The position numbers were made by a program, and so were the translations under genes. From Ruminococcus flavefaciens (GTDB lineage Bacteria > Bacillota > Clostridia > Oscillospirales > Ruminococcaceae): a stretch of DNA of 64,000 nt. The notes beneath the pieces were generated by a model. The model worked only from the letters and a program-made list of their open reading frames with translations. It made no database searches and was not told the DNA's origin. Every line of letters starts with the position of its first letter. Position 1 is the first letter of the stretch. The stretch is taken from the NCBI GenBank assembly GCA_023667045.1, contig JAMPAU010000007.1, forward strand, positions 16,619 through 80,618. Reading direction: 5' to 3'. Shown piece by piece: positions 1 through 64,000 of the stretch.

Positions 1-337
1 AGTAAGCAAATGCATTCATGCCAATACTTGTGACACTGTCGGGAATAGTTACTGATATAAGATTATTAAAAAACTGAAATGCATTATTTCCGATACTTGT
101 TACTGGCTTGCCGTCAATTTCCGCCGGAATTTCTATCTTAGTAGCAGATGAATTGCTGTAACCTGTTATTTTTATAGTTTCGTCTTTATTAGTTGCGTAT
201 TTAAAATCACCATATGTGCTGTCCTCTGCACTTGCTGTCATGGACACAGCCGGAGCAATACTTTCCGGAATAACTGCCACACCGAACGCAAGGCACACTG
301 CCATGATTCCGGCTACTATTTTTCTTGATTTTTTCAT
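1..337 (-). CDS. Secreted BspA-like leucine-rich-repeat protein, N-terminal part (cut by window edge)
   Basis: About 112 codons are visible and the gene runs off the left edge. The start is the ATG at 337, behind an AGGAGG-type site. It opens with a signal peptide (MKKSRKIVAGIMAVCLAFGV...) almost identical to that of the LRR-dockerin protein ending at 9286. The visible part then enters LRR_5-type repeats of the form SVTIPDSVTSIG. Family knowledge: BspA-like repeats occur in secreted or surface adhesion proteins. A C-terminal dockerin like that of its paralogue is plausible but lies outside the window. Confidence 0.75.
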   Translation of the reverse strand, partial: MKKSRKIVAGIMAVCLAFGVAVIPESIAPAVSMTASAEDSTYGDFKYATNKDETIKITGYSNSSATKIEIPAEIDGKPVTSIGNNAFQFFNNLISVTIPDSVTSIGMNAFAY

Positions 338-415
338 AAAAATCCTCCTTAAATTTAAATGTTATCATTTTATCAAAAAAAAAAAAAAAACTACGTGACA
401 GAATGATGAAAGTTT
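338..415 (-). promoter_or_regulatory. Duplicated 5' region with a 16-base A/T homopolymer
   Basis: The stretch upstream of this start is nearly identical to 10633-10710 upstream of the paralogue. Both copies have the same AGGAGG site, a -10-like TAAAAT on the minus strand, a run of exactly 16 T (minus strand) and the block CTGTCACG. No good -35 is seen at the usual distance, because the homopolymer fills the spacer region. Inference: a duplicated promoter, possibly sensitive to slippage in the T run. Confidence 0.45.
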
Positions 416-430
416 GGTGAAAATTATCAT

Positions 431-458
431 AAAAAAGGCGGAGCAAAAAAACTCCGCA
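431..458 (-). terminator. Rho-independent terminator after the acidic lipoprotein gene
   Basis: On the minus strand the stem GCGGAG/CTCCGC is followed by a run of six T. It lies just past the stop of the gene at 464-1219. Confidence 0.75.
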
Positions 459-463
459 CATAA

Positions 464-1219
464 TTAATATTCTTCTGTTATTTCGAGGGTCTGTTGAGCG
501 TCTTCTTCAATTACTTCAACGGTTTCTTCAGCGTTTTCTGTTATCAGGTCAGCGGTTTCTTCTGATTCGGGAACTTCAATGACTTCTTCTGCATTCTGTT
601 CCGGAATATCTATAACGTCTTCTGGATTTTCAGTTTCAGATGTAGTTTCCGGCAAAGTCTCTGTAGGTATTGTTTCAGTGGTCTGAGACTGCTCCGATGA
701 AATTTCTTTCATGTCAGTAAAAACTATTTTCAGCTTGTTGTTTTCCATTTCAAAGGAAACAATTCTGCCGTCCTTGCCGACTGAAATTATGTAGTCACCG
801 CCTTCAAGACTTCCGCTCACCTCAAGAACGTTATCATTTTCAGAGCCTTTGAGTTCTTCCAGACGGGCGTTAGCGTCCACTGCCTCGATAAGATTCAGCA
901 TCATGGCTTTCACAGGCAGTGCCGACTGTGGCACAGAAAAGTCAAGACCCTTATATGAAGCACTGACGTTTCCACTGTCAAAGACGAGTTTCACACCGCT
1001 AAGGGTATTAGGTGCTGAAAACTCAACGTCCCACATACCGTCGCCGAAACGTTTCAGAATGCCCTCCGCATTCAGCTTGTCAATCGTGATATTCACGGAA
1101 GACTCAAACGCACAGTTAAGACCGTTTTTCCGTGAAGTCTCACTCTTGATAGGCGAAGAACAGGCAACCATTACCACCGCCGTCAGAATCATAACCGCAA
1201 ATGCAATAAGTCTTTTCAT
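464..1219 (-). CDS. Lipoprotein with LolA-like body and acidic Glu/Thr-rich tail
   Basis: 251 residues. The N-terminus is a lipoprotein signal with lipobox VMVAC, so the mature protein should be anchored on the outer face of the membrane. Residues about 30-165 alternate short beta-like stretches (VNITIDKL, MWDVEFSAP, GVKLVFDSG, YKGLDFSVP), which recalls the LolA/LppX-like fold; that assignment is inference from pattern only. Residues about 175-251 are a low-complexity tail of Glu, Thr, Pro and Val with loosely repeated EE(T/V)(I/V)EV units. It follows nnr after 84 bases and is closed by a hairpin terminator. Function unknown. Confidence 0.7.
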   Translation of the reverse strand: MKRLIAFAVMILTAVVMVACSSPIKSETSRKNGLNCAFESSVNITIDKLNAEGILKRFGDGMWDVEFSAPNTLSGVKLVFDSGNVSASYKGLDFSVPQSALPVKAMMLNLIEAVDANARLEELKGSENDNVLEVSGSLEGGDYIISVGKDGRIVSFEMENNKLKIVFTDMKEISSEQSQTTETIPTETLPETTSETENPEDVIDIPEQNAEEVIEVPESEETADLITENAEETVEVIEEDAQQTLEITEEY

Positions 1220-1303
1220 AATACTTTTTTCTCCAATCTGTGTATTTTTTTAAGACTTTTCACATCTGAGCGGTTGCGTAAAATCGCTTGAATTTATATT
1301 CTG

Positions 1304-2803
1304 TTATTTTATTTTTCTGAATGAATCAGACAGACAGTTTAAAATATCACGTGGGAGCATAGCCTCATGAGTGAATTTTTCCGAGGCAATATCTCCGGCA
1401 AGTCCGTGCATATAAGCTCCGATATACGCCGACTTAAAAGCACCATAGCCCTGTCCGGCTACAGCACCGATTATTCCGGAAAGTATATCGCCACTTCCTC
1501 CCCTGCTCATACCTGCGTTGCCTGTGGGATTCACAGCGAAATTCTTTCTGTCTGCAATAACCGTGCCTGCACCTTTCAGCACAACGGTAACACCGTACTT
1601 TTCAGCAAGTTTTCCGGCAGAATCAAAACGGTTTTCAGATACATCACTGATACTGCACTTCAGCAGACGTGACATTTCAGCCGTATGAGGTGTGAGAATA
1701 ATATCTGTCTTTTTCTTTAGTAAAATATCTATGTCCGAAGCTATGCAGTTTATTCCGTCTGCGTCGATAATTACCGGAACTTTAGAATTTTCTATGACAA
1801 ATTTCGTCAATTTAATTGTTTCCGGAGTAACACCCATTCCGCACCCTATCACAACGGCGTTATATTTTTTTAAGTCAAGCTTTTCCGGCTCGAAACGCAT
1901 AAAGCCGTTATCATCATGAGACATCTCAATAAAAGTAGCCTCTGGTGCAAGCACTGAAACAGTATCAATGCACTTTCCGACAGTAGCAAGCTGAACCAGT
2001 CCAGCACCGCTCCTCAATGCTCCCGATACTGCAAAAAATCCTGCTCCCCTCATCAGATTACTTCCGGCAATAATCAGCACTTTCCCGAAAGTACCTTTGT
2101 GGGCTGTGCTTTTGCGTTCCGGCGGAAAATCCCTAAAATTATCACGCTCTGTGAGAATGTAGCTTTTATTTAGTGATTCAACTGCTTTTTCGGGAATACC
2201 TATATCCGCAACAGTTATCTTTCCGCAAAAATCCCTTGCCGGATACTGAGACATTCCGGTTTTCATAAATCCAAAAGTAATTGTTTCGTCTGCCTTGAAA
2301 GCCCCCTCAGAAACCGTACCGCTGTAGCCGTTCACGCCTGACGGTATATCAACCGCTATCCTGTATGCATTGGGATTTACTTTAAAAATATCAGATATTT
2401 CCTTTCCGAGTTTACCGTGAAAACCCGTCCCGAAAACTCCGTCAATGATTATATCCGCCTGTGGCAGACACTGCCTGTAATCATTTGTTATCTTGATAAT
2501 CCCTTTAATATCACTGAACATTTCTTTTGAGAGTTCAGTTTTCGGCATACCGCATACCATAAGGACAGATATATTTTTATAGCCTATTTCTTTAAGGAGT
2601 TCACTAGCCACAAAACAATCGCCGGCATTATTGCCTGCTCCGGCAATAAAAACTATCTTCTTGTCAATGTTGTTTCCACACTGATAATTTATGATTCTTG
2701 CCAGTTCATATCCTGCTCTCACCATAAGCCGACCCTTTGAGACACCATATTTTTCGGAATTATCCTCAATAATACGCATCTGTTCCGGCGTAACTATACG
2801 CAT
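1304..2803 (-). CDS. nnr: Bifunctional NAD(P)H-hydrate epimerase / ADP-dependent dehydratase
   Basis: 499 residues, the full length for the fused enzyme. Residues 1-210 form the YjeF_N epimerase half, with the nucleotide-binding stretch GAGNNAGDCFVA and the ...DGVFGTGFHG segment. Residues about 225-499 form the kinase-like dehydratase half, with TAHKGTFGKVLIIAGS and the conserved ...GNAGMSRGGSGDILSGI catalytic/ATP region. Together they repair damaged NADHX and NADPHX in the cytosol: the first half interconverts epimers and the second removes water using ADP. The start ATG at 2803 lies 3 bases after the preceding stop, with GGGAAG as ribosome site, so it is co-transcribed with the small genes upstream. 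Confidence 0.95.
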   Translation of the reverse strand: MRIVTPEQMRIIEDNSEKYGVSKGRLMVRAGYELARIINYQCGNNIDKKIVFIAGAGNNAGDCFVASELLKEIGYKNISVLMVCGMPKTELSKEMFSDIKGIIKITNDYRQCLPQADIIIDGVFGTGFHGKLGKEISDIFKVNPNAYRIAVDIPSGVNGYSGTVSEGAFKADETITFGFMKTGMSQYPARDFCGKITVADIGIPEKAVESLNKSYILTERDNFRDFPPERKSTAHKGTFGKVLIIAGSNLMRGAGFFAVSGALRSGAGLVQLATVGKCIDTVSVLAPEATFIEMSHDDNGFMRFEPEKLDLKKYNAVVIGCGMGVTPETIKLTKFVIENSKVPVIIDADGINCIASDIDILLKKKTDIILTPHTAEMSRLLKCSISDVSENRFDSAGKLAEKYGVTVVLKGAGTVIADRKNFAVNPTGNAGMSRGGSGDILSGIIGAVAGQGYGAFKSAYIGAYMHGLAGDIASEKFTHEAMLPRDILNCLSDSFRKIK

Positions 2804-2806
2804 TTT

Positions 2807-3151
2807 TTACACTTCCCTTTTTAAGTAATTAAAATAATGATTGTAGTCTGTCCAGTATTCGAGGTAATAAAGCACTTCATCTTTAGACCTTGTTTCAAGT
2901 TTTTCAATCGGACTATAAAAAGGACTTTCCAAAGTCGTATCAACCATATAAAGAATATACTGCCCTCTGTCGAAGTCACCGTACCAACCCAAATCAACAA
3001 GCAGATTGTTATTTTGCAGTTGCAGTAAGTCCTCGCACAATTCCAGACAGTATTCCTCACCGTCTGTTTCGGGGTTGTATTCGGAAAAGTTATTATATTT
3101 AACAGTCCAGCCGGAAGTGATTCTCAACGGTTGCAATTTAAAAGTTTTCAT
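2807..3151 (-). CDS. Hypothetical small cytosolic protein (114 aa)
   Basis: Not recognised. It is rich in Tyr, Asp and Glu (pI acidic), with no signal peptide or membrane segment. The segment LLVDLGWYGDFDRGQYILYMVD looks like alternating beta strands. The start ATG at 3151 has an AGGAG site that overlaps the stop of the preceding gene, so translation is probably coupled. Its size, acidity and neighbours resemble the small immunity-type proteins found in Firmicutes, but no toxin gene is visible nearby, so that remains a guess. Confidence 0.65.
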   Translation of the reverse strand: MKTFKLQPLRITSGWTVKYNNFSEYNPETDGEEYCLELCEDLLQLQNNNLLVDLGWYGDFDRGQYILYMVDTTLESPFYSPIEKLETRSKDEVLYYLEYWTDYNHYFNYLKREV

Positions 3152-3160
3152 ATTTATCTC

Positions 3161-3655
3161 CTATAATTCAGAAATCCGCCTGTCCAGATAATCATAAAGC
3201 AACTGCCACATATCCAAACCGGTATTCAAGTACAACTGACTTTCAAGCCTTTCAATTTCGTCCATAACTTCCTCACTAAGTTCATTATCGTCAGAAAAAG
3301 TCAAAATATAGTATTCGCTATAACCCTTGCTTAAAAACTCCGCTCTCATCAAATTAGGAGAGATAAGACGGCATATTTCCGAAAGTATTTCAGCGTCTTT
3401 ATGGTCGCCGATAGTCCGGAATGCCTTTATTATATGAGGTACATAATGACCTGTTGAGTTTTCAAAACAAGTGAATATGCCTTCCATGACTAATTCTGTG
3501 TCAAAATCAATCAGAAACATTGCCGTCTGAATAAAATCATCATATTCAAGCCATTGTGAACGCTCATAGTCCCATAGCTCATGCGAGAGTTTTTCACAGA
3601 GTTCCGCACCGGAAAATTTCTTTATATCAATGCAACTTCCGTCAATCCATTTCAT
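3161..3655 (-). CDS. DUF4375-like protein
   Basis: 164 residues from the ATG at 3655, which lies one base after the previous stop and is preceded by AGAGGA at 11 bases. An upstream in-frame TTG at 3679 would overlap the preceding gene and has no ribosome site. The core (residues about 22-80: ELWDYERSQWLEYDDF, GIFTCFENSTGHYVPHIIKAF) matches the helical pattern of DUF4375/DMP19-like proteins, where a 'G-x-F-x-x-(F/Y)-x-N-S-x-G' motif is typical. Function unknown. The family is common beside polymorphic-toxin immunity genes. Part of the small-gene run leading to nnr. Confidence 0.65.
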   Translation of the reverse strand: MKWIDGSCIDIKKFSGAELCEKLSHELWDYERSQWLEYDDFIQTAMFLIDFDTELVMEGIFTCFENSTGHYVPHIIKAFRTIGDHKDAEILSEICRLISPNLMRAEFLSKGYSEYYILTFSDDNELSEEVMDEIERLESQLYLNTGLDMWQLLYDYLDRRISEL

Positions 3656-3656
3656 G

Positions 3657-4199
3657 TCAGCTAAGTTCCTCTTTAGCAAACCTGCTTCTTACATTTGACG
3701 GCAGAAAACGCTTTATATTTTCAATCATTCTTTCGTCTGGAGCAAAGACAAGCCTTGTCAGACCGTAATCCTCGTGCTGAAAGTCCGCATAGTACTCATG
3801 AGAAGCTATATTATCCGAACTGATTACAACAGTCATATTTTCCGGCTCGTCAATGTCTTCACTGTACTTACCGAAAGCCGTGAACTTATTAACCTCAACG
3901 CTTATAAGCGATTTACGTTTTTTCTTTGCAATAATCTTATCAACATCAAGCTCGCCGTTAGTAAAAGCGTATTCATACTCCACATATGACGACTGAACTT
4001 TATTGAAAGTAAGATACCCTGCACCCACAGCAAGAACAAATCCGACAAGCGAAAGTATAGGATTTCCGAGTGTAATAATCCCGACCGCTATGAATACAAG
4101 CGTACTGACTATTCCAAGTACTGTAGTAAGCGTGCGTTTAGTTTTTTCGGAAGCCGTTTCATTTTTCTTAACAAGCTGTTCTGCAAAATTATCCATCAT
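3657..4199 (-). CDS. DUF6106-like membrane protein
   Basis: 180 residues from the ATG at 4199 (GGAGA at 9 bases); the in-frame TTG at 4205 is less likely. A Lys-rich cytosolic N-terminus (about 25 residues) is followed by two closely spaced hydrophobic helices at about 27-65 with a short Gly/Pro turn. A soluble C-terminal domain of about 110 residues has the stretch EYEYAFTNGELDVDKIIAKKKRK. This layout and motif fit the DUF6106 family of Firmicutes membrane proteins of unknown role. It heads the minus-strand run that continues to nnr. Confidence 0.7.
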   Translation of the reverse strand: MMDNFAEQLVKKNETASEKTKRTLTTVLGIVSTLVFIAVGIITLGNPILSLVGFVLAVGAGYLTFNKVQSSYVEYEYAFTNGELDVDKIIAKKKRKSLISVEVNKFTAFGKYSEDIDEPENMTVVISSDNIASHEYYADFQHEDYGLTRLVFAPDERMIENIKRFLPSNVRSRFAKEELS

Positions 4200-4314
4200 T
4201 TTCAATATCTCCGTTTCATTTAAATAATATATATATCATAACATAAAAAAATGCTTATTTCAAGAAACTGTCATGTTTTTAAAAAAATTTAATAATATTC
4301 TTCAAAAACTATGT

Positions 4315-4343
4315 TTGACGAAATCCGTTTAATATGCTATAAT
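4315..4343 (+). promoter_or_regulatory. Sigma-A promoter for 4367-5989
   Basis: TTGACG at 4315-4320 and TATAAT at 4338-4343 are separated by 17 bases, with a TGn extension before the -10. Confidence 0.85.
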
Positions 4344-4366
4344 ATAAGAAAACAGGAGGTATAAGG

Positions 4367-4804
4367 GTGGAATTTATACTTGTTATTGCAGTAATAGCAG
4401 TACTGTGTATAATCTTTCAGGTAAGTATGGATTTGATAATTGCAGGAATCGCAATACTTGCCGTACTGATTATCATGGCTATGACGATACTTTTTATATA
4501 TTTTTTTATACGTCTGCTTTTTTCAAAAAAGGTCGAGGCATATTTTTCAGAAATAATCCAGCCAAAAGAAAATAAGTTTCGGACAGCCTGCTATATAGTT
4601 GACGGCGTAAAGTACTTATGCGTATTTCCGGCAGAGTCTGTACTGCTGAACGGTCTTTACAAAAAAGACAAAAAATACCATGTATGGCTTAACAGGCGTA
4701 TGAACCGTGTGTATGACAGGTTCGCTTTCGCAACGTGTGTAACGGGCTTTTCGGTTAGTGTGCTTATTATGACCGCAGTGATTTTTATATACCTCACAGT
4801 TTAA
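4367..4804 (+). CDS. Small membrane protein, function unknown
   Basis: 145 residues. The start is GTG at 4367, with AGGAGGT six bases upstream. Hydrophobic helices lie at about 1-18, 20-48 and 118-143, and a positively charged loop lies between. The loop contains NGLYKKDKKYHVWLNRRM, suggesting a cytosolic basic hairpin. No family was recognised. It is the first gene after a near-consensus promoter and is followed after 15 bases by an SmtB-type repressor, so it may belong to the same metal-responsive unit (inference). Confidence 0.65.
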   Translation: MEFILVIAVIAVLCIIFQVSMDLIIAGIAILAVLIIMAMTILFIYFFIRLLFSKKVEAYFSEIIQPKENKFRTACYIVDGVKYLCVFPAESVLLNGLYKKDKKYHVWLNRRMNRVYDRFAFATCVTGFSVSVLIMTAVIFIYLTV

Positions 4805-4819
4805 GATAAGGAGAAAAAA

Positions 4820-5170
4820 ATGAATAGAGAAATTAACGGCGTTCATGGAGTAAATAATAATCTGGAAGAAAAAATCTCAAAAATCTCTCCTGACGATACT
4901 GTACTATATGATACCGCTGAACTGCTTAAAGTATTCGGCGAATCCACAAGAATACGTATAATTTTCGTGCTGTGTCAAGGTGAATTATGCGTGCGTGACA
5001 TAGCAGGCAGACTTGAAATGACCCAGTCAGCAATATCTCATCAGTTGCGTGTACTTAAACAGGCTCGCCTTGTCAGCACACGCCGTGACGGAAAAACTAT
5101 CTTCTACTCGCTCTGCGACGACCATGTAAAAACTATCTTCTACCACGCTATAGAACACGTAATGGAGTGA
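4820..5170 (+). CDS. ArsR/SmtB-family metal-sensing repressor with alpha-5 zinc site
   Basis: 116 residues; winged-helix DNA-binding protein. Residues about 30-95 carry the fold (LLKVFGESTRIRIIFVL, MTQSAISHQLRVLKQARLV). The alpha-3 site is reduced to one Cys (GELCVRDIA), so an alpha-3N cadmium/lead site is unlikely. The C-terminal helix reads DDHVKTIFYHAIEHVME, giving D-x-H-x10-H-x2-E. This is the same spacing and residue set as the alpha-5 zinc site of SmtB (D104, H106, H117, E120). Expected role: release DNA when zinc is high. No zinc pump is adjacent; the flanking genes are a small membrane protein and an amidohydrolase, which are the likely targets (inference). Confidence 0.88.
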   Translation: MNREINGVHGVNNNLEEKISKISPDDTVLYDTAELLKVFGESTRIRIIFVLCQGELCVRDIAGRLEMTQSAISHQLRVLKQARLVSTRRDGKTIFYSLCDDHVKTIFYHAIEHVME

Positions 5171-5178
5171 ATTTTTTT

Positions 5179-5989
5179 ATGCAGTATTTTGATTTTCACA
5201 CACACATTTACTGAAAGTCTCGCCCAGCGTGCCTTGTCGGGACTTTCAGAAACAAGCGGAAAAATTCCCACAACCGACGGCACTGTAAAAGGTCTCCGGA
5301 AAATAATGACCGAAAACAATATCAGTGAATTTCTTGTACTTCCGGTGGCTACAAAACCCTCACAGCAGACCGCCATAAACAACTGGGCTTCTGAAATAAT
5401 GGGAAACGGTCTCTATGCCTGCGGAACTATTCACCCCGACGCTGACAACGCTTTTGAAGAAATCGACCGCATAAAATCACTCGGTCTCTACGGCGTGAAA
5501 TTCCATTCGGAATATCAGCATTTTTGTCCAGACGAGGAGAGAATGTTTCCGATATATGAAAAAATAGCTGAAAATGGTCTTATTGCTGTATTTCACGGAG
5601 GCTGGGACCCTTTCGGCGACGGCGAAATAAGATGTACTCCGGAACGCATGGCACGTGCTGTGGCGAGAGTTCCTCAGCTTACTTTTGTCACGGCACATCT
5701 CGGCGGTATAAATGTATGGGACGACGTTGAAAAATACCTCGCCGGAAAATTTGATAATCTCTATCTTGACGTAAGCGTTATTGCGAGTTTCGGAATAAGC
5801 GACAATCAGCTTTTAAGAATTATCAGAACTCACGGCACAGACAAGATACTTTTCGGGAGCGACTGCCCTTGGGACAACCCCACAAATGAACTTAATATGA
5901 TACACAGACTTCCGCTTGATGAGGAAGACATGGAAAAAATCTTTTTCAGAAATGCACACCGTATTCTGAAACTACCAAAGTATATATAA
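5179..5989 (+). CDS. TIM-barrel amidohydrolase (Amidohydro_2 type), N-terminus frameshifted
   Basis: The natural start is ATG at 5179, with GGAG 11 bases upstream, reading MQYFDFHTHIY and then a stop at 5212. The remainder of the enzyme continues in another frame to 5989 (about 260 residues: GVKFHSEYQHF, VFHGGWDPFGDGE, VTAHLGG, ILFGSDCPWDNP). The DFHTH metal-binding motif and the body are therefore out of frame by one base. The shift falls on a (CA)5 run at 5197-5206, and six CA units would restore a single reading frame. It may be a slipped or phase-variable gene, a recent pseudogene, or a sequence error. The alternative TTG start at 5189 has no ribosome site and would lose the HxH motif. 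Confidence 0.7.
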
Positions 5990-5990
5990 T

Positions 5991-6019
5991 TTGACTGATT
6001 AACAGAATATTAGGATAAT
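5991..6019 (+). promoter_or_regulatory. Sigma-A promoter for the CPBP-like gene
   Basis: TTGACT at 5991-5996 and GATAAT at 6014-6019, spacer 17. It starts 2 bases past the amidohydrolase stop and leaves a leader of about 70 bases. Confidence 0.65.
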
Positions 6020-6094
6020 ATAACTAAAATAATAACATTAAGTACCAATAATTATGATAAAATATACTACAGGCGGTATTAGGGGGTGTATAGT

Positions 6095-7258
6095 ATGAAA
6101 ACTGCCGACAATAACGAAAAAACTATTATAGATGTTGTAGAAGAATTTGACTACTCAACACAGAACAAAAATTACAGCAATGCTTTCAGAAAATGGCGGA
6201 AAAATAAAAGCAATCCCTTTGCATTCAATTTCTCAGTAAATAAAAAGGAAAGTATTTTCATAGACGGTAAAGGCTTTGTAAGCAATTCCCCTGCTGAATC
6301 GGAACATGAAACGATAAGCAGGATTTTTTTTGTAATCGGCTCTGCAATGCTTTTATGGGTCACTATCGACAATATTATAGGCAAAATGATTATATATCTT
6401 CTTGATATTCTCGGCGTAAACATACATACTGCTTTTTTCAATACATCATGCTACGGTGGAAGTATTGAAATAGTCGCTTCAATGATAATAATATCGCTGA
6501 TTAAAATATACACTCCGGCGTTTTATATACATAAAAAGCTTAAAATGCCTTTTAAGGTTGAATTTATGAGTACAATGAATCACCCCAGCGAGCTGATAAA
6601 TGCAATGGCTATGTCTCTTATTGTATGTACAGTAATAAGCATTCCTGACGCTTATTCAAGCAGTGCAAAAGAAATATACTCATATTTCAAAAGCATAGAC
6701 ACGGATATTTCAGTATGGGGACAGGCTGAATATGTAATCTATACTATATTTGATGTTATTATAATGTCAGTATCATCAGAGATACTTTTTAGGGGGGCAG
6801 TTTTTTCAGCACTCCGTCAGTTCGGGGATATTTTCGCCATTATTGTTACTGCTGTAATGTCAGCACTCCTTACACAAAACTTTCCGGATATGCTTACAGT
6901 TTTTACTATTTCGGTGATAGCTTCAATCGGTATGCTAAAAAGCGGTTCGATTTTCACGGCATTTGCAGTGAGTACAGTATTCAAGATGTATCAGCTTAGT
7001 ATTGTTATTATTGAGGCGAGCAACTCTGATAATATGTTTCTCATAAGAAACCTCGTTATGACCGGAATCTTTATCATAGGTACTATTGCAGTGATTATCA
7101 TAAATATTGCTGGAAAACACAAGGGCAGACGTTACCTTGCTGAATATCATTCAGAAATATCTCTGAAAGAACGTCTTATATTTTCGTTCAAGTCGTTTCC
7201 GTTCATGGCAGTTGCAGTAATATGTCTGATTGCATCAGTTATCAAAATAATCTATTAG
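6095..7258 (+). CDS. CPBP-like polytopic membrane protein with degenerate active site
   Basis: 387 residues from ATG 6095 (AGGGGG at 8 bases); a GTG at 6086 lies inside that site. A cytosolic N-terminus of about 75 residues is followed by seven to eight membrane segments. Residues about 230-290 resemble the CPBP/CAAX-protease core: SEILFRGAVFSALRQFG corresponds to the EExxxR motif, and ALLTQNFPDML sits where FxxxH is expected. The first catalytic Glu is Ser and the His is absent, so proteolysis is unlikely. It may act as a pseudoprotease or scaffold (inference). It is followed 10 bases later by tadA. Confidence 0.7.
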   Translation: MKTADNNEKTIIDVVEEFDYSTQNKNYSNAFRKWRKNKSNPFAFNFSVNKKESIFIDGKGFVSNSPAESEHETISRIFFVIGSAMLLWVTIDNIIGKMIIYLLDILGVNIHTAFFNTSCYGGSIEIVASMIIISLIKIYTPAFYIHKKLKMPFKVEFMSTMNHPSELINAMAMSLIVCTVISIPDAYSSSAKEIYSYFKSIDTDISVWGQAEYVIYTIFDVIIMSVSSEILFRGAVFSALRQFGDIFAIIVTAVMSALLTQNFPDMLTVFTISVIASIGMLKSGSIFTAFAVSTVFKMYQLSIVIIEASNSDNMFLIRNLVMTGIFIIGTIAVIIINIAGKHKGRRYLAEYHSEISLKERLIFSFKSFPFMAVAVICLIASVIKIIY

Positions 7259-7268
7259 AGGGATTTTT

Positions 7269-7751
7269 ATGGAAAGATACATGAAAAGAGCCATTGAACT
7301 GGCTGAAATATCCGCAAGTGAGGGAGAAGTTCCGGTGGGAGCGGTTATTGTAAAGAAGACCACAGGCGAAATAGTCGGCGAGGGGCGGAATATGCGTGAG
7401 AGCAGTAAAAACGCCCTCGCCCATGCTGAAATAATAGCCATAGATATGGCTTGCCGTACTCTCGGCGGTTGGAGACTGCCAGAATGCGAAATGTATATCA
7501 CTCTCGAACCCTGCCCCATGTGTTGCGGTGCTATAATAAATGCCCGTATTGACAATGTGATTTTCGGGGCTTACGACGTGAAAAGCGGTTCTGCCGTATC
7601 TGTGCAGAAAATATTTGAACTGCCATATAATTACCGTCCGGAAGTGACAGGCGGTGTAATGGAAAAGGAATGTGCAGATATTTTATCCCTGTTTTTCCGG
7701 CAATTACGTGAGAAGAAAAAATTTTCAAAAAAATTTTCAAAAAACTCTTGA
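7269..7751 (+). CDS. tadA: tRNA-specific adenosine deaminase
   Basis: 160 residues; makes inosine at the wobble position of tRNA-Arg(ACG). The deaminase fold is clear: substrate stretch EVPVGAVIV, zinc/catalytic HAE at about residues 54-56, and PCPMC at about 84-88 with the partner LEPCPMC. The last dozen residues (KFSKKFSKNS) are a low-complexity extension encoded by an AT-rich tandem stretch. The stop codon overlaps the -35 box of the tRNA-Leu promoter, so the two units are packed back to back. Confidence 0.95.
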   Translation: MERYMKRAIELAEISASEGEVPVGAVIVKKTTGEIVGEGRNMRESSKNALAHAEIIAIDMACRTLGGWRLPECEMYITLEPCPMCCGAIINARIDNVIFGAYDVKSGSAVSVQKIFELPYNYRPEVTGGVMEKECADILSLFFRQLREKKKFSKKFSKNS

Positions 7752-7776
7752 CAAATCGTTTTTTATGTGCTATAAT
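7748..7776 (+). promoter_or_regulatory. Consensus sigma-A promoter for tRNA-Leu
   Basis: TTGACA at 7748-7753, 17-base spacer, TATAAT at 7771-7776, with an extended -10 TGC. A perfect match in all 12 positions. Confidence 0.92.
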
Positions 7777-7827
7777 ATTAAAGCAGTCGGGTGATAAGCC
7801 CCTTGTAAAACCTAATTGTACTGCAAT

Positions 7828-7912
7828 GCGAGTGTGCTGGAATAGGCAGACAGGCACGTTTGAGGGGCGTGTGTCGAAGGACGTATGGGTTCAAGTCCCA
7901 TTACTCGCACCA
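7828..7912 (+). tRNA. tRNA-Leu(GAG)
   Basis: 85 bases including the encoded CCA. The acceptor arm GCGAGTG pairs with TACTCGC. The anticodon stem CACGT/GCGTG encloses the loop TTGAGGG, giving anticodon GAG. A long class-II variable arm follows, and the T arm is ATGGG-TTCAAGT-CCCAT. Single-gene unit with its own promoter and terminator. Confidence 0.95.
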
Positions 7913-7913
7913 T

Positions 7914-7946
7914 AAAAAGACTTCTCTTTCTGAGAGGTCTTTTTTA
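7914..7946 (+). terminator. Terminator of tRNA-Leu
   Basis: The stem GACTTCTC/GAGAGGTC, with a 5-base loop, is flanked by A and T runs directly after the tRNA. Confidence 0.85.
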
Positions 7947-7965
7947 TTTTCTATAGATAAAAAAA

Positions 7966-7993
7966 TCCCTGCCGGAATTTGTACCGACAGGGA
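7966..7993 (-). terminator. Terminator of the CAP-LRR-dockerin gene
   Basis: The stem TCCCTGCCGG/CCGACAGGGA is followed on the minus strand by a run of seven T. Confidence 0.8.
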
Positions 7994-8000
7994 AATTTAT

Positions 8001-9152
8001 TTATACATTATCTTTCAGAAATTCTTCAAATGAAAGTGTACCGCCTGTTGATACTTCCGCATAATAGCTTAAAATCAGCGAGGAATCAACGGCATTTACC
8101 TGTCCGTCAGCATTTACATCAGCAAATTTACTCTGTTCTTCATTAAGGGTTGAGGGGTTATTAACGGACAACTCTGCATATTCAGTAAGCACAATTGTAG
8201 CGTCAACTGCATCTATATACTCATCGCCGTTGATATTGCCGAGTGAATAAGACGGTTTTTCTAAAGTCTTGAAAGTCCTGTTATATTTTTCGGCATAAGC
8301 CTGTGCTGTGGAGTTTTCATATCCATAGATAACGGCGTTTGAGTCAATCGTAAACGCACTGTCGTCTATCTCGCATTCGGGATTCATGAAAGTTATTTCC
8401 TCAAGAGATGTACACTCATAGAATGCATAACTTGAAACTTTCTTTATATGCTCCGGAACTGTCACCTTTTTCAGATTCGACATCTTACAGAATGTCCATG
8501 TGCCTATGCTTTGTACGTCACTGCCGAAATAAATTTCTGTAATGTTATCGCATTCGGACACCCACGGACGACCGCCGGAAACAAAGTCGCACATATTTCC
8601 GAAACATTCTACTGTCAGCACACTGTTGGAAACATTCCACTTTAAAGCGTCTTTTGCAAAATTCTGCACACAGTAATAATAACCGTCAGCATAAGCAACC
8701 CCCACGCCTATATCTGTGAACCACTCCCTCAGAATATTTTCACGGTGTCCAGTGGAGTTCATCCAGCCATTCATAGCCTCCTGCGGAACATCATCATATC
8801 CAGACATCTTTAATATATTTTCGCCGTTGCCGGAAGCGTATATATTATTCTCGTCAAGAATAGTATTCCACAATGTGCCGTCGGGTCTATAATGCGAATA
8901 CTCTGTTATAATCTCCTCTGCTCTTTTTTGAGCCACAGCATTCAAGTAGGGGTTAAACGTAAGCGGTTCAAGACCCTCTTTAGCTCTTTCCTCGTTTACC
9001 ATTTCAAAGATACTCTCAGCATATCCGGCAAGCGTTTCATCTTCGGCGGAAGAAACTGCCGAGACGTTCATTACACTGCCCGACCTCTGCGAAATACCTG
9101 CTCCCGTCACAGCCATTAATACCGCTGTGATACCTGCTATTATTTTTTTCAT
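8001..9152 (-). CDS. Secreted CAP-domain (SCP/PR-1) protein with LRR_5 repeats and dockerin
   Basis: 383 residues. A signal peptide (about 1-35) is followed by a CAP domain at about 45-170, with NEERAKEGLEPL, SHYRPDG and MNSTGHRENIL. Two or three BspA-like LRR_5 repeats lie at about 195-295. A C-terminal dockerin at about 305-372 has two calcium-loop repeats: GNINGDEYIDAVDATIVL and ADVNADGQVNAVDSSLIL. The dockerin predicts attachment to a cellulosome cohesin outside the cell. Its helix motif (AVDxTxxLTxYAxxS) is closest to the CttA and ScaB dockerins of this window, although no X module precedes it. The role of the CAP domain is unknown. It has its own consensus promoter and terminator. Confidence 0.88.
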   Translation of the reverse strand: MKKIIAGITAVLMAVTGAGISQRSGSVMNVSAVSSAEDETLAGYAESIFEMVNEERAKEGLEPLTFNPYLNAVAQKRAEEIITEYSHYRPDGTLWNTILDENNIYASGNGENILKMSGYDDVPQEAMNGWMNSTGHRENILREWFTDIGVGVAYADGYYYCVQNFAKDALKWNVSNSVLTVECFGNMCDFVSGGRPWVSECDNITEIYFGSDVQSIGTWTFCKMSNLKKVTVPEHIKKVSSYAFYECTSLEEITFMNPECEIDDSAFTIDSNAVIYGYENSTAQAYAEKYNRTFKTLEKPSYSLGNINGDEYIDAVDATIVLTEYAELSVNNPSTLNEEQSKFADVNADGQVNAVDSSLILSYYAEVSTGGTLSFEEFLKDNV

Positions 9153-9183
9153 ATAAAACTCCCTTTCATAAAGTTGTATAATT

Positions 9184-9212
9184 ATTATACATTACATATT
9201 ATAATATGTCAA
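9184..9212 (-). promoter_or_regulatory. Consensus sigma-A promoter of the CAP-dockerin gene
   Basis: On the minus strand TTGACA (9207-9212) and TATAAT (9184-9189) are separated by 17 bases. Confidence 0.9.
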
Positions 9213-9250
9213 GTAATTATAAAACGCCATATAAAAGGAGTTTTTCATGA

Positions 9251-9280
9251 AAAAACTGCCGATATATTACCGGCAGTTTT
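9251..9280 (-). terminator. Terminator of the LRR-dockerin gene
   Basis: A 10-base-pair stem AAAACTGCCG/CGGCAGTTTT runs into a T tract on the minus strand. Confidence 0.85.
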
Positions 9281-9285
9281 ATTTT

Positions 9286-10632
9286 TTAACTAAGCAGATT
9301 GTTAAGTTCTTCTGAGGTTATCGGGAGGTCGTCGGCGGTGATTATTTCAAGGTCTACCATTTGTATGGCGAGAGCGTCTATAGGAGTGAGACCGTTTCCC
9401 CTGTCTACTACATCACCATTGAGAGCCTGTTCTTCAGTGAGTTTGTAGTTAGAGGGATTAGAGAGGCTCTGCATGATAAGTACAGCGTCAGCTATGCTTA
9501 CCTTGCCGTCGCAGTTAGTGTCGCCGAGTAATCCAGCGGTTGTATCTGTGGTTGATTCTTCGTCGAGTGCCACAAACTGATAATTATATTTTTCGGCATA
9601 TGTCTGTGCAGTAGAGCCGGTATAACCATATATTACAGTTTTTTCTTTATTACCGCCTAAAGATGTGCTAAACTCACATTCGGGATTTAATACGACTATT
9701 TTTTCAAGGCTTGAACATTTAAGAAAAGTGTTAGAACTTAAACTCATAACATTTTTTGGTATTGTTACTTCTTTAAGTGATTCACATTCAGAAAATGCAT
9801 TAAATGGCACTTCTCTTAATTTATTAGAAAGCTTAACAGTTTCAAGATTTGAACATCTTAAGAATGTATTGTTTCCTAATGTCTTAACACTATCCGGCAT
9901 ATTAAAGTTAACAAAAGCTTGACAGTACTGGAATGCTCCCTCTTCAATGGTAGTTAAAGTATTCGGAAGTGTTATATCGGGAAGCTTTTCGCAACGACTG
10001 AATGCATAAGGTTTTATCTCTGTTATGCCGTCTGAAATTGATACATTTTCAAGATTGCTACAATTTGCAAATAAATAATCTGGTATTGAAGTTAAAGATG
10101 ACGGAAATGATGCAGTTGTAAGTGAACTACAGCCACTAAAAGCTCCATATTCGACAGATTTAAGAGTTTCCGGAAATATCATAGGAGTTGTAAGGTCTGT
10201 ACAGTTTTCAAATGATTTTCTGCCTACTGTTTCAAGATTAGCAGGAATATTTATAGAAGTAAGTTTAGCACAGCCATTAAATGCTTCATTTTCTATAGAA
10301 GTCACACTATTAGGGAGCGTTACTTTTTTCAGATATTTACAATTTTTAAATGAATTTGCACTAACATTTGTAATGCCGTCTTCAATAACGATTTCTGTTA
10401 TAAAGTCTTTATCGTCTTTCCATGGTGCTCCAGACCAGCTATTAATCTCCATCATTTTGCCTGTACCGCTTATTGTAAGTATACCTGTTTCATCATCAAG
10501 CGACCATGTAGCCGGATTTTCTGTACTTTCTGCCATAGATACCACAGGAGCGACACTTTCCGGAATGACTGTCACACCAAACGCAAGGCACACTGCCATG
10601 ATTCCGGCTACTATTTTTCTTGATTTTTTCAT
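9286..10632 (-). CDS. Secreted BspA-like LRR protein with C-terminal dockerin
   Basis: 448 residues. A signal peptide (1-35) is followed by a short N-terminal module, W-x-LDD-x-G-x-LTISGTG, shared with the lipoprotein at 12825. About ten LRR_5 repeats of about 23 residues lie at about 75-335 (LPNSVTSIENEAFNGCAKL type). A dockerin at about 365-435 has GDTNCDGKVSIADAVLIMQ and GDVVDRGNGLTPIDALAI. This dockerin is very like that of ScaC, including the QSLSNPSNYKL linker, so both should read the same cohesin class. Likely a cellulosome-bound adhesion or binding protein with no catalytic domain. The signal peptide and 5' region are duplicated at 1-415. Confidence 0.9.
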   Translation of the reverse strand: MKKSRKIVAGIMAVCLAFGVTVIPESVAPVVSMAESTENPATWSLDDETGILTISGTGKMMEINSWSGAPWKDDKDFITEIVIEDGITNVSANSFKNCKYLKKVTLPNSVTSIENEAFNGCAKLTSINIPANLETVGRKSFENCTDLTTPMIFPETLKSVEYGAFSGCSSLTTASFPSSLTSIPDYLFANCSNLENVSISDGITEIKPYAFSRCEKLPDITLPNTLTTIEEGAFQYCQAFVNFNMPDSVKTLGNNTFLRCSNLETVKLSNKLREVPFNAFSECESLKEVTIPKNVMSLSSNTFLKCSSLEKIVVLNPECEFSTSLGGNKEKTVIYGYTGSTAQTYAEKYNYQFVALDEESTTDTTAGLLGDTNCDGKVSIADAVLIMQSLSNPSNYKLTEEQALNGDVVDRGNGLTPIDALAIQMVDLEIITADDLPITSEELNNLLS

Positions 10633-10710
10633 GAAAATCCTCCTTAAATTTAAATGTTATCATTTTATCAAAAAAAAAAAAAAAACTGCGTGACAGAATG
10701 ATGAAAACTG
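10633..10710 (-). repeat. Second copy of the duplicated 5' region (homopolymer A16)
   Basis: It matches 338-415 almost base for base, including the ribosome site and a 16-base homopolymer (10670-10685). The copies diverge beyond CAGAATGATGAAA. Confidence 0.7.
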
Positions 10711-10771
10711 TGTGAAAATTTTCTTTTAACAGAATATATGCAGTCCATGAAATTAATTCCTTATAAAACAC

Positions 10772-10800
10772 GTGACAAATCAGTAAAAATATAGTATAAT
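10772..10800 (+). promoter_or_regulatory. Sigma-A promoter of metG
   Basis: GTGACA at 10772-10777 and TATAAT at 10795-10800, spacer 17. The leader is only about 37 bases, too short for a T-box. Confidence 0.8.
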
Positions 10801-10843
10801 AAGATTGCACAACTGCAAATATATAAGATTGGAGCGATTTATA

Positions 10844-12808
10844 ATGTCAAAGAAACCGTTTTACATTACCACACCGATATATTACCCGTCCGGCAATCCG
10901 CATATCGGTCACTGCTATACTACAGTGGCGTGCGACTCTATAGCACGTTACAAGAGAATGCAGGGCTATGATGTGAAATTCCTCACAGGCACGGACGAAC
11001 ACGGTCTTAAAATCGAACAGAAAGCCGAAGAAAAAGGCGTTACTCCCAAAGAGTACGTTGACGAAATCGTTGACACTTTCAAAAAACTCTGGAAGTACAT
11101 GAACATTGATTACGACCACTTTATAAGAACTACCGACGATTACCACGTTGAGACAGTACAGAATATCTTCAAGGAACTCTATGACAAGGGCTATATCTAC
11201 AAGGGCGAATATTCCGGCAAATACTGTACTCCGTGTGAGAGTTTCTGGACAGACTCACAGCTTGACGAAAACGGCTGTTGTCCGGAATGTCACAGACCGG
11301 TTGCTTTCGCAAAGGAGGAGGCTTATTTCTTTAAGATGTCGCCTTTTGCCGACAGAATAGAAAAACTCCTCACGGAAACAGACTATCTTCAGCCTAAAAC
11401 CCGTGCCGTTGAGCTTGTAAACAACTTCATAAAACCCGGTCTTGAGGACTTGTGCGTTTCAAGAACAACTTTCAAGTGGGGCATTCCTGTTACTTTTGAC
11501 GAAAAACACGTTGTATACGTATGGATTGACGCACTCTCAAACTATATATCTGCTCTCGGCTATAAAAACTCACGTCCGAATGAGTTTGATAAATACTGGT
11601 CTGCGGATATTCATATGGTCGCAAAGGATATTATGCGTTTCCATGCTATCATATGGCCCGCAATGCTCATGGCTCTTGATTTGCCGTTGCCTAAACACCT
11701 TGCCGTACACGGCTGGATTACTTTCAACGGTGAAAAGATGTCCAAATCACTCGGCAACGTCGTTGACCCGTTTGTACTCGGCGAACGTTACGGCTGTGAC
11801 GCTATCAGATACCATATTCTTAGGGAAATGGCTCTCGGTGCTGACAGCTCATTCTCAAACGAAATCATGATTAACCGCATAAATTCCGACCTCGCTAACG
11901 GTTTCGGCAATCTCGTTTCACGTACTGTAGCTATGGCGGACAAGTATTTCGGCGGTACGCTTCCGGCAGACCGTGAAGAAACTGAACTTGATACGGAATT
12001 TAAAAACGTCGTAATTCAGACAGTAGCCGACGTTGACAGTGCTATGTCCGAGACTAAAATAAAACAGGCTCTTGAAAGTATTTTCAAGACAGTAGACCGT
12101 GCAAACAAGTATATCGACGAGACAGAACCTTGGAAACTCGGCAAGAGCGACGAAAACAAGCCACGTCTTGCAACTGTCCTTTATAATCTGCTTGAAGCAA
12201 TAAGAGTTGTTTCGGGACTTCTTTCACCTTTCATGCCGTCCACTATGCCTAAGGTATGGGAGCAGATTGGTGCTACCCCCGACGACGTGACCTATGATAA
12301 ACTCTCTGTTTTTGGAGTACTTCCGGAAAATGTAACCGTCCATAAGGGTGAAATACTTTTCCCACGTATAGACGTTGACAAGGAAATCGAAGAACTCAAC
12401 AGCATTATCAAGGATAATATGGAAAAAGCACAGGCTAATCTCTCAGAATCCGAAAAGCCGGCTGAAAAAATCGAACTTCTGCCGGAAATTTCAATAGACG
12501 ATTTCGCTAAAGTTGAAATCCGTGTAGCTAAAGTAATCTCATGCGAAAAAGTAAAGAAATCCAAGAAACTTCTCTGCTTACAGCTTGACGACGGCATGGG
12601 AGGCAGACAGGTTGTTTCCGGTATCGCCCAGTATTACAAGCCGGAAGACCTCATAGGCAAGAAAATTCAGCTTATAGCTAACCTCAAACCTGCTAAACTC
12701 TGTGGCGTTGAGAGCAACGGCATGATTTGTGCGGCAGACCTCGCTGACGGTGGTTGTAAAGTACTTTTCGTTGACGACGACGTGCCGGTAGGTGCAAAAA
12801 TAAGATAA
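10844..12808 (+). CDS. metG: Methionyl-tRNA synthetase
   Basis: 654 residues from ATG 10844 (GGAG at 9 bases). Class I synthetase charging tRNA-Met. The signature PHIGH is at about 18-22. Zinc ligands CTPC (about 128) and CCPEC (about 146) form a Cys4 knuckle. KMSKS is at about 299. An anticodon-binding helical domain follows, and a fused C-terminal EMAP-II-type tRNA-binding domain (about 545-654, FAKVEIRVAKV ... KLCGVESNGMI) aids dimerisation and tRNA capture. Monocistronic, with its own promoter and a terminator shared with the convergent LRR gene. Confidence 0.97.
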   Translation: MSKKPFYITTPIYYPSGNPHIGHCYTTVACDSIARYKRMQGYDVKFLTGTDEHGLKIEQKAEEKGVTPKEYVDEIVDTFKKLWKYMNIDYDHFIRTTDDYHVETVQNIFKELYDKGYIYKGEYSGKYCTPCESFWTDSQLDENGCCPECHRPVAFAKEEAYFFKMSPFADRIEKLLTETDYLQPKTRAVELVNNFIKPGLEDLCVSRTTFKWGIPVTFDEKHVVYVWIDALSNYISALGYKNSRPNEFDKYWSADIHMVAKDIMRFHAIIWPAMLMALDLPLPKHLAVHGWITFNGEKMSKSLGNVVDPFVLGERYGCDAIRYHILREMALGADSSFSNEIMINRINSDLANGFGNLVSRTVAMADKYFGGTLPADREETELDTEFKNVVIQTVADVDSAMSETKIKQALESIFKTVDRANKYIDETEPWKLGKSDENKPRLATVLYNLLEAIRVVSGLLSPFMPSTMPKVWEQIGATPDDVTYDKLSVFGVLPENVTVHKGEILFPRIDVDKEIEELNSIIKDNMEKAQANLSESEKPAEKIELLPEISIDDFAKVEIRVAKVISCEKVKKSKKLLCLQLDDGMGGRQVVSGIAQYYKPEDLIGKKIQLIANLKPAKLCGVESNGMICAADLADGGCKVLFVDDDVPVGAKIR

Positions 12809-12813
12809 AAAAT

Positions 12814-12839
12814 AAAGGGACGGCTTATACCGTCCCTTT
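12814..12839. terminator. Bidirectional terminator between metG and LRR lipoprotein
   Basis: The stem AAAGGGACGG/CCGTCCCTTT ends in T on both strands. The stop codon of the convergent gene (12825-12827) lies inside the hairpin. Confidence 0.85.
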
Positions 12840-13796
12840 TTCAATAATCAGAGGAGAAACCATATTCAATTCCGAACATTTGAATACATCATCACCAATA
12901 TATTCAACACTTTCTGGCAACGTAAGTTTATCTTTAAGTTTTTTACACTGAAAAAACGCATAATCATCAATAGTTTTAAGATTTTCCGGAATATTTATTC
13001 TTTCCAGATTCGGACAACATGAAAATGCACATACGCCGATACTCTCAACGCTTTCGAGAAGTGTCACCGAAATAAGTCCCTCATTGTCATCAACAAACCT
13101 GTCAAATGCACTGTCGCCGATTTTCGTCACGCCGTCCGGCACTACTACATCACCAGTACATTTAGAACCGTCAATTAAAATGTTATTGATAATCAAAGGT
13201 TCATTTTGTTTCATTTTTTCTTCTGACAGTGCAGTATCTTTAAAAGGATTCTGACCGAAATCAGTTAAATTTTCCGGAACAGTCACGTCTTTAAGACTTA
13301 CACAGCCGTCAAAAGCGAGTGTTTCAATAGTCTGTACGCTGTCGGGGATTACTATGTCTCTAAGACCCGTACAGCCACTGAACGTAGCATAACGAATAAC
13401 TGTTACATTTTCAGGTATATTGACTTTCGTCAATGAACCGCAGAAACAAAACGCACTCTTTCCTATATCTGTCACACTGTCCGGAATAACAACTTCTGTT
13501 ATATGTGAACAGCTATTAAATGCCTGCTCACCTATATTTGTCACGCCGTCCTCAATAACCACTCTTTCAATATTATTTCTATAATCAAACCATTCAGCAG
13601 GATTACCGAGAACATTGTTATAAGATGCCATTTCACCTGTACCGCTTATTGTAAGTGTTCCGTCGTCGTCAAGTTTCCATTTGACATTATGTTTATTTTC
13701 CTCAGCACCGCAGTAACCGGAGTTTGCACACGACACAAGGCTTAAAACACATAAACCCATAAATGCACATAACAGAATTTTCTTTATTATTTTCAT
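12825..13796 (-). CDS. BspA-like LRR lipoprotein
   Basis: 323 residues. A lipoprotein signal with lipobox LVSC places it on the outer membrane face. The N-terminal module (WKLDDDGTLTISGTGEM) matches that of the LRR-dockerin protein at 9286. About seven LRR_5 repeats at about 75-310 follow, interrupted near 185-215 by a charged segment. No dockerin is present, so it is held by lipid rather than by the cellulosome. Family role: surface adhesion or binding; the ligand is unknown. The last codons run into the terminator shared with metG. Confidence 0.85.
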   Translation of the reverse strand: MKIIKKILLCAFMGLCVLSLVSCANSGYCGAEENKHNVKWKLDDDGTLTISGTGEMASYNNVLGNPAEWFDYRNNIERVVIEDGVTNIGEQAFNSCSHITEVVIPDSVTDIGKSAFCFCGSLTKVNIPENVTVIRYATFSGCTGLRDIVIPDSVQTIETLAFDGCVSLKDVTVPENLTDFGQNPFKDTALSEEKMKQNEPLIINNILIDGSKCTGDVVVPDGVTKIGDSAFDRFVDDNEGLISVTLLESVESIGVCAFSCCPNLERINIPENLKTIDDYAFFQCKKLKDKLTLPESVEYIGDDVFKCSELNMVSPLIIEKGTV

Positions 13797-13853
13797 ACAA
13801 AAACCCCTTTCTTTATATACAATTATAGCATTGTTTTATTTTCGTGTCAATAA

Positions 13854-13882
13854 AAATCCGCCGTACAGTGTACAGCGGATTT
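13854..13882 (-). terminator. Terminator of htpG
   Basis: A near-perfect inverted repeat, AAATCCGC...GCGGATTT, with a T run on the minus strand just past the htpG stop. Confidence 0.8.
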
Positions 13883-13888
13883 ATAATA

Positions 13889-15793
13889 TTACATAAGTTC
13901 GCAGATGAGGTTGGAGAACTCAACAGGGTTTTCGATGTCCATACCCTCAATGAGCAGTGCCTGACTGTAAAGGAGCTTTGCATACTTGCCGAGCTTGTCC
14001 TTGTCGCCGGAAGTGCTTATTGACTGGAGCTTGCCGAAAATCTCATGCTCCGGATTTATTTCAAGCACACGCTGTGCAGAAATTTTCTGACCGTTTGGCA
14101 TTGAGTTAAGGACTTTTTCCATTTCAAGTGAAATTTCGCCCTCGCTTGTAAGGCATACAGGGTGAGACTTAAGTCTCTGTGAGAGTATAACCTTTGCAAC
14201 CTTGCCGTCAAGAGCCTCTGCCAGTTCTTTGAGGAGGTCGGCGTTTTCTTCTTCCTTAGCCTTGATTTCCTCCTGCTTTTCGGTATTTTCAAGACCTAAA
14301 TCGTCAGCGGAAACTGACTTAAATTCCTTGTCCTTGTACTTGATAAGAGTTTTTACAGCGAACTCATCAATATTGTCTGTAAGGTAAAGAATTTCATAGC
14401 CGTTATCCTTGACAAGTTCAGTCTGCGGTAACTGTTCGATTCTTTCTATGCTCTCGCCTGTTGCATAGTAAATGAATTTCTGTTCCTCACGCATACCGGA
14501 AACGTATTCTTCGAGAGTTACAAGTTTCTTTTCCTTTGAGGACGTGAACATAAGCAAATCCTGTAATTTTTCCTTGTTCATGCCGTAATCGCTGTAAATG
14601 CCGTATTTAAGCTGTAAGCCGAATGCTTTCCAGAACTCCTCATATTTTTCACGGTCGTTTCTGAGCATTTTTTTGAGTTCAGAGCTGATAGTCTTTTCAA
14701 TGCTCTTTGCAATAACTTTAAGCTGTCTGTCGTGCTGGAGCATCTCACGGGAAATATTCAGCGAGAGGTCTTCCGAATCAACAAGACCCTTTACAAAGCT
14801 GAAATAATCCGGCAGTAAGTCTGCACACTTGTCCATGATGAGAACTCCATTGGAATAAAGCTGTAAACCCTTTTCGTATTCCTTTGAATAGAAGTCGAAA
14901 GGAGCTTTTGCCGGAATATAAAGCAGTGCATTGTAGTTAGCGTTGCCCTCGTTCTTTACGTGTGCATAGCGGAGTGGCTCGCTGTAATCATAGAACTTTT
15001 CTGTATAGAAATGTTTATAGTCTTCTTCTTTGAGTTCAGACTTGTTTTTCTTCCAGAGAGGTGTCATGCTGTTGAGAGTTTCAACCTCAATATATTCTTC
15101 ATATTCGGGTGTTTTTCCTGCCTCTTTGTCCTCGTCGGACATCTCAACAGGTCTGCTGTGTTGCATTTCCATTTTTACAGGGAAACGTATATAATCAGAA
15201 TATTTCTTTATCAGTGACTTGATTCTGTACTGGTCAAGGAAATCTGAATAGTTTTCATCTTCTGTATCTTCAAGAAGTTCAAGGATAATTTCAGTACCTG
15301 CACTTTCCTTGTCGGCTTCTGTAATTGTGTAGCCGTCCACGCCCTCGGACTCCCACTGATAAGCCTTGTCACTGCCGTAAGCCTTAGAGATTACGGTAAC
15401 TTTCTTTGCAACCATGAAAGCCGAATAGAAACCAACGCCGAACTGTCCGATAATCTGACTTTCCTCGTCGAGCTTGTTTTCTGACTTGAATTTAAAAGAA
15501 CCGCTGTTAGCGATAGTACCGAGATTATTTTCAAGTTCTTCTTCGGTCATGCCTATGCCGTTGTCGATAATTTTAATAGTGCGTGAATCCTTGTCGGCTG
15601 AAATCCATATAGCGAAATCTTCCTTGCTGAGACCTACTTTATCGTCCGTAAGCGACTTGAAATAAAGCTTGTCAATAGCGTCGCTTGCATTGGAGATAAG
15701 CTCTCTGAGGAAAATTTCCTTGTGCGTATAAATTGAATGAATCATCATTTCAAGCAGTCTCTTAGATTCTGCTTTAAATTGTTTAGTTTCCAT
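13889..15793 (-). CDS. htpG: Chaperone HtpG (Hsp90)
   Basis: 634 residues from ATG 15793 ([10 protein letters not shown]), preceded by GGGAG at 9 bases. Longer in-frame starts would include the operator and are rejected. The GHKL ATPase domain (1-225) has [21 protein letters not shown] and [12 protein letters not shown]. Middle and C-terminal dimerisation domains follow. It is an ATP-dependent chaperone acting on late folding intermediates. A perfect CIRCE element lies between promoter and start, so HrcA repression with heat induction is expected. B. subtilis htpG, by contrast, is not a CIRCE gene. Confidence 0.97.
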
Positions 15794-15816
15794 AAAAAAC
15801 ATCTCCCGATAATATT

Positions 15817-15843
15817 TTAGCACTCTCCCTCTCTGAGTGCTAA
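15817..15843 (-). promoter_or_regulatory. CIRCE operator (HrcA site) upstream of htpG
   Basis: TTAGCACTC, a nine-base spacer and GAGTGCTAA: an exact match to the CIRCE inverted repeat. It lies just downstream of the htpG -10 and overlaps the expected transcription start. Confidence 0.96.
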
Positions 15844-15847
15844 AAAC

Positions 15848-15877
15848 AGTATATAACTTTTTCATATTCAAAGTCAA
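15848..15877 (-). promoter_or_regulatory. Sigma-A promoter of htpG
   Basis: On the minus strand TTGACT (15872-15877) and TATACT (15848-15853), spacer 18. Confidence 0.75.
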
Positions 15878-15938
15878 GTATTCTGAGAAAATATTTACAA
15901 TTTGTTCATAATTACATAAATTATTCACTAAAAACCTA

Positions 15939-15967
15939 TTGACATAAAGTCAGAAAAAGTATATAAT
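15939..15967 (+). promoter_or_regulatory. Consensus sigma-A promoter upstream of rny
   Basis: TTGACA at 15939-15944, 17-base spacer, TATAAT at 15962-15967. Confidence 0.9.
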
Positions 15968-15974
15968 TATTATG

Positions 15975-16278
15975 TTGTATTTATTTGCAGAATATTACTT
16001 CAGGCAGTATGTGCAGCTTTGTTTTAAATCATTACTGACAGCGGTTATTTCCATAAAGATATAAAGGAATTTTTCCGTGCCGGTACTTTTGCTATTATGT
16101 ACAGAGAGTTATTTTCTGTACGGTTATGTTTTTCGGGTCTGAATATTTATATTTAGGCTCTTAGTAAATATATTTTGACAAATGAATAAAATAATGCGGC
16201 ATTTACCGCCTTTAAGTAGTAATCAGATTTATGATACAAGATTATTAATCAATTTATTTAAAGGAGGTAATGCACTGT
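15975..16278 (+). other. Long rny 5' leader, about 300 bases, no coding gene
   Basis: This stretch lies between a consensus promoter and the rny start. It contains small hairpins (GTACAGA...TCTGTAC around 16098-16125, and GCGGCATTTACCGC near 16196-16210) and no convincing open frame or terminator. No known riboswitch motif was recognised. It may be a structured leader allowing RNase Y autoregulation, or contain a small RNA (inference). Confidence 0.4.
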
Positions 16279-17868
16279 ATGAACTTGACTCTTTCTATTG
16301 TCCTTATTATTGTAGCACTCGCTGTGGGTGCTGTTGTTGCTGGTGTTATCGTAAACAGCAAGGCTTACCAGAAGGGCGTTAACGCAGGTATCGAACAGCG
16401 TAAACAACAAGCAGAATCTATAACGGGGTCAGCCGAAAAACAGGCAGAACGCATAATAGAAGACGCTGAAAAAGACGCTGAAAATAAAAAGAAAAGTGCG
16501 TTAGTTGAGGCTAAGGACGAAATACACAAGCTCCGCAATGAAGCGGATAAAGAAATCAAGGAACGCAGAGCAGAGCTGTCCCGTCAGGAAAGACGTGTAC
16601 AGCAAAAAGAGGAAAATCTTGACAGGAAAACCGATAACCTTGAAAAGAAAGAAGATACTCTTAATCAAAAGATAAAGTCCGCTGACGAAAAACTTAAAGA
16701 AGCTGAAACTATCAAGAAAAGTCAGATGGACGTGCTTGAAAGAATCTCTGAATTTACAAGGGAACAGGCTAAGGAATACATAATTTCTAAACTTGAAGAT
16801 GACCTCATTCACGAAAAAGCCGTAAAGGTTGCCGCCTATGAACAGCAAATCAAAGACGAATGTCAGGAAAAGGCAAGAAGCTACATCTCCCTTGCAATCG
16901 CTAAAGTTGCCTCAGACCAAGTCTCTGAAACTGCTGTATCTGTTGTACCGCTCCCCAATGACGAAATGAAAGGCAGAATCATCGGACGTGAGGGACGTAA
17001 TATACGTACTCTTGAAACTCTCACTGGAGTTGACCTCATTATAGATGATACCCCAGAGGCTATCACTCTCTCGTGCTTTGACCAAGTACGCCGTGAAGTC
17101 GCAAGAATAGCCCTTGAAAAGCTTATCGCCGACGGTCGTATACACCCCACCCGCATTGAAGAAATGGTAGACAAGGCAAGGCGTGAAGTTGAATACCGCA
17201 TAAAGCAGGAGGGCGAACGTGCGGTTATTGAAACTAACGTACACGGCATAAACCACGAACTTATAAAGCTCATCGGAAGACTTAAATTCCGCACAAGCTA
17301 CAGGCAGAATGTTCTTGACCACTCAATTGAAGTTGCAAAACTCTGTGGAGTTCTCGCATCTGAACTCGGAGTAGACGCTAATATGGCAAGGCGTGCCGGT
17401 CTTCTCCACGATATAGGCAAGGCTCTTACCGCTGAAATCGAAGGCTCGCACGTTCAGATAGGCGTTGACGTTTGTAAAAAATACAATGAAAGCCCTGTCG
17501 TTATTCATGCTGTAGAGGCTCACCACAATGACGTTGAACCTAAAACAGTAATAGCCTGTATCGTACAGGCAGCCGACGCTATCTCAGCCGCAAGACCTGC
17601 CGCAAGAAGCGAAAATTACGAAAGTTATATTAAGAGACTTCAGAAACTTGAAGAAATCTGCACATCTTATAACGGTGTTGAAAAATGCTTTGCTGTTCAG
17701 GCAGGACGTGAAGTCAGAATTATGGTTGTTCCGGAAGTCATCAACGATGAAAAAATGGTACTCGTTGCAAGACAGATTGCCCAGAGGATTGAATCTGAAA
17801 TGGATTATCCCGGTCAAATCAAGGTCAATCTCATTCGTGAAAGCAGAGTTACTGATTACGCCAAATAA
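16279..17868 (+). CDS. rny: Ribonuclease Y
   Basis: 529 residues from ATG 16279, 11 bases after AGGAGG; the ATG at 16270 is too close to that site. An N-terminal membrane helix (about 5-25) is followed by a long charged coiled coil (about 35-200). A KH RNA-binding domain has [15 protein letters not shown] at about 231. The HD metal-dependent nuclease domain has HSIEVAKL and LLHDIGKA at about 374. It is the membrane-tethered endonuclease that starts mRNA decay in Firmicutes. It ends at a strong hairpin terminator. Confidence 0.97.
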
Positions 17869-17873
17869 TCCAG

Positions 17874-17903
17874 TGCGGACGGTATTCCCCCGTCCGCATT
17901 TTT
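17874..17903 (+). terminator. Terminator of rny
   Basis: Nine-base-pair stem TGCGGACGG/CCGTCCGCA followed by TTTTTC. Confidence 0.85.
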
Positions 17904-17946
17904 CATAATCAGAATATCATATATTTATACAAAAGGAGATGTTAAC

Positions 17947-19659
17947 ATGAAAAAGAAATCATTCAAAAGCAGACTGACAGCACTTACAGCAGTTCTTTCA
18001 ATTTCTTGCTGTGCAGTGACAATGCCTGTAATTGCCGACTGGGAACAGATAGGGTGTATGGGCGACCTCAACAACGACTCAGAAGTAAATGTTGCCGACC
18101 TGCTCCTGCTCTCAAAGTATATGCTCGGCAGTATCTCTCTTACAACCGAAAACGCTTATCATATAGACGGAAGCTATTACTCAGTAAACGGCAGTGAGGC
18201 AGATAATTCAGTTGAATATCTCCAGACAGCCGACATAAACCAAGACGGCAGAATAGATATTTTTGACCTGATTATGATGCGTAAGTACGTTATAAACAAA
18301 TGGGCTGACCCTGTATACATATGGAAAGATGATACTGAAACTTCTACGTCATCTTCCTCAACTACCACAACAACTACTATAGCTACAGCGGTTTCCTCAG
18401 ATACAGAAACAACTACCTCGACAACTTCCGCACCTGCATTCATTGAAGCACCAGTAAAAAATCTTTACGGCTCTATGCCCTCTCAGAATAACGCCGAAAT
18501 GGTTATATTTTATGTGGATTTTCCGGACTGTCCATATAAATATGAACCGTCTGTATCAGAAATAGAAAAAATAGCATTTGGCACAGAAGATACTGAAAAC
18601 AAAAACTATCCCTTTGAGAGTATGTCGGCATTCTATAACCGTTCTTCAAAAGGCAGTATGAAACTTAACGGTAAGGTATTCCGCTATACCACCAAAGAAA
18701 ACAAATCCGCATACGAGGGCGACATATACCACGTAAACCTTATAAATGAGGTTTTCGAGACATTCAAGGACAGTGCAGACTTCACGGAATTTGATGGCAA
18801 CAAAGACAGCATTATTGATACAACGCTGATTTCTGTTCCGGAAGACGCAGGCGATGACAACTGGTGGCCAGCAGCCGGACAGTACGGCGGTAACACAGAC
18901 CTTAAAGTTGACGGTATGTCAGTAGGTCACGTTATAGTAGGAAATGCCCAGATTGAAAGCAAGACAGACTACAAAAACTTCACAAGCAGTTATCTGCACG
19001 AAATGGGTCACTGCATGGGACTGCCCGATTACTACCTTTACAACGGCGAAAAGGACTTTGAGGGTCTGCACGGTTCGGCAGGCTATGAGATGATGGACGA
19101 GACAAACGCTGACTTCTCTGCTGTCTCAAAGCTCATGCTTGGCTGGTTCAAAAAAGAACAGGTTACAGTATACGACCCCACTGTGAAAAATCAGACTTTC
19201 ACACTCTCAAACGCTCAGAAAGAAAACGGCAACTGTGTTATCATACCGTGCGGAAAACTCGAAGATAACTATTATTCGGAGTTTCTGATAGTCGAATACG
19301 CCACCCTTGACGTAAACAACAGCCGTCTTAAAAAAGACTACTGGTGGAAAACTACCGGCTCAGGCGTAAGGGTATTCCATGTTGAAGGCACTGTAAATGA
19401 TAATATAGGTTGGAAATACTGGAAATATGCAAGCGGTGACAATGAGGCTACCAACAATGACACCGGAAAGCGTTTTATCCGTATTATAGATGATACCGAC
19501 ACAGACAACCTCTACCGCACAGGCGACGTAATAGACGGAAGTATTTCCGGTTTCAAGTGGTACGCTGAGGACGGCACACAATCAGTTGATGTGGGGCTGA
19601 AAATAACTGTCGGCGATATGACTGACGATTCATGCGTAATTACCATTTCAGAAAAATAA
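17947..19659 (+). CDS. Secreted dockerin-bearing M6-like metallopeptidase
   Basis: 570 residues. A signal peptide (1-33) is followed directly by an N-terminal dockerin (about 37-117). It has GDLNNDSEVNVADLLLLSKY and ADINQDGRIDIFDLIMMRKY, separated by an unusually long insert. A Thr/Ser linker lies at about 130-160. The peptidase body at about 170-560 has the zinc signature HEMGHCMGLPD at about 351, as in immune-inhibitor-A (M6) peptidases. The dockerin predicts delivery to the cellulosome outside the cell, where it could trim cell-wall or plant proteins (inference). The ribosome site is AAAGGAG. A membrane polymerase-like gene follows 15 bases later. Confidence 0.9.
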   Translation: MKKKSFKSRLTALTAVLSISCCAVTMPVIADWEQIGCMGDLNNDSEVNVADLLLLSKYMLGSISLTTENAYHIDGSYYSVNGSEADNSVEYLQTADINQDGRIDIFDLIMMRKYVINKWADPVYIWKDDTETSTSSSSTTTTTTIATAVSSDTETTTSTTSAPAFIEAPVKNLYGSMPSQNNAEMVIFYVDFPDCPYKYEPSVSEIEKIAFGTEDTENKNYPFESMSAFYNRSSKGSMKLNGKVFRYTTKENKSAYEGDIYHVNLINEVFETFKDSADFTEFDGNKDSIIDTTLISVPEDAGDDNWWPAAGQYGGNTDLKVDGMSVGHVIVGNAQIESKTDYKNFTSSYLHEMGHCMGLPDYYLYNGEKDFEGLHGSAGYEMMDETNADFSAVSKLMLGWFKKEQVTVYDPTVKNQTFTLSNAQKENGNCVIIPCGKLEDNYYSEFLIVEYATLDVNNSRLKKDYWWKTTGSGVRVFHVEGTVNDNIGWKYWKYASGDNEATNNDTGKRFIRIIDDTDTDNLYRTGDVIDGSISGFKWYAEDGTQSVDVGLKITVGDMTDDSCVITISEK

Positions 19660-19674
19660 CGAAAGGTCAATACA

Positions 19675-21093
19675 ATGTCAAAGCAATTATTCAATACAAC
19701 GGAAAAATCAAACTTTATCCTCAATATGACAGAAGAAAAATACTCACAGCTTGCATCTTATGGACTTTCACTTGCCTGTTTCACAACGGCTATCTTTGCG
19801 ATTATACCGGAATTTGTCGATAAGCTCTCATATTCCATAGTATCTGGCGGACTGGCAGTTTCCGGCGTAATATGTATGGTGCTTGCACTTATCGCCATAA
19901 TGAAAAAATACATAGACCGCAAAAAAATTTTTTCCGTGTGTGCATTCGGATTCATGATTATATGGGGAGTTATTTCGCTGATAAACTCCTATTCCGTCAG
20001 CGTGTCATTCTATGGATTTTCCGGACGTGGCGAGGGACTTTTAGCTATTATATTCTATTGCGGATTCTTTATAACAGCTATGTCCGTAAAGCGTGAAAAA
20101 GCCGTCAGCATAATAATAAACTCACTGATAGTCTCTGGACTTCTGCACAGCGTAATCGGACTTATTCAGGTATTTACCGGTAAACTCAGTCACTATCGGT
20201 TTGCATCTCTTTCAATGAAAATAAACGCCTCAAGCGGACTGGCACAATCGCCGATTTTTCTGGCAATGGTTCTCAGCCTTGCACTCACTGCTTCGCTCGT
20301 AACGGCGATTCTGACAGACAACAAAAAACGCCGTATTTTCTGTATTGTGAGTTCGTGTCTGTTTTCATTTGTGATGATGTTTACGTATTCACTTATGGGC
20401 ATTGCCGGAATTATTATAGCTATGATTTCTGCCGGAGTGAGCATATTTATAAAAAAAGCCCCTAAGATAAGGCTTACGGCTTTATTTGCCGGAATACTCC
20501 CTGCTATACTGTCGGTTATTATAGTAAACGCCGGACTTGTCGGGGAAATCTCCTCATATAAGCTTTACGACGGCTACACGCTTTGGTGGGCTGATTCGTA
20601 TATGAGACTATCTGCAAGCGGTATCTGTGACTATGACGAACTTGACTTCTCCGATACAAAAGAAGTTTATAAATACCTCAACAGCAAAACCTGTGAAATA
20701 ATCAAAAAATATCCGCTCACCGGCACGGGCGAAGACCAGCTTGTCTACCCTCAGCTTTACACCAGTGGCGGTCTTGACACTGAAAATACTGATATAAACA
20801 CTATAATATCTCTGAACAAAGGTACTTTTGACAAGGTATACAATGAATATCTCTATACCGCCTCTACACGTGGCATACCCTCGCTTATCGCACTTGTTTT
20901 GATTCTCGGCTCTGTGCTTGTTGGCGGTATCGGAAAAATAAAAAAATCTCCGTCCGAGAGTACCGTCTGTACTTTTATGATGTTTATATGCGGAATCATA
21001 ATATTCTTCATAGGGTGCAGTAATATAACCTTTTCGCCGATATTCTGGACAGTTTCCGGTCTGCTGATGTGTTCGTGCAAAGAAAATAAGTAA
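19675..21093 (+). CDS. O-antigen ligase/polymerase-like (Wzy/WaaL) membrane protein
   Basis: 472 residues with about eleven to twelve hydrophobic helices. The pattern of the O-antigen ligase family is present: GFSGRGEGLLAIIFY in the first half, a large outside loop (about 300-385: YDGYTLWWADSYMRL, KYPLTGTGEDQL), and YNEYLYTASTRGIPSLIAL in the second half. Such enzymes join lipid-linked glycans to an acceptor outside the membrane. No other glycan genes flank it, so the substrate is unknown. It probably shares a transcript with the dockerin peptidase upstream, which raises the possibility of cellulosome glycosylation (weak inference). Confidence 0.8.
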   Translation: MSKQLFNTTEKSNFILNMTEEKYSQLASYGLSLACFTTAIFAIIPEFVDKLSYSIVSGGLAVSGVICMVLALIAIMKKYIDRKKIFSVCAFGFMIIWGVISLINSYSVSVSFYGFSGRGEGLLAIIFYCGFFITAMSVKREKAVSIIINSLIVSGLLHSVIGLIQVFTGKLSHYRFASLSMKINASSGLAQSPIFLAMVLSLALTASLVTAILTDNKKRRIFCIVSSCLFSFVMMFTYSLMGIAGIIIAMISAGVSIFIKKAPKIRLTALFAGILPAILSVIIVNAGLVGEISSYKLYDGYTLWWADSYMRLSASGICDYDELDFSDTKEVYKYLNSKTCEIIKKYPLTGTGEDQLVYPQLYTSGGLDTENTDINTIISLNKGTFDKVYNEYLYTASTRGIPSLIALVLILGSVLVGGIGKIKKSPSESTVCTFMMFICGIIIFFIGCSNITFSPIFWTVSGLLMCSCKENK

Positions 21094-21114
21094 GCATATG
21101 CTAACAAAAAAATA

Positions 21115-21143
21115 TTGATTTTTTTCTGTCAATGTGATAGAAT
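21115..21143 (+). promoter_or_regulatory. Sigma-A promoter of the ferredoxin gene
   Basis: TTGATT at 21115-21120 and TAGAAT at 21138-21143, spacer 17. Confidence 0.7.
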
Positions 21144-21175
21144 ATAAATAACAAATTTTACGGAGGTGCTTTATT

Positions 21176-21346
21176 ATGGCATATATTATAAGCGATGACT
21201 GCATCAGCTGTGGTGCTTGTGCAGGTGAGTGTCCTGTAGACGCTATTTCAGAGGGCGATGGAAAGTACGTTATCGACGCTGATACTTGCGTTGAATGCGG
21301 TGCTTGTGCAGGTGTTTGTCCTGTTGCTGCTCCTTCAGCTGAATAA
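21176..21346 (+). CDS. 2[4Fe-4S] ferredoxin
   Basis: 56 residues, a short clostridial-type ferredoxin. Two cluster motifs are present: CISCGACAGECP and CVECGACAGVCP, each C-x2-C-x2-C-x3-C-P. It carries low-potential electrons in the cytosol, for example between pyruvate:ferredoxin oxidoreductase and hydrogenase. Start ATG 21176 with CGGAGG at 9 bases. It has its own promoter and a hairpin terminator, consistent with high monocistronic expression. Confidence 0.97.
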   Translation: MAYIISDDCISCGACAGECPVDAISEGDGKYVIDADTCVECGACAGVCPVAAPSAE

Positions 21347-21366
21347 TTTTACATTATCGGCATTTT

Positions 21367-21400
21367 AAACAGTCTCATTCGTGGGACTGTTTATTTTTTT
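21367..21400 (+). terminator. Terminator of the ferredoxin gene
   Basis: Stem AAACAGTCTC/GTGGGACTGTTT, followed by ATTTTTTT. Confidence 0.85.
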
Positions 21401-21401
21401 C

Positions 21402-21431
21402 TTGACAATCAGCCCAGATATATGTTATACT
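21402..21431 (+). promoter_or_regulatory. Sigma-A promoter of the DUF4352 lipoprotein gene
   Basis: TTGACA at 21402-21407 and TATACT at 21426-21431, spacer 18, directly after the ferredoxin terminator. Confidence 0.8.
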
Positions 21432-21487
21432 ATATCTACTAAATATAAAACATAGATTTCAAAAAAATTAATATATGGAGGATTATC

Positions 21488-22111
21488 ATGAACAAATCAA
21501 GAATTTCTGCACTTATGCTTGCTCTTGCACTTTCTGCTGTATCAGCTTTTTCATGTGCTGATGAAACTACCTCAACCCCCTCTGAGCCGACCGTCTCATT
21601 GACTGAACCTGTAACAACAGCTCCGCAAGTGCCTAACCAGTACTCAAAAGACTCAAACAAAAACAATACTGCTGTAGGACAGGAAATAGAAGTCAACAGC
21701 ACTGTCTTTACCCTTAACGACGTAGTAAATATAGGCTCTCCGAATAATGACGGAAACGAATACGTATATATCAATGTAACAATCCAAAACAACACCGATA
21801 TAGAATATGAAATCAGTTCGCTTAACAACTTCTTTGTCGTTCTTCCCGATGATACAGAATCCCTTATAGATATACGCACTACAATGTATGCTATAAATAA
21901 CTACCCTAAATGCGTGGAAGATACTATCACAATACCTGCAAACGGAGAATTTACAGGTTTTCTTGCCGGAGGATTCATTGTACCTGCCGGAACTGATTCA
22001 TTTACTATAGGATTCTTCCCCACTCTCGATGACGACAAATACATCGAAAATGTAATACTCTCGCCTGTCAATGCAGAGGATATAAGCCATGACGATTCAG
22101 TTATGAAATAA
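21488..22111 (+). CDS. DUF4352-like lipoprotein
   Basis: 207 residues. A lipoprotein signal (lipobox AFSC) is followed by a Thr/Pro/Ser-rich spacer (about 25-55). A beta-rich domain at about 60-195 has GQEIEVNSTVFTLNDV, YVYINVTIQNNTDIEY and ANGEFTGFLAGGFIVPAG, the pattern of the immunoglobulin-like DUF4352 family. These are surface lipoproteins of unknown ligand. Single gene with promoter and terminator. Confidence 0.8.
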   Translation: MNKSRISALMLALALSAVSAFSCADETTSTPSEPTVSLTEPVTTAPQVPNQYSKDSNKNNTAVGQEIEVNSTVFTLNDVVNIGSPNNDGNEYVYINVTIQNNTDIEYEISSLNNFFVVLPDDTESLIDIRTTMYAINNYPKCVEDTITIPANGEFTGFLAGGFIVPAGTDSFTIGFFPTLDDDKYIENVILSPVNAEDISHDDSVMK

Positions 22112-22123
22112 CTACAATTACTT

Positions 22124-22151
22124 CCCCGTCCTAAAGGGCGGGGATTTTTTT
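22124..22151. terminator. Bidirectional terminator, DUF4352 gene / flippase gene
   Basis: Stem CCCCGTCC/GGGCGGGG with a 4-base loop and a T run on the plus strand, lying between two converging genes. Confidence 0.85.
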
Positions 22152-23742
22152 ATTCTGCAACAGGTCTTTTTATGCGTTTAAGGCATGAACCACATACGGC
22201 AATTACTAACATATAAACAAGTCCGCCCACAGCAACCGATACGGCAAGCACCCCGAATCTACCCAGTCCGTAACGCCGTGCCATATCACAAGCAAGATAT
22301 GCCGACCCTGCACACATCGCTCCGGCATAGAATATAACGGCAAAAGGCATTAGTTTCATACTTATACCCGAATACTTGACATAAAGCTTTACTGATACTG
22401 CAAGTATTACCGCATAGCACAGCGACGTTGACAATGACGCTCCGTCAACACTCATTAGCGGTATAAGCGTAATATTCCCTGCAAACTTTATGACTGTTCC
22501 GAAAAGCATTATTTTCAGCGGTAACGAGGCTTTGCCTATAGCCTGTAGCATACTGAAAAGCGGAAATGATATACACAGACATACCATTCCGGGCATAAGC
22601 AGACGGAGCGAATTTATACATATGCTTACTTCGTCGGGCTGTTTAGGGAAAAGAAAACCCAGTATCTCCGGTGCAAGCACGGCTATCCCGAACGCTGACG
22701 GCACTGCTATTACCGCCGACGTGATAAGTGCCTGCATGGTATTCTCAGAAAGCGACTTTATATCATGACTTTCCCATGCCTCAGTGATACACGGCAATAC
22801 ACCCTTGCCGAGCATATTTGTCACGGACGGTACAAGATTAAATACAGTAAGTGCTATTCCTGCAAATGACCCGTAAATAAAATGTGGTATTTCATTTTCC
22901 GCTATGCTGTCCGGTATGCTAACCCTGCTCCCGAAATACGATATACAGCCTATAACCGTCCACATATCTATTAACGCCGTAAGGTTAGTAACAACAGCAC
23001 TTATTCCGGCAGGCACGGCGTTTACCATAAGCTCACGTGAAATATCTTTACGGCTCATAACAGTCTGTTCGCCGTCCGCATGAAATTTCTTTCCGAATAT
23101 CCGCATAAATATAAAAAACACAACTGCTCCGGCAGACGATAACGTTACGCCCAGCACTCCGGCAGATGCAGAAACTGCTCTGGGGTCTATGTCCGGAAAA
23201 TATACAGTTATTTCATTTATATGCTCCGTGACGTATCCGCAAAGCATAAGTCCTGCCACAACCTTGACTATACCCTCTATCACCTGCGAAACTGCTGTAG
23301 GGTACATATTGCTCATACCCTCATAATAACCACGCTCCACCGACATTATACATCCGAAAAATACAGACGGTGCTATCATTGTGACAGATAAAGACGATTC
23401 CGGACTACTTCCGGTAATTACCGACAAAACAAACGTGATAATACTTCCGGCAAGTCCCACCGCCGAAAATATCATAAGTGCCGTACTGCGTACTTTTTTG
23501 GCGTTGGTGTACATTCCGAGTGCTATACTCTGTGCCGTCATTCTCGCAACAGCCGACGACAAACCCGTTACAGTAAGAGCATAAACCGGCATGAAAATAC
23601 TATATGCACAGCTGAAATAACTCATTCCTACACCGCCGAGCAGGTTTGTCAGCGGTATCTTGAATAATGCCCCCAGTGCCTTTGCAGTGACAGCCGACAT
23701 CATAAGTATCAGTGAACCTTTAAGAAAATTCTGTTTTTTCAA
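22150..23742 (-). CDS. SpoVB/MurJ-type polysaccharide or lipid flippase
   Basis: About 530 residues with some fourteen membrane helices. The N-terminus FLKGSLILMMSAVTAKALGALFKIPLTNLLGG is the typical MOP-superfamily opening of the SpoVB/YabM/MurJ group, which flips lipid-linked glycan precursors. I place the start at TTG 23742, because AAAGGGTGA precedes it. The in-frame ATG at 23769 coincides with the transcription start predicted from the promoter at 23777-23805 and has no ribosome site. B. subtilis yabM (same family) neighbours mazG (yabN) and rqcP (yabO); here those genes lie 3 kb away, on the other strand. Confidence 0.85.
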   Translation of the reverse strand: MKKQNFLKGSLILMMSAVTAKALGALFKIPLTNLLGGVGMSYFSCAYSIFMPVYALTVTGLSSAVARMTAQSIALGMYTNAKKVRSTALMIFSAVGLAGSIITFVLSVITGSSPESSLSVTMIAPSVFFGCIMSVERGYYEGMSNMYPTAVSQVIEGIVKVVAGLMLCGYVTEHINEITVYFPDIDPRAVSASAGVLGVTLSSAGAVVFFIFMRIFGKKFHADGEQTVMSRKDISRELMVNAVPAGISAVVTNLTALIDMWTVIGCISYFGSRVSIPDSIAENEIPHFIYGSFAGIALTVFNLVPSVTNMLGKGVLPCITEAWESHDIKSLSENTMQALITSAVIAVPSAFGIAVLAPEILGFLFPKQPDEVSICINSLRLLMPGMVCLCISFPLFSMLQAIGKASLPLKIMLFGTVIKFAGNITLIPLMSVDGASLSTSLCYAVILAVSVKLYVKYSGISMKLMPFAVIFYAGAMCAGSAYLACDMARRYGLGRFGVLAVSVAVGGLVYMLVIAVCGSCLKRIKRPVAE

Positions 23743-23776
23743 AAAATCACCCTTTACAATTACAGTCATCAGGAAA

Positions 23777-23805
23777 ATTATAATCCAATTTTCTTGTTTT
23801 CACAA
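23777..23805 (-). promoter_or_regulatory. Sigma-A promoter of the flippase gene
   Basis: On the minus strand TTGTGA (23800-23805) and TATAAT (23777-23782), spacer 17. The predicted start is near 23770. Confidence 0.7.
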
Positions 23806-23814
23806 AAATATATG

Positions 23815-23843
23815 TTGCAGAATTTAAAAATATGTGGTATAAT
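23815..23843 (+). promoter_or_regulatory. Sigma-A promoter of the aminotransferase gene
   Basis: TTGCAG at 23815-23820 and TATAAT at 23838-23843, spacer 17. Confidence 0.75.
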
Positions 23844-23910
23844 ATAAAATAAGCTGTCTGGAGCTTATAAATTCACACAAACGACACAAACTGAAAGGCT
23901 GGTTTTTAAA

Positions 23911-25104
23911 ATGGACTATAAATTTTCTGATAAAGTAACCAAACTTCAGGCTTCTGCTATCAGAGAAATTCTCAAATTCACATCAGTACCCGACGTTATC
24001 TCCTTTGCGGCAGGAAATCCCGCACCGGAGGCTTTCCCGACTGAAAGAATCGCCGAAATCTCCGCTGAACTTCTCAGCAAAGACCCTATACTTGCTTTGC
24101 AGTATAATATCACTGAGGGCTATCCACCTCTCCGTGACTTTCTGAAAGAATGGCTTACAAAAAAAGGATGTTATCATGCAGAATTTGACGACGTAATAGT
24201 AACTTCCGGCGGTCAGCAGGCTAATGAACTCTCATGCAAGGTACTGCTCAATGAGGGCGATACTCTCCTTTGTGAATCGCCATGCTTTATAGGCTCGCTG
24301 AATGCTTTCCGCTCCTATAACGTCAATCTCTGCGGTATTGATATGGACGACGACGGAATAAACCTTGAAAAGCTCGAAAACGCTCTGAAAACTCAGAAAA
24401 ACGTAAAAATGCTTTATCTTATCCCGAATTTCCAGAACCCTACCGGACGCACTATGTCGCTTGAAAAACGCAAGGCTGTCTATGAAATGGCTTGCAAGTA
24501 TGATTTTATCATTCTTGAGGACGACCCGTACGGCGAGTTGCGTTTTGCCGGCGAGAATATCCCAACAATAAAAAGCCTTGACACTGAAGGACGTGTTATT
24601 TATTCAAGCACTTTTTCAAAGATTCTTTCCTCCGGTTTCAGAACAGGCTTTGTTTCCGCACCTGCTCCGGTTATACAGAAAATCGTTGTCTGCAAACAGG
24701 TATCAGACGTTCACTCAAATATATGGGCTCAGGTTGTTGCACACAGATTCATGACTTCTGTGAACCTCGACGAGCATTTCAAAGGCTTGCGTGAAATATA
24801 CCGCAAAAAGTGCGACCTTATGTGTTCATACATTGATAACGGATTCTCGGAAAAAATCTCATACATCAGACCACAGGGCGGACTATTTGTATGGTGTACG
24901 CTCCCCGACGACTGCGATATGAATGACTTCTGCAAAAAGGCTATTCAAGATTACAAGATTGCTGTTGTACCGGGTAATGCGTTCAGCATTGACGAAAGCG
25001 AAAAGAGCCATTCTTTCCGTCTGAATTACTCCACACCCACTGATGAGCAGATTATCAAGGGTATGGAAACTCTCTCAAAAATGACTAAGGATATACTCGG
25101 CTGA
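23911..25104 (+). CDS. PLP-dependent aminotransferase, class I/II (2-aminoadipate/LysN-like)
   Basis: 397 residues, fold type I. Visible landmarks are ISFAAGNPAPEAFP near the N-terminus, TSGGQQANELSCKVLLNEGD (cofactor pocket), PNFQNPTGRTMS (about 170), LEDDPYGELRF (Asp/Tyr over the pyridine ring), and STFSKILSSGFRTGF with the Schiff-base Lys at about 236. The closest general type is the LysN/MocR-like aminotransferase group acting on 2-aminoadipate or branched/aromatic amino acids; the real substrate cannot be told. It has its own promoter, and the gene after it is of unknown function. Confidence 0.9.
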   Translation: MDYKFSDKVTKLQASAIREILKFTSVPDVISFAAGNPAPEAFPTERIAEISAELLSKDPILALQYNITEGYPPLRDFLKEWLTKKGCYHAEFDDVIVTSGGQQANELSCKVLLNEGDTLLCESPCFIGSLNAFRSYNVNLCGIDMDDDGINLEKLENALKTQKNVKMLYLIPNFQNPTGRTMSLEKRKAVYEMACKYDFIILEDDPYGELRFAGENIPTIKSLDTEGRVIYSSTFSKILSSGFRTGFVSAPAPVIQKIVVCKQVSDVHSNIWAQVVAHRFMTSVNLDEHFKGLREIYRKKCDLMCSYIDNGFSEKISYIRPQGGLFVWCTLPDDCDMNDFCKKAIQDYKIAVVPGNAFSIDESEKSHSFRLNYSTPTDEQIIKGMETLSKMTKDILG

Positions 25105-25150
25105 TTTCGGGTATATTGCAAATATTCTATTATGAAAGGAATTTTTTACT

Positions 25151-25669
25151 ATGCCAAACAAAATGACCGAAAGATACACGGTAACTCAGAAGTATCTTAT
25201 GACAAGAGGACAGGCTATCAACTTCCCTGCACGTTTCTTCAACACCAACTTCAAGAAAAACGAGGTATTCGGCGTTGTTATTGACATTCCGATGTCTCCC
25301 ACAGTGCTTACCTCTATGGTATGCTTTATAAACGGTGCTGCCAACCTCTACTTCAACAACGGCGGTGAGTACACAGGAGCTTCACAGAAATACAGAAATC
25401 TTGTACAGGCTACTCACACTCTCGTTGCAAATGCCGGACAGCTTATACCAAAATGTCAGAAAACCAAAACTTACGACCTCCCCAAAGGAAAAACTCATAA
25501 CATATTCCTGCTTACAAAAAATGCTATATATAAGACCGAAATAAAACCCGGTATAATCCCCGAAGACCAGCCTGAACTCCGTTCATTCTATGTACTCTAT
25601 CAGCGTGTTCTCAATGAACTGAGAAGCTGTCAGCTTAAAGATGACGCTGAAAAACGCAGACAGGCATAA
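25151..25669 (+). CDS. Conserved hypothetical protein upstream of trpS
   Basis: 172 residues, soluble and basic, with no signal or membrane segment. Stretches such as FGVVIDIPMSPTVLTSMVCF and NLYFNNGGEYTGAS suggest an alpha/beta domain, and the C-terminal 40 residues look helical (LRSFYVLYQRVLNELRSCQL). Not recognised as a named family. Ribosome site AAAGGA before ATG 25151. It lies 18 bases upstream of trpS, so the two are probably co-transcribed. Confidence 0.75.
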   Translation: MPNKMTERYTVTQKYLMTRGQAINFPARFFNTNFKKNEVFGVVIDIPMSPTVLTSMVCFINGAANLYFNNGGEYTGASQKYRNLVQATHTLVANAGQLIPKCQKTKTYDLPKGKTHNIFLLTKNAIYKTEIKPGIIPEDQPELRSFYVLYQRVLNELRSCQLKDDAEKRRQA

Positions 25670-25687
25670 AAGGAGATGTTTTAGAAA

Positions 25688-26686
25688 ATGGATAATAAAA
25701 AGCTGATTTTCAGCGGTATCCAGCCAACCGGTACTTTTACTCTTGGTAACTACATCGGTGCAGTAAGAAACTGGGGTCCTCTACAGGACGAATACAACTG
25801 TATCTACTGTGTTGTTGATATGCACGCAATCACAGTAAGGCAAGACCCAGTAAAGCTCAGACAGAATACCATGAACTCATATGCACTGCTCATGGCTTGC
25901 GGTATTGATGTGGAAAAGTCAATACTTTTCATACAGAGCCACGTCAAGACCCACGCTGAATTAAGCTGGGTACTCGGCTGTAATACACAGTTCGGCGAAC
26001 TCTCACGCATGACGCAGTTTAAGGATAAGAGCCAGAAACACGCCGATGACGTAAACTCAGGACTTTTCACCTATCCGGTTCTTATGGCGGCTGATATTCT
26101 CGCTTACAATGCTGACCTCGTACCCGTAGGCGTTGACCAGAAACAACACCTTGAACTTGCAAGAAACATTGCACAGCGTTTCAATCAGAGATACGGAGAT
26201 TTCTTTACACTTCCAGAGCCGTATATTCCGGAAGTAGGTGCTAAGGTAATGTCACTGCAAGACCCCACAAAGAAAATGTCCAAATCTGACGAAAACCCGA
26301 ATGCAGTTATCCTCATTCTTGACGATAAGGACACTATCATAAGAAAATTCAAGCGTGCTGTTACCGACAGCGAGGCGGAAGTCTGCTACCGTGAGGGTAA
26401 AGACGGCATAAATAACCTTATGACTATCTATTCAAGCGTTACCGGAAAAGACTTCGCATCTATTGAATCTGAATTTTCCGGCAAGGGCTACGGCGATTTC
26501 AAGCTTGCTGTAGGCGAGGCTGTAGCTGACCACCTTGAACCAGTAAGAAACGAATTTGCAAGGCTTTCTGCCGACAAGGCTTATCTGAAAAAATGCTATA
26601 CTGAAGGTGCTGAAAAGGCTCTGAGATATTCACAGAGAATTGTATCAAAAGTATACAGAAAAGTCGGATTCGTTGACAAAACATAA
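25688..26686 (+). CDS. trpS: Tryptophanyl-tRNA synthetase
   Basis: 332 residues, the usual length. Class I synthetase of the small bacterial type: the HIGH-like motif is in TGTFTLGNYIGA (about 14-25), KMSKS is KKMSKSDENP (about 196-205), and GVDQKQHLELARNIA forms part of the active site. It attaches Trp to tRNA-Trp. It follows a hypothetical gene closely. A GC hairpin with a weak T run (26694-26720) separates it from mazG. No T-box leader is seen. Confidence 0.97.
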   Translation: MDNKKLIFSGIQPTGTFTLGNYIGAVRNWGPLQDEYNCIYCVVDMHAITVRQDPVKLRQNTMNSYALLMACGIDVEKSILFIQSHVKTHAELSWVLGCNTQFGELSRMTQFKDKSQKHADDVNSGLFTYPVLMAADILAYNADLVPVGVDQKQHLELARNIAQRFNQRYGDFFTLPEPYIPEVGAKVMSLQDPTKKMSKSDENPNAVILILDDKDTIIRKFKRAVTDSEAEVCYREGKDGINNLMTIYSSVTGKDFASIESEFSGKGYGDFKLAVGEAVADHLEPVRNEFARLSADKAYLKKCYTEGAEKALRYSQRIVSKVYRKVGFVDKT

Positions 26687-26693
26687 TATCATT

Positions 26694-26720
26694 ACGGACG
26701 GATATTTATTTTCCGTCCGT
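26694..26720 (+). terminator. Hairpin between trpS and mazG (weak terminator or attenuator)
   Basis: Stem ACGGACGGA/TCCGTCCGT is followed by ATTTATG rather than a pure T run, so read-through into mazG is likely. Confidence 0.5.
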
Positions 26721-26745
26721 ATTTATGAAACAAGGAGGTTTTTAT

Positions 26746-27567
26746 ATGGTAGACTATCAGCAGAAAGAAAACTACAATATCAATGACCTGATTGACATTG
26801 TGCGTTTACTGCGTGGCGAGGGCGGTTGTCCTTGGGACAGAGAACAAACCCACGAATCTATCAAAAGCGATTTCATTGAGGAAACCTGCGAGGCTATCGA
26901 GGCTATCGACCTCAAAGATACCGACCTGCTCCGTGAAGAACTCGGCGACGTTCTTTTACAGGTGGTTTTTCACTGCCGTATTGAAGAAGAAAACAAATCT
27001 TTTACTTTTGACGACATATGTGACGGAATCTGCAAAAAACTTATAATACGTCACCCGCACGTTTTCGGAGAAGTGACCATTAATTCTACCGGCGACGTAC
27101 TCGAAAACTGGGACAGCATAAAAATGCAGACCAAAGGTCAAGAAACATACACTGAAACTCTCCAAAGCGTTGCAAAGTCGCTCCCTGCACTTATGAGGGC
27201 TCAGAAAGTCGGCAAACGTGCCATGCGTGCCGGTATGGATTTCAGATGTGCAGAAGACGCTATAGCCTGCATTTCTGCCGAAAAAACAGAACTCGACGAG
27301 GCTATTTTATCGGGCGACCAAGCTCACATTGAAGAAGAAATGGGCGATTTGCTCTTTTCTTGCGTTAATGCCTCACGTCATCTCGGCATAGACTCAGAAC
27401 AGGCTCTTAAAAACGCTACTGAAAAATTCATAAAACGATTTTCAGTAACTGAAAAACTTGTCCGTGAAGAAAACAAGGACATGAAAACGCTCCCCATTGA
27501 AGAACTCGATACTTACTGGGACAAGGCTAAAAATATTATTAATCCGGAGGAATACAACCATGACTAA
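26746..27567 (+). CDS. mazG: Nucleoside triphosphate pyrophosphohydrolase
   Basis: 273 residues from ATG 26746 (AAGGAGG at 7 bases). Two tandem MazG domains are visible. The first has GGCPWDREQTHESI, EETCEAIEAI and REELGDVLLQVVFH, with the metal-binding ExxE...ExxD. The second has KTELDEAIL and EEEMGDLLFSCVNASRHLG. The enzyme hydrolyses NTPs and dNTPs to NMPs and pyrophosphate as house-cleaning. The final codons overlap the HU start by 8 bases, so HU translation is coupled to it. The order mazG-HU-rqcP parallels B. subtilis yabN-yabO. Confidence 0.95.
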   Translation: MVDYQQKENYNINDLIDIVRLLRGEGGCPWDREQTHESIKSDFIEETCEAIEAIDLKDTDLLREELGDVLLQVVFHCRIEEENKSFTFDDICDGICKKLIIRHPHVFGEVTINSTGDVLENWDSIKMQTKGQETYTETLQSVAKSLPALMRAQKVGKRAMRAGMDFRCAEDAIACISAEKTELDEAILSGDQAHIEEEMGDLLFSCVNASRHLGIDSEQALKNATEKFIKRFSVTEKLVREENKDMKTLPIEELDTYWDKAKNIINPEEYNHD

Positions 27568-27835
27568 ATCTGAACTTATATCATCACTCGCAAAAAGCAT
27601 GAACTGCACAAAGGCAGACGCTACAGCCGTTATTGACGCTACTTTTGCTGTAATTCAGGAAACTCTCGAAAAAGGCGAAAAAGTTTCAGTTACCGGATTC
27701 GGTACATTTGAAATCCGTGCAAGAGGTGAAAAAATCTGCATAAATCCCAGAACTAAAACAAAAATGGTTTGCCCGCCGTGCAAGTTCCCTACTTTCAAGG
27801 CTGGCAGAGACCTCAAAAGAAAAATCAACAAGTAA
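27560..27835 (+). CDS. HU-family histone-like DNA-binding protein
   Basis: 91 residues from ATG 27560, inside the end of mazG, with CCGGAGG nine bases upstream. The helical dimerisation half (MTKSELISSLAKSM...) and VSVTGFGTFEIRARG are typical. The arm is unusual: the INPRT tip is kept, but MVCPPCKFPTFKAG carries two Cys next to the arm base where standard HU has MEIPASKVPAFKAG-like residues. Sequence-nonspecific DNA bending and nucleoid packing are expected. The CPPC pair could bind metal or respond to redox (inference). Confidence 0.93.
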   Translation: MTKSELISSLAKSMNCTKADATAVIDATFAVIQETLEKGEKVSVTGFGTFEIRARGEKICINPRTKTKMVCPPCKFPTFKAGRDLKRKINK

Positions 27836-27840
27836 AATAT

Positions 27841-27874
27841 CAGGGAACAGATATACACACCTGTTCCCTGCTTT
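27841..27874 (+). terminator. Terminator-like hairpin after HU
   Basis: Perfect 10-base-pair stem CAGGGAACAG/CTGTTCCCTG with only CTTTAAAAA after it. Partial termination before rqcP is likely. Confidence 0.6.
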
Positions 27875-27889
27875 AAAAAGGAGATAACT

Positions 27890-28132
27890 ATGAGACTGGA
27901 CAAATATTTAAAAGTAACACGTCTTATAAAGAGAAGAACCGTTGCCAATGATGCCTGCGACGCTGAAAAAATATCAGTAAACGGAAAAATAGCACGTGCT
28001 TCCTATGATGTAAAAGTCGGCGACATAATAGAAATAAATATGGGTACACGACCGCTTAAAGTAAAGGTTCTGAATGTTACCGAACACGCTACTAAAGAGA
28101 CGGCTTCCGACAACTACACGGTAATAGAATAA
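27890..28132 (+). CDS. rqcP: S4-domain protein RqcP (YabO/Hsp15-like)
   Basis: 80 residues, essentially one S4 RNA-binding domain: MRLDKYLKVTRLIKRRTVAN opens it, and KISVNGKIARASYDVKVGDII completes the fold. In Firmicutes this protein works with RqcH in ribosome-associated quality control, stabilising P-site tRNA during poly-alanine tailing on stalled 50S subunits. Its place after mazG matches yabO of B. subtilis. Ribosome site AAAGGAG at 27879. Ends at a strong terminator. Confidence 0.9.
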   Translation: MRLDKYLKVTRLIKRRTVANDACDAEKISVNGKIARASYDVKVGDIIEINMGTRPLKVKVLNVTEHATKETASDNYTVIE

Positions 28133-28141
28133 CAAAAAATA

Positions 28142-28171
28142 CGGGGAATTGCACAATTCCCCGCTTTTTTT
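28142..28171. terminator. Bidirectional terminator, rqcP / membrane protein
   Basis: Stem CGGGGAATT/AATTCCCCG, loop GCAC, followed by CTTTTTTT. It lies between converging genes. Confidence 0.88.
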
Positions 28172-28610
28172 AACTTCTGTCATAATAATTATTGTCATCG
28201 TAATAATCTGAATTATAATCAATATTCTGATTTCTTGGAATACCAATTTTGCTTGCCACATCTTCAGATTTCTGAATATAATCGTTGCCTGTCTGTTTAT
28301 ACTGTTTTGCCGAGTTAACACTTGCCTTAGCACTGTCAATTATGTTATTGCCCTGTTTACAATTCTGCATAAATGGAATAACAAAAGCAACAACTCCAAA
28401 TATTTCATCAACACACGGCAACATATCCGGTGCTATGAAATTAGTTATTACCAGTGCTATGCCGAGACCAGAGTGTCCTTTTTTAGTAAATATATACGCT
28501 CCTACAGCAAGCACTATACAACCTACAGTATCAAGCAATGTCAATACCGCAATAATGAATACAGCCATACCAAACGAATATGGAATAGGCTTGTTATTTT
28601 GATTTCCCAT
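28170..28610 (-). CDS. Small membrane protein, function unknown
   Basis: 146 residues. Two or three hydrophobic helices (about 12-42, 48-85 with GLGIALVITNFIAPDMLPC) are followed by a polar, helical tail ending in an Asp/Tyr/Asn-rich stretch. No family recognised. The start ATG 28610 lies 6 bases past the stop of the upstream gene and uses an AGAGGA within that gene's end, so the pair is an operon. Confidence 0.65.
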   Translation of the reverse strand: MGNQNNKPIPYSFGMAVFIIAVLTLLDTVGCIVLAVGAYIFTKKGHSGLGIALVITNFIAPDMLPCVDEIFGVVAFVIPFMQNCKQGNNIIDSAKASVNSAKQYKQTGNDYIQKSEDVASKIGIPRNQNIDYNSDYYDDNNYYDRS

Positions 28611-28616
28611 AATTTT

Positions 28617-29255
28617 TTATCCTCTCTTATTAGGATTATATCCCCATGCTCCTTCATATACCGCAGCCATTGCATTCATAGAATACCATTTGCCTTTATA
28701 TTTGAAACTGAATAATATATATTCTTCCGTTGTTTTTTCGCCGTCTTTTTTGTAGGTTACATCAACTATAGTCGCATATCCCTCATCGCAGTCGGTTATA
28801 TCTTTCCACATAGCTTGTATACCGTTATACATCCCCTTAAAACTTGCCGCTTCTATGTCGGTTAACCCTGAGCCTGCCAAATCATTAAGGTCTATCTTGA
28901 AACTTTCCTTGAATTTTATTTTTTTAACTTTACCAAGTCCGTCAAATTTTTTAGATGTTGCTTGCTTTACAGCTTCTCTAAGCTGTTTTTTGTTCTTTAC
29001 ATAGTCATCATAATAATCCATAACGTTGTCTTCGTAACCTTTTGGCATCATGGCGAGTATTTTTTTCGGATTCTGTTTCAGCAATTTTTTCATAGCCTCT
29101 TTGTTTACGGATTTACCGCTTCCGCCTCCGAAACAAGCAGTGATTATCACCAGCAGTACAACCACTACCGCAACAACCGGAAGTATCTTCTTGATTTTGC
29201 CCTTTGCTCCCTGTGCCGATACGGGACTTTCTGTGATATTTGTGTTTTCTGACAT
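28617..29255 (-). CDS. Membrane-anchored extracytoplasmic protein, function unknown
   Basis: 212 residues from ATG 29255 (GGAGG at 8 bases). A Lys-rich cytosolic N-terminus (about 25 residues) is followed by one membrane helix (ILPVVAVVVVLLVIITACF). A Gly-rich hinge and an outside domain of about 160 residues follow, with alternating basic helices and strands (KKILAMMPKGYEDNVMDYY, EEYILFSFKYKGKWYSM). The last part resembles NTF2- or DUF4878-like folds seen in many Firmicutes lipoproteins (weak inference). Co-transcribed with the small membrane protein downstream. Confidence 0.7.
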   Translation of the reverse strand: MSENTNITESPVSAQGAKGKIKKILPVVAVVVVLLVIITACFGGGSGKSVNKEAMKKLLKQNPKKILAMMPKGYEDNVMDYYDDYVKNKKQLREAVKQATSKKFDGLGKVKKIKFKESFKIDLNDLAGSGLTDIEAASFKGMYNGIQAMWKDITDCDEGYATIVDVTYKKDGEKTTEEYILFSFKYKGKWYSMNAMAAVYEGAWGYNPNKRG

Positions 29256-29390
29256 AAATTTTTCCTCCATATGTATTATTGCAGACCAACGTAATTTTAG
29301 GTCTGTAACTATATTATACATATCGTACCGGACACACGGCTGTTCGTTCAAAAAAAATTTACAATCACATACAAAAAATTACCAAAACAA

Positions 29391-29421
29391 AAGCCACTCC
29401 CTAAGGAATGGCTTATTTTTT
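29391..29421 (-). terminator. Terminator of the small secreted protein gene
   Basis: On the minus strand the stem AAGCCATTCC/GGAGTGGCTT with loop TTAG is followed by TTGTTTT. The plus strand also has a T run. Confidence 0.75.
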
Positions 29422-29424
29422 ATA

Positions 29425-29901
29425 TTATTCTGATACTGTTTCCGTAAATGTATCAATAACGGTTACGCCGTCGGATTCATAGACATCAATGACTACAGGT
29501 ACATAAGTGCCGTTGGCTATAGCCTCCATCTGTGCTACTGCTTCTTCGGGGTTTTTAGCTGCACCCTTATAGAGTAAATCTTCAGTATAGGCATAGCCTT
29601 TTATACCATTATCACCTATAACAGGCTGTAAATCTGGAAAATCTTCAGCATAGTTTCCAACAGCTACACCGTAGGTCTGACCATTTTCGTTGACTTCATA
29701 ATTACCTTCGATATGCGGAACAGGTGTTAATGTTCCGTCTTCATTGCAGGTATAAAGTACTCCCTCTGCCATTTCTTCCTCAGAAATACAAATTACTTCA
29801 TCTTCAGCATTTTTGTCCGCATAGACAAGCGGTATCGATACAGCAGAAACACCGGCTATCAGTGAAAGTGCCATAGCAGCCAGCTTAAAAGATTTTTTCA
29901 T
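29425..29901 (-). CDS. Small secreted protein, function unknown
   Basis: 158 residues from ATG 29901 (GGAGG at 7 bases; the ATG at 29907 abuts the site). Signal peptide about 1-29 (cleavage after VYADK or nearby). The mature part is acidic (pI low), with EEEMAEGVLYTCNEDGTLTPVPH and repeated aromatic-Gly turns. No cohesin, dockerin or catalytic motif. Not recognised. Confidence 0.65.
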   Translation of the reverse strand: MKKSFKLAAMALSLIAGVSAVSIPLVYADKNAEDEVICISEEEMAEGVLYTCNEDGTLTPVPHIEGNYEVNENGQTYGVAVGNYAEDFPDLQPVIGDNGIKGYAYTEDLLYKGAAKNPEEAVAQMEAIANGTYVPVVIDVYESDGVTVIDTFTETVSE

Positions 29902-29927
29902 AGTCATTCCTCCTATATTTTTTTATA

Positions 29928-29956
29928 ATTATAACATAGTATTTTAAAAAAGTCAA
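29928..29956 (-). promoter_or_regulatory. Sigma-A promoter of the small secreted protein gene
   Basis: On the minus strand TTGACT (29951-29956) and TATAAT (29928-29933), spacer 17. Confidence 0.8.
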
Positions 29957-30013
29957 TAGTAATAATTATATTTATTTGACAAACATATATCACTATACAA
30001 ATTAATATATAAA

Positions 30014-30041
30014 AAACAGGTACAGTTATGTGTACCTGTTT
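30014..30041 (-). terminator. Terminator of the NAD-dependent epimerase gene
   Basis: Perfect 11-base-pair stem AAACAGGTACA/TGTACCTGTTT, followed by TTT on the minus strand. Confidence 0.85.
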
Positions 30042-30994
30042 TATTTGGTATTGTTTATATCCCAACGAAATACGACAATTTTTGCAGCCTTAGTGCAGTC
30101 AAGCATATTATTGTGTTCAAGCTTTGTCATATCAAGGTAGCGGTAATTTACTTTTTCGTCGGTATTCTTTGAAAAAATCCCCTTAATCTTTGAAAGAGTA
30201 CCTCCGGCAGACCGTGAAATTACTGTACCTAAATGATAATGTTCACGCATAAATGCGATAATCTCAGAGGCGGTAGTTATATGCTTGTCGCATACATTAT
30301 ATGTGCCGGAATAAGAAGTATCTTCCGCACTCTTAACATAACATAATATAAAGTCAACCAGATTATGCAGACAACACAACTGAAAACCATACTGTCCAGT
30401 ACCGGAAACAAATTTAACATTGTCTTTAGGGTCGGTAATCTTTGCTGTGAGATTTTCAATGAATTTGAGCGTATATATAGGTGAATGCCTTATGATACAG
30501 GCTATTACGTCCTTATGCCCCTGCAACTGCCTTACAAAAGCCTTTTCAGATTCAAACTTCAGAATCGCATAATTCGTAACCGGTTTTAGCTTATTTTCCT
30601 CTCTAAGCGGTTCACGGCTTTTTGTAAATTCATACACTTGGTCAGTGCTGAGAAGAATAAATTTCTTTACACCGTTATTCAGAGCGTACTCATATATGAA
30701 CTTGTCACACTCTGCGGAAATAGCAACCTGTGTATCAGTAACCATTGCCGGAAAGTCATTATCAACTGTACAGGAAGCATGAACAACTATATCAATCTTA
30801 TTCTGCTTGAAAATATCAGCATATGTTTCCTTATCGTCCGGAGCAGACTGAATAAAAGAATAGTGAAGTTTTCCGGTATTATAATTATTTTCTTTTTCGT
30901 CAACGGCAATGACTGCATTTCCCTTTTTAAGAAGTCCGGAGCAGACATACTGCCCGATAAGCCCGCAACCGCCCGTTACAAGAATTGTATTCAT
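30041..30994 (-). CDS. NAD-dependent epimerase/dehydratase (extended SDR)
   Basis: 317 residues from ATG 30994; an in-frame TTG at 31012 overlaps the AAGGAAA site. The Rossmann start TGGCGLIGQYVCSGLL binds NAD. The catalytic Ser/Thr is in LLSTDQVYEF and the Tyr-Lys pair in NYAILKFESEKAF. It probably acts on a nucleotide-sugar, but the substrate is unknown and no glycosyltransferase genes adjoin it. Own promoter and terminator. Confidence 0.85.
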   Translation of the reverse strand: MNTILVTGGCGLIGQYVCSGLLKKGNAVIAVDEKENNYNTGKLHYSFIQSAPDDKETYADIFKQNKIDIVVHASCTVDNDFPAMVTDTQVAISAECDKFIYEYALNNGVKKFILLSTDQVYEFTKSREPLREENKLKPVTNYAILKFESEKAFVRQLQGHKDVIACIIRHSPIYTLKFIENLTAKITDPKDNVKFVSGTGQYGFQLCCLHNLVDFILCYVKSAEDTSYSGTYNVCDKHITTASEIIAFMREHYHLGTVISRSAGGTLSKIKGIFSKNTDEKVNYRYLDMTKLEHNNMLDCTKAAKIVVFRWDINNTK

Positions 30995-31028
30995 AGCCAC
31001 ATTTCCTTTCAAATTAAAATACTTTTAC

Positions 31029-31057
31029 ATTATATCACATTTTAAAATTTTTTGCAA
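31029..31057 (-). promoter_or_regulatory. Sigma-A promoter of the epimerase gene
   Basis: On the minus strand TTGCAA (31052-31057) and TATAAT (31029-31034), spacer 17, with TG before the -10. Confidence 0.8.
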
Positions 31058-31068
31058 GCTATATTATA

Positions 31069-32460
31069 TTATTCAGACTGACTATTGCTGTTTACTTCAT
31101 CAATGTATTTATCCACCACTGAATTTATAGAATCGTATGTTTCGCTCCACGGAGTACCACGTGCAGTAAGTCTGAGACTGTTGTCAAGAAGTTCACCGCA
31201 GTCTTCTGAAACGCCCTTTGATATGTCAATAACGGGGTTATCCTCAGCGAGTGCCTGCATACTTTCTTTCATATCAAACATCTCATCTGTCCAGCCGTAA
31301 TCATCTTTCATCTGCTTATCAGCTATTTTAAGTATTTCCTCGTCATCAAACACAAATCTCTTACACTCAAGGAATTTAGCGACACCCTCCGGATTATGAC
31401 CGCCCTTTACAAAGGCATAAGCCTCCATGCCCACAGGAATATAATACTCGTCTGATTCGGGGTCTTTAGGCATGGGAACAAAAAAAGCGTCGTCGCCGAA
31501 AGTGCTTTTCCAGTCTGATTCTTTTTTATAAAACTGATACAGTCCGCACGGATAGAAAAGAGTTTTTCCCTCGCCTATGTAAGCAGGTTTTGCATTCCAG
31601 CCGTATTCTTCTGAACCAATCGCTATGTAGTTTTTTTGATAAAGCTCATATATCCAGTTCTGGACAAGCTCAATAGCAGGATTTGAAAGGTTATTGACAA
31701 GTTTTCCGTCATCTATGCTTACCGCCGGAATACCTGTTGTAGCAGTAAGTCCGAACTCAAACCACCAGCCGTCTATACCGTACCGCTGATTCTGAGGGTC
31801 GGAAAACTTGCTTAACATTTCCTCAAAAGTATTCCAATTCCATTCACCTTTTGCGTAAAGTTCGGCAGGGTCTTGCAAACCCGATTCAAGAATAGTCTTT
31901 CGGTTGTATATGACACCGCAGTTATCTCCGGCAATGCGTGTTGAAATGATATAGTGACTGCCGTTCCATATGAAACTGTCGTTAAGTTCACGCACATCGT
32001 CCCACAGCGGAGAACTGAAATCAATGTAGTCATCTGCCGGAATAAACATTGAACGCACCGCACCTTTAGGGAAAGCGTCAAGGTCGCCGGCATAAAAGAA
32101 GTCAATGCCCTCATCGCCGTTGATAGCCTTTGCAAGCTGTTCATAACGTTCCTCGTATGTACACTGATACCATTCAATACTACCGCCGTAACGTTCTTGA
32201 AAAGCCACCAGAAAAGCAGGAGTACTTTTACCGTCATTGTCGCTTGAATTTATATCCCATGACGAGAGCCATTTTATTTTTTTGTTTTCAAGCTCTCCGG
32301 TAAGAAGTTCAGAATTTTTGGCATTTTTGGATATAGCCTTTCGTAAAGCAGGGTCAACATCATTTATATCCGACTTGTCATTATTTTCACCGCACGCCGT
32401 AAAAGTCAGCGACATTGAGGCAATAACCAATGAAGATATAAAAATTTTCAGTTTATTCAT
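31069..32460 (-). CDS. Extracellular solute-binding lipoprotein (ABC transporter family 1 type)
   Basis: 463 residues from ATG 32460 (GGAGGG at about 6 bases). Lipobox FTAC. The body resembles sugar-binding SBPs: KIKWLSSWDINSSDN, AFQERYGGSIEWYQ, and a hinge region with GMEAYAFVKGGHNPEGVAKFLE near residue 365, a typical SBP closing motif. It should deliver a sugar or peptide ligand to an importer, but no permease or ATPase gene is in the window. It lies 1 base after the MetH-reactivation gene, an odd neighbour, so it is an orphan binding protein in a C1/methionine operon. Confidence 0.88.
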   Translation of the reverse strand: MNKLKIFISSLVIASMSLTFTACGENNDKSDINDVDPALRKAISKNAKNSELLTGELENKKIKWLSSWDINSSDNDGKSTPAFLVAFQERYGGSIEWYQCTYEERYEQLAKAINGDEGIDFFYAGDLDAFPKGAVRSMFIPADDYIDFSSPLWDDVRELNDSFIWNGSHYIISTRIAGDNCGVIYNRKTILESGLQDPAELYAKGEWNWNTFEEMLSKFSDPQNQRYGIDGWWFEFGLTATTGIPAVSIDDGKLVNNLSNPAIELVQNWIYELYQKNYIAIGSEEYGWNAKPAYIGEGKTLFYPCGLYQFYKKESDWKSTFGDDAFFVPMPKDPESDEYYIPVGMEAYAFVKGGHNPEGVAKFLECKRFVFDDEEILKIADKQMKDDYGWTDEMFDMKESMQALAEDNPVIDISKGVSEDCGELLDNSLRLTARGTPWSETYDSINSVVDKYIDEVNSNSQSE

Positions 32461-32461
32461 T

Positions 32462-33136
32462 TTATCCCTCCGAACACGTTTTACCGCTTGCCGAAAATGC
32501 ACAGCTTTCTTTCATTCTGCATGATTCACAGCCCTTTTTCCCTCTTTTTATTGGAGTTTCAGATATACCTATAATAGCCGTCACGGACTTTGAGGGTATA
32601 AGCAGAGAGTTTTCTGTGACAGTAAGACCTATACGGCGTTGGGCGTTCAGAAACAACAACAGGTCTTTCTGTATATCAAGCGGAAAATCTCCGTATCCGG
32701 CACTGAAACGCCATGTCCTGTAGGGAGCTTTAATGACAGAAAAAATCTCTCTTTCTGCATTGTTGCAGACCTGCTCAACCCCTGCACTGCAAAGACAATC
32801 CACAGCGAGTGCCTCTGCCATGTCTGTGACAGCGGTCTGCCGGATAAGCTTATCAGCCTCAGCCGAAAGAGTTACAGCAAGTACAACCGCCTCAGTACAG
32901 CCGGAAAGATGTTTCTTTATGTCGTTTCCAGCAAGGGTAGTACTCAGACCGCCGAGATATACGCCGTCTTCCGTAAAGCTGACAGAGGTTTTGCGATATA
33001 CGTATTTAGGGCGTATACGCTCACGCACAACAGGCTCAAGACGGTCAAGCATTTCCTTTACCCGACCGTCCGGCACACCCTTTACGCCCATATAACGTGC
33101 TGATTCTTCCTTTGAAATTGTTTCAAGGGTCATCAT
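32462..33136 (-). CDS. Stand-alone B12-dependent methionine synthase reactivation-domain protein
   Basis: 224 residues. The reactivation fold is recognised by RFSAGYGDFPLDIQKDLL, which corresponds to the AdoMet-binding RxxxGYxxxP motif of MetH. A C-terminal Cys cluster (GCESCRMKESC...C) may hold an iron-sulfur or zinc site. In many Firmicutes this domain is separate from the other MetH modules. It would remethylate inactive cob(II)alamin using AdoMet. It overlaps metF by 4 bases (ATGA), so they are coupled. Confidence 0.88.
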   Translation of the reverse strand: MMTLETISKEESARYMGVKGVPDGRVKEMLDRLEPVVRERIRPKYVYRKTSVSFTEDGVYLGGLSTTLAGNDIKKHLSGCTEAVVLAVTLSAEADKLIRQTAVTDMAEALAVDCLCSAGVEQVCNNAEREIFSVIKAPYRTWRFSAGYGDFPLDIQKDLLLFLNAQRRIGLTVTENSLLIPSKSVTAIIGISETPIKRGKKGCESCRMKESCAFSASGKTCSEG

Positions 33137-33993
33137 GCGTTTATTATTCCGGAAACAGCCTCGCTGATTTTCCTTGCAACATAGGCGTTGTTCATTGTAT
33201 AGAGGTGTATGCCGTCCACTCCGCTTGCTATAAGGTCTACTATCTGATTTATCGCATAGGCTATTCCTGCATCTCTCAAAGCCTCCGGATTGTTTTCATA
33301 TTTCTGCATGATACGCACAAACTTACGGGGCAGACTTGCACCGCACGTTGTAACCATGCGTTCAATCTGATTTTTATTGACAACAGGCATGATTCCGGCT
33401 TCAATGGGTACATCTATACCGGCAAGCACGGTCTTTTCACGGAACTCATAAAAAGCGTCGTTATCAAAGAAAAGCTGACTGATGAGATGTGTTGCACCTG
33501 CTTCAACTTTCTTTTTAAGGTTGATTATATCGTCTATGATTGTGTCAGAATCAGGGTGGCACTCCGGATAGCAAGCACCAGCAATATCAAAATCACCATG
33601 AGACTTTATGTATGTTACAAGGTCGCTGGCATGAGGAAAGTCATTTTTCGGCTCAATGTCGGGGTTCTTGTCACCTCTCAGTGCAAGGATATTTTCAATG
33701 CCCCTTTTCTTTATCTCGTCCAGAGTAGCAGAGATTTCTTCCTTTGTGTAGTTTATACTCGGAAGATGTATCATTGGTGTTATGCCGTTTTCCTTTATTC
33801 TTGAGGCAACGTCACACGCAAATGTATTGTTACTGCTACCGCCTGCTCCGAAAGTCACGCTGATAAAATCGGGTTTAAGGTCGTGAAGTTCGTCAAGTGT
33901 TTTATAGATAACCTCAACTGAACTTGTTTTTTTAGGCGGGAAAACCTCAAAAGAAAAAACTGTTTTTTTGTCAAATAAATCTCTTATTTTCAT
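33133..33993 (-). CDS. metF: 5,10-methylenetetrahydrofolate reductase
   Basis: 286 residues, the usual bacterial length. A TIM-barrel flavoprotein reducing methylene-THF to methyl-THF for methionine synthesis. Landmarks: FSFEVFPPKKTSS with the catalytic Glu, VTFGAGGSS, NILALRGD, GAGTHLISQLFFD-like GATHLISQLFFD, and GIMPV. Overlap with the MetH-reactivation gene links the two steps of methyl transfer. Ribosome site GGAGGG. Confidence 0.96.
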   Translation of the reverse strand: MKIRDLFDKKTVFSFEVFPPKKTSSVEVIYKTLDELHDLKPDFISVTFGAGGSSNNTFACDVASRIKENGITPMIHLPSINYTKEEISATLDEIKKRGIENILALRGDKNPDIEPKNDFPHASDLVTYIKSHGDFDIAGACYPECHPDSDTIIDDIINLKKKVEAGATHLISQLFFDNDAFYEFREKTVLAGIDVPIEAGIMPVVNKNQIERMVTTCGASLPRKFVRIMQKYENNPEALRDAGIAYAINQIVDLIASGVDGIHLYTMNNAYVARKISEAVSGIINA

Positions 33994-34009
33994 AATACCC
34001 TCCGGAATT

Positions 34010-34681
34010 TTACTCTATGCTCCAGTCAATTTCGCCCTGTCCGACAGCACGCAGAAACTCATTAGCCTGTGAAAAATGTTTACAGCCAAAGAATCCATTA
34101 TAGGCGGACAGCGGACTGGGATGGGCAGATTTCAGCACAAGATGTGCAGGATTTGTTATAAACTTCTCCTTTGATTTAGCGTCACCGCCCCATAGCATGA
34201 AAACCATAGGCTTTTCACGTTCATTAAGGATTTTTATAACGTCTGTGGTGAAAGTTTCCCAGCCTATGCCATGATGACTTCTTGCTTTGTTCGCACGGAC
34301 TGTCAGAACCGAATTAAGCAGTAATACGCCGTTTTCAGCCCACTTTGTAAGCTCGCCGTGCTTGCCAAGATTGTTTATACCAATATCGTCTCTTATTTCC
34401 TTGAATATATTAACAAGAGACGGCGGAGGTGCTATGCCTTTCTTTACTGAAAAACTCAGTCCGTGAGCCTGTCCCTCGCCATGATATGGGTCTTGTCCTA
34501 TTATAACGCACCTTACATCATTATATGAAGTAAGTTTCATAGCATTGTAAATGTCATACATATCTGGAAAAATCCGCTGTGTTTTATATTCATCTATGAG
34601 TTTCTGACGGAGATTTATGTAATATTCCTTTTCAAACTCATCTTTGAGAATTTCGTCCCAGTCATTGCCAAAATTAACCAT
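34010..34681 (-). CDS. ung: Uracil-DNA glycosylase
   Basis: 223 residues, family 1. Catalytic water-activating motif GQDPYHG at about 62-68, SFSVKKGIAPPPSL, LLLNSVLTV, and the minor-groove loop HPSPLSAYNGFFGCKHF at about 187. It removes uracil from DNA to start base excision repair. It lies 16 bases upstream of metF and 11 bases downstream of a DUF2500-like gene, in one apparent transcript. Confidence 0.97.
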   Translation of the reverse strand: MVNFGNDWDEILKDEFEKEYYINLRQKLIDEYKTQRIFPDMYDIYNAMKLTSYNDVRCVIIGQDPYHGEGQAHGLSFSVKKGIAPPPSLVNIFKEIRDDIGINNLGKHGELTKWAENGVLLLNSVLTVRANKARSHHGIGWETFTTDVIKILNEREKPMVFMLWGGDAKSKEKFITNPAHLVLKSAHPSPLSAYNGFFGCKHFSQANEFLRAVGQGEIDWSIE

Positions 34682-34692
34682 ACAGTCTCCTT

Positions 34693-35121
34693 TCAGTTAT
34701 TTTCGTAAACAGTGTCGTCATAATACTTGAACTTCACAAGCTTATTTTTTCTGTATGTAAGCGACCCCTGCTGATTAAAGGGGATTTTTTCATAAGCGTC
34801 AACGGAGCATTCTATCTTCACTGTCTGCCCCTTGCGTGTCACGAAAGTAAGTTCATAGTATTCGTCAATTAGTTTAACATCGCCGTTGCTCTCTATTACT
34901 CTTAGACGGTCATCGCTTTTTCTTATAAGAGTTGCCATTTCCACAACAGGTGAGGAAAAAGTCTTCTGTGAGTTCTGTTCTTCTTCGTCGTCTTCTTCTT
35001 CAAGAAAAAGAGATATGAACCTCTGCCACGGATTGTCTCCGCCAAAAGTCACAATTATAAGAATCAAGGCTACGGCAATCGCACCGAACATAATAAGCAT
35101 ATTTCTTATCTCCGGTGACAT
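34693..35121 (-). CDS. DUF2500-like membrane-anchored protein
   Basis: 142 residues. One N-terminal membrane helix (about 8-28) is followed by an acidic EEEDDEEE stretch and a beta domain at about 60-138. The domain has YYELTFVTRKGQTVKIEC and the closing pattern GSLTYRKNKLVKFKYYD. This is the layout of DUF2500, a family of single-pass proteins of unknown function. Located between galE and ung. Confidence 0.72.
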   Translation of the reverse strand: MSPEIRNMLIMFGAIAVALILIIVTFGGDNPWQRFISLFLEEEDDEEEQNSQKTFSSPVVEMATLIRKSDDRLRVIESNGDVKLIDEYYELTFVTRKGQTVKIECSVDAYEKIPFNQQGSLTYRKNKLVKFKYYDDTVYENN

Positions 35122-35165
35122 TGTTATCAGTCCTTTCTTTTTTGTGTTGTCTTTATTTTTATCTT

Positions 35166-36179
35166 TTATTCAATGCCATTGGGATTTAGCTTTGTGAAGT
35201 TCCAACTGTCAGCACACATCTGCTCAATGTCAGACTTTGCTTCCCAGCCGAAAAGCTCCTTTGCCCTTGATGCGTCTGCATAGCAGGTTGCAATATCTCC
35301 GGCACGTCTGGAAGCTATCTTTTTAGGAATAGGCTTTCCACAGGCTTTTCCGTAAGCCTCTACAACTTCCAGTACGCTTGAACCTTTTCCAGTGCCGAGA
35401 TTTACAGGTATAAAGCCCTTATTTTTCATTGCATAGTCTATTGCACATACGTGACCGGCAGATAAGTCCATAACATGTATATAATCTCTTACGCCTGTGC
35501 CGTCGGGCGTGTCATAGTCGTCGCCGTAAACGCTGAGTTGTTCCAGTCTGCCGGAAGCAACCTGTGCAATGTACGGAACAAGGTTATTTGGTATGCCGTT
35601 GGGGTCTTCTCCTATTAGACCACTGCTGTGTGCTCCGATAGGATTGAAGTAACGGAGTGCAACCGCACTGAAGTCCTCGTCTGCAACGCACACGTCACGG
35701 AGAATCTGTTCTATCATTACTTTGGTGTAGCCGTACGGATTAGTTGCGGAAGTAGGCATATCCTCAGTGTAGGGAGCTTTGTTGTTCATGCCGTAAACTG
35801 TAGCCGACGATGAGAAGACTATTCTCTTGCAGTTGTTTTCACGCATAACTCTGAGAAGAACAAGAGTACCATGAATATTATTTGTGTAGTATTCAAGCGG
35901 TTTGCGGACAGACTCGCCGACAGCCTTAAGACCTGCAAAATGTATCACAGCGTCTATTTTGTTCTCTCTGAATACTCCGGAAAGAGCCTCATAGTCGCAT
36001 ATATCAACCTTGAAAAATGCAACTTTTTTGCCTGTGATTTTTTCGATTCTGTCAACGACTGTCTCCTTTGAGTTGCTGAGGTTGTCCACTATAACTATCT
36101 CATGACCGTTTGAAAGAAGTTCAACACAGGTGTGGCTTCCGATAAAACCAGTGCCACCTGTTACAAGAATTTTACCCAT
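35166..36179 (-). CDS. galE: UDP-glucose 4-epimerase
   Basis: 337 residues from ATG 36179 (AGGAGG at 7 bases); longer in-frame starts cross the promoter. NAD-binding GGTGFIGSHT, catalytic SSSATVYG and Tyr-Lys in NPYGYTKVMIEQ. The C-terminal half has the substrate loop with YDTPDGTGVRDYIHVMDL. It interconverts UDP-glucose and UDP-galactose. It may head a run of six minus-strand genes down to 31069, with gaps of 44, 11, 16, -4 and 1 bases. Confidence 0.96.
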   Translation of the reverse strand: MGKILVTGGTGFIGSHTCVELLSNGHEIVIVDNLSNSKETVVDRIEKITGKKVAFFKVDICDYEALSGVFRENKIDAVIHFAGLKAVGESVRKPLEYYTNNIHGTLVLLRVMRENNCKRIVFSSSATVYGMNNKAPYTEDMPTSATNPYGYTKVMIEQILRDVCVADEDFSAVALRYFNPIGAHSSGLIGEDPNGIPNNLVPYIAQVASGRLEQLSVYGDDYDTPDGTGVRDYIHVMDLSAGHVCAIDYAMKNKGFIPVNLGTGKGSSVLEVVEAYGKACGKPIPKKIASRRAGDIATCYADASRAKELFGWEAKSDIEQMCADSWNFTKLNPNGIE

Positions 36180-36213
36180 AAAAAAACCTCCTAAAAAATT
36201 TTCTATACTTCTT

Positions 36214-36242
36214 ATTATATTATATTTCCACGTTTTTTGCAA
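36214..36242 (-). promoter_or_regulatory. Sigma-A promoter of galE
   Basis: On the minus strand TTGCAA (36237-36242) and TATAAT (36214-36219), spacer 17. Its -35 lies 7 bases from that of ttcA on the other strand. Confidence 0.8.
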
Positions 36243-36249
36243 GATATAA

Positions 36250-36278
36250 TTGAAAATTTCTTGCAAATATGTTATAAT
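36250..36278 (+). promoter_or_regulatory. Sigma-A promoter of ttcA
   Basis: TTGAAA at 36250-36255 and TATAAT at 36273-36278, spacer 17. Divergent with the galE promoter. Confidence 0.82.
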
Positions 36279-36306
36279 CATCTTAATAAATTTTATGGAG
36301 GAAAAT

Positions 36307-37020
36307 ATGCAGAAAATTCTTGGTCATATGCGAAAAGCCATTCAGGACTATCACCTTATAAGCGACGGAGACCGTATATGTGTTGGCGTTTCCGGCGGTA
36401 AGGACAGTTTAGTTATGCTTAAAGGGCTTGTCCTGTTAAAACGTTTTATTGGTATTGAATACGAAATTACCGCCCTTACAATAGACCCGAAATTCAACGG
36501 AAAAGAGGGCGATTATTCAGCGGTGGCGGAATTTTGTGAAAAACTCGGTGTTGAATATCATATTTTAAGAACGCAAATCGGCGAAATTGTCTTTGATGTC
36601 CGCAAAGAACCGAATCCGTGCAGTTTATGTGCAAGAATGAGGCGTGGTGCTGTTTACAACTCGGCAAAGGAACTGAAATGCAATAAAATTGCACTTGGGC
36701 ATAATTACGACGATGTTGTTGAAACTTTTATAATGAATCTCTTTACTGAGGGACGTATAGGGTGCTTTTCGCCGGCAACCTACCTTGAAGACAGAGACAT
36801 ACATATTATACGTCCGCTTGTCCTTGCTACAGAGCGTGAAATCAGAAAAGTTGCAAAAAGTCTTCCGGTTGTGAAGTCTCAGTGCAAAGCGGACGGTCAC
36901 ACAAACCGTCAGAAAACCAAAGAATTTATCGCCGAAATGGAACGCAAAGAACATGGTTTCAAAGGCAGAATTTTTGGTGCAATGCAACGTGCCGACATTG
37001 ACGGCTGGGGTATAAAATAA
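36307..37020 (+). CDS. ttcA: TtcA-family tRNA thiolation ATPase (2-thiocytidine type)
   Basis: 237 residues from ATG 36307 (ATGGAGG upstream). PP-loop SGGKDSLVML at about 32, then CSLCARMRRGAVYNSA, whose CxxC with later Cys would bind the iron-sulfur cluster. ALGHNYDDVVETFIMN is the second ATP motif. Members adenylate cytidine-32 of tRNA and insert sulfur. In Firmicutes the exact target is less certain than in E. coli. Own promoter; terminator shared with scaE. Confidence 0.88.
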   Translation: MQKILGHMRKAIQDYHLISDGDRICVGVSGGKDSLVMLKGLVLLKRFIGIEYEITALTIDPKFNGKEGDYSAVAEFCEKLGVEYHILRTQIGEIVFDVRKEPNPCSLCARMRRGAVYNSAKELKCNKIALGHNYDDVVETFIMNLFTEGRIGCFSPATYLEDRDIHIIRPLVLATEREIRKVAKSLPVVKSQCKADGHTNRQKTKEFIAEMERKEHGFKGRIFGAMQRADIDGWGIK

Positions 37021-37047
37021 AAAAGGCTCTCCCGAAGGAGAGTCTTT
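37019..37047. terminator. Bidirectional terminator, ttcA / scaE
   Basis: Stem AAAAAGGCTCTCC/GGAGAGTCTTTTT with loop CGAA, between converging genes. It closes the cttA-scaE transcript. Confidence 0.88.
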
Positions 37048-37071
37048 TTATTATCGTATGAACATTTTTAA

Positions 37072-38169
37072 TTAGTCATTCTTCTTTCTGAGAACGAATG
37101 CAGTACCGATTGCAACTGCGAGACCAGCAGCAGCTACGCCTACGCCAGCAACACCAGTCTTTGGTGATTCCTTACCAGCAGCAGTTGTTGTCTTAGCTGT
37201 AGTTGTTTTAGCTGTAGTTGTCTTAGCTGTTGTTTCAGACTGTGTAGCAGAATCAGATGTTGATGCAGAAGCAGATGTTGATGCAGAAGCAGATGTTGTT
37301 GCAGATGATGTAGTAGCAGTAGGTGTTGTAGAAGTTGTAGATGTAGGAGTTGTAGATGTAGGAGTTGTAGATGTAGTAGTAGTTGTTGTTGTTGTAGGTG
37401 TTGTAGAAGTTGTAGTAGTTGTTGTGGTTGTAGGTGTTGTAGAAGTTGTAGTAGTTGTTGTAGTTGTTGTAGTTGTTGTAGTTGTTGTTGTAGTTGTTGT
37501 AGTTGTAGTAGTTGTTGTTGTGCCAGCTTCAATCTGAATGTAACCCTGTGTTATACCCTGAGTGAATGCATAAGCCTGCATGAGCTTACCTGTTTCATTG
37601 TTTGTCTTGTTAGTGAAAAGGTCCTTAGCATTGGCAGTGCTCTGGTAGTCAATCTGAATCGGGAAGAGTTCACCGCCCTCAACAGAATCGGGGAGCTTGA
37701 AGTTAATTGTATATGCAACACCAGTAAAACCAGCATCGCCGTTACCAGATGTTGTAAGGAATACGCCTGTATCGCCGTTGTCCTTAATCTGCTGAGCAAG
37801 ACGTTTAACAGCAGGACCAGCTTCAATATTGTAGTAGCCCCAATCATCAATGTCAAACTTTATATTCTTGCCGTTTTCACTTGGGTAGCAGTTTACATGG
37901 AGACCAGTTGATGAATAAACCTGGTCTACGTTACCGCCTATTGTAATTGTAACCGGAACAGTGCCGTCATTTGCAATAATTTCCTGTGCCTCTGCCAGTG
38001 AAAGAGTTACCTGTTCAACTGTAAGTGTAGGCTTGTACTCAGAGCCTGCAATTGTAGTAGCATCAAAACCATTATCGGGAGTAGCAAAAGCAGAAATTGA
38101 AGTAGCAGATACTGCAACAGCGGAAACTGCAAGTGCAGTAAAAGCTTTCTTTAAAGAATTAGTCTTCAT
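37072..38169 (-). CDS. scaE: ScaE-like anchoring scaffoldin: single cohesin with sortase signal
   Basis: 365 residues. Signal peptide 1-30. A single divergent cohesin lies at about 32-213 (LTVEQVTLSLAEAQEIIAN, VYSSTGLHVNCYPS, TSGNGDAGFTGVAYTI). A Thr-rich linker spans about 215-330, with repeats of (T)n-STP. A C-terminal sorting signal consists of SPKTG (about 336-340), a hydrophobic helix and RKKND. By homology with R. flavefaciens, sortase links it to the wall and its cohesin binds the X-dockerins of ScaB and CttA. SPKTG is a variant of LPxTG. It follows cttA by 83 bases with a strong intervening hairpin. Confidence 0.93.
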   Translation of the reverse strand: MKTNSLKKAFTALAVSAVAVSATSISAFATPDNGFDATTIAGSEYKPTLTVEQVTLSLAEAQEIIANDGTVPVTITIGGNVDQVYSSTGLHVNCYPSENGKNIKFDIDDWGYYNIEAGPAVKRLAQQIKDNGDTGVFLTTSGNGDAGFTGVAYTINFKLPDSVEGGELFPIQIDYQSTANAKDLFTNKTNNETGKLMQAYAFTQGITQGYIQIEAGTTTTTTTTTTTTTTTTTTTTTTTTTTSTTPTTTTTTTTSTTPTTTTTTTTSTTPTSTTPTSTTSTTPTATTSSATTSASASTSASASTSDSATQSETTAKTTTAKTTTAKTTTAAGKESPKTGVAGVGVAAAGLAVAIGTAFVLRKKND

Positions 38170-38213
38170 TTTGATTTATTTCCTTTCAGATTAAATTAAA
38201 ATTATTTATATTT

Positions 38214-38237
38214 ATCTGCCGCCACCCGACGGCAGAT
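38214..38237 (-). other. Intercistronic hairpin, cttA-scaE
   Basis: Perfect 8-base-pair stem ATCTGCCG/CGGCAGAT with an 8-base loop, no T run after it, about 45 bases before scaE. Not a terminator by sequence; it may be a processing or stability element. Confidence 0.6.
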
Positions 38238-38252
38238 TTCACACATTATAGA

Positions 38253-40751
38253 TTAACTGTTAAAAATTTCGTCCCAACCGTCTCTGTCACCAATTGTAAA
38301 CTCATCTTCTGTTGCAAGAAGAGAATAGTACATCTGGATAGCTGTTGCATCATTAGCATCAACCATTCTATCTGCCTTAGTTGCCTTCCAGTTGTCCTTT
38401 ACTTCTCCAACATCAGACTGGTTCGGGTCGCCAAGGAATGCAGCGAAGTCATCATAAATTGATGTAGGACCATCAATTAAGTCAGAATATCCAAGTTGAG
38501 CTGTATCTACAGTACCGCCGGTTGAAAGTACAGCATAGTAAGTAAGTACCTGTGTGCCGTCAACTGCGTCAACATAATAGTCAAGGTTTACGTCACCTAA
38601 GTAACCGATATAAACTTCTACTGAAGCATCACTGCCGTCAGCAGTCTTGAGTGCGTCGCCCTCTGTGAGAACTACCTTACCTGTTGAATCGCTGACTGTA
38701 GGACCTGCATAAGTAAGAACTGCATCATACTTGAAGTCTTCGTCGCCAACTGTAAACATTTCATTAGGAGTTGAAGCAAATCCAAAATCAATTGTCTTGT
38801 CTTCGTCTGCGAGGTCTTCGTCTACATAAGTAATGTGAAGAACGAGATTATCGCCGACCTGGTCTTTATGGAATTCTTCTTCATAGCTGTAGTAGAAACC
38901 ATAGCTTGCAGTTTCAACTGATACTGTTAAGCTTTCTACTTCGCCAGCAAGTACAAGACCAGAGCCTGAACCTGTTGTAGTTGTTTCTGTGCCTGTTTCA
39001 GAACCTGTAGCACTTGTTTCTGTTGTAACTGTTCCTGTGCCTGTCTCAGAACCTGTAGCACTTGTTTCTGTTGTAACTGTTCCTGTGCCTGTCTCAGAAC
39101 CTGTAGCGCTTGTTTCTGTTGTAACTGTTCCTGTGCCTGTCTCAGAACCTGTAGCGCTTGTTTCTGTTGTAACTGTTTCTGTGCCTGTCTCAGAACCTGT
39201 AGCACTTGTTTCTGTTGTAACTGTTTCTGTACCTGTCTCAGAACCTGTAGCACTTGTTTCTGTTGTAGTTGTTTCTGTGCCTGTCTCAGAACCTGTAGCA
39301 CTTGTTTCTGTTGTAGTTGTTTCTGTGCCTGTCTCTGTTTCGCTTGTTACTGTAGTAGTTGTAGTTGTTTCAGTTTCGCTGTCTGTTGAAACTGTAGTAG
39401 TTGTTGTAGTAGTGGAATCAGTTGTAGTAGTAGATGATGTTGTTGAAGTTGTTGTAACAGGGTCTCTGTAAATTCTTAAACCTACTGTAGCAAGAATATC
39501 GTCTGCATTGTAGATGTCGCCGACTTCAACAGTAGCAACCATATGCTTTACAGAATCTGCCACTTCGTCATCTGGGAAATCGCCAGTGAGTGTGTAAGTA
39601 CCCTGTTTTGCTGTTGCTGTAAGACCGTAGAGGTCATTATCAGCAAATGAAGCAATATCTGCTGTAGTAATATCTATATTGTAATTAACGGAAATCTTAT
39701 TGATTTCGTTCATTACAACATCGTAGAGGTCAGCCACATAAGAGTTATTCATAATATCTGTTACAGTTGCAGGGATATTAATTTCTCTGTTGAACTTATC
39801 TTCTACCTTGTCAATCTTGTCGCTGTACTTGCCGTTGTCAATGTAGTCGTTGATAGTCTCGATAAGGCTCTTCATATTAGGACTGCTTGCACTGCGTTCA
39901 ACAGTGTAAACCTTATCCTTATTATTGTTAGCCTTGTTAATCCATCCTTCATACTTTGAGAATTTGCTGTCGAAATCAGCCTTAGCCTTAGCTGTTACAT
40001 CAGCAGGAAGATTAGCACTGTCAATTGAAGCATAAGCTATAGCCTTGATTTCATTGAACTTAGCAAGAGCAAAGTCACCAGCATCGCCGGCTGCAAATAC
40101 TGTCTTGCCGTTAACAGCTGTGTTAGCAGTATACTTAGCCTTTACGTCCATTGTGTAGCCGTTTGCAAGGTCACTGCCCTCGATTACAACTTCATATGTA
40201 CCGGAGAAATCAACTGAGCTGAAATCTGCCTCTGCAATTTCCGGAGCGCCATACTTTTCAGCAAGTTCTTTCATTGAATCGTCAAGAGAAATTACCTTAC
40301 CAGCATCCATGAAAGCGGACAGGTCAGGATTTACAATTTTTCCGGTAACAGTAATATCGCCATTGTTGGAAATTGTGTACTGTACGCCGTCTTCACTGAG
40401 CATATCAATAACGAGCTGTGCTTTTCCGGAATACTTTCCAGAATGATTAAGGATAGCATTCGCTATAGTTTCCTTTGCAATTGTGTTTGCCTTGTTGTTG
40501 TTTTTGTTGCCTATTGCAACGAGTTCAGCATAGAAAGCAGAATACCATGTAGATTCTGTCTGACCGGGAGCAATATAAAGAAGATTATCTTTAAGAGTAT
40601 AAACTTCCTTTTCAGATGATTCTGTATTTTCTGCCGTTGACTGAACTGAATCATTTGTTACAGCGTAAGACGTATAAGTCAGACACTGAGAGAGAGCAAG
40701 CGGAACAGAAGCTACTGTTGCAAAAACTCTCTTAAATAATGAATTCTTCAT
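38253..40751 (-). CDS. cttA: CttA-like cellulose-binding, cell-anchored protein with X-dockerin
   Basis: 832 residues from ATG 40751 (AGAGG at about 9 bases); the longer frame overlaps the promoter. Signal peptide 1-29. The N-terminal region at about 45-425 is predicted to hold substrate-binding modules; I see two loosely similar halves but no standard CBM motif. A Thr/Ser/Glu linker at about 427-597 contains seven ATGSETGT units. The X module is at about 600-717. The C-terminal dockerin has GDVNLDYYVDAVDGTQVL and a divergent second loop. In R. flavefaciens CttA binds cellulose and docks on ScaE, fixing the cell to its substrate. Confidence 0.9.
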   Translation of the reverse strand: MKNSLFKRVFATVASVPLALSQCLTYTSYAVTNDSVQSTAENTESSEKEVYTLKDNLLYIAPGQTESTWYSAFYAELVAIGNKNNNKANTIAKETIANAILNHSGKYSGKAQLVIDMLSEDGVQYTISNNGDITVTGKIVNPDLSAFMDAGKVISLDDSMKELAEKYGAPEIAEADFSSVDFSGTYEVVIEGSDLANGYTMDVKAKYTANTAVNGKTVFAAGDAGDFALAKFNEIKAIAYASIDSANLPADVTAKAKADFDSKFSKYEGWINKANNNKDKVYTVERSASSPNMKSLIETINDYIDNGKYSDKIDKVEDKFNREINIPATVTDIMNNSYVADLYDVVMNEINKISVNYNIDITTADIASFADNDLYGLTATAKQGTYTLTGDFPDDEVADSVKHMVATVEVGDIYNADDILATVGLRIYRDPVTTTSTTSSTTTTDSTTTTTTTVSTDSETETTTTTTVTSETETGTETTTTETSATGSETGTETTTTETSATGSETGTETVTTETSATGSETGTETVTTETSATGSETGTGTVTTETSATGSETGTGTVTTETSATGSETGTGTVTTETSATGSETGTETTTTGSGSGLVLAGEVESLTVSVETASYGFYYSYEEEFHKDQVGDNLVLHITYVDEDLADEDKTIDFGFASTPNEMFTVGDEDFKYDAVLTYAGPTVSDSTGKVVLTEGDALKTADGSDASVEVYIGYLGDVNLDYYVDAVDGTQVLTYYAVLSTGGTVDTAQLGYSDLIDGPTSIYDDFAAFLGDPNQSDVGEVKDNWKATKADRMVDANDATAIQMYYSLLATEDEFTIGDRDGWDEIFNS
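38985..39335 (-). repeat. 48-bp tandem repeat in the cttA linker
   Basis: About seven near-identical 48-base units encode the 16-residue period ATGSETGT(E/G)T(V/T)TTETS. They differ by a few bases (GTG/GAG, GTA/GTT changes). All frames are open over much of it, which explains antisense frames. The copy number is likely to vary among strains. Confidence 0.85.
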
Positions 40752-40879
40752 TGTTTTATACCTCTCTAATATATTTTTTCCAGAACTGACAAATATTTGA
40801 TATAAGTCATTATATCCGGAGTTAAATTTCAGCGGGGTAAACATAAACCTATAACTAACCCCCAGAAATTCATAACTAC

Positions 40880-40908
40880 ATTTTATCACACAAAACGCAA
40901 TAAGTCAA
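40880..40908 (-). promoter_or_regulatory. Proximal cttA promoter
   Basis: On the minus strand TTGACT (40903-40908) and TAAAAT (40880-40885), spacer 17, with TG before the -10. The leader is about 120 bases. Confidence 0.8.
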
Positions 40909-41078
40909 GCGGTACTGTAGAATTTTTTTAAAAATTATTCACGATTAAAAGCTTTGTTTTTTGTACTTATTTCACAATTTCAACATCAAAAACCGCCTAA
41001 AATTACATTTTTAAGAATTTAATGTAAAATTTTATTTTTTTATAAATAATAATACAGCGAGAATCCTCTTGTAATATT

Positions 41079-41107
41079 ATCATATCACTTTAAATTCCAT
41101 TTGTCAA
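41079..41107 (-). promoter_or_regulatory. Distal cttA promoter
   Basis: On the minus strand TTGACA (41102-41107) and TATGAT (41079-41084), spacer 17. It starts right after the scaB terminator and gives a leader of about 320 bases. Confidence 0.82.
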
Positions 41108-41123
41108 GATGTAGTTTTTTCCG

Positions 41124-41156
41124 AAAAAAAAGCAGACCGGAGAGGTCTGCTTTTTT
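41124..41156 (-). terminator. Terminator of the scaC-scaA-scaB transcript
   Basis: Stem GCAGACC/GGTCTGC extended by A/T pairs, with eight T on the minus strand, 18 bases past the scaB stop. Confidence 0.9.
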
Positions 41157-41173
41157 AATTGTTTTAGTGGTGA

Positions 41174-44100
41174 TTATGCCTGTTTGCCATACTTATCAAG
41201 TGTAGCCTGTACATAGGATGCATCGCCGAATCTGAACGGTGATGAAATATCCCATGCTTCCTGAACAGTCATCTCGCCGAGAGGCTCAACTTCTGTTGAG
41301 GCATATGAATAGAATACCTGAATTGCAGTAGCGTCTGTAGCCATAATCTCTCTGCCAGCCTTCTTTAGCTTCCAGTTGTCAGGGTCCCACTCATTTACGT
41401 CAACGTCGCCAAGGAATGCAGCGAAATCGTCGTAAACTGATGTAGGTCCGTCAACTAACTCAGAATCTGAAAGTTTAACATCATTTGGTGTTGTACCATT
41501 TGTTGAAACTTCAGCATAGTAGGTCAGTGCCTGTGAGCCGTCAATTGCGTCAGCAGCATTGTCAAGGTTTATATCGCCCTTTACGCCGATATATACAGTA
41601 ATTACTACCTGTTCTTTATCGGGATTGAGGAGAGGACGAATATCGTCTTCACCGTCTGTACCGAAGTTGTAGTATACAGGAACTTCATACTTGAATGTAT
41701 CGTTATTGATGTCGTATACGCTTGCAGGAGTTGCACCATTGAATGTGATGTTTGCAGGGTCAAAGCTTACTTCTTCAGGTTCAGCACCTTCATAGTCAAC
41801 CTTGAACATCTTAGCAATTGTAATCTGGTCTTTGCTGAATCCGCCTTCCTTAGTACCGCCTTCACGTGTACCGTCGTCATGGCTGAAGTAGAAACCGATT
41901 TCAGTTGTAAGGTCTGCATAGTAGTGAGGATATGTGAGAGTTGTAGTAGTTGTTGTTTCAGTTGTTGTTGTAGTTGTTGTCTGTGTAGTAGACTGTGTCT
42001 GACTTGCGTTAGAAACGTTTGTAGACGCACTAGTTCTTGTATTTGAAGCATCAGTGTTGTCAATAGAACCAGTTGTAGTTGTAGTTACAGTAGTAACTGT
42101 AGTTGTTTCAGTAGTAGTTGTTTCAGTAGTTGTTGTTGTAGATTCTGTTGTTGAAGCAGATGTTGTAGCGGAAGATGTTGTTGAAGCGGAAGTTGTAGCA
42201 GAAGATGTTGTTGAAGCTGATGTTGTAGCGGAAGCACTTGTTGAAGCTGATGTTGTAGCAGAAGATGTTGTTGAAGCTGATGTTGTAGCGGAAGCTGTAG
42301 TAGTTGTTGTAGTTGTAGTAGTTGTTGTTGTAGAAGTTGTAGTAGTTGATGTAGTCTTAGCCTTAACGATGATAGCACCGTCAATTGTCATGATATTCTT
42401 TGTAATATCATTGCCGTTTGTGTCGCTTGCAAAGAGGTCAGTAATTGTTACAGGGTAAGTACCGTCTGCACAGTCTTCCGGAACAGTGTAAGTAAGTGTA
42501 ATTACAACGTCGCCGTCTGCAGCAGCAGTGCCAGCACCCTTTGAGTTAGCGAATGCATACTCGTTTGTCTTGTCATTTGCAACAAGTGTATTGCCGTAAG
42601 GTGTACCTGCGGACTTGTCGTAAATAATCGGGTCTGTACCATTGATAACAAACTGTGCACCGCCTACAGGAAGCTTAGAGTCGTTTGTATCCTTAACAAC
42701 CATGTTTACAGTAACTGTTTCGCCGGGTTCAGCTGTAACAGTATCAATCTGCCAGATGATAGCACCGGAAGCAGCTGTAACTGTAGTAGTTGTGGTTGTT
42801 GTTGTAGTAGTGGTTGTTGTTGTAGTTGTAGTTGTTGTAGTTGTTGTAGTTGTAGTAGGTGCAGAAGTTGTAGTAGTGGACTTAGCCTCTACGATGATAG
42901 CACCGTCAACAACGAGGATATTCTTTGTAATGTCAGTACCGTTAGTATCGCTTACAAAGAGGTCTGTAAGAGTTACAGGGTATCTGCCGGGTTCGCAGTC
43001 GTCCGGAATATCAAATGTAAGTGTAACTACATTTGACTTATCTGGAGCGATAACAGAACTGCCGATTTCATGAGCAAATGCTACTTCCTTTTCGTTAGCT
43101 ACAACGTCAGCACCATAGCCCTCTGAACCAGTTACACCCTTATATGTTACACCGGTAGCAGAATCAATGATGAACTGAGCACCGGAAACAGGGAGCTTAG
43201 CATCTTTCTGGTCGTTAACAACAACGTTAACCTTTACGTTTGTATCGCCAGGGTTAACAGTTACAGTATCAACTACCCACATGATGTTTCCATCGGGAGC
43301 AGTAACTGTAGTAGTTGTTGTAGTCGGAGTAGTTGTAGTAGTTGTGGTTGTAGTAGTAGTTGTTGTTGTTGTAGTTGTGGTTGTTGTAGTAGAAGCAGAA
43401 GTTGTAGTAGTAGTCTTTGCCTTAACAATGATAGCACCGTCAATTGTCATGATATTCTTTGTAATATCAAGACCGTTTGTGTCACTTGCAAAGAGGTCAG
43501 TAATTGTTACGGGATAAGTACCGTCTGCACAGTCTTCCGGAACAGTGTAAGTAAGTGTAATTACAACGTCGCCGTCTGCAGCAGCAGTGCCAGCACCCTT
43601 TGAGTTAGCGAATGCATACTCGTTTGTCTTGTCATTTGCAACAAGTGTATTGCCGTAAGGTGTACCTGCGGACTTGTCGTAAATAATCGGGTCTGTACCA
43701 TTGATAACAAACTGTGCACCGCCTACAGGAAGCTTAGAGTCGTTTGTATCCTTAACAACCATGTTTACAGTAACTGTTTCGCCGGGTTCAGCTGTAACAG
43801 TATCAATCTGCCAGATGATAGCACCAGAAGCAGCTGTAACTGTAGTAGTTGTGGTTGTTGTTGTAGTTGTGGTGGTGGTAGTTGTTGTTGTGGTGGTAGT
43901 TGTGGTAGAAGCAGAAGTTGTAGTAGTAGTCTTTGCCTTGATATTGATAGCACCGTCAACGAGCTTTACCTTTGAGGTAATGTCCTTGCCGTTTGTATCA
44001 GAAATGAAAGCATCTGACCACTTAACCGGATATTTGCCGTCTGCACAGTCATCCGGAACTGTGAATGTAAGAACAAGAACATTGTCTTTGTCCTTTGCTG

Positions 44101-45973
44101 CAACGCCTGAGCCAATGCCCTGAGCGAAAGCAAATTCATTAGTCTTAGCGTTTTCAACTACTGTTGCGTCGTAAGCTTCAGAACCTGTTGACTTTTCATA
44201 TACGATAGGTGAATCAGCCTTAATAACAAACTGAGCGCCAGCTACAGCAAGAGCAGGGTCTGAACTTCCGTCAACGTAAACTTCCATAGTAACTGTGTCA
44301 CCGGGTTCAGCGTCAACTTCTGGAATTACCCATGAAACTTCACCTTCAGCAGCTTCAACATCTTCAACGGTAATTGAACCGTCAAGAAGTTTAATGTTAT
44401 CTGTGATTTCATTACCGTTTGTATCAGAGATAAATGCCTCAGACCATGTTACAGGATATGTGCCGGGAGCTGTAGGAGCTGTATAAGTAAGTGTAAGAAC
44501 CTTAGCACCGTTATCAGCAGCAATTCCCTTGCCTATGCCCTGTCCGAATGCAAATTCATCTGTTTCCTTGTTGTTTACAACTGTAGAATCGTAAGCAGAT
44601 GAGCCGTCAACTGAAACAAATTCAGCTGTATCAGCAGTAATCTTGAACTGCGCACCAGCTACAGGAACAGCAGCGTTTGCAGTATCATTTACTATTACGT
44701 CCATAGTAACAGTTTCGCCGGGCTTAGCTGTTACTTCGGGAATATCCCATTCAATTACGCCTTCAACTGATTCATCAATGATGATAGCACCGTCAAGCTT
44801 TTCAATCTTGTCAGTAATGTCGAGACCATTTGTATCACTTACAAAGAGGTCGCTCCATGTAACAGGATATGTACCTGCCTTAGCGTCAGCCGGAACAGCG
44901 TACTCAACTGTGAGAATAACCGCACCGTCCTTAGCAACAGTACCCTTGCCTATGCTCTGTCCGAATGCATATTCATTTCTATCAGCATTGTAAACAAGTG
45001 AAGAATCATAAGCATTTGAACCGCTTGCAGTAGGCTTGCCGAACATACCGTCAGCAATTACCTTAAACTCTGCACCTGCTACTGCAAGGTCAGAATCACC
45101 GCTTACAACTACATCGAGAGTAGCCTTTCCGCCCTTCTGAGCGTGAACTGTCGGGATAACCCATGCAGCATTTCCGTCAGCCGGCTTGTAGGTAGTAGTT
45201 GTAGTTGTTGTTGCTGAACTTGAAGAAGCGGTTGTCTGAGAGGCAGTTGTAGTAGCCTTAGTTGTGCCGTCCTTAGTAGTTGCAGTGGTAGTAGTTGTTG
45301 TTGTAGCCTTGGTAGTAGTAGCAGAAGAAGCAGTTGTTGTGCTTGATGTGCTACCAATATCACCAATAGCAATGTAGCCGTCAATTACGTCAGAAGTGTA
45401 GAATGTTTCAGGCGATGATGTCTTCATAAATGCTGCTTTGCTTGCAGAAATTTTATAAAGACCGTCTGGTGTACCGTCTGGAACTGTGAAAGTAAGGTAC
45501 GCAAGGATATTATTACTATTATCAACAGGAATACCCTCACCCTTTACCTGTGTGATAGAAGAGAAGTTAGGAAGTTTTTTATTGGCGGTTATGCCGGCAT
45601 TAGCAAATGCTGGTGAAACAGTGTCAACTTCAAAACCAAAATCACCTTCGTAGTCAATTACCATTGAGAATGATATAGGAAGTATTGTATCATTCTTTGA
45701 AGTAACGTGAGCATCAACATAAACTACGCCGTTGTCCTCTGGGTCTACTCTCCAGTAACCGTCATCTGAATTAGGATTTGTGAAGTCAACAACAACGTCT
45801 GCATCTGATGCCATTTTATTTGCAGCTATGTCTTTTACTCCACCCATACTAACATTAGGCTGCACGGCAGGAACACTGCCGGCAGCACTAACTACGATAG
45901 ATGAGGTAAATGCACTTGACACGAACGTTGCCGCCATGACAAGAGACGTAACTGCGGAAAGCAGTTTCTTCAT
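41174..45973 (-). CDS. scaB: ScaB-like scaffoldin: seven cohesins and C-terminal X-dockerin
   Basis: 1599 residues. Signal peptide 1-30. Cohesins lie at about 58-203, 269-396, 404-534, 545-679, 716-849, 894-1027 and 1069-1203, joined mostly by Thr-rich linkers; cohesins 2 to 4 lie close together. A Thr/Ser/Ala linker at about 1204-1340 precedes the X module (about 1349-1462) and dockerin (GDINLDNAADAIDGSQAL). Cohesin 1 is nearly identical to the ScaA cohesin; cohesins 2-7 form another class, and 5 and 7 are almost the same sequence. By homology, cohesins bind ScaA or enzyme dockerins and the X-dockerin binds ScaE on the wall. Known strains differ in cohesin number. Confidence 0.95.
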   Translation of the reverse strand: MKKLLSAVTSLVMAATFVSSAFTSSIVVSAAGSVPAVQPNVSMGGVKDIAANKMASDADVVVDFTNPNSDDGYWRVDPEDNGVVYVDAHVTSKNDTILPISFSMVIDYEGDFGFEVDTVSPAFANAGITANKKLPNFSSITQVKGEGIPVDNSNNILAYLTFTVPDGTPDGLYKISASKAAFMKTSSPETFYTSDVIDGYIAIGDIGSTSSTTTASSATTTKATTTTTTTATTKDGTTKATTTASQTTASSSSATTTTTTTYKPADGNAAWVIPTVHAQKGGKATLDVVVSGDSDLAVAGAEFKVIADGMFGKPTASGSNAYDSSLVYNADRNEYAFGQSIGKGTVAKDGAVILTVEYAVPADAKAGTYPVTWSDLFVSDTNGLDITDKIEKLDGAIIIDESVEGVIEWDIPEVTAKPGETVTMDVIVNDTANAAVPVAGAQFKITADTAEFVSVDGSSAYDSTVVNNKETDEFAFGQGIGKGIAADNGAKVLTLTYTAPTAPGTYPVTWSEAFISDTNGNEITDNIKLLDGSITVEDVEAAEGEVSWVIPEVDAEPGDTVTMEVYVDGSSDPALAVAGAQFVIKADSPIVYEKSTGSEAYDATVVENAKTNEFAFAQGIGSGVAAKDKDNVLVLTFTVPDDCADGKYPVKWSDAFISDTNGKDITSKVKLVDGAINIKAKTTTTTSASTTTTTTTTTTTTTTTTTTTTTTVTAASGAIIWQIDTVTAEPGETVTVNMVVKDTNDSKLPVGGAQFVINGTDPIIYDKSAGTPYGNTLVANDKTNEYAFANSKGAGTAAADGDVVITLTYTVPEDCADGTYPVTITDLFASDTNGLDITKNIMTIDGAIIVKAKTTTTTSASTTTTTTTTTTTTTTTTTTTTTPTTTTTTVTAPDGNIMWVVDTVTVNPGDTNVKVNVVVNDQKDAKLPVSGAQFIIDSATGVTYKGVTGSEGYGADVVANEKEVAFAHEIGSSVIAPDKSNVVTLTFDIPDDCEPGRYPVTLTDLFVSDTNGTDITKNILVVDGAIIVEAKSTTTTSAPTTTTTTTTTTTTTTTTTTTTTTTTTVTAASGAIIWQIDTVTAEPGETVTVNMVVKDTNDSKLPVGGAQFVINGTDPIIYDKSAGTPYGNTLVANDKTNEYAFANSKGAGTAAADGDVVITLTYTVPEDCADGTYPVTITDLFASDTNGNDITKNIMTIDGAIIVKAKTTSTTTTSTTTTTTTTTTTTASATTSASTTSSATTSASTSASATTSASTTSSATTSASTTSSATTSASTTESTTTTTETTTTETTTVTTVTTTTTGSIDNTDASNTRTSASTNVSNASQTQSTTQTTTTTTTETTTTTTLTYPHYYADLTTEIGFYFSHDDGTREGGTKEGGFSKDQITIAKMFKVDYEGAEPEEVSFDPANITFNGATPASVYDINNDTFKYEVPVYYNFGTDGEDDIRPLLNPDKEQVVITVYIGVKGDINLDNAADAIDGSQALTYYAEVSTNGTTPNDVKLSDSELVDGPTSVYDDFAAFLGDVDVNEWDPDNWKLKKAGREIMATDATAIQVFYSYASTEVEPLGEMTVQEAWDISSPFRFGDASYVQATLDKYGKQA
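42361..42800 (-). repeat. Direct repeat copy 1 (cohesin 7 of scaB)
   Basis: Nearly identical to 43420-43859 with a constant offset of 1059 bases (353 codons). Exchange between the copies would remove two cohesins in frame. Confidence 0.85.
43420..43859 (-). repeat. Direct repeat copy 2 (cohesin 5 of scaB)
   Basis: Partner of 42361-42800. Only a handful of base changes are seen over about 440 bases, including part of the flanking Thr linker. Confidence 0.85.
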
Positions 45974-45990
45974 CTGTGCATTTCCTTTCC

Positions 45991-46002
45991 GGGCAATTGC
46001 CC
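45991..46002 (-). other. 12-base palindrome upstream of the scaB ribosome site
   Basis: GGGCAATTGCCC, able to form a short hairpin, 18 bases before the scaB start and next to AAAGGAAA. No terminator T run. Confidence 0.5.
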
Positions 46003-46025
46003 TTTTATATTAATTATAAGAGATA

Positions 46026-47714
46026 TTACTGATTAACAGGAAGTTCTACAAGATGAACAATGCTCTTGATGATAGCATCAGAGTCTTCAGCTGTAAGTTC
46101 CTTGCCATCCTTCGGGTTGTAGCAGTCAGCGTTAATCTTACCCTGGTCAGAGATAGCATATGACTTATTGTCATTGAGGTACTTGTTGAGAAGAACAACG
46201 TCGTTAATCTTTACAGAACCGTCGCAGTTTGTATCACCGTAAAGCTTTGTGACAGGCTTTCCTGTTGTTGAAGCTGTAGTAGCAGAAGATGTTGTCTTGT
46301 CACCTGTATTAGCTGTAGTAGCTGTTGTAGTTGTTGTTGTTGTTGAACCAGTTGTTGAGCCAGCAGTTGTTGTTGTAGATGTGCCAGGGTCAACATCACC
46401 GATAGCAATATAACCATCAATTACGCCAGAAGTGTAGAATGTTTCAGGTGATGATGTCTTCATAAATGCTGCTTTGCTTGCAGAAATCTTGTAAAGACCG
46501 TCAGGTGTGCCGTCCGGAACTGTGAAAGTAAGGTATGCAAGGATATTATTGTCCTTATCAACAGGAATACCCTCACCCTTTACCTGTGTGATAGAAGAGA
46601 AGTTAGGAAGCTTCTTATTGGCAGTTATACCGGAATTAGCAAATGCTGGTGAAACAGAGTCAACTTCAAAACCAAAATCACCTTCATAGTCAATTACCAT
46701 TGAGAATGATATAGGAAGTATTGTATCGTCCTTTGAAGTAACGTGAGCATCAACATAAACTACGCTGCTATCATCTTCGTCTACTCTCCAGTAGCCGTCC
46801 TCTGAATTAGGATTTGTGAAGTCAACTATTACGTCGCCGTCAACAGAAGGCTTAGCGCTTGAAGTTGTTGTTGTAGTTGTTGAGCCTGCACCGCTTGTAG
46901 ATGCTGTTGTAGCTGTTGTAGCAGTAGATGCTGTTGTGCTTGAGCTGCCAGCATCGCCAACCTTAATAGTAAGTGAATTGAGGTCGAGGTTCTTGTTTGT
47001 GTATGTTTCGTAAGCTTCATTTGTTTCAAGAACGCATGATGCATTACCTGAGAATGTAAGATAGTTACAGAAATCAATTACATAATCGCCCTCAGCAATG
47101 CCCTTAGGAAGTGTTACATCAAAAACAACACACGGGAAATCACTTGACTTTGCACCGTACCAGCTCTGTAATTTTTCACCACCGCTTAACCATACACAAC
47201 CAACGAAAGCATTGTCTGTGCCAGCATCTGTCTGTGATTCATCACAAGCTACATTGTACATACCGTGTGGCTTATAGCCTGACCTCTTATTGTATGAACC
47301 AGCAAAAGCAACAACCTTAGTTGTTGTGATTTCACTGCCGTCAGCTATTTTGAAAGAATGTGCTTCAGCGAAGTAATCTTCAGCACCAGGAGTATAAGCT
47401 GTGAACTTAACCTTACCAACATCTGCACTGTCAGACTTAACTGTAGCGTCAACACCAAAGCTTACTATATCAGGTGTTTCAGAATCAATATAAATAGCGA
47501 GCGGAACTGTAACGTCGCCAGCAGCGATAGCGTCAGCAGAAACTGTAACAGTTGCACCGTCAGCCTTTACGCCCTCCTGTAAAGTAGCGTCCTTGTATGT
47601 AAGGATAGAAAAGCCCTTCTTTGCGTCAGCAGCACCTGCTACAACAGGAGCAACTGCACCAACCATTGTTGCAGCCATTACGAGCGATGTAGCTGCAGAA
47701 ACTAATTTTCTCAT
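46026..47714 (-). CDS. scaA: ScaA-like scaffoldin: N-terminal unknown module, one cohesin, dockerin
   Basis: 562 residues. Signal peptide 1-28. Residues about 33-248 form a module (GFSILTYKDATLQEG ... ASCVLETNEAYETYTNK) whose end resembles a cohesin edge but whose core I cannot assign. After a Thr/Ser linker comes one clear cohesin (about 295-440), almost identical to ScaB cohesin 1. A linker and dockerin follow (about 490-562, GDTNCDGSVKINDVVLLNKY; the second loop NPKDGKELTAEDSD is irregular). In R. flavefaciens ScaA carries enzymes and docks on ScaB; strains 17 and FD-1 have three and two cohesins, from memory. Confidence 0.92.
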   Translation of the reverse strand: MRKLVSAATSLVMAATMVGAVAPVVAGAADAKKGFSILTYKDATLQEGVKADGATVTVSADAIAAGDVTVPLAIYIDSETPDIVSFGVDATVKSDSADVGKVKFTAYTPGAEDYFAEAHSFKIADGSEITTTKVVAFAGSYNKRSGYKPHGMYNVACDESQTDAGTDNAFVGCVWLSGGEKLQSWYGAKSSDFPCVVFDVTLPKGIAEGDYVIDFCNYLTFSGNASCVLETNEAYETYTNKNLDLNSLTIKVGDAGSSSTTASTATTATTASTSGAGSTTTTTTSSAKPSVDGDVIVDFTNPNSEDGYWRVDEDDSSVVYVDAHVTSKDDTILPISFSMVIDYEGDFGFEVDSVSPAFANSGITANKKLPNFSSITQVKGEGIPVDKDNNILAYLTFTVPDGTPDGLYKISASKAAFMKTSSPETFYTSGVIDGYIAIGDVDPGTSTTTTAGSTTGSTTTTTTTATTANTGDKTTSSATTASTTGKPVTKLYGDTNCDGSVKINDVVLLNKYLNDNKSYAISDQGKINADCYNPKDGKELTAEDSDAIIKSIVHLVELPVNQ

Positions 47715-47733
47715 TGCAATAATTCCTTTCTTA

Positions 47734-47748
47734 AGGTCTTGCAGACCT
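47734..47748 (-). other. Intercistronic hairpin, scaC-scaA
   Basis: Perfect stem AGGTCT/AGACCT with a three-base loop, about 20 bases before the scaA start, adjacent to its AAAGGAA site. No T run. Confidence 0.55.
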
Positions 47749-47833
47749 ATTTAATACTTAAAAATTTTTTTGGGGGTTATATTCCTTTGATGGGGACAAA
47801 TCAGATAATCTTTTACTGGAACAATCCTGTAAA

Positions 47834-48664
47834 TCAACTGTCAAGAGCCGACGGCATACCTAAATCAAACTTCTGTATTTCAAGAGCGTCTAACGGTGTA
47901 ATTCCGTCATTGTTGATTACATCGCCGTTAATTTGTCCCTGTGCTGAAATCTTATAATTGTTAGGATTTGAGAGTGCCTGCATTATAAGTACTGCGTCAG
48001 CAAGGGATACTTTGCCGTCTTCATTAACATCGCCCTTAAGTCCGGTATTACCAGTAGTGCCTTCACCGCCACTGACTGTAACTGCACCGTCATCTGTCTT
48101 GACATCATATCTTATTACTTCTTTATTCTTGACATATCCGACACTTATAACTTCATTGGGAACATTAGAGCCAGTGAAAGTATCTCTTGATGCGGGAACT
48201 ATTTCAAGCGGAATTGTACCCTTTGCATCAGCAGAAAGTGTACCTGTAACAGTACAGAATACGCCGTCGCTGTTCATCCAGTATGAAGAATCATCTAAAG
48301 ATGTTGACCAGATAAGAGATGTAAGACCCTTGTCATTATTGATACTGCTGTCAAAAATAGATAACAGAGAAGATGACGGGTCATCTTCTACAGCGGCTGT
48401 ATTTGCAAGTTCACCCGCCTTTACAGAGTCGATTGTTATCAGGCTGCTGTCATACTTTATTGCGAAGTCACAGCTTTGAATACCTGAAGATGGTACGTTT
48501 GAAAGTGATACGTCCACTGAAAATGTTTCGCCTGCCTTAGCTTCTGTCTTGCTGACAGATATCTGCACTGTTTCGCCGGCAGCGAAAACGGGAGCAATCG
48601 AGCAGACTGAAAGCGAGAGCATCGCAGCCGATACTGCCCCGATGACTATCTTTTTTGCCTTCAT
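47834..48664 (-). CDS. scaC: ScaC-like adaptor scaffoldin: one cohesin and a dockerin
   Basis: 276 residues. Signal peptide 1-29. Cohesin at about 31-200 (VQISVSKTEAKAGETFSVDV, SGIQSCDFAIKYDSSLITI, LTSLIWSTSLDDSSYWM), a more classical type than those of ScaA/ScaB. Dockerin at about 207-276 with GDVNEDGKVSLADAVLIMQ and GDVINNDGITPLDALEI. In R. flavefaciens ScaC plugs into ScaA and changes the range of dockerins that can be carried. Its dockerin closely matches that of the LRR protein at 9286. First gene of the cluster, with GGAGG before ATG 48664. Confidence 0.94.
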   Translation of the reverse strand: MKAKKIVIGAVSAAMLSLSVCSIAPVFAAGETVQISVSKTEAKAGETFSVDVSLSNVPSSGIQSCDFAIKYDSSLITIDSVKAGELANTAAVEDDPSSSLLSIFDSSINNDKGLTSLIWSTSLDDSSYWMNSDGVFCTVTGTLSADAKGTIPLEIVPASRDTFTGSNVPNEVISVGYVKNKEVIRYDVKTDDGAVTVSGGEGTTGNTGLKGDVNEDGKVSLADAVLIMQALSNPNNYKISAQGQINGDVINNDGITPLDALEIQKFDLGMPSALDS

Positions 48665-49063
48665 TTGTTTTTCCTCCTTCTTTAAAAATGTTATATAACA
48701 AAGGAACTAAAGCCCCTTTAATTATATCGTGTCTTAAATCAAACCCACGATGGATTTGCTGTAAACCGCAGAATCAATCTTGCCGGAAAAAGTCGGCTTT
48801 CTGCACAAACAAAAAACTTATTCTGCCGACAGTGTCCGTCCGGTTAAGACTCATCACACTGCCATGATGAAAACATGAATCCAAAGTCACATTTATTCAT
48901 GATTTCATTATATAACAGGACTAAAAAAAAGTAAATAGGTTTATAAGCATTTTGGTATTTTATATAAACATCGGCATACTTTTTTGAACGGTTTGCACAA
49001 TAGAACTTATTTTCCAGACTGACAAGCAGATACAGAATATAAAATTTATATGAATTGATTATA
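48665..49063 (-). other. Promoter and structured leader of the sca cluster, no coding gene
   Basis: On the minus strand a TATAAT (48907-48912) with a weak TTTACT-like -35 would give a leader of about 235 bases. Within it, GCAGAAT and ATTCTGC can pair over about 55 bases around a GCCG/CGGC hairpin, and AAATCCA-TCG-TGGGTTT forms another. Several alternative pairings exist. No known riboswitch class recognised. Confidence 0.45.
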
Positions 49064-50329
49064 TCATTTATCAAGTTTTCTAAATTCTTCCGGAATATTA
49101 TTATTGATAATGTCATTTACTATATCCCAGCCAAACTGCGGATAAGTGCCTGCCGGATATGCATAGGGCAGACCGTGACTTTCTGCAAGTTCGGGGGTAT
49201 ACTGGCTGTAAGGGTAGATTCTTATATTTGAAAAGCTACCGTCATCATAATGGACGATAGTAGGTATAGCACCCACATCTTCAAGGCGTGTTTCACCTGT
49301 TGCACCATCAATTACAATATCAAAATCGGGCATTTCGCCGACAAGATTGAAGTTATCAGTCTGAGCACATATAAAGTTGCCCATAGAATAATAAACAAAG
49401 CCCTTTGAGCCGTCGTCACGTGTAATCCATTCCATAGTCTCGGCGGTATGAGTGTGACAGCCTAAAATAACGTCTGCACCCCAGTTTACCATTTTATTGG
49501 CAAGCTCAATGCGGTCTTCCGAAACTTCATGGGTATCTTCAACACCCCAATGTGCAGAAACTATTACAGCGTCGGCTATTTCGTCAGCCTTTTTAATCTG
49601 ACGTTCAATAATATCTTCCTCATAGTTCATTATAACTCTGAGCGGAGAATCAGACGGAATAGAAAAGCCGTTTATATGCTCGGCATAGGCAAGAAAGGCT
49701 ATTTTTACGCCGTTAACCTCACGCACACGGATATTTTCAGAATCTTCCTCACTTAGATATGCACCTAAAACAGTAAGGTCATTTTCCTCTGCTTTTTTAT
49801 TCCAGAAATTTATGGACTCTTCAAGACCGGAAGCACCCATATCAAGAAGATGATTATTAGCCATTGTGAAAACATCAAAACCTGCGTCAATCACAGCGTC
49901 AGCGACCTCCGGCGGTGAATTGAAAATAAGCTGACCGCCGTCAGCACCTCTTATGGGATTGCTTTCAGAAATAATAGTTTCCTGATTAAGAATGGCAACA
50001 TCGGCACTTTCCACAAGGTATTTCACATTTTCATAAATCGGCTTGAAATCATAGGCTACACCCTCCTGACTGGAAGCATAAGCCTCTGCATTCTTATAAA
50101 CCGAATAATGAATAAGGTTATCACCTGCCGCTACCACATGAACCCTCTTGTCTTCGGGTACAGGCTCGGTAGTAGGTTCTTCGGTAGTTGTTTCAATAGT
50201 TTCAGCCGGCGGAAAATCCAGTTCGCTGTTTTCATCGCCCACCTGACCTACAGTATTACTTCCGCAGGCTGTACAGGAAACTGCTACAGCAAGAACGGCA
50301 ACAAGTGAACTTATCTTTTTGAAATCCAT
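49064..50329 (-). CDS. CapA-family (PgsA-like) lipoprotein, metallophosphatase fold
   Basis: 421 residues. Lipobox SCTAC, then a Glu/Thr/Pro spacer (about 30-58). The CapA domain at about 60-370 has VVAAGDNLIHYSVY, LNQETII, FTMANNHLLDMG, VSAHWGVEDTHEVS and VILGCHTHTAETME; the Asp, Asn and His residues fit a calcineurin-like two-metal site. Family members take part in poly-gamma-glutamate or cell-surface polymer metabolism. No capB/capC genes adjoin it, so the polymer is unknown. AAGGAG before ATG 50329. Confidence 0.9.
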   Translation of the reverse strand: MDFKKISSLVAVLAVAVSCTACGSNTVGQVGDENSELDFPPAETIETTTEEPTTEPVPEDKRVHVVAAGDNLIHYSVYKNAEAYASSQEGVAYDFKPIYENVKYLVESADVAILNQETIISESNPIRGADGGQLIFNSPPEVADAVIDAGFDVFTMANNHLLDMGASGLEESINFWNKKAEENDLTVLGAYLSEEDSENIRVREVNGVKIAFLAYAEHINGFSIPSDSPLRVIMNYEEDIIERQIKKADEIADAVIVSAHWGVEDTHEVSEDRIELANKMVNWGADVILGCHTHTAETMEWITRDDGSKGFVYYSMGNFICAQTDNFNLVGEMPDFDIVIDGATGETRLEDVGAIPTIVHYDDGSFSNIRIYPYSQYTPELAESHGLPYAYPAGTYPQFGWDIVNDIINNNIPEEFRKLDK

Positions 50330-50596
50330 TTTTAATATCTCCTTACAGAAAGTTAATACATTAATAAAACTTTCTGTTCCTTTCCAATTATATCACATAT
50401 TTCTTAATTTTGCAATTATAATTTTTCTGTCAAATTTTGAAAAAATCACAGAAATTTATAAAATTTATACATATCCTAACTGCAAAAACAACGTATTTAC
50501 GGCACAAAATCAAGTACCATAAATTAGTATTGCACATTTTTGGTTATTCATACGAAATTTCAGTATAAAAATTGTGCATTTTTACTTTTAGGATAA

Positions 50597-51586
50597 TTAA
50601 AGGCTTTTTGAAGACTGCAAATCAATAAATTCTTCCGCAAGAGCTTCTGCCTCTGCATAAGAAGAAAGCTGATAACAACGCCCTCTGAATTTTGCCGAAC
50701 CGTAATAGCCGTTCATATACCATGATGCGTGCTTGCGTGCTTCATGCATTGCCATTTCTTCATTTTTTTCACTCATATTTATTATAAGATGTATATGTTC
50801 AAGCATGACACGCATTTTTTCTTCAACGGACGGCGGTGTGTAGTCCTTGCCGGACAGGCGTGCGGATATTTCCTCAAAAACAAAAGGATTGCCGTAACTT
50901 CCACGACCAATCATTACAAGGTCACAGCCTGTTTGTTCGTACATGGAAAGACAAGATTCGGCATTGGTAACGTCTCCGTTGCCGATTACCGTAATTTTAA
51001 CAGCTTCCTTTACCTGCCGTATAATATCCCAGTCGGCTTTACCGCTGTAAAACTGGTCACGTGTTCTTCCGTGAACCGCAACGGCAGAAGCTCCGGAACT
51101 TTCAAGAGCCTTTGCCATTTCAACGGCGTTTATGTGTTCGCTGTCCCAGCCGGAACGTATTTTCACGGTAACAGGAATATTTCCGGCAGTCTTAACGGCA
51201 GATTCAGTTATTTCAGAGGCAAGCCTTATATCCCTCATGAGTGCCGAACCTGCTCCGGTCTTTACTACTTTCGGGACAGGACAGCCCATATTTATATCAA
51301 TTATATCCGGATTATACTGCAATACTATTTTAACAGCCTCTGCCATGAAATCCGGTTCGCTCCCAAAAAGCTGTACAGCCATAGGTCTTTCTTCATCGGT
51401 AACAGTGCATAACTCAGCGGTTTTGCGGTCGCTGTAACATATGCCCTTAGCGGAAACCATCTCGCTTACCATATAAGACGCTCCGTACTTCTTGCACATG
51501 AGCCTGTATGCACGGTCTGCAACACTCGCCATAGGTGCAAGCACAGCGTTTTTTTCGACAGGCACGTTTCCTATATTTACAATCAT
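50597..51586 (-). CDS. dusB: tRNA-dihydrouridine synthase
   Basis: 329 residues. FMN TIM barrel reducing uridines in the tRNA D-loop. Landmarks: APMASVADRAYRLM at the start, DINMGCPVPKVVKTGAGSAL with the catalytic Cys at about 100, VKIRSGWDS, AVHGRTRDQFYSG and MIGRGSYGNPF. The last 60 residues form the helical tRNA-binding part (HARKHASWYMNGYYGS). The DusB assignment follows the Gram-positive convention. Its start overlaps the stop of the GtrA gene by 4 bases (ATGA). Confidence 0.95.
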   Translation of the reverse strand: MIVNIGNVPVEKNAVLAPMASVADRAYRLMCKKYGASYMVSEMVSAKGICYSDRKTAELCTVTDEERPMAVQLFGSEPDFMAEAVKIVLQYNPDIIDINMGCPVPKVVKTGAGSALMRDIRLASEITESAVKTAGNIPVTVKIRSGWDSEHINAVEMAKALESSGASAVAVHGRTRDQFYSGKADWDIIRQVKEAVKITVIGNGDVTNAESCLSMYEQTGCDLVMIGRGSYGNPFVFEEISARLSGKDYTPPSVEEKMRVMLEHIHLIINMSEKNEEMAMHEARKHASWYMNGYYGSAKFRGRCYQLSSYAEAEALAEEFIDLQSSKSL

Positions 51587-52059
51587 TCTGTCTGCCCGTC
51601 TTTCTTTCGGAATACAAAAAGCTTGCTCAGTACATAATTTGCAATGAAAATAACAACCTGACTGACAAATGTAATAATAGTCTTATTAAGATTCATCACA
51701 TCACAGAATACAACAAATATTGCTTCTTCCATGAAAAAAGTCGCAAGCCTTGCACCATAGAATGAAAAAAACACTTTCCAGAACTCCTCTTTTGTTTTTG
51801 TCTCGTTCTTAAAAACGTATTTTTTATTGGTGAAAAAAGCAAAGGTCACGGCAAATATCCATGAGATAACAACTCCTGCCGTACTCTCCCACTTTGGTTC
51901 GCCTGCAATTACCACAAAGACTAAAAGCTTTGTGACAATCGAGATAACAGTTGTCAGACCGCCGAAAAGCAGATACATCCATTTTTCTTCATATTTATAG
52001 TATATATCCTGCAAAGGTTTTGGCAGAATTGAAACAACAGCCTTTATTAATTTTTCCAT
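51583..52059 (-). CDS. GtrA-family membrane protein
   Basis: 158 residues with four membrane helices (about 28-50, 55-78, 95-112, 122-145). YLLFGGLTTVISIVTKLLVF, FFTNKKYVFKN and IANYVLSKLFVFRKK are the recurring GtrA signatures. The family is thought to help move polyprenyl-phosphate-linked sugars across the membrane. No cognate glycosyltransferase is adjacent. Translationally coupled to dus. Confidence 0.9.
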   Translation of the reverse strand: MEKLIKAVVSILPKPLQDIYYKYEEKWMYLLFGGLTTVISIVTKLLVFVVIAGEPKWESTAGVVISWIFAVTFAFFTNKKYVFKNETKTKEEFWKVFFSFYGARLATFFMEEAIFVVFCDVMNLNKTIITFVSQVVIFIANYVLSKLFVFRKKDGQTE

Positions 52060-52176
52060 TTCAATTTTAAATCCTTTCTGTTTTTATACCTATATTATAA
52101 TAACAGCTATTCGGAAATTTTTCAAGTCTTTTTCAGAAAATTTTTATTTAATTAATTTATATGATACTGAAAAACC

Positions 52177-52205
52177 GGATATTCAGAAAAATTCTGCACA
52201 TAATA
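52177..52205 (+). promoter_or_regulatory. Possible forespore-type promoter of the germination operon
   Basis: GGATA at 52177-52181, 17-base gap, CATAATA at 52199-52205. The -10 agrees with the sigma-G pattern CATnHTA; the -35 agrees only partly. No sigma-A promoter of quality is seen in this gap. Confidence 0.35.
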
Positions 52206-52237
52206 CAAGCAGATTTTTTATCTGAGAGGTGAAAATA

Positions 52238-53695
52238 TTGCAGAATCAGAATTACAAGGAAATGTCAATCATTCCCGACCTTAAACTGAATATCAGAAAA
52301 ATAAAGGAGATTTCCGGCGGTTCTTCCGATGTCATGATAAATGAATTTATAACCGGAAGCATTCACTGTGCCTTGATATGCTGTGAGGGTATGCTCTCTA
52401 CTGCCACGATAACCGAATTGGTTCTTGAGCCTATTGTAAACATTGACGCAAAAAAAGACTCCCACGAACTTTTCCATTATATTCAGAATTTCATGCTGAT
52501 GTCTACAGACCGTCCGGAAGCTACTGAATATGATTCTCTTTTCAGACTGATAAACTCCGGCTTTGCAGTGCTTATTGCCGACGGCATAGGAAAGGCTCTT
52601 GCATTCGGCGTGCAGGGATATGCTGTGCGGAGTATTTCCGAACCGTCAAGCGAGGGCAATATAATGGGTTCGCATGAGGGATTCGTGGAGACAGTCCGCA
52701 CGAATATGTCCCTTATACGCCGGAGAATAAAAAGTCCGGAGCTTGTCATGGAGCTTTTCATCAAGGGCGACAAAAGCCGTACAGACTTATGCCTTTGCTA
52801 CATGAAAGACCGTGTACCGCCCGACCTGCTCAAACGCATTCACAAGTCGCTTGACAATATAAAGCTTGAAACTATCCTAAGTACCGGATATATACGCCCT
52901 TTTGTCGAGAGCGAAAACTTTGAACTTTTCAGCTCAACCGGAACTACTGAACGCCCTGACGTTCTCTGCTCAAAACTTATAGAGGGTCGTGTGGCACTGC
53001 TTGTTGACGGCGTACCCTTTTCGATAGTCATTCCTAAGCTTTTCTGTGAGAATTTCCAGACCCTTGACGACTATGCATTCAAGCCCTACTACTCAACCTT
53101 TATACGCTGGATTAAATATTTAGGTTTTCTTATTGCTGTACTTCTTCCGGCAGTGTATACTGCAATAGTCATATACCACCCCGAACTCCTTAACAGTACA
53201 ATGCTAATGCTTTTGGTTGAGGCAGAACAAAAAGCCCCTTTGTCGATACTTACGGAATCGCTTTTTGTACTGCTTATGTATGAAATAATACGTGAGGCAG
53301 GAATACGTCTGCCTAAACCAGTGGGTGGTGCTGTAAGCATAGTGAGCGGTCTTATTATCGGGGATTCGGCGGTTGACTCCGGACTTATAAGCACACCACT
53401 GCTAACAATCACTGCCCTTGCCGTAATAAGCGGTTTTTCTGTGCCGGAACTTAACGATACCGTTACTATTTTAAGGCTTTCATTTCTGATAGCCGGCGGA
53501 ATATTCGGGCTTTTCGGAATCAGTATACTTGCCTGTGCCGTACTTGTAAATATATGCTCCACTGAAGACTACGGCTTTCCGTATACTGCTCCCCTTTCGC
53601 CGTTCAAATCAGCAGGTCTTGACGATACAGCAATAAGGGCAGGTTTTCAAAAAATGCAGTCAAGGAATTTTACAGTAGAGGAGTACCACGAATAA
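52238..53695 (+). CDS. GerA/GerKA-family spore germinant receptor subunit A
   Basis: 485 residues from TTG 52238, with GAGAGGTG about 6 bases upstream; the GTG at 52229 lies inside that site. A soluble N-terminal domain (about 1-285) has EGFVETVRTNMSLIRRRIKSPELVM. It is followed by GRVALLVDGVPFSIVIP and five to six membrane helices (about 290-455) with EIIREAGIRLPKPVGGAVSIVSGLIIG. Receptor A subunits sense germinants in the spore inner membrane with B and C. The gene is followed immediately by a B-type permease. Confidence 0.93.
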   Translation: MQNQNYKEMSIIPDLKLNIRKIKEISGGSSDVMINEFITGSIHCALICCEGMLSTATITELVLEPIVNIDAKKDSHELFHYIQNFMLMSTDRPEATEYDSLFRLINSGFAVLIADGIGKALAFGVQGYAVRSISEPSSEGNIMGSHEGFVETVRTNMSLIRRRIKSPELVMELFIKGDKSRTDLCLCYMKDRVPPDLLKRIHKSLDNIKLETILSTGYIRPFVESENFELFSSTGTTERPDVLCSKLIEGRVALLVDGVPFSIVIPKLFCENFQTLDDYAFKPYYSTFIRWIKYLGFLIAVLLPAVYTAIVIYHPELLNSTMLMLLVEAEQKAPLSILTESLFVLLMYEIIREAGIRLPKPVGGAVSIVSGLIIGDSAVDSGLISTPLLTITALAVISGFSVPELNDTVTILRLSFLIAGGIFGLFGISILACAVLVNICSTEDYGFPYTAPLSPFKSAGLDDTAIRAGFQKMQSRNFTVEEYHE

Positions 53696-54697
53696 ATGAC
53701 CAAAATAACTAAAAACCAGTTTACTGCCATGCTCCTTATAACTGATACTTTCGCACTTTTCTGTTTTCACGGACAGATTTCACTTGTTACCGTTATAGGA
53801 TTTCTGTGCGGAACTGTCATTCAGTTTATAATGTCACTGCCATTGGTAAAACTCTACAGCTCAGGCGGTTCTGTAGAAAGTGCCGGAAAAATAGTGCAGT
53901 CCGTCTATCTTGTGTATCTGCTTCTGTGGGGCGGTATGCTTTTTGCTATGCTGTGGAAAGCCTCAGATGTGGTTTATATTCCGTATGAAAACTCAAACGG
54001 CATATGGGGAAAACTTCTAATAGCCGGAATGATTGCCTTAATATGTCTCTATTCATCGGCAACAGGTATTAAAGCCGTATCACGCTCGGCAGTGATAGCC
54101 GGAGGAGCAGGGGTTATTTCACTGCTTATAGTTGCAGTAAGTGCAATGTTTGCTTCCGACTGGAACAATCTGACAGCCACAAAAACCTCCGACAGCCTGT
54201 GGTCTGAAATACTCCGCAGTTTCTTTATCAGCGGAGGTCTCGGAAGTTTTGCAGTATTTCTGAACTTTACAAAAGGCAGTCCGCTAAAAAACACGCTGTA
54301 CTACTTTACCGGAAAAATAATACTGACTGTTGCCATGACTGTTTCGGCAATACTTCTTGCTGGAGGAATAATGAAGATAACTGAATTTCCTGTAGTAACC
54401 GCCGGACAGCTCTCACAGCCTTTTCCGGTACAACGAATAGATTCGCTCTTTCTGATAATGTTTGCAGTATTTGCGGTATTTTCAATAGCTGTGCAAAGTC
54501 TTGCGTCAACGGAACTTCTTATTAAGATTTTCCCGAAATTCAAGAAACTGCGTACTACATCTGTACTTGCCGTAATGATAGGCACGGCGTTTATGTTTTC
54601 CAGCGAAAATAACAGTCTTATAAATATAATAGCTGTCGGAATCATATTGTTTTTACTGCCGTCGGCGATACTGCTGAAAAGGAGTTTAGCAAAATGA
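53696..54697 (+). CDS. GerB-like permease subunit of the germinant receptor
   Basis: 333 residues with about ten membrane helices. It follows the A subunit with no gap (TAA then ATG) and overlaps the next gene by 4 bases. The N-terminus KITKNQFTAMLLITDTFALFCF resembles the opening of GerAB-type proteins in the APC superfamily. In B. subtilis the B subunit binds the amino-acid germinant. The sequence is somewhat divergent and short of the usual 365 residues, so context carries part of the call. Confidence 0.8.
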   Translation: MTKITKNQFTAMLLITDTFALFCFHGQISLVTVIGFLCGTVIQFIMSLPLVKLYSSGGSVESAGKIVQSVYLVYLLLWGGMLFAMLWKASDVVYIPYENSNGIWGKLLIAGMIALICLYSSATGIKAVSRSAVIAGGAGVISLLIVAVSAMFASDWNNLTATKTSDSLWSEILRSFFISGGLGSFAVFLNFTKGSPLKNTLYYFTGKIILTVAMTVSAILLAGGIMKITEFPVVTAGQLSQPFPVQRIDSLFLIMFAVFAVFSIAVQSLASTELLIKIFPKFKKLRTTSVLAVMIGTAFMFSSENNSLINIIAVGIILFLLPSAILLKRSLAK

Positions 54698-55230
54698 CAA
54701 AGAAACTCATACTTTTAGGAATGATTATATTATTTACTTTTTCCGGCTGTGAATCAAACGGACGTGTCCACGATAAATACTATCTCCGTGCCGTATCGGT
54801 AAGCGGTGACAGCGAAAAAAATGTTACTTTTACTTTCTTTACAAAGGACGGCAAATATATAACTACTTCCGGTGAAAACATAACTCAGGCTAAGGAAACT
54901 GCTGAAATATGCACCGGACAGAAGATTTTCACGGGGTATACTGAAATGATAGTCCTTGACGGCTGTGACAGCATGGAAACTCTTGAATTTATGCTCCATA
55001 AATGGAAAGTCTCGCCGTCGTGCATAGTAGCTTATTCCGAAAACAGCGAGGATATTTTTGAAAGCAGTATTGAAAGACTGACCGGCTCTGTGCATACAGC
55101 AGTAAAGCAGGGAAAAATTCCGGAGTGCGATATAATTACAGTTATGAGCAGTTTACTAAGTGAAAAAAAATCCGCTGAAATCGCCGAAATAACCGCCGAC
55201 GGAGTAAAATCAGTCCGCACTATAAATTAA
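54694..55230 (+). CDS. Short GerC-like lipoprotein
   Basis: 178 residues. Lipobox FSGC, then DKYYLRAVSVSGD... and ITQAKETAEICTGQKIFTGYTEMIVLDG, corresponding to domain 1 of GerAC-type subunits (H-x-Q/K-...-l-G-h-s...-i-i). Normal C subunits are about 370-400 residues with three domains; this one stops after about the first. The end is clean, with the polA promoter directly after it, so it is a truncated or minimal C subunit rather than a frameshift I can see. Confidence 0.75.
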   Translation: MTKKLILLGMIILFTFSGCESNGRVHDKYYLRAVSVSGDSEKNVTFTFFTKDGKYITTSGENITQAKETAEICTGQKIFTGYTEMIVLDGCDSMETLEFMLHKWKVSPSCIVAYSENSEDIFESSIERLTGSVHTAVKQGKIPECDIITVMSSLLSEKKSAEIAEITADGVKSVRTIN

Positions 55231-55231
55231 T

Positions 55232-55260
55232 TTGCTATTTTCGTTATTATGTGATATAAT
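55232..55260 (+). promoter_or_regulatory. Sigma-A promoter of polA
   Basis: TTGCTA at 55232-55237 and TATAAT at 55255-55260, spacer 17, with TG extension. Confidence 0.72.
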
Positions 55261-55290
55261 ATAAATATCATATTATAAGGAGAAAGAACT

Positions 55291-57804
55291 ATGAAACTTC
55301 TCGCTATAGACGGAAACAGCATTCTGCACCGTGCTTTTTACGGAATAAAACTGCTTTCCAATAAAAACGGCACTCCTACAAATGCCGTTTTCGGATTTAT
55401 GAATATCTACCTCAAAAACCTCAATGTCGTAAACCCCGACGCTGTGGCGGTTGCTTTTGACAGGAGCGAACCGACTTTCAGGCATACGGCTGTATCGTCA
55501 TACAAAGCCAACCGTCACGGTATGCCCGACGACCTCGCACCACAACTGCCGATTATAAAAAAATTACTGTCGCTTATGGGTATAAAGGTAATAGAGTATG
55601 CAGGCTATGAAGCTGATGACATTCTCGGCACGCTTGCACGCTCATGCTCGGAAAAAGGAGACCAGTGCTTTATACTTACCGGCGACAGAGACAGTCTACA
55701 GCTTATCAGCGAAAATGTAACTGTCATGCTCACCACAAACAAGGAAACTATACAATATACTCCGGAGCGTTTTGTGATGGATTATGGTTTTCAGCCGATA
55801 AACCTCATAGACCTAAAGGCTCTTATGGGAGACAGTTCCGACAATATATCCGGAGTTGCTGGAATAGGCGAAAAAACCGCCTCTGTCCTTATAAAAGAAT
55901 ACACCACTATTGAAAACCTTTATGAAAAATATCAGAGTTCCGGACTGACAAAAAGCGTTAAGACAAAACTCGAAAAGGGCGAAAAGTCAGCACGTGAAAG
56001 CAAGTGGCTTGCTACTATATGCTGTGATGTCCCGATAGATACAATGCCGGAACACTATATACCAGACGAACCCGACAACGAAAGTCTTTATTCACTGCTT
56101 GCGGATTTGGAGATGTTTAAGGTTCTTGACAAGCTCAATGTGGAAGTTCCCGAAAAGACAGAAAACTTTCAGATAATAGAAACAACAGAAGAACCCCTTA
56201 CCGCTGAAATAATAGATTCTCTCACAGAATGCATATATATACTTGACAGAACAAATCTCTCCGTTATGGTAAACAATAAAATCTTTACATCTACCGACGA
56301 GGAAATTATTATAAAGTTCCTTGCATCGCCGTGCATGAAGTCCACAGACAACGCAAAACCTCATTACAGATTTGCAATAGCGAGAAACTCATCTTTGAAT
56401 AATCTCAAAAACGACGTTTCCATATGCGGATACTTACTTAATGCTTCGGGTTCGGACTATACAATAAAAAATCTCTGCACTGAATACAGAATGCATTACT
56501 ATGCCGAAAACGGTATCTTTGCGGATATTGTCTCACTGTCGCCCCTTTTAGAAAAGCTCCTTACGGAAATAAAAAATGAAAATCTGACATCACTGTACGA
56601 AAACATAGAAATACCGCTTATTGAAGTTCTCGCTTCTATGGAAGACGCTGGCGTTAAAGTAGATAAACACGGCGTTGAGGAGTTCGGCGAATTTCTTTCT
56701 GTTATGACTTCTGATTCAAAAAAGAAAATCTATAACAGAGCAGGTCATCTTTTCAATATATCCTCTCCTAAACAGCTTGGGGTGGTTCTCTTTGAGGAAA
56801 TGAGACTGCCAGTTATCAAAAAGACCAAAACAGGATATTCCACAAATGCGGACGTTTTAGAAGAACTCAGAGACTTTGACCCTATTATTGAAAACGTAAT
56901 TAACTATCGTCAGTACACAAAGCTTAATTCAACATACGTCGAGGGTCTGCTTGAAAAAATCGGCAGTGACGGACGTATTCACACGTCTTTCAAGCAAACC
57001 GAAACCCGAACCGGCAGAATCTCCTCTACTGAGCCTAATATGCAGAATATTCCGGTACGTACTGAACTTGGCAAGCATATGAGAAAGTTTTTCATTGCCG
57101 ACGAGGGAAAAGTTCTCGTTGACGCTGACTACAGTCAGATTGAACTGCGTGTTATGGCACATCTGTGCGGTGACAAAAATATGACTAAGGCTTTCAACTC
57201 CGGCGAGGATATTCACACATCAACCGCCTCACAGGTATTTGATGTTCCGCCTATTATGGTAAACTCGGAAATGCGTAATACCGCAAAGGCTGTAAACTTC
57301 GGCATAATCTATGGAATAGGTTCATTTTCACTCTCAAAGGATATAAACACTTCCAGAGAACAGGCAGAAGAATACATCAAAAGCTATCTCGAAAGATACC
57401 CGAAAGTAAAAAAATTTATGGATTCAACCGTTGAAAACGCCATGAAAACAGGCATAGTTACAACTATGTTCGGCAGGAAAAGATATATTCCGGAAATAAT
57501 GTCGTCGAATAAGGTTCAGCAGTCCGCCGGAAAACGCATAGCCATGAATACGCCCGTACAGGGTACTGCCGCCGACCTTATCAAGATTGCTATGATTAAC
57601 GTTTACCGCCGTCTCAACGCCGAAAACCTTAATGCAAGGCTTATTTTGCAGGTTCACGACGAACTTATTATAGAATCGGACGTTTCATGTGCTGAACGAT
57701 GTGCGGATATTCTCCGTGAGGAAATGCAGAATGTATATGAAATGAAAGTACCGCTTGCCGTTGACGTAAACAAGGGCAGAAGCTGGTATGACGCTAAGGG
57801 GTGA
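55291..57804 (+). CDS. polA: DNA polymerase I
   Basis: 837 residues. The N-terminal 5'-3' exonuclease (1-290) has LAIDGNSILHRAFYG, FDRSEPTFRH and LKALMGDSSDNISGVAGIGEKTA. The middle region (about 300-450) corresponds to the 3'-5' exonuclease but lacks its acidic catalytic residues, as in many Firmicutes. The polymerase domain has LVDADYSQIELRVMAHL (motif A, about 608), the O-helix region RNTAKAVNFGIIYG, and QVHDELI (motif C, about 786). Okazaki-fragment processing and repair synthesis. Followed 4 bases later by rimI. Confidence 0.97.
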   Translation: MKLLAIDGNSILHRAFYGIKLLSNKNGTPTNAVFGFMNIYLKNLNVVNPDAVAVAFDRSEPTFRHTAVSSYKANRHGMPDDLAPQLPIIKKLLSLMGIKVIEYAGYEADDILGTLARSCSEKGDQCFILTGDRDSLQLISENVTVMLTTNKETIQYTPERFVMDYGFQPINLIDLKALMGDSSDNISGVAGIGEKTASVLIKEYTTIENLYEKYQSSGLTKSVKTKLEKGEKSARESKWLATICCDVPIDTMPEHYIPDEPDNESLYSLLADLEMFKVLDKLNVEVPEKTENFQIIETTEEPLTAEIIDSLTECIYILDRTNLSVMVNNKIFTSTDEEIIIKFLASPCMKSTDNAKPHYRFAIARNSSLNNLKNDVSICGYLLNASGSDYTIKNLCTEYRMHYYAENGIFADIVSLSPLLEKLLTEIKNENLTSLYENIEIPLIEVLASMEDAGVKVDKHGVEEFGEFLSVMTSDSKKKIYNRAGHLFNISSPKQLGVVLFEEMRLPVIKKTKTGYSTNADVLEELRDFDPIIENVINYRQYTKLNSTYVEGLLEKIGSDGRIHTSFKQTETRTGRISSTEPNMQNIPVRTELGKHMRKFFIADEGKVLVDADYSQIELRVMAHLCGDKNMTKAFNSGEDIHTSTASQVFDVPPIMVNSEMRNTAKAVNFGIIYGIGSFSLSKDINTSREQAEEYIKSYLERYPKVKKFMDSTVENAMKTGIVTTMFGRKRYIPEIMSSNKVQQSAGKRIAMNTPVQGTAADLIKIAMINVYRRLNAENLNARLILQVHDELIIESDVSCAERCADILREEMQNVYEMKVPLAVDVNKGRSWYDAKG

Positions 57805-57808
57805 TTTC

Positions 57809-58255
57809 ATGGAACTGCTGAGAGCTACACCGGAAAATGACCTGTCTGAAAAGCTGTCCGCACTTGACAGAAAATGTGTGGGCAGTGACGGCTGGTCAGC
57901 GGAATCTTTCCGGTCGGAAGTGCAGAAAGATAACGGCATTGTGCTGTGTTTCATGGACGGCATTGAAGTTACCGCACTGCTGTCCGGCTACTTTGCGGAG
58001 GGCGAGGGCGATATAACAAGCGTTGCTGTAGACGAAAATTTCAGACGTATGGGGCTTGCTCAAAGTCTCATAGCTGAATTTGAAAAAATCCTCCCAGACA
58101 ATACAGAAAATATTTTCCTCGAAGTCCGTGAAAGCAACGCTCCGGCGATAAGACTGTATGAAAAATGCGGTTTTGAAAAATTATCTTTAAGAAAAAATTT
58201 TTATTCAAATCCACGTGAAAATGCCGTTGTTATGGTGAAAAGGATAAAACAATGA
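57809..58255 (+). CDS. rimI: RimI-like ribosomal protein S18-alanine N-acetyltransferase (GNAT)
   Basis: 148 residues from ATG 57809 (AAGGGGTGA overlapping the polA stop). GNAT fold: ITSVAVDENFRRMGLAQSLI is the acetyl-CoA pyrophosphate loop (R-x-x-G-x-A/G), and LEVRESNAPAIRLYEKCGFEK is the RimI-type C-terminal signature. It acetylates the N-terminus of a ribosomal or other protein. In many Firmicutes rimI lies with tsaB/tsaE/tsaD; here tsaD is 2.6 kb downstream. Confidence 0.9.
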   Translation: MELLRATPENDLSEKLSALDRKCVGSDGWSAESFRSEVQKDNGIVLCFMDGIEVTALLSGYFAEGEGDITSVAVDENFRRMGLAQSLIAEFEKILPDNTENIFLEVRESNAPAIRLYEKCGFEKLSLRKNFYSNPRENAVVMVKRIKQ

Positions 58256-58740
58256 AAATTGTCAGGATTTTTAAAGTCTGTATTGCAGTTATAGCCATTG
58301 TAGCAGTAGTATTTGCTTTATGTTTTTATTTATTCAAAGAAATGTGCTTTGTAATGTGTCTTCTTTTCTGTGCTGATATATTTTTTTCATGGTTTTTTGT
58401 ATCAGCCGTTAAACATCAGATTTACATAACAAAACTCCATAAAAAAGGCTGTCGCACCAACGGAACTTTAATAAACGTGGTTTACAGTCGGCAGGGATAT
58501 AATTATATAAGTTATAAGGCGGACGGAAAAGAATACAAATGTCAAAACGGACTGAAAATAGACAAATGGAAAGTAGGTTACGATAAAATACCGGTTATTT
58601 ATGACCCTAAACGTCCCAAAAATGCTTGGCTCGAAAAATACAGCCTTGTTTCAGCTATAGGTGATACTATTGTATTCTCTGTTCTAGAAGCAATATTTAT
58701 AGGCTCAACAATATATGCAATAATCTTTTTAATACAATAA
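58252..58740 (+). CDS. DUF3592-like membrane protein
   Basis: 162 residues. Hydrophobic helices at about 5-28 and 33-52, then a beta domain of about 75 residues and a final membrane helix at about 138-160. NGTLINVVYSRQGYNYISYKADGKEY and VIYDPKRPKNAW match the pattern of DUF3592 (strands between flanking helices, closing on a YDPxxP turn). Function unknown. Overlaps rimI by 4 bases. Confidence 0.72.
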   Translation: MKIVRIFKVCIAVIAIVAVVFALCFYLFKEMCFVMCLLFCADIFFSWFFVSAVKHQIYITKLHKKGCRTNGTLINVVYSRQGYNYISYKADGKEYKCQNGLKIDKWKVGYDKIPVIYDPKRPKNAWLEKYSLVSAIGDTIVFSVLEAIFIGSTIYAIIFLIQ

Positions 58741-58753
58741 GGTGAATGTAAAT

Positions 58754-59086
58754 ATGAAATACTTTATCTATGAAAATCAAAGAAAAAATACCTGTTATCA
58801 TGAATGGTACAAAGGGCATTTTGACGGTGTTAGTTTCTGGAAAGAAGATTCTCTTTTAATATCCGATGATATACATTGTATGCTCGGTCTGGAAGACGTT
58901 TTCAAGATGTTCATTCCGGATTACGACCCACTCGGCGAAATAGAAGTTTCAGAAAAGCAGTGGGACATGATAATGAAAAAAGCGTCTGAAATGGGCGGTG
59001 AGTTATACGACTGTCTCAAAGAGGCAGACAACTGGGTAATGGAAACGTTTAAAGAATATGATGTCTTTACAATGATAGGTATGTGA
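58754..59086 (+). CDS. Hypothetical small acidic protein (110 aa)
   Basis: 110 residues from ATG 58754 (AAGGTGA about 7 bases upstream). Acidic and aromatic-rich, no signal peptide. HEWYKGHFDGVSFWKEDSLLI begins a strand-rich half; the C-terminal half looks helical (EKQWDMIMKKASEMGGELYDCL). Resembles small immunity-type proteins in size and composition, but no toxin partner is visible. Not recognised. Confidence 0.62.
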   Translation: MKYFIYENQRKNTCYHEWYKGHFDGVSFWKEDSLLISDDIHCMLGLEDVFKMFIPDYDPLGEIEVSEKQWDMIMKKASEMGGELYDCLKEADNWVMETFKEYDVFTMIGM

Positions 59087-59088
59087 CT

Positions 59089-59514
59089 ATGAAAATATAT
59101 GATGATATTCAGTTTCCGGACAGGACTATTTTAGAAGTTACTTTCTTGAATAAGTCTGATTTTTACGACATATCTTTACAAAACCACAGTTATACAATTG
59201 TCGGTGGTGACAAGGATATTCCAACTAATCTTGTCGGAATCGCTGATGATGATAAAGTTTACTACATCACTACTGATGACAAGAAACTCTGCTATATTTC
59301 GTCAGATATAAGGACTTTCATAAAACAGCTCCTGTTATTTGACGACTACACAAACAACAGCATTCTCCCCGACAATCCCGACGAAATACAGCTTACAGAA
59401 TATACGGATAACCTCAGATTAAAATTTCTTGAACTGGATAAAAGTGCTTTTAAAAGCAGTGATACATTCTGGTCTGAAATATGCGAGGAAGTCGAATATG
59501 GAATTATTATTTAA
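59089..59514 (+). CDS. Hypothetical SUKH-like small protein
   Basis: 141 residues from ATG 59089; a GTG at 59083 overlaps the previous stop. The order of features is suggestive of the SUKH/SMI1 superfamily of immunity and regulatory proteins: YTIVGGDKDIPTNLVGIADDDKVYYITTDDKKLCYISSDIRTFIKQLL, where strands with an Ile/Tyr-rich core precede 'S-s-d-l-x-x-F-l'. That is pattern-based inference. It lies in a run of short genes of unknown function after rimI. Confidence 0.6.
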   Translation: MKIYDDIQFPDRTILEVTFLNKSDFYDISLQNHSYTIVGGDKDIPTNLVGIADDDKVYYITTDDKKLCYISSDIRTFIKQLLLFDDYTNNSILPDNPDEIQLTEYTDNLRLKFLELDKSAFKSSDTFWSEICEEVEYGIII

Positions 59515-59530
59515 TATCAAGGTAATAAAA

Positions 59531-59791
59531 ATGAAACATTATATTATTGTAACAATGATTATAAGTATGACTGTTTTCTGGGGAATAATCCTCATCACCC
59601 TTATGTATGGGTATATAATTAAAAAACGGGATACTCAGCCAAACAGCTATGAAAAAAGCGACCTGCACGGAAATCTATGTTTCATATTTAACTTATTTGG
59701 CGGATTTTTACTGTTTGAAGTGTTTTCTTTTGTAATCGCTGTGTTCACAAAGTCAGTAGTATTTAATATTATTCTGCATTTTCCTGCATGA
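59531..59791 (+). CDS. Small two-helix membrane protein
   Basis: 86 residues from ATG 59531 (AAGG upstream). Two membrane helices (about 4-28 and 52-80) joined by a polar loop (KKRDTQPNSYEKSDLHGN). No family recognised. The upstream frame extension has no start with a ribosome site and would overlap the preceding gene. Confidence 0.5.
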   Translation: MKHYIIVTMIISMTVFWGIILITLMYGYIIKKRDTQPNSYEKSDLHGNLCFIFNLFGGFLLFEVFSFVIAVFTKSVVFNIILHFPA

Positions 59792-59858
59792 TACGTTGCA
59801 ATGTGGAGTGCTGAGAGAATTTTTCCGCATATAGTAAATCCGATTGTTAAGATTTTTG

Positions 59859-59888
59859 TTGACACTGATAATTAAATTCTGATTTATA
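59859..59888 (+). promoter_or_regulatory. Sigma-A promoter overlapping a palindrome
   Basis: TTGACA at 59859-59864 and TTTATA at 59883-59888, spacer 18. The -10 lies inside the palindrome at 59879-59896. Confidence 0.6.
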
Positions 59889-59896
59889 TAAATCAG
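59879..59896. promoter_or_regulatory. Perfect 18-base palindrome, possible operator
   Basis: CTGATTTATATAAATCAG is symmetric over all 18 bases and covers the -10 box of the flavin-barrel gene. Placement fits a repressor site; the repressor is unknown. Confidence 0.45.
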
Positions 59897-59927
59897 TTAA
59901 ATAAATTGTAATTTTGGAGAACTATAA

Positions 59928-60383
59928 ATGACTATTTTTTCTGATAAAATAAAAATTTTCTTTTCAGACTTTGGTAAAGGAAGAAAAATGGTACTTTCCA
60001 CCTCTGAAAACAATAGAGTGTCTTCACGAATGATGAGTGTTGTGCAGATTGATGGTGAGTTTTACTTTCAGACTGATATAATGATGAAAAAGTATCATCA
60101 GATTTCTGCAAATAATAATGTTGCCTTGTGTATAGATAATATCCAGATAGAAGGAAAATGTACCGAAATAGGACACCCTTTGGACAATACTACTTTTTGT
60201 GATGTTTTTCAGAAATGTTTCAAAGGTTCATATGACACTTATTCAGCATTAAGAAATGAAAGACTTTTTGTTGTTAAACCTCTGTATATAGAGCGTTGGG
60301 TATACGCTGAAAGTATTCCTTATATTGAAACTTTTGATATAAATACTCAACAATATAGTTTCAATAAGTATTTAGGAGTATAA
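59928..60383 (+). CDS. Pyridoxamine 5'-phosphate oxidase-like flavin split-barrel protein
   Basis: 151 residues, soluble. RKMVLSTSENNRVSSRMMSVVQIDGEFYFQTD and NNNVALCIDNIQIEGKCTEIGHP follow the strand order of the split-barrel FMN-binding family (PNPOx-like). Such stand-alone proteins bind FMN, F420 or heme and often reduce small molecules or resist nitro compounds; the substrate here is unknown. TTTGGAG before ATG 59928. An 18-base palindrome lies on its promoter. Confidence 0.82.
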   Translation: MTIFSDKIKIFFSDFGKGRKMVLSTSENNRVSSRMMSVVQIDGEFYFQTDIMMKKYHQISANNNVALCIDNIQIEGKCTEIGHPLDNTTFCDVFQKCFKGSYDTYSALRNERLFVVKPLYIERWVYAESIPYIETFDINTQQYSFNKYLGV

Positions 60384-60412
60384 ATTAAATTGAAATTTAT
60401 GGAGGAAACCGA

Positions 60413-60832
60413 ATGAAACTTTGTACAGTATATATAATGGTAAACGACATAAAAAAATCTGTTGATTTTTACAGGCAGTTATTGCAGGAAGAACCTTTAT
60501 ACAGCAATGACGACAGGTGGGTACAGTTCAGCAATCATATTGCACTGTATAATTACCGTTATGATAAAAAAATCATGGAGAGTGATTCTACAGGTAATTT
60601 CAGTCAGACTTATATTGAGGATTTTAATAAAAGCAAAGAAAATCCTAAAAATGACATTGTTGTCTTTAATTTTGAAACTGAGGATTTGAAAAAAGAATAT
60701 CAGAGACTGAAAAATCTTAATATCGGAGAAGTTTCTGATTTGATGTATGTAAACATTCATATGCCATATTGGTATTTTAACATAACAGACCCTGACGGAA
60801 ATGTAATTGAAATAACAGGACAATATAATTAA
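60413..60832 (+). CDS. VOC-family (glyoxalase/bleomycin-resistance fold) protein
   Basis: 139 residues. Opening VYIMVNDIKKSVDFYRQLLQEEPLYSNDD and closing YWYFNITDPDGNVIEITGQ are the two ends of the paired beta-alpha-beta-beta-beta modules. The terminal Glu of VIEITG is the usual metal ligand. Function cannot be assigned within this broad family. GGAGG before ATG 60413. tsaD follows after 16 bases. Confidence 0.88.
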   Translation: MKLCTVYIMVNDIKKSVDFYRQLLQEEPLYSNDDRWVQFSNHIALYNYRYDKKIMESDSTGNFSQTYIEDFNKSKENPKNDIVVFNFETEDLKKEYQRLKNLNIGEVSDLMYVNIHMPYWYFNITDPDGNVIEITGQYN

Positions 60833-60848
60833 TAAGAAAGGTGATACC

Positions 60849-61859
60849 ATGTTAGTACTCGGAATAGAAAGCTCTTGCGACGAAACAGCCGTAAGCGTTG
60901 TGAAAGACTGCCGTGAAATAAAATCGTCGGTAATCTCGACACAGATTGAGGAGCATAAAAAATACGGCGGTGTTGTGCCGGAAATAGCCTCACGCCGTCA
61001 CTGTGAAAATATACTGGGAGTTACACGGCAGGCTCTCGGCAATGCCGGTGTTACTCTCGCCGACCTCGACGCTATAGCCGTTACATACGCTCCCGGACTG
61101 ATTGGTGCGTTGCTTGTCGGCGTTAATTTCGCTAAAGGTCTCGCTATGGCTTCTGGAAAACCACTCGTGCCTGTACACCACATTGCCGGACACATAGCCA
61201 CAAACTATCTCTCTCACCCCGAACTTGAACCGCCTTATCTATGCCTTGTTGCAAGCGGAGGTCACAGCCATATCATTGAAGTTTTAAGTTATACAAAATT
61301 TAAGGTTATTGGTCGCACTCGTGACGACGCAGCAGGTGAATGTTTTGACAAGTGTGCAAGGGCTATGGGGTTTGCATATCCGGGCGGAGTACATATTGAC
61401 CGTGCATCACAGTCCGGCGACCCGTCGGAATTTAAATTACCACACCCGAAAGTTGCTGGCAACGAGTTTGATTTCAGCTTTTCCGGACTTAAAACTAATG
61501 TCATTAATCTGATTCATAATGCACAACAAAAAGGCATTCAGCTTAACTATAATAACCTATCTGCAAGCATTCAGAAGACTATCGCCGAAATCCTTACTGA
61601 AAAAACGCTTAATTCCGCTGAAAGTCTCGGCTATAAAAAAATTGCCCTTGCCGGAGGTGTTTCTGCGAACTCCGGAGTACGTGCTATGCTGTCTGCCGAA
61701 TGTCAGAAACGTGGTTTTGATTTCTATATGCCGGAAAAGTCCCTTTGCGGTGACAATGGTGCTATGATTGCCTGTCAGGGTAGCTATAACTTCCTTGCTG
61801 GTATTACCGCCGACGAAAGTCTTAACGCTATTGCTACTCTTTCTATGGAGGATATATGA
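60849..61859 (+). CDS. tsaD: tRNA N6-adenosine threonylcarbamoyltransferase
   Basis: 336 residues, Kae1/TsaD family. GIESSCDETAVSVV opens the ASKHA fold. HHIAGHIATNYL (about 110) holds the two metal-binding His, ASGGHSHIIEV and AAGECFDKCARAMG follow, then LAGGVSANSGVRAML. It transfers the threonylcarbamoyl group to A37 of ANN-decoding tRNAs with TsaB, TsaC and TsaE, none of which is in this window. AAAGGTG before ATG 60849. Overlaps the next gene by 4 bases. Confidence 0.97.
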   Translation: MLVLGIESSCDETAVSVVKDCREIKSSVISTQIEEHKKYGGVVPEIASRRHCENILGVTRQALGNAGVTLADLDAIAVTYAPGLIGALLVGVNFAKGLAMASGKPLVPVHHIAGHIATNYLSHPELEPPYLCLVASGGHSHIIEVLSYTKFKVIGRTRDDAAGECFDKCARAMGFAYPGGVHIDRASQSGDPSEFKLPHPKVAGNEFDFSFSGLKTNVINLIHNAQQKGIQLNYNNLSASIQKTIAEILTEKTLNSAESLGYKKIALAGGVSANSGVRAMLSAECQKRGFDFYMPEKSLCGDNGAMIACQGSYNFLAGITADESLNAIATLSMEDI

Positions 61860-62293
61860 AAGAAATTTCCGGAAATGCAATAAAACTGCTTGCTGAAAAT
61901 CTTAAAAAATTTTTAAAAAATATATCCGTCAAAAAAATTAATCACAATTTTCTAAAGACAGAAATAATTCTTGGTTTTGAAATCCACTCCGAACTCAAAG
62001 AATTTCTGTCGCTGGATTTCTGCATTAAGGGCGTACTAAAAAATGAACACATTAATTTTAAACTTTTTGGTGGCAGGACAAATATAATTGAATCATTTGA
62101 TAAGTCATACTTCGACATTAAGGACGATTTTATATGTTGCAGACATTTCTGTACTATCGGTGTTGCTGTTGATGGATTTCTTGAATTTGACAACGACACC
62201 GGAGAAGTCTATTTCTGTGATTTTGAAATGTGTCGGCACTACAAAATAGCTGATTCTGTTCGTGAACTGCTCCTTAAATCTGACAGCATATAG
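61856..62293 (+). CDS. Hypothetical protein coupled to tsaD
   Basis: 145 residues, soluble, with basic N-terminal third and acidic remainder. The pattern of strands (KTEIILGFEIHSELKEF, FCIKGVLKNEHINF) and a Cys/His-bearing tail (CCRHFCTIGVAVDGF, DFEMCRHYKIADS) is not one I recognise. The ATGA overlap with tsaD shows translational coupling. A weakly conserved partner or a strain-specific insertion are both possible. Confidence 0.6.
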   Translation: MKEISGNAIKLLAENLKKFLKNISVKKINHNFLKTEIILGFEIHSELKEFLSLDFCIKGVLKNEHINFKLFGGRTNIIESFDKSYFDIKDDFICCRHFCTIGVAVDGFLEFDNDTGEVYFCDFEMCRHYKIADSVRELLLKSDSI

Positions 62294-62337
62294 TCCTTAA
62301 CCTCAGAAAATGAACTTTTTCCATTGGAGGAACTATA

Positions 62338-62523
62338 ATGAAAAACAAATCCACTAACTGCGAAACCTGCACCAACTATGTCTATGATGAGGACTATGAA
62401 TGTTATGTCTGTTTGGTGAATCTCGATGAGGACGAAATGTACCGTTTTTTACAGGGGACTAATTACGCCTGTCCGTATTACCGCCTTGACGACGAATACG
62501 GCGTTGTGAAACACCAGAACTAA
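62338..62523 (+). CDS. DUF6472-like small Cys-rich protein
   Basis: 61 residues. Two CxxC-like pairs (CETCTNY and CYVCLVN) plus a late ACPYYR give five or six Cys that could bind zinc or iron. The composition YDEDYECYVC and DEDEMYRFLQG is typical of the short DUF6472 family of Clostridia. Role unknown. TTGGAGG before ATG 62338. Ends at a terminator. Confidence 0.8.
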   Translation: MKNKSTNCETCTNYVYDEDYECYVCLVNLDEDEMYRFLQGTNYACPYYRLDDEYGVVKHQN

Positions 62524-62527
62524 TAAA

Positions 62528-62575
62528 AATAAACCCTAAAGCGTTTTGGTAAATGCTTTAGAGTTTATTTTTTTA
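62528..62575. terminator. Bidirectional terminator after the DUF6472-like gene
   Basis: Imperfect stem AATAAACCCTAAAGC/GCTTTAGAGTTTATT, T run on the plus strand, A run on the other side. Confidence 0.75.
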
Positions 62576-62580
62576 TTAAT

Positions 62581-63027
62581 TTAAAATACCCATTCTTCTA
62601 CGGCAAACGGGTGCATATTCTTATAGAATTTTACCGTAAATTCACACGGATATGAGTTTTTGGTACTGAAAGAAATAGTGAAACCCTCCGTCAACGGTTG
62701 CTGAAAGTGACCATAGCCATACTTACCGACATAAATTCCGCTTACTTCAAAACCTTTATCAAGAGCGTCCGGATACCACCTGTCATTCTTCAAATTAAAA
62801 TGCTCTAACCATTTATGTGCTATCTCAACACATTTTTTGAGTTCCTTTAAAACCTTAATTGCAAGTTCTGTATTTTCATTTGACACTTTATTGTCCGGTG
62901 CTTCAATTATAAATTCCTCTAAGCCGGAAACGTTAATATAAGCATAGTCTTTCACAAAATCAAACTTTTCAAAATTTCTATTTTCCAAAAAACTGATTAC
63001 CTTAGATATACTATAAAAATCAAACAT
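62581..63027 (-). CDS. Hypothetical small protein, immunity-like
   Basis: 148 residues, no signal or membrane segment. A helical N-terminus (FYSISKVISFLENRNFEKF), a central helix (NTELAIKVLKELKKCVEIAHKWLEHF) and a strand-rich, aromatic C-terminus (GKYGYGHFQQPLTEGFTISF) suggest a compact alpha/beta fold. Not recognised. It lies 18 bases after a gene of similar character, and the two probably form an operon. Confidence 0.62.
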   Translation of the reverse strand: MFDFYSISKVISFLENRNFEKFDFVKDYAYINVSGLEEFIIEAPDNKVSNENTELAIKVLKELKKCVEIAHKWLEHFNLKNDRWYPDALDKGFEVSGIYVGKYGYGHFQQPLTEGFTISFSTKNSYPCEFTVKFYKNMHPFAVEEWVF

Positions 63028-63045
63028 ACGATTCCCCTCATCAAC

Positions 63046-63465
63046 TTAAAATATTATCATTCCGTTTTCTTGTAATTTGGCTGTAATCCGGCATTCCGGC
63101 AGAATAATGTATGAATCACTTTCATGTGAAACGTTCTCAAACCACATTCCCATATCATTATAAAAACATAGATTTTCCGGATATTTTCTTGTTGTCAACA
63201 TATCAATTCCATTTGTCAAAATAATTTTCTTTGTAAAATAGTTGCACTGGTAGAACTTTTTTTCATATTCGCCCCATACTGCTTCATTTCTGTCAATAAT
63301 CCAAGGCTCTAACTCGTTGACTGTGTATTCATATTCCGGCGTACTGCTTGCCGGACTTTCTGAAAACAACGTCAGACTGAAATATTCGCTGTTATCAAAG
63401 GCTATTTCAATGAATTTATGCCACCTGTCAAACGGAATAACTATATATTTTTCGTCTTTTTTCAT
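63046..63465 (-). CDS. Hypothetical small protein
   Basis: 139 residues from ATG 63465, with GAGG 6 bases upstream; the frame stays open further upstream, but that part lies in the tRNA-Asn gene and its terminator. Strand-rich, with VIPFDRWHKFIEIAFDNSEYFSLTLFSE and CRITAKLQENGMIIF. No signal peptide or motif recognised. Pairs with the gene downstream. Confidence 0.62.
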   Translation of the reverse strand: MKKDEKYIVIPFDRWHKFIEIAFDNSEYFSLTLFSESPASSTPEYEYTVNELEPWIIDRNEAVWGEYEKKFYQCNYFTKKIILTNGIDMLTTRKYPENLCFYNDMGMWFENVSHESDSYIILPECRITAKLQENGMIIF

Positions 63466-63480
63466 TATTAACCTCAATAT

Positions 63481-63517
63481 AAAAAATAAGCCCAAAAGTC
63501 TTTGAACTTTTAGGCTT
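63481..63517 (-). terminator. Terminator of the tRNA/5S operon
   Basis: Twelve-base stem AAGCCTAAAAGT/ACTTTTGGGCTT with ATTTTTT on the minus strand, directly after tRNA-Asn. Confidence 0.85.
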
Positions 63518-63518
63518 T

Positions 63519-63594
63519 TGGCTCCCCCTGCCCGGCTCGAACGGGCGACAACTCGGTTAACAGCCGAGTGCTCTACCGACTGAGCTAAGGAGGA
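63519..63594 (-). tRNA. tRNA-Asn(GTT)
   Basis: 76 bases with encoded CCA. Acceptor TCCTCCT/AGGGGGA, discriminator G, anticodon loop CTGTTAA giving GTT, T loop TTCGAGC. Last gene of the stable-RNA operon. Confidence 0.96.
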
Positions 63595-63600
63595 ATATTG

Positions 63601-63717
<117 letters not shown>

Positions 63718-63728
63718 TATTTTTTAAG

Positions 63729-63800
63729 TGACCCGTACCAGAATCGAACTGGTGTTACCGGCGTGAGAGGCCGGTGTCTTAACCGCTTGACCAACGGGCC
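63729..63800 (-). tRNA. tRNA-Glu(CTC)
   Basis: 72 bases without encoded CCA (the next bases are CTT). Acceptor GGCCCGT/ACGGGTC, anticodon stem CCGGC/GCCGG, loop CTCTCAC giving CTC. Confidence 0.93.
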
Positions 63801-63808
63801 ATACTTAT

Positions 63809-63884
63809 TGGTGCACCATCGGGGACTCGAACCCAGGACCCACTGATTAAGAGTCAGTTGCTCTACCGACTGAGCTAATGGTGC
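63809..63884 (-). tRNA. tRNA-Lys(CTT)
   Basis: 76 bases with encoded CCA. Acceptor GCACCAT/ATGGTGC, anticodon stem ACTGA/TCAGT, loop CTCTTAA giving CTT. First gene after the promoter. Confidence 0.96.
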
Positions 63885-63901
63885 ATTTCAATTACTTATT
63901 T

Positions 63902-63930
63902 ATTATATCACAAATTAAGTAATTTGTCAA
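63902..63930 (-). promoter_or_regulatory. Consensus sigma-A promoter of the tRNA/5S operon
   Basis: On the minus strand TTGACA (63925-63930) and TATAAT (63902-63907), spacer 17, with extended TGA before the -10. Full consensus. Confidence 0.93.
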
Positions 63931-64000
63931 GCGATTTTTGAAATTTTTTTCTTGAAAACTAAAAGCAAAAGCTTGCTGAGGGAAAAACTCTCATCATGAA

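Follow-up and report, generated by a model that had tools for sequence, protein, structure and literature searches.

The window analysed here, a stretch of 64,000 nucleotides from Ruminococcus flavefaciens whose end is also the end of its contig, carries a cluster of cellulosome scaffoldin genes in which ScaA has one clear cohesin and ScaB has seven. An earlier note made from the sequence took this for a strain-specific architecture, possibly intermediate between known types, with one ScaA-type cohesin kept at the start of ScaB. The locus raises the question of whether this is so, of how the first cohesin of ScaB came to resemble that of ScaA and of what the arrangement would mean for the docking of enzymes.

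The sca cluster and its two classes of cohesin

The cluster lies on the minus strand at 37072-48664 and, in the open reading frame list for the whole window, shows the gene order scaC-scaA-scaB-cttA-scaE (Table 1). The coordinates together with Pfam and PDB matches confirm the earlier identification of an R. flavefaciens-type sca locus with this order, and the dockerins, X-dockerins and sorting signal noted at that time were found again through matches to 5n5p_B and 4wkz/4iu2 and as an SPKTG motif. ScaC was recognised by Pfam as containing a cohesin (9e-17) and a dockerin (2.9e-6), the latter being a member of the group-1 set of this genome. In a PDB sequence search the ScaE cohesin matched 2zf9 (1.3e-23) and the X-dockerins of both ScaB and CttA matched 4wkz/4iu2.

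Table 1. Features of the sca cluster (positions within the window).
Feature	Coordinates	Strand	Description or basis
scaC	47834..48664	-	adaptor scaffoldin: one type-I-like cohesin and group-1 dockerin
scaA	46026..47714	-	562 aa: N-terminal domain, one class-1 cohesin, group-5 type dockerin
ScaA N-terminal domain	46950..47624	-	aligned in relatives
ScaA cohesin, class 1 (enzyme/group-1 dockerin type)	46395..46835	-	class-1 profile, tree
ScaA dockerin (putative ScaB-binding type)	46029..46253	-	5n5p_B match, 6.3e-23
scaB	41174..45973	-	1599 aa: seven cohesins and X-dockerin
ScaB cohesin 1, class 1	45359..45799	-	90% identity to ScaA cohesin
ScaB cohesin 2, class 2	44771..45175	-	profiles, IQ-TREE
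ScaB cohesin 3, class 2	44357..44764	-	profiles, IQ-TREE
ScaB cohesin 4, class 2	43934..44344	-	5n5p_A 7.8e-38; IQ-TREE
ScaB cohesin 5, class 2	43415..43831	-	near-duplicate of cohesin 7
ScaB cohesin 6, class 2	42881..43300	-	sub-type, one set with FD-1 ScaB cohesins 8 and 9
ScaB cohesin 7, class 2	42356..42772	-	IQ-TREE; identity to cohesin 5
ScaB X module and dockerin (putative ScaE-binding type)	41177..41935	-	4wkz_A 4.4e-28
cttA open frame	38253..40889	-	X-dockerin matches 4wkz_A 1.6e-20
scaE	37072..38169	-	anchoring scaffoldin: cohesin and SPKTG sorting signal

The ScaE sorting signal (37075-37167) has S-P-K-T-G at the C-terminus, and in the 64 distinct ScaE-like frames listed, the window's included, the residue before the proline is S, A, N, D or P and in none of them Leu. 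These signals without leucine, SPKTG in the window, differ from the LPXTG motif named for ScaE in PMC5301203. The window genome has seven sortase-family matches, six of them above the cut-off. A signal-peptide-like stretch suggests that cttA may start at the ATG at 40751. The linker of CttA is built at 38972-39335 from a 48-bp unit present in 7.6 copies with 96% matches. The gap between scaB and cttA holds at 41079-41156 a symmetric terminator-like hairpin and a promoter-like site, features for which about 8 and 26 chance hits are expected regionally, and these suggest that the two genes may form separate transcripts. Elsewhere in the window lie a dockerin protein with CAP and BspA-type LRR regions (8001-9152), a BspA-type LRR protein with a group-1 dockerin (9286-10632), a 570-aa protein with a dockerin at its N-terminus (17947-19659) and, at the contig end, a 5S rRNA with tRNA-Asn, tRNA-Glu and tRNA-Lys (63519-63884).

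On ScaB, Pfam reports six cohesins and the X module (listed as CttA_N), and on ScaA a sub-threshold dockerin. The six are ScaB cohesins 2-7, so that Pfam misses ScaB cohesin 1 as well as the cohesins of ScaA and ScaE. The ScaA cohesin matched 5m2s_A in the PDB sequence search (9.9e-6), and profiles built in this analysis retrieved seven cohesins from ScaB and one from ScaA, the same numbers that the earlier note had given. When applied as a control to strain FD-1 (locus L136) the same profiles found two cohesins in ScaA and four class-1 plus five class-2 cohesins in ScaB, which is the published count (PMC5301203, PMC4081043, as far as available). Within ScaB a long linker separates cohesin 1 from the tightly packed cohesins 2-4, threonine-rich linkers surround cohesins 5-7, and the X-dockerin follows. 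Cohesins 5 and 7 share 99% amino acid and 97% nucleotide identity; with DNA this similar the assembly may have collapsed further copies, and the cohesin count of the window is assembly-dependent. Cohesin 6 groups with ScaB cohesin 7 of L109 and ScaB cohesin 8 of L070 (100/95), and more widely with cohesins 8 and 9 of FD-1 ScaB; in the window, L109 and L070 this type sits between two near-identical copies of another.

The N-terminal domain of ScaA shows 30-62% identity to the window copy in an alignment of 31 sequences (30 relatives), and a search of the window copy for a Pfam family found none. It was considered as a second full cohesin and rejected, the match to class-1 cohesins being weak and confined to the last 54 columns (hhalign probability 92); since the end of the domain is weakly cohesin-like, one "clear" ScaA cohesin is a fitting wording. 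A search of the window genome for a third class-1 cohesin gave, outside the cluster, a 787-aa frame as its best candidate, which at 26% identity to the nearest cohesin of either class was not counted; two class-1 cohesins were found in all.

The division into two classes is directly observed. The ScaA cohesins scored, 57 in number, fall in a set of 127 (support 0.93) in a FastTree built from 424 cohesins, and in an IQ-TREE of 102 cohesins from 11 genomes the two classes split at 100/99, with the window ScaA cohesin as sister of ScaB cohesin 1 (100/99) and ScaB cohesins 2-7 in the other class, although the run itself warns of few columns and long branches. This agrees with the classes proposed earlier, and the tree that would have spoken against them, with ScaB cohesin 1 among the other ScaB cohesins, was constructed as a single clade of the seven and rejected (p-AU 0.0008). 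The class-1 profile matches 5m2o_A (3.2e-51). In the parts of the structural papers available, 5m2o is cohesin 3 of FD-1 ScaB solved with a group-1 dockerin (PMC5429695), 5m2s is an FD-1 ScaA cohesin with a group-1 dockerin (PMC5934362, PMC5429695) and 5n5p is cohesin 5 of FD-1 ScaB with the ScaA dockerin (PMC5934362). The partner assignments made below are drawn by analogy from this FD-1 work, and the match of the window's module classes to complexes of known binding supports them.

Distribution of mixed ScaB proteins in the genus

The set scored with the profiles comprised the window, nine stretches and 76 loci, after removal of two duplicates, two ScaE hits and hits below 40 bits or under about 100 residues. 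Forty genomes had both a scored class-1 cohesin in ScaA and at least one scored cohesin in ScaB, and other loci were omitted. In two of these, L151 and L157, the scored cohesins of ScaB start only at residue 307 and 165, respectively, and a class-1 cohesin may hide below the cut. Class-1 cohesins were present in the ScaB of 28 of the 40 genomes, FD-1 among them, and absent from 12, which include ND2009, SAb67, MA2007, YL228, YAD2003 and Y1. Ten of these 12 show two or three ScaA cohesins; in one of the other two (L143) ScaA ends at a contig end. A mixed ScaB is thus a common form in the genus and not an intermediate, and it is already published for FD-1 (4+5). The description of the arrangement as strain-specific in the earlier note is likewise not supported. 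In the window's clade, defined as strong matches to the window ScaA cohesin, ScaA has a single cohesin in all 12 genomes with both proteins scored. The ScaB of nine of them carries one class-1 cohesin and that of the other three carries two, with ScaB cut by a contig end in five genomes. No scored genome other than the window's showed the exact count of one in ScaA and 1+6 in ScaB. The tail of its ScaB holds near-identical copies, like those of L112 and L115, and such copies indicate a way in which cohesin counts can change.

Two further observations were made in these loci. The ScaB of L072 (L072:4914-8222) is broken by an in-frame stop between cohesins one and two. The record of L110 is titled Alistipes senegalensis and carries a sca cluster; the matching genome (G083) is placed in the window's genus and the record is probably mislabelled.

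Homogenisation of class-1 cohesins and genome-specific residues of group-1 dockerins

In the mixed ScaB proteins scored the class-1 cohesins come first. This constant order is what would be expected if a ScaA-type cohesin had stood at the start of ScaB since the ancestor, the FD-1-like state with four and the strain-17-like state with none having arisen by loss or gain, and the five of 32 ScaA cohesins across the genus (three species pairs) that are nearest to the ScaA cohesin of another species point the same way. For the other 27 a cohesin on the ScaB of the same genome is closer than any class-1 cohesin elsewhere, so that paralogues within a genome are closer than positional orthologues between genomes. 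A single clade of ScaA cohesins from seven species of the window's clade, a grouping chosen once a first tree was at hand, was rejected by 1081 log units (p-AU 5.5e-44). The ScaA cohesin of the window and cohesin 1 of its ScaB are not simply inherited in place; they group by genome and not by gene, and the claim that the latter was "kept" does not hold as plain inheritance. Retention is possible for the position of ScaB cohesin 1 but not for its sequence, and as an account of the whole pattern it is very improbable.

The identities observed bear this out at finer scale. The window's two class-1 cohesins are 90% identical in both protein and DNA (dS 0.28), with the match ending near the domain edges (scaA 880-1400 against scaB 175-698). 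Compared with the copies at the same position in ten relatives they show 32-48% identity, and the first two class-2 cohesins of the same relatives show 66-76% mean identity to those of the window. Against L112 the values are 48% for the ScaA cohesin and 46% for ScaB cohesin 1, and 74, 76 and 85% for class-2 cohesins 2, 3 and 4 (dS 1.22, 0.44 and 0.57). Over the 55 pairs formed by 11 genomes of the clade mean identity is 39% for the ScaA cohesin, 57% for the ScaA N-terminal domain, 74% for the first two class-2 cohesins and 82% for the ScaA dockerin, and the ScaA cohesin is below the class-2 cohesins and below the ScaA dockerin in 55/55 pairs and below the N-terminal domain in 54/55. The X-dockerins of ScaB and CttA, which are presumed to share one partner, do not show this kind of homogenisation within a genome, that of ScaB being 66% identical to its counterpart in G122 vs 42% to the window's CttA X-dockerin.

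A pattern of this kind could also result from repeated fresh duplication from ScaA to ScaB, or back, in each lineage. Young or homogenised copies do occur among class-2 cohesins of the ScaB tail, namely cohesins 5 and 7 here and identical copies in L112 and L115, and in the IQ-TREE the clade's cohesins 2 and 4 cluster according to their position but tail cohesins 5 and 7 according to genome, which indicates that homogenisation is not confined to class 1. Repeated duplication is rather unlikely, however, given the constant place and number of the class-1 cohesins (one in nine of 12 clade genomes, with one of those nine cut after that cohesin, and two in three) and a scaA/scaB match that stops near the edges of the domain. 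Gene conversion between standing copies is proposed as the mechanism, although the two window copies, when tested for a patchy distribution of conversion tracts, gave no significant result (p 0.28 and 0.31), and selection may have coordinated the changes.

The FD-1 structures give thirteen positions at which the cohesin touches a group-1 dockerin, and these were located on the class-1 cohesins, the FD-1 cohesins from which these columns come being 21-27% identical to those of the window. At these positions the window's two class-1 copies agree in 13/13, and the window and L112 ScaA cohesins in 4/13. Across 28 genomes identity within a genome reaches 0.875 at contacts, compared with 0.739 for the other positions (p 0.0005), a difference that is not significant in the window's clade alone (p 0.19). 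For a lower identity between genomes at contacts the p value is 0.17 for all genomes and 0.035 for the clade, and the gap of within minus between is larger at contacts in both (p 0.0001 for the 28 genomes, p 0.0066 for the clade), all by column permutations that ignore the kinship of genomes.

Group-1 dockerins were collected from ten genomes, of which seven with at least nine gave 113 rows (110 distinct), two ScaA dockerins having been dropped and one atypical row of the window genome kept; the collection is partial, with about twenty distinct dockerins for the window genome from 28 matches reported. For 92 of the 110 the nearest neighbour lies in the same genome, and none of 300 shuffles of genome labels reached the observed total. 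Differentiation is stronger at contact positions than elsewhere (p 0.012), although it is highest at position 49, which is not listed as a contact. In FD-1 numbering, position 39 is L in 17/21 dockerins of the window genome, I in 21/21 of G092 and V in 12/14 of G111; position 40 is A in 19/21, S in 21/21 and S in 13/14; and position 87 is L in 19/21, A in 20/21 and I in 11/14. Replacement of residue 39 or 43 of an FD-1 dockerin by alanine is reported to cut affinity about 100-fold (PMC5429695, in the part available), and in the collected set position 43 hardly varies.

It could be argued that class-1 cohesins are weakly constrained and that the dockerin signatures reflect shared ancestry without coordination. 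The identity of class-1 cohesins correlates at 0.71 with that of the ScaC dockerin, hardly better than the 0.68 with that of the ScaC cohesin, so that the two track it about equally. The average covariation of published contact pairs exceeds that of random pairs (p 0.0006, with no correction for kinship), with single pairs ranking from 26 to 8178 of 8555; cohesin 121 and dockerin 40 covary across 34 genomes (Fisher p 0.002), but when kinship is taken into account with few independent pairs this is not significant (median p 0.25). What makes weak constraint unlikely is that identity within genomes is raised and not lowered at the contact columns, and that residues specific to a genome recur at contacts 39, 40, 50, 55 and 87 in the dockerins of many different genes. 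A rumen scaC survey, as far as available, describes a conserved cohesin and a variable dockerin (PMC3197198). In the window's clade, with 13 loci that include no genome twice, divergence of the ScaC dockerin exceeds that of the ScaC cohesin in 73/78 pairs, a pattern absent over 68 loci of the genus (1199/2278 pairs), which hold some genomes twice.

Proposed assembly and comparison with known cellulosomes

The cluster probably encodes a known type of cellulosome whose ScaA carries a single cohesin and whose enzyme-docking code evolves in concert and is private to the species, its binding partners being predicted. The product would be a surface-anchored cellulosome of the R. flavefaciens type in which sortase would fix ScaE to the wall and the ScaE cohesin would take the X-dockerins of ScaB and CttA. 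The ScaA dockerin is predicted to dock on ScaB cohesins 2-7, giving one ScaA per cohesin, and the group-1 dockerins of enzymes and of ScaC to dock on the ScaA cohesin and on ScaB cohesin 1, while ScaC would recruit enzymes of group-3/6 type. With its one enzyme site ScaA would act as a one-for-one adaptor and not as a multiplier. By count, each ScaB would offer 1 + 6x1 = 7 group-1 enzyme sites, one direct and six via ScaA, and the same count for FD-1 would be 4 + 5x2 = 14. The class-1 cohesins are homogenised within a genome, most of all at the contact surface, and diverge fast between species, and the group-1 dockerins have contact residues specific to each genome.

A wider reading is offered tentatively, being possible but on balance doubtful: each species of the genus may hold a private code in which class-1 sockets and about twenty group-1 plugs move together over a common class-2 layer. 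If this were true, co-resident species could not load each other's enzymes. The main reading gives a reason at the level of sequence why rumen-type cellulosomes differ between strains and species, in that the layer facing the enzymes is replaced as a set and the scaffold-to-scaffold layer is held. It makes it possible to test whether neighbouring species are prevented from sharing enzymes, and how about twenty plugs keep up when the socket changes, and it provides many candidate orthogonal cohesin-dockerin pairs for designer scaffolds.

Species-specific recognition between cohesins and dockerins is a known idea, and earlier publications already describe this kind of cluster, ScaB proteins of mixed class and cohesin numbers that vary between strains; concerted evolution of scaffoldin cohesins with matching dockerins did not come up among the open-licence papers listed (the best 15 of 333 and 20 of 87). 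Among the systems closest to the window's are those of L109, L110 and L112-L115 (metagenome-assembled), L070 and L074, which share a single-cohesin ScaA, a class-1 cohesin first in ScaB, a packed class-2 block and a linker-rich tail but differ in counts of class-1 plus class-2 cohesins (1+7 to 1+10, with L109 at 2+6 and L070 and L074 cut, vs 1+6 in the window). The cluster of FD-1 is alike in gene order, in a mixed ScaB with class 1 first, in the type of ScaA dockerin, in the X-dockerins and in the ScaE anchor, and unlike in its ScaA with two cohesins and ScaB with 4+5, against one and 1+6 here, and in class-1 cohesins of 21-27% identity. Strains 17 and 007c share the gene order, and strain 17 also the number of seven ScaB cohesins, but the ScaB described for them in PMC4081043 has the class-2 sub-type only, in contrast to the class-1 cohesin 1 of the window. 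The cellulosomes of Ruminiclostridium likewise have repeated scaffoldin cohesins that take enzyme dockerins; in PMC10701907 those cohesins are described as similar from one species to another but dissimilar inside a species, which is the reverse of what class 1 shows in the present genomes.
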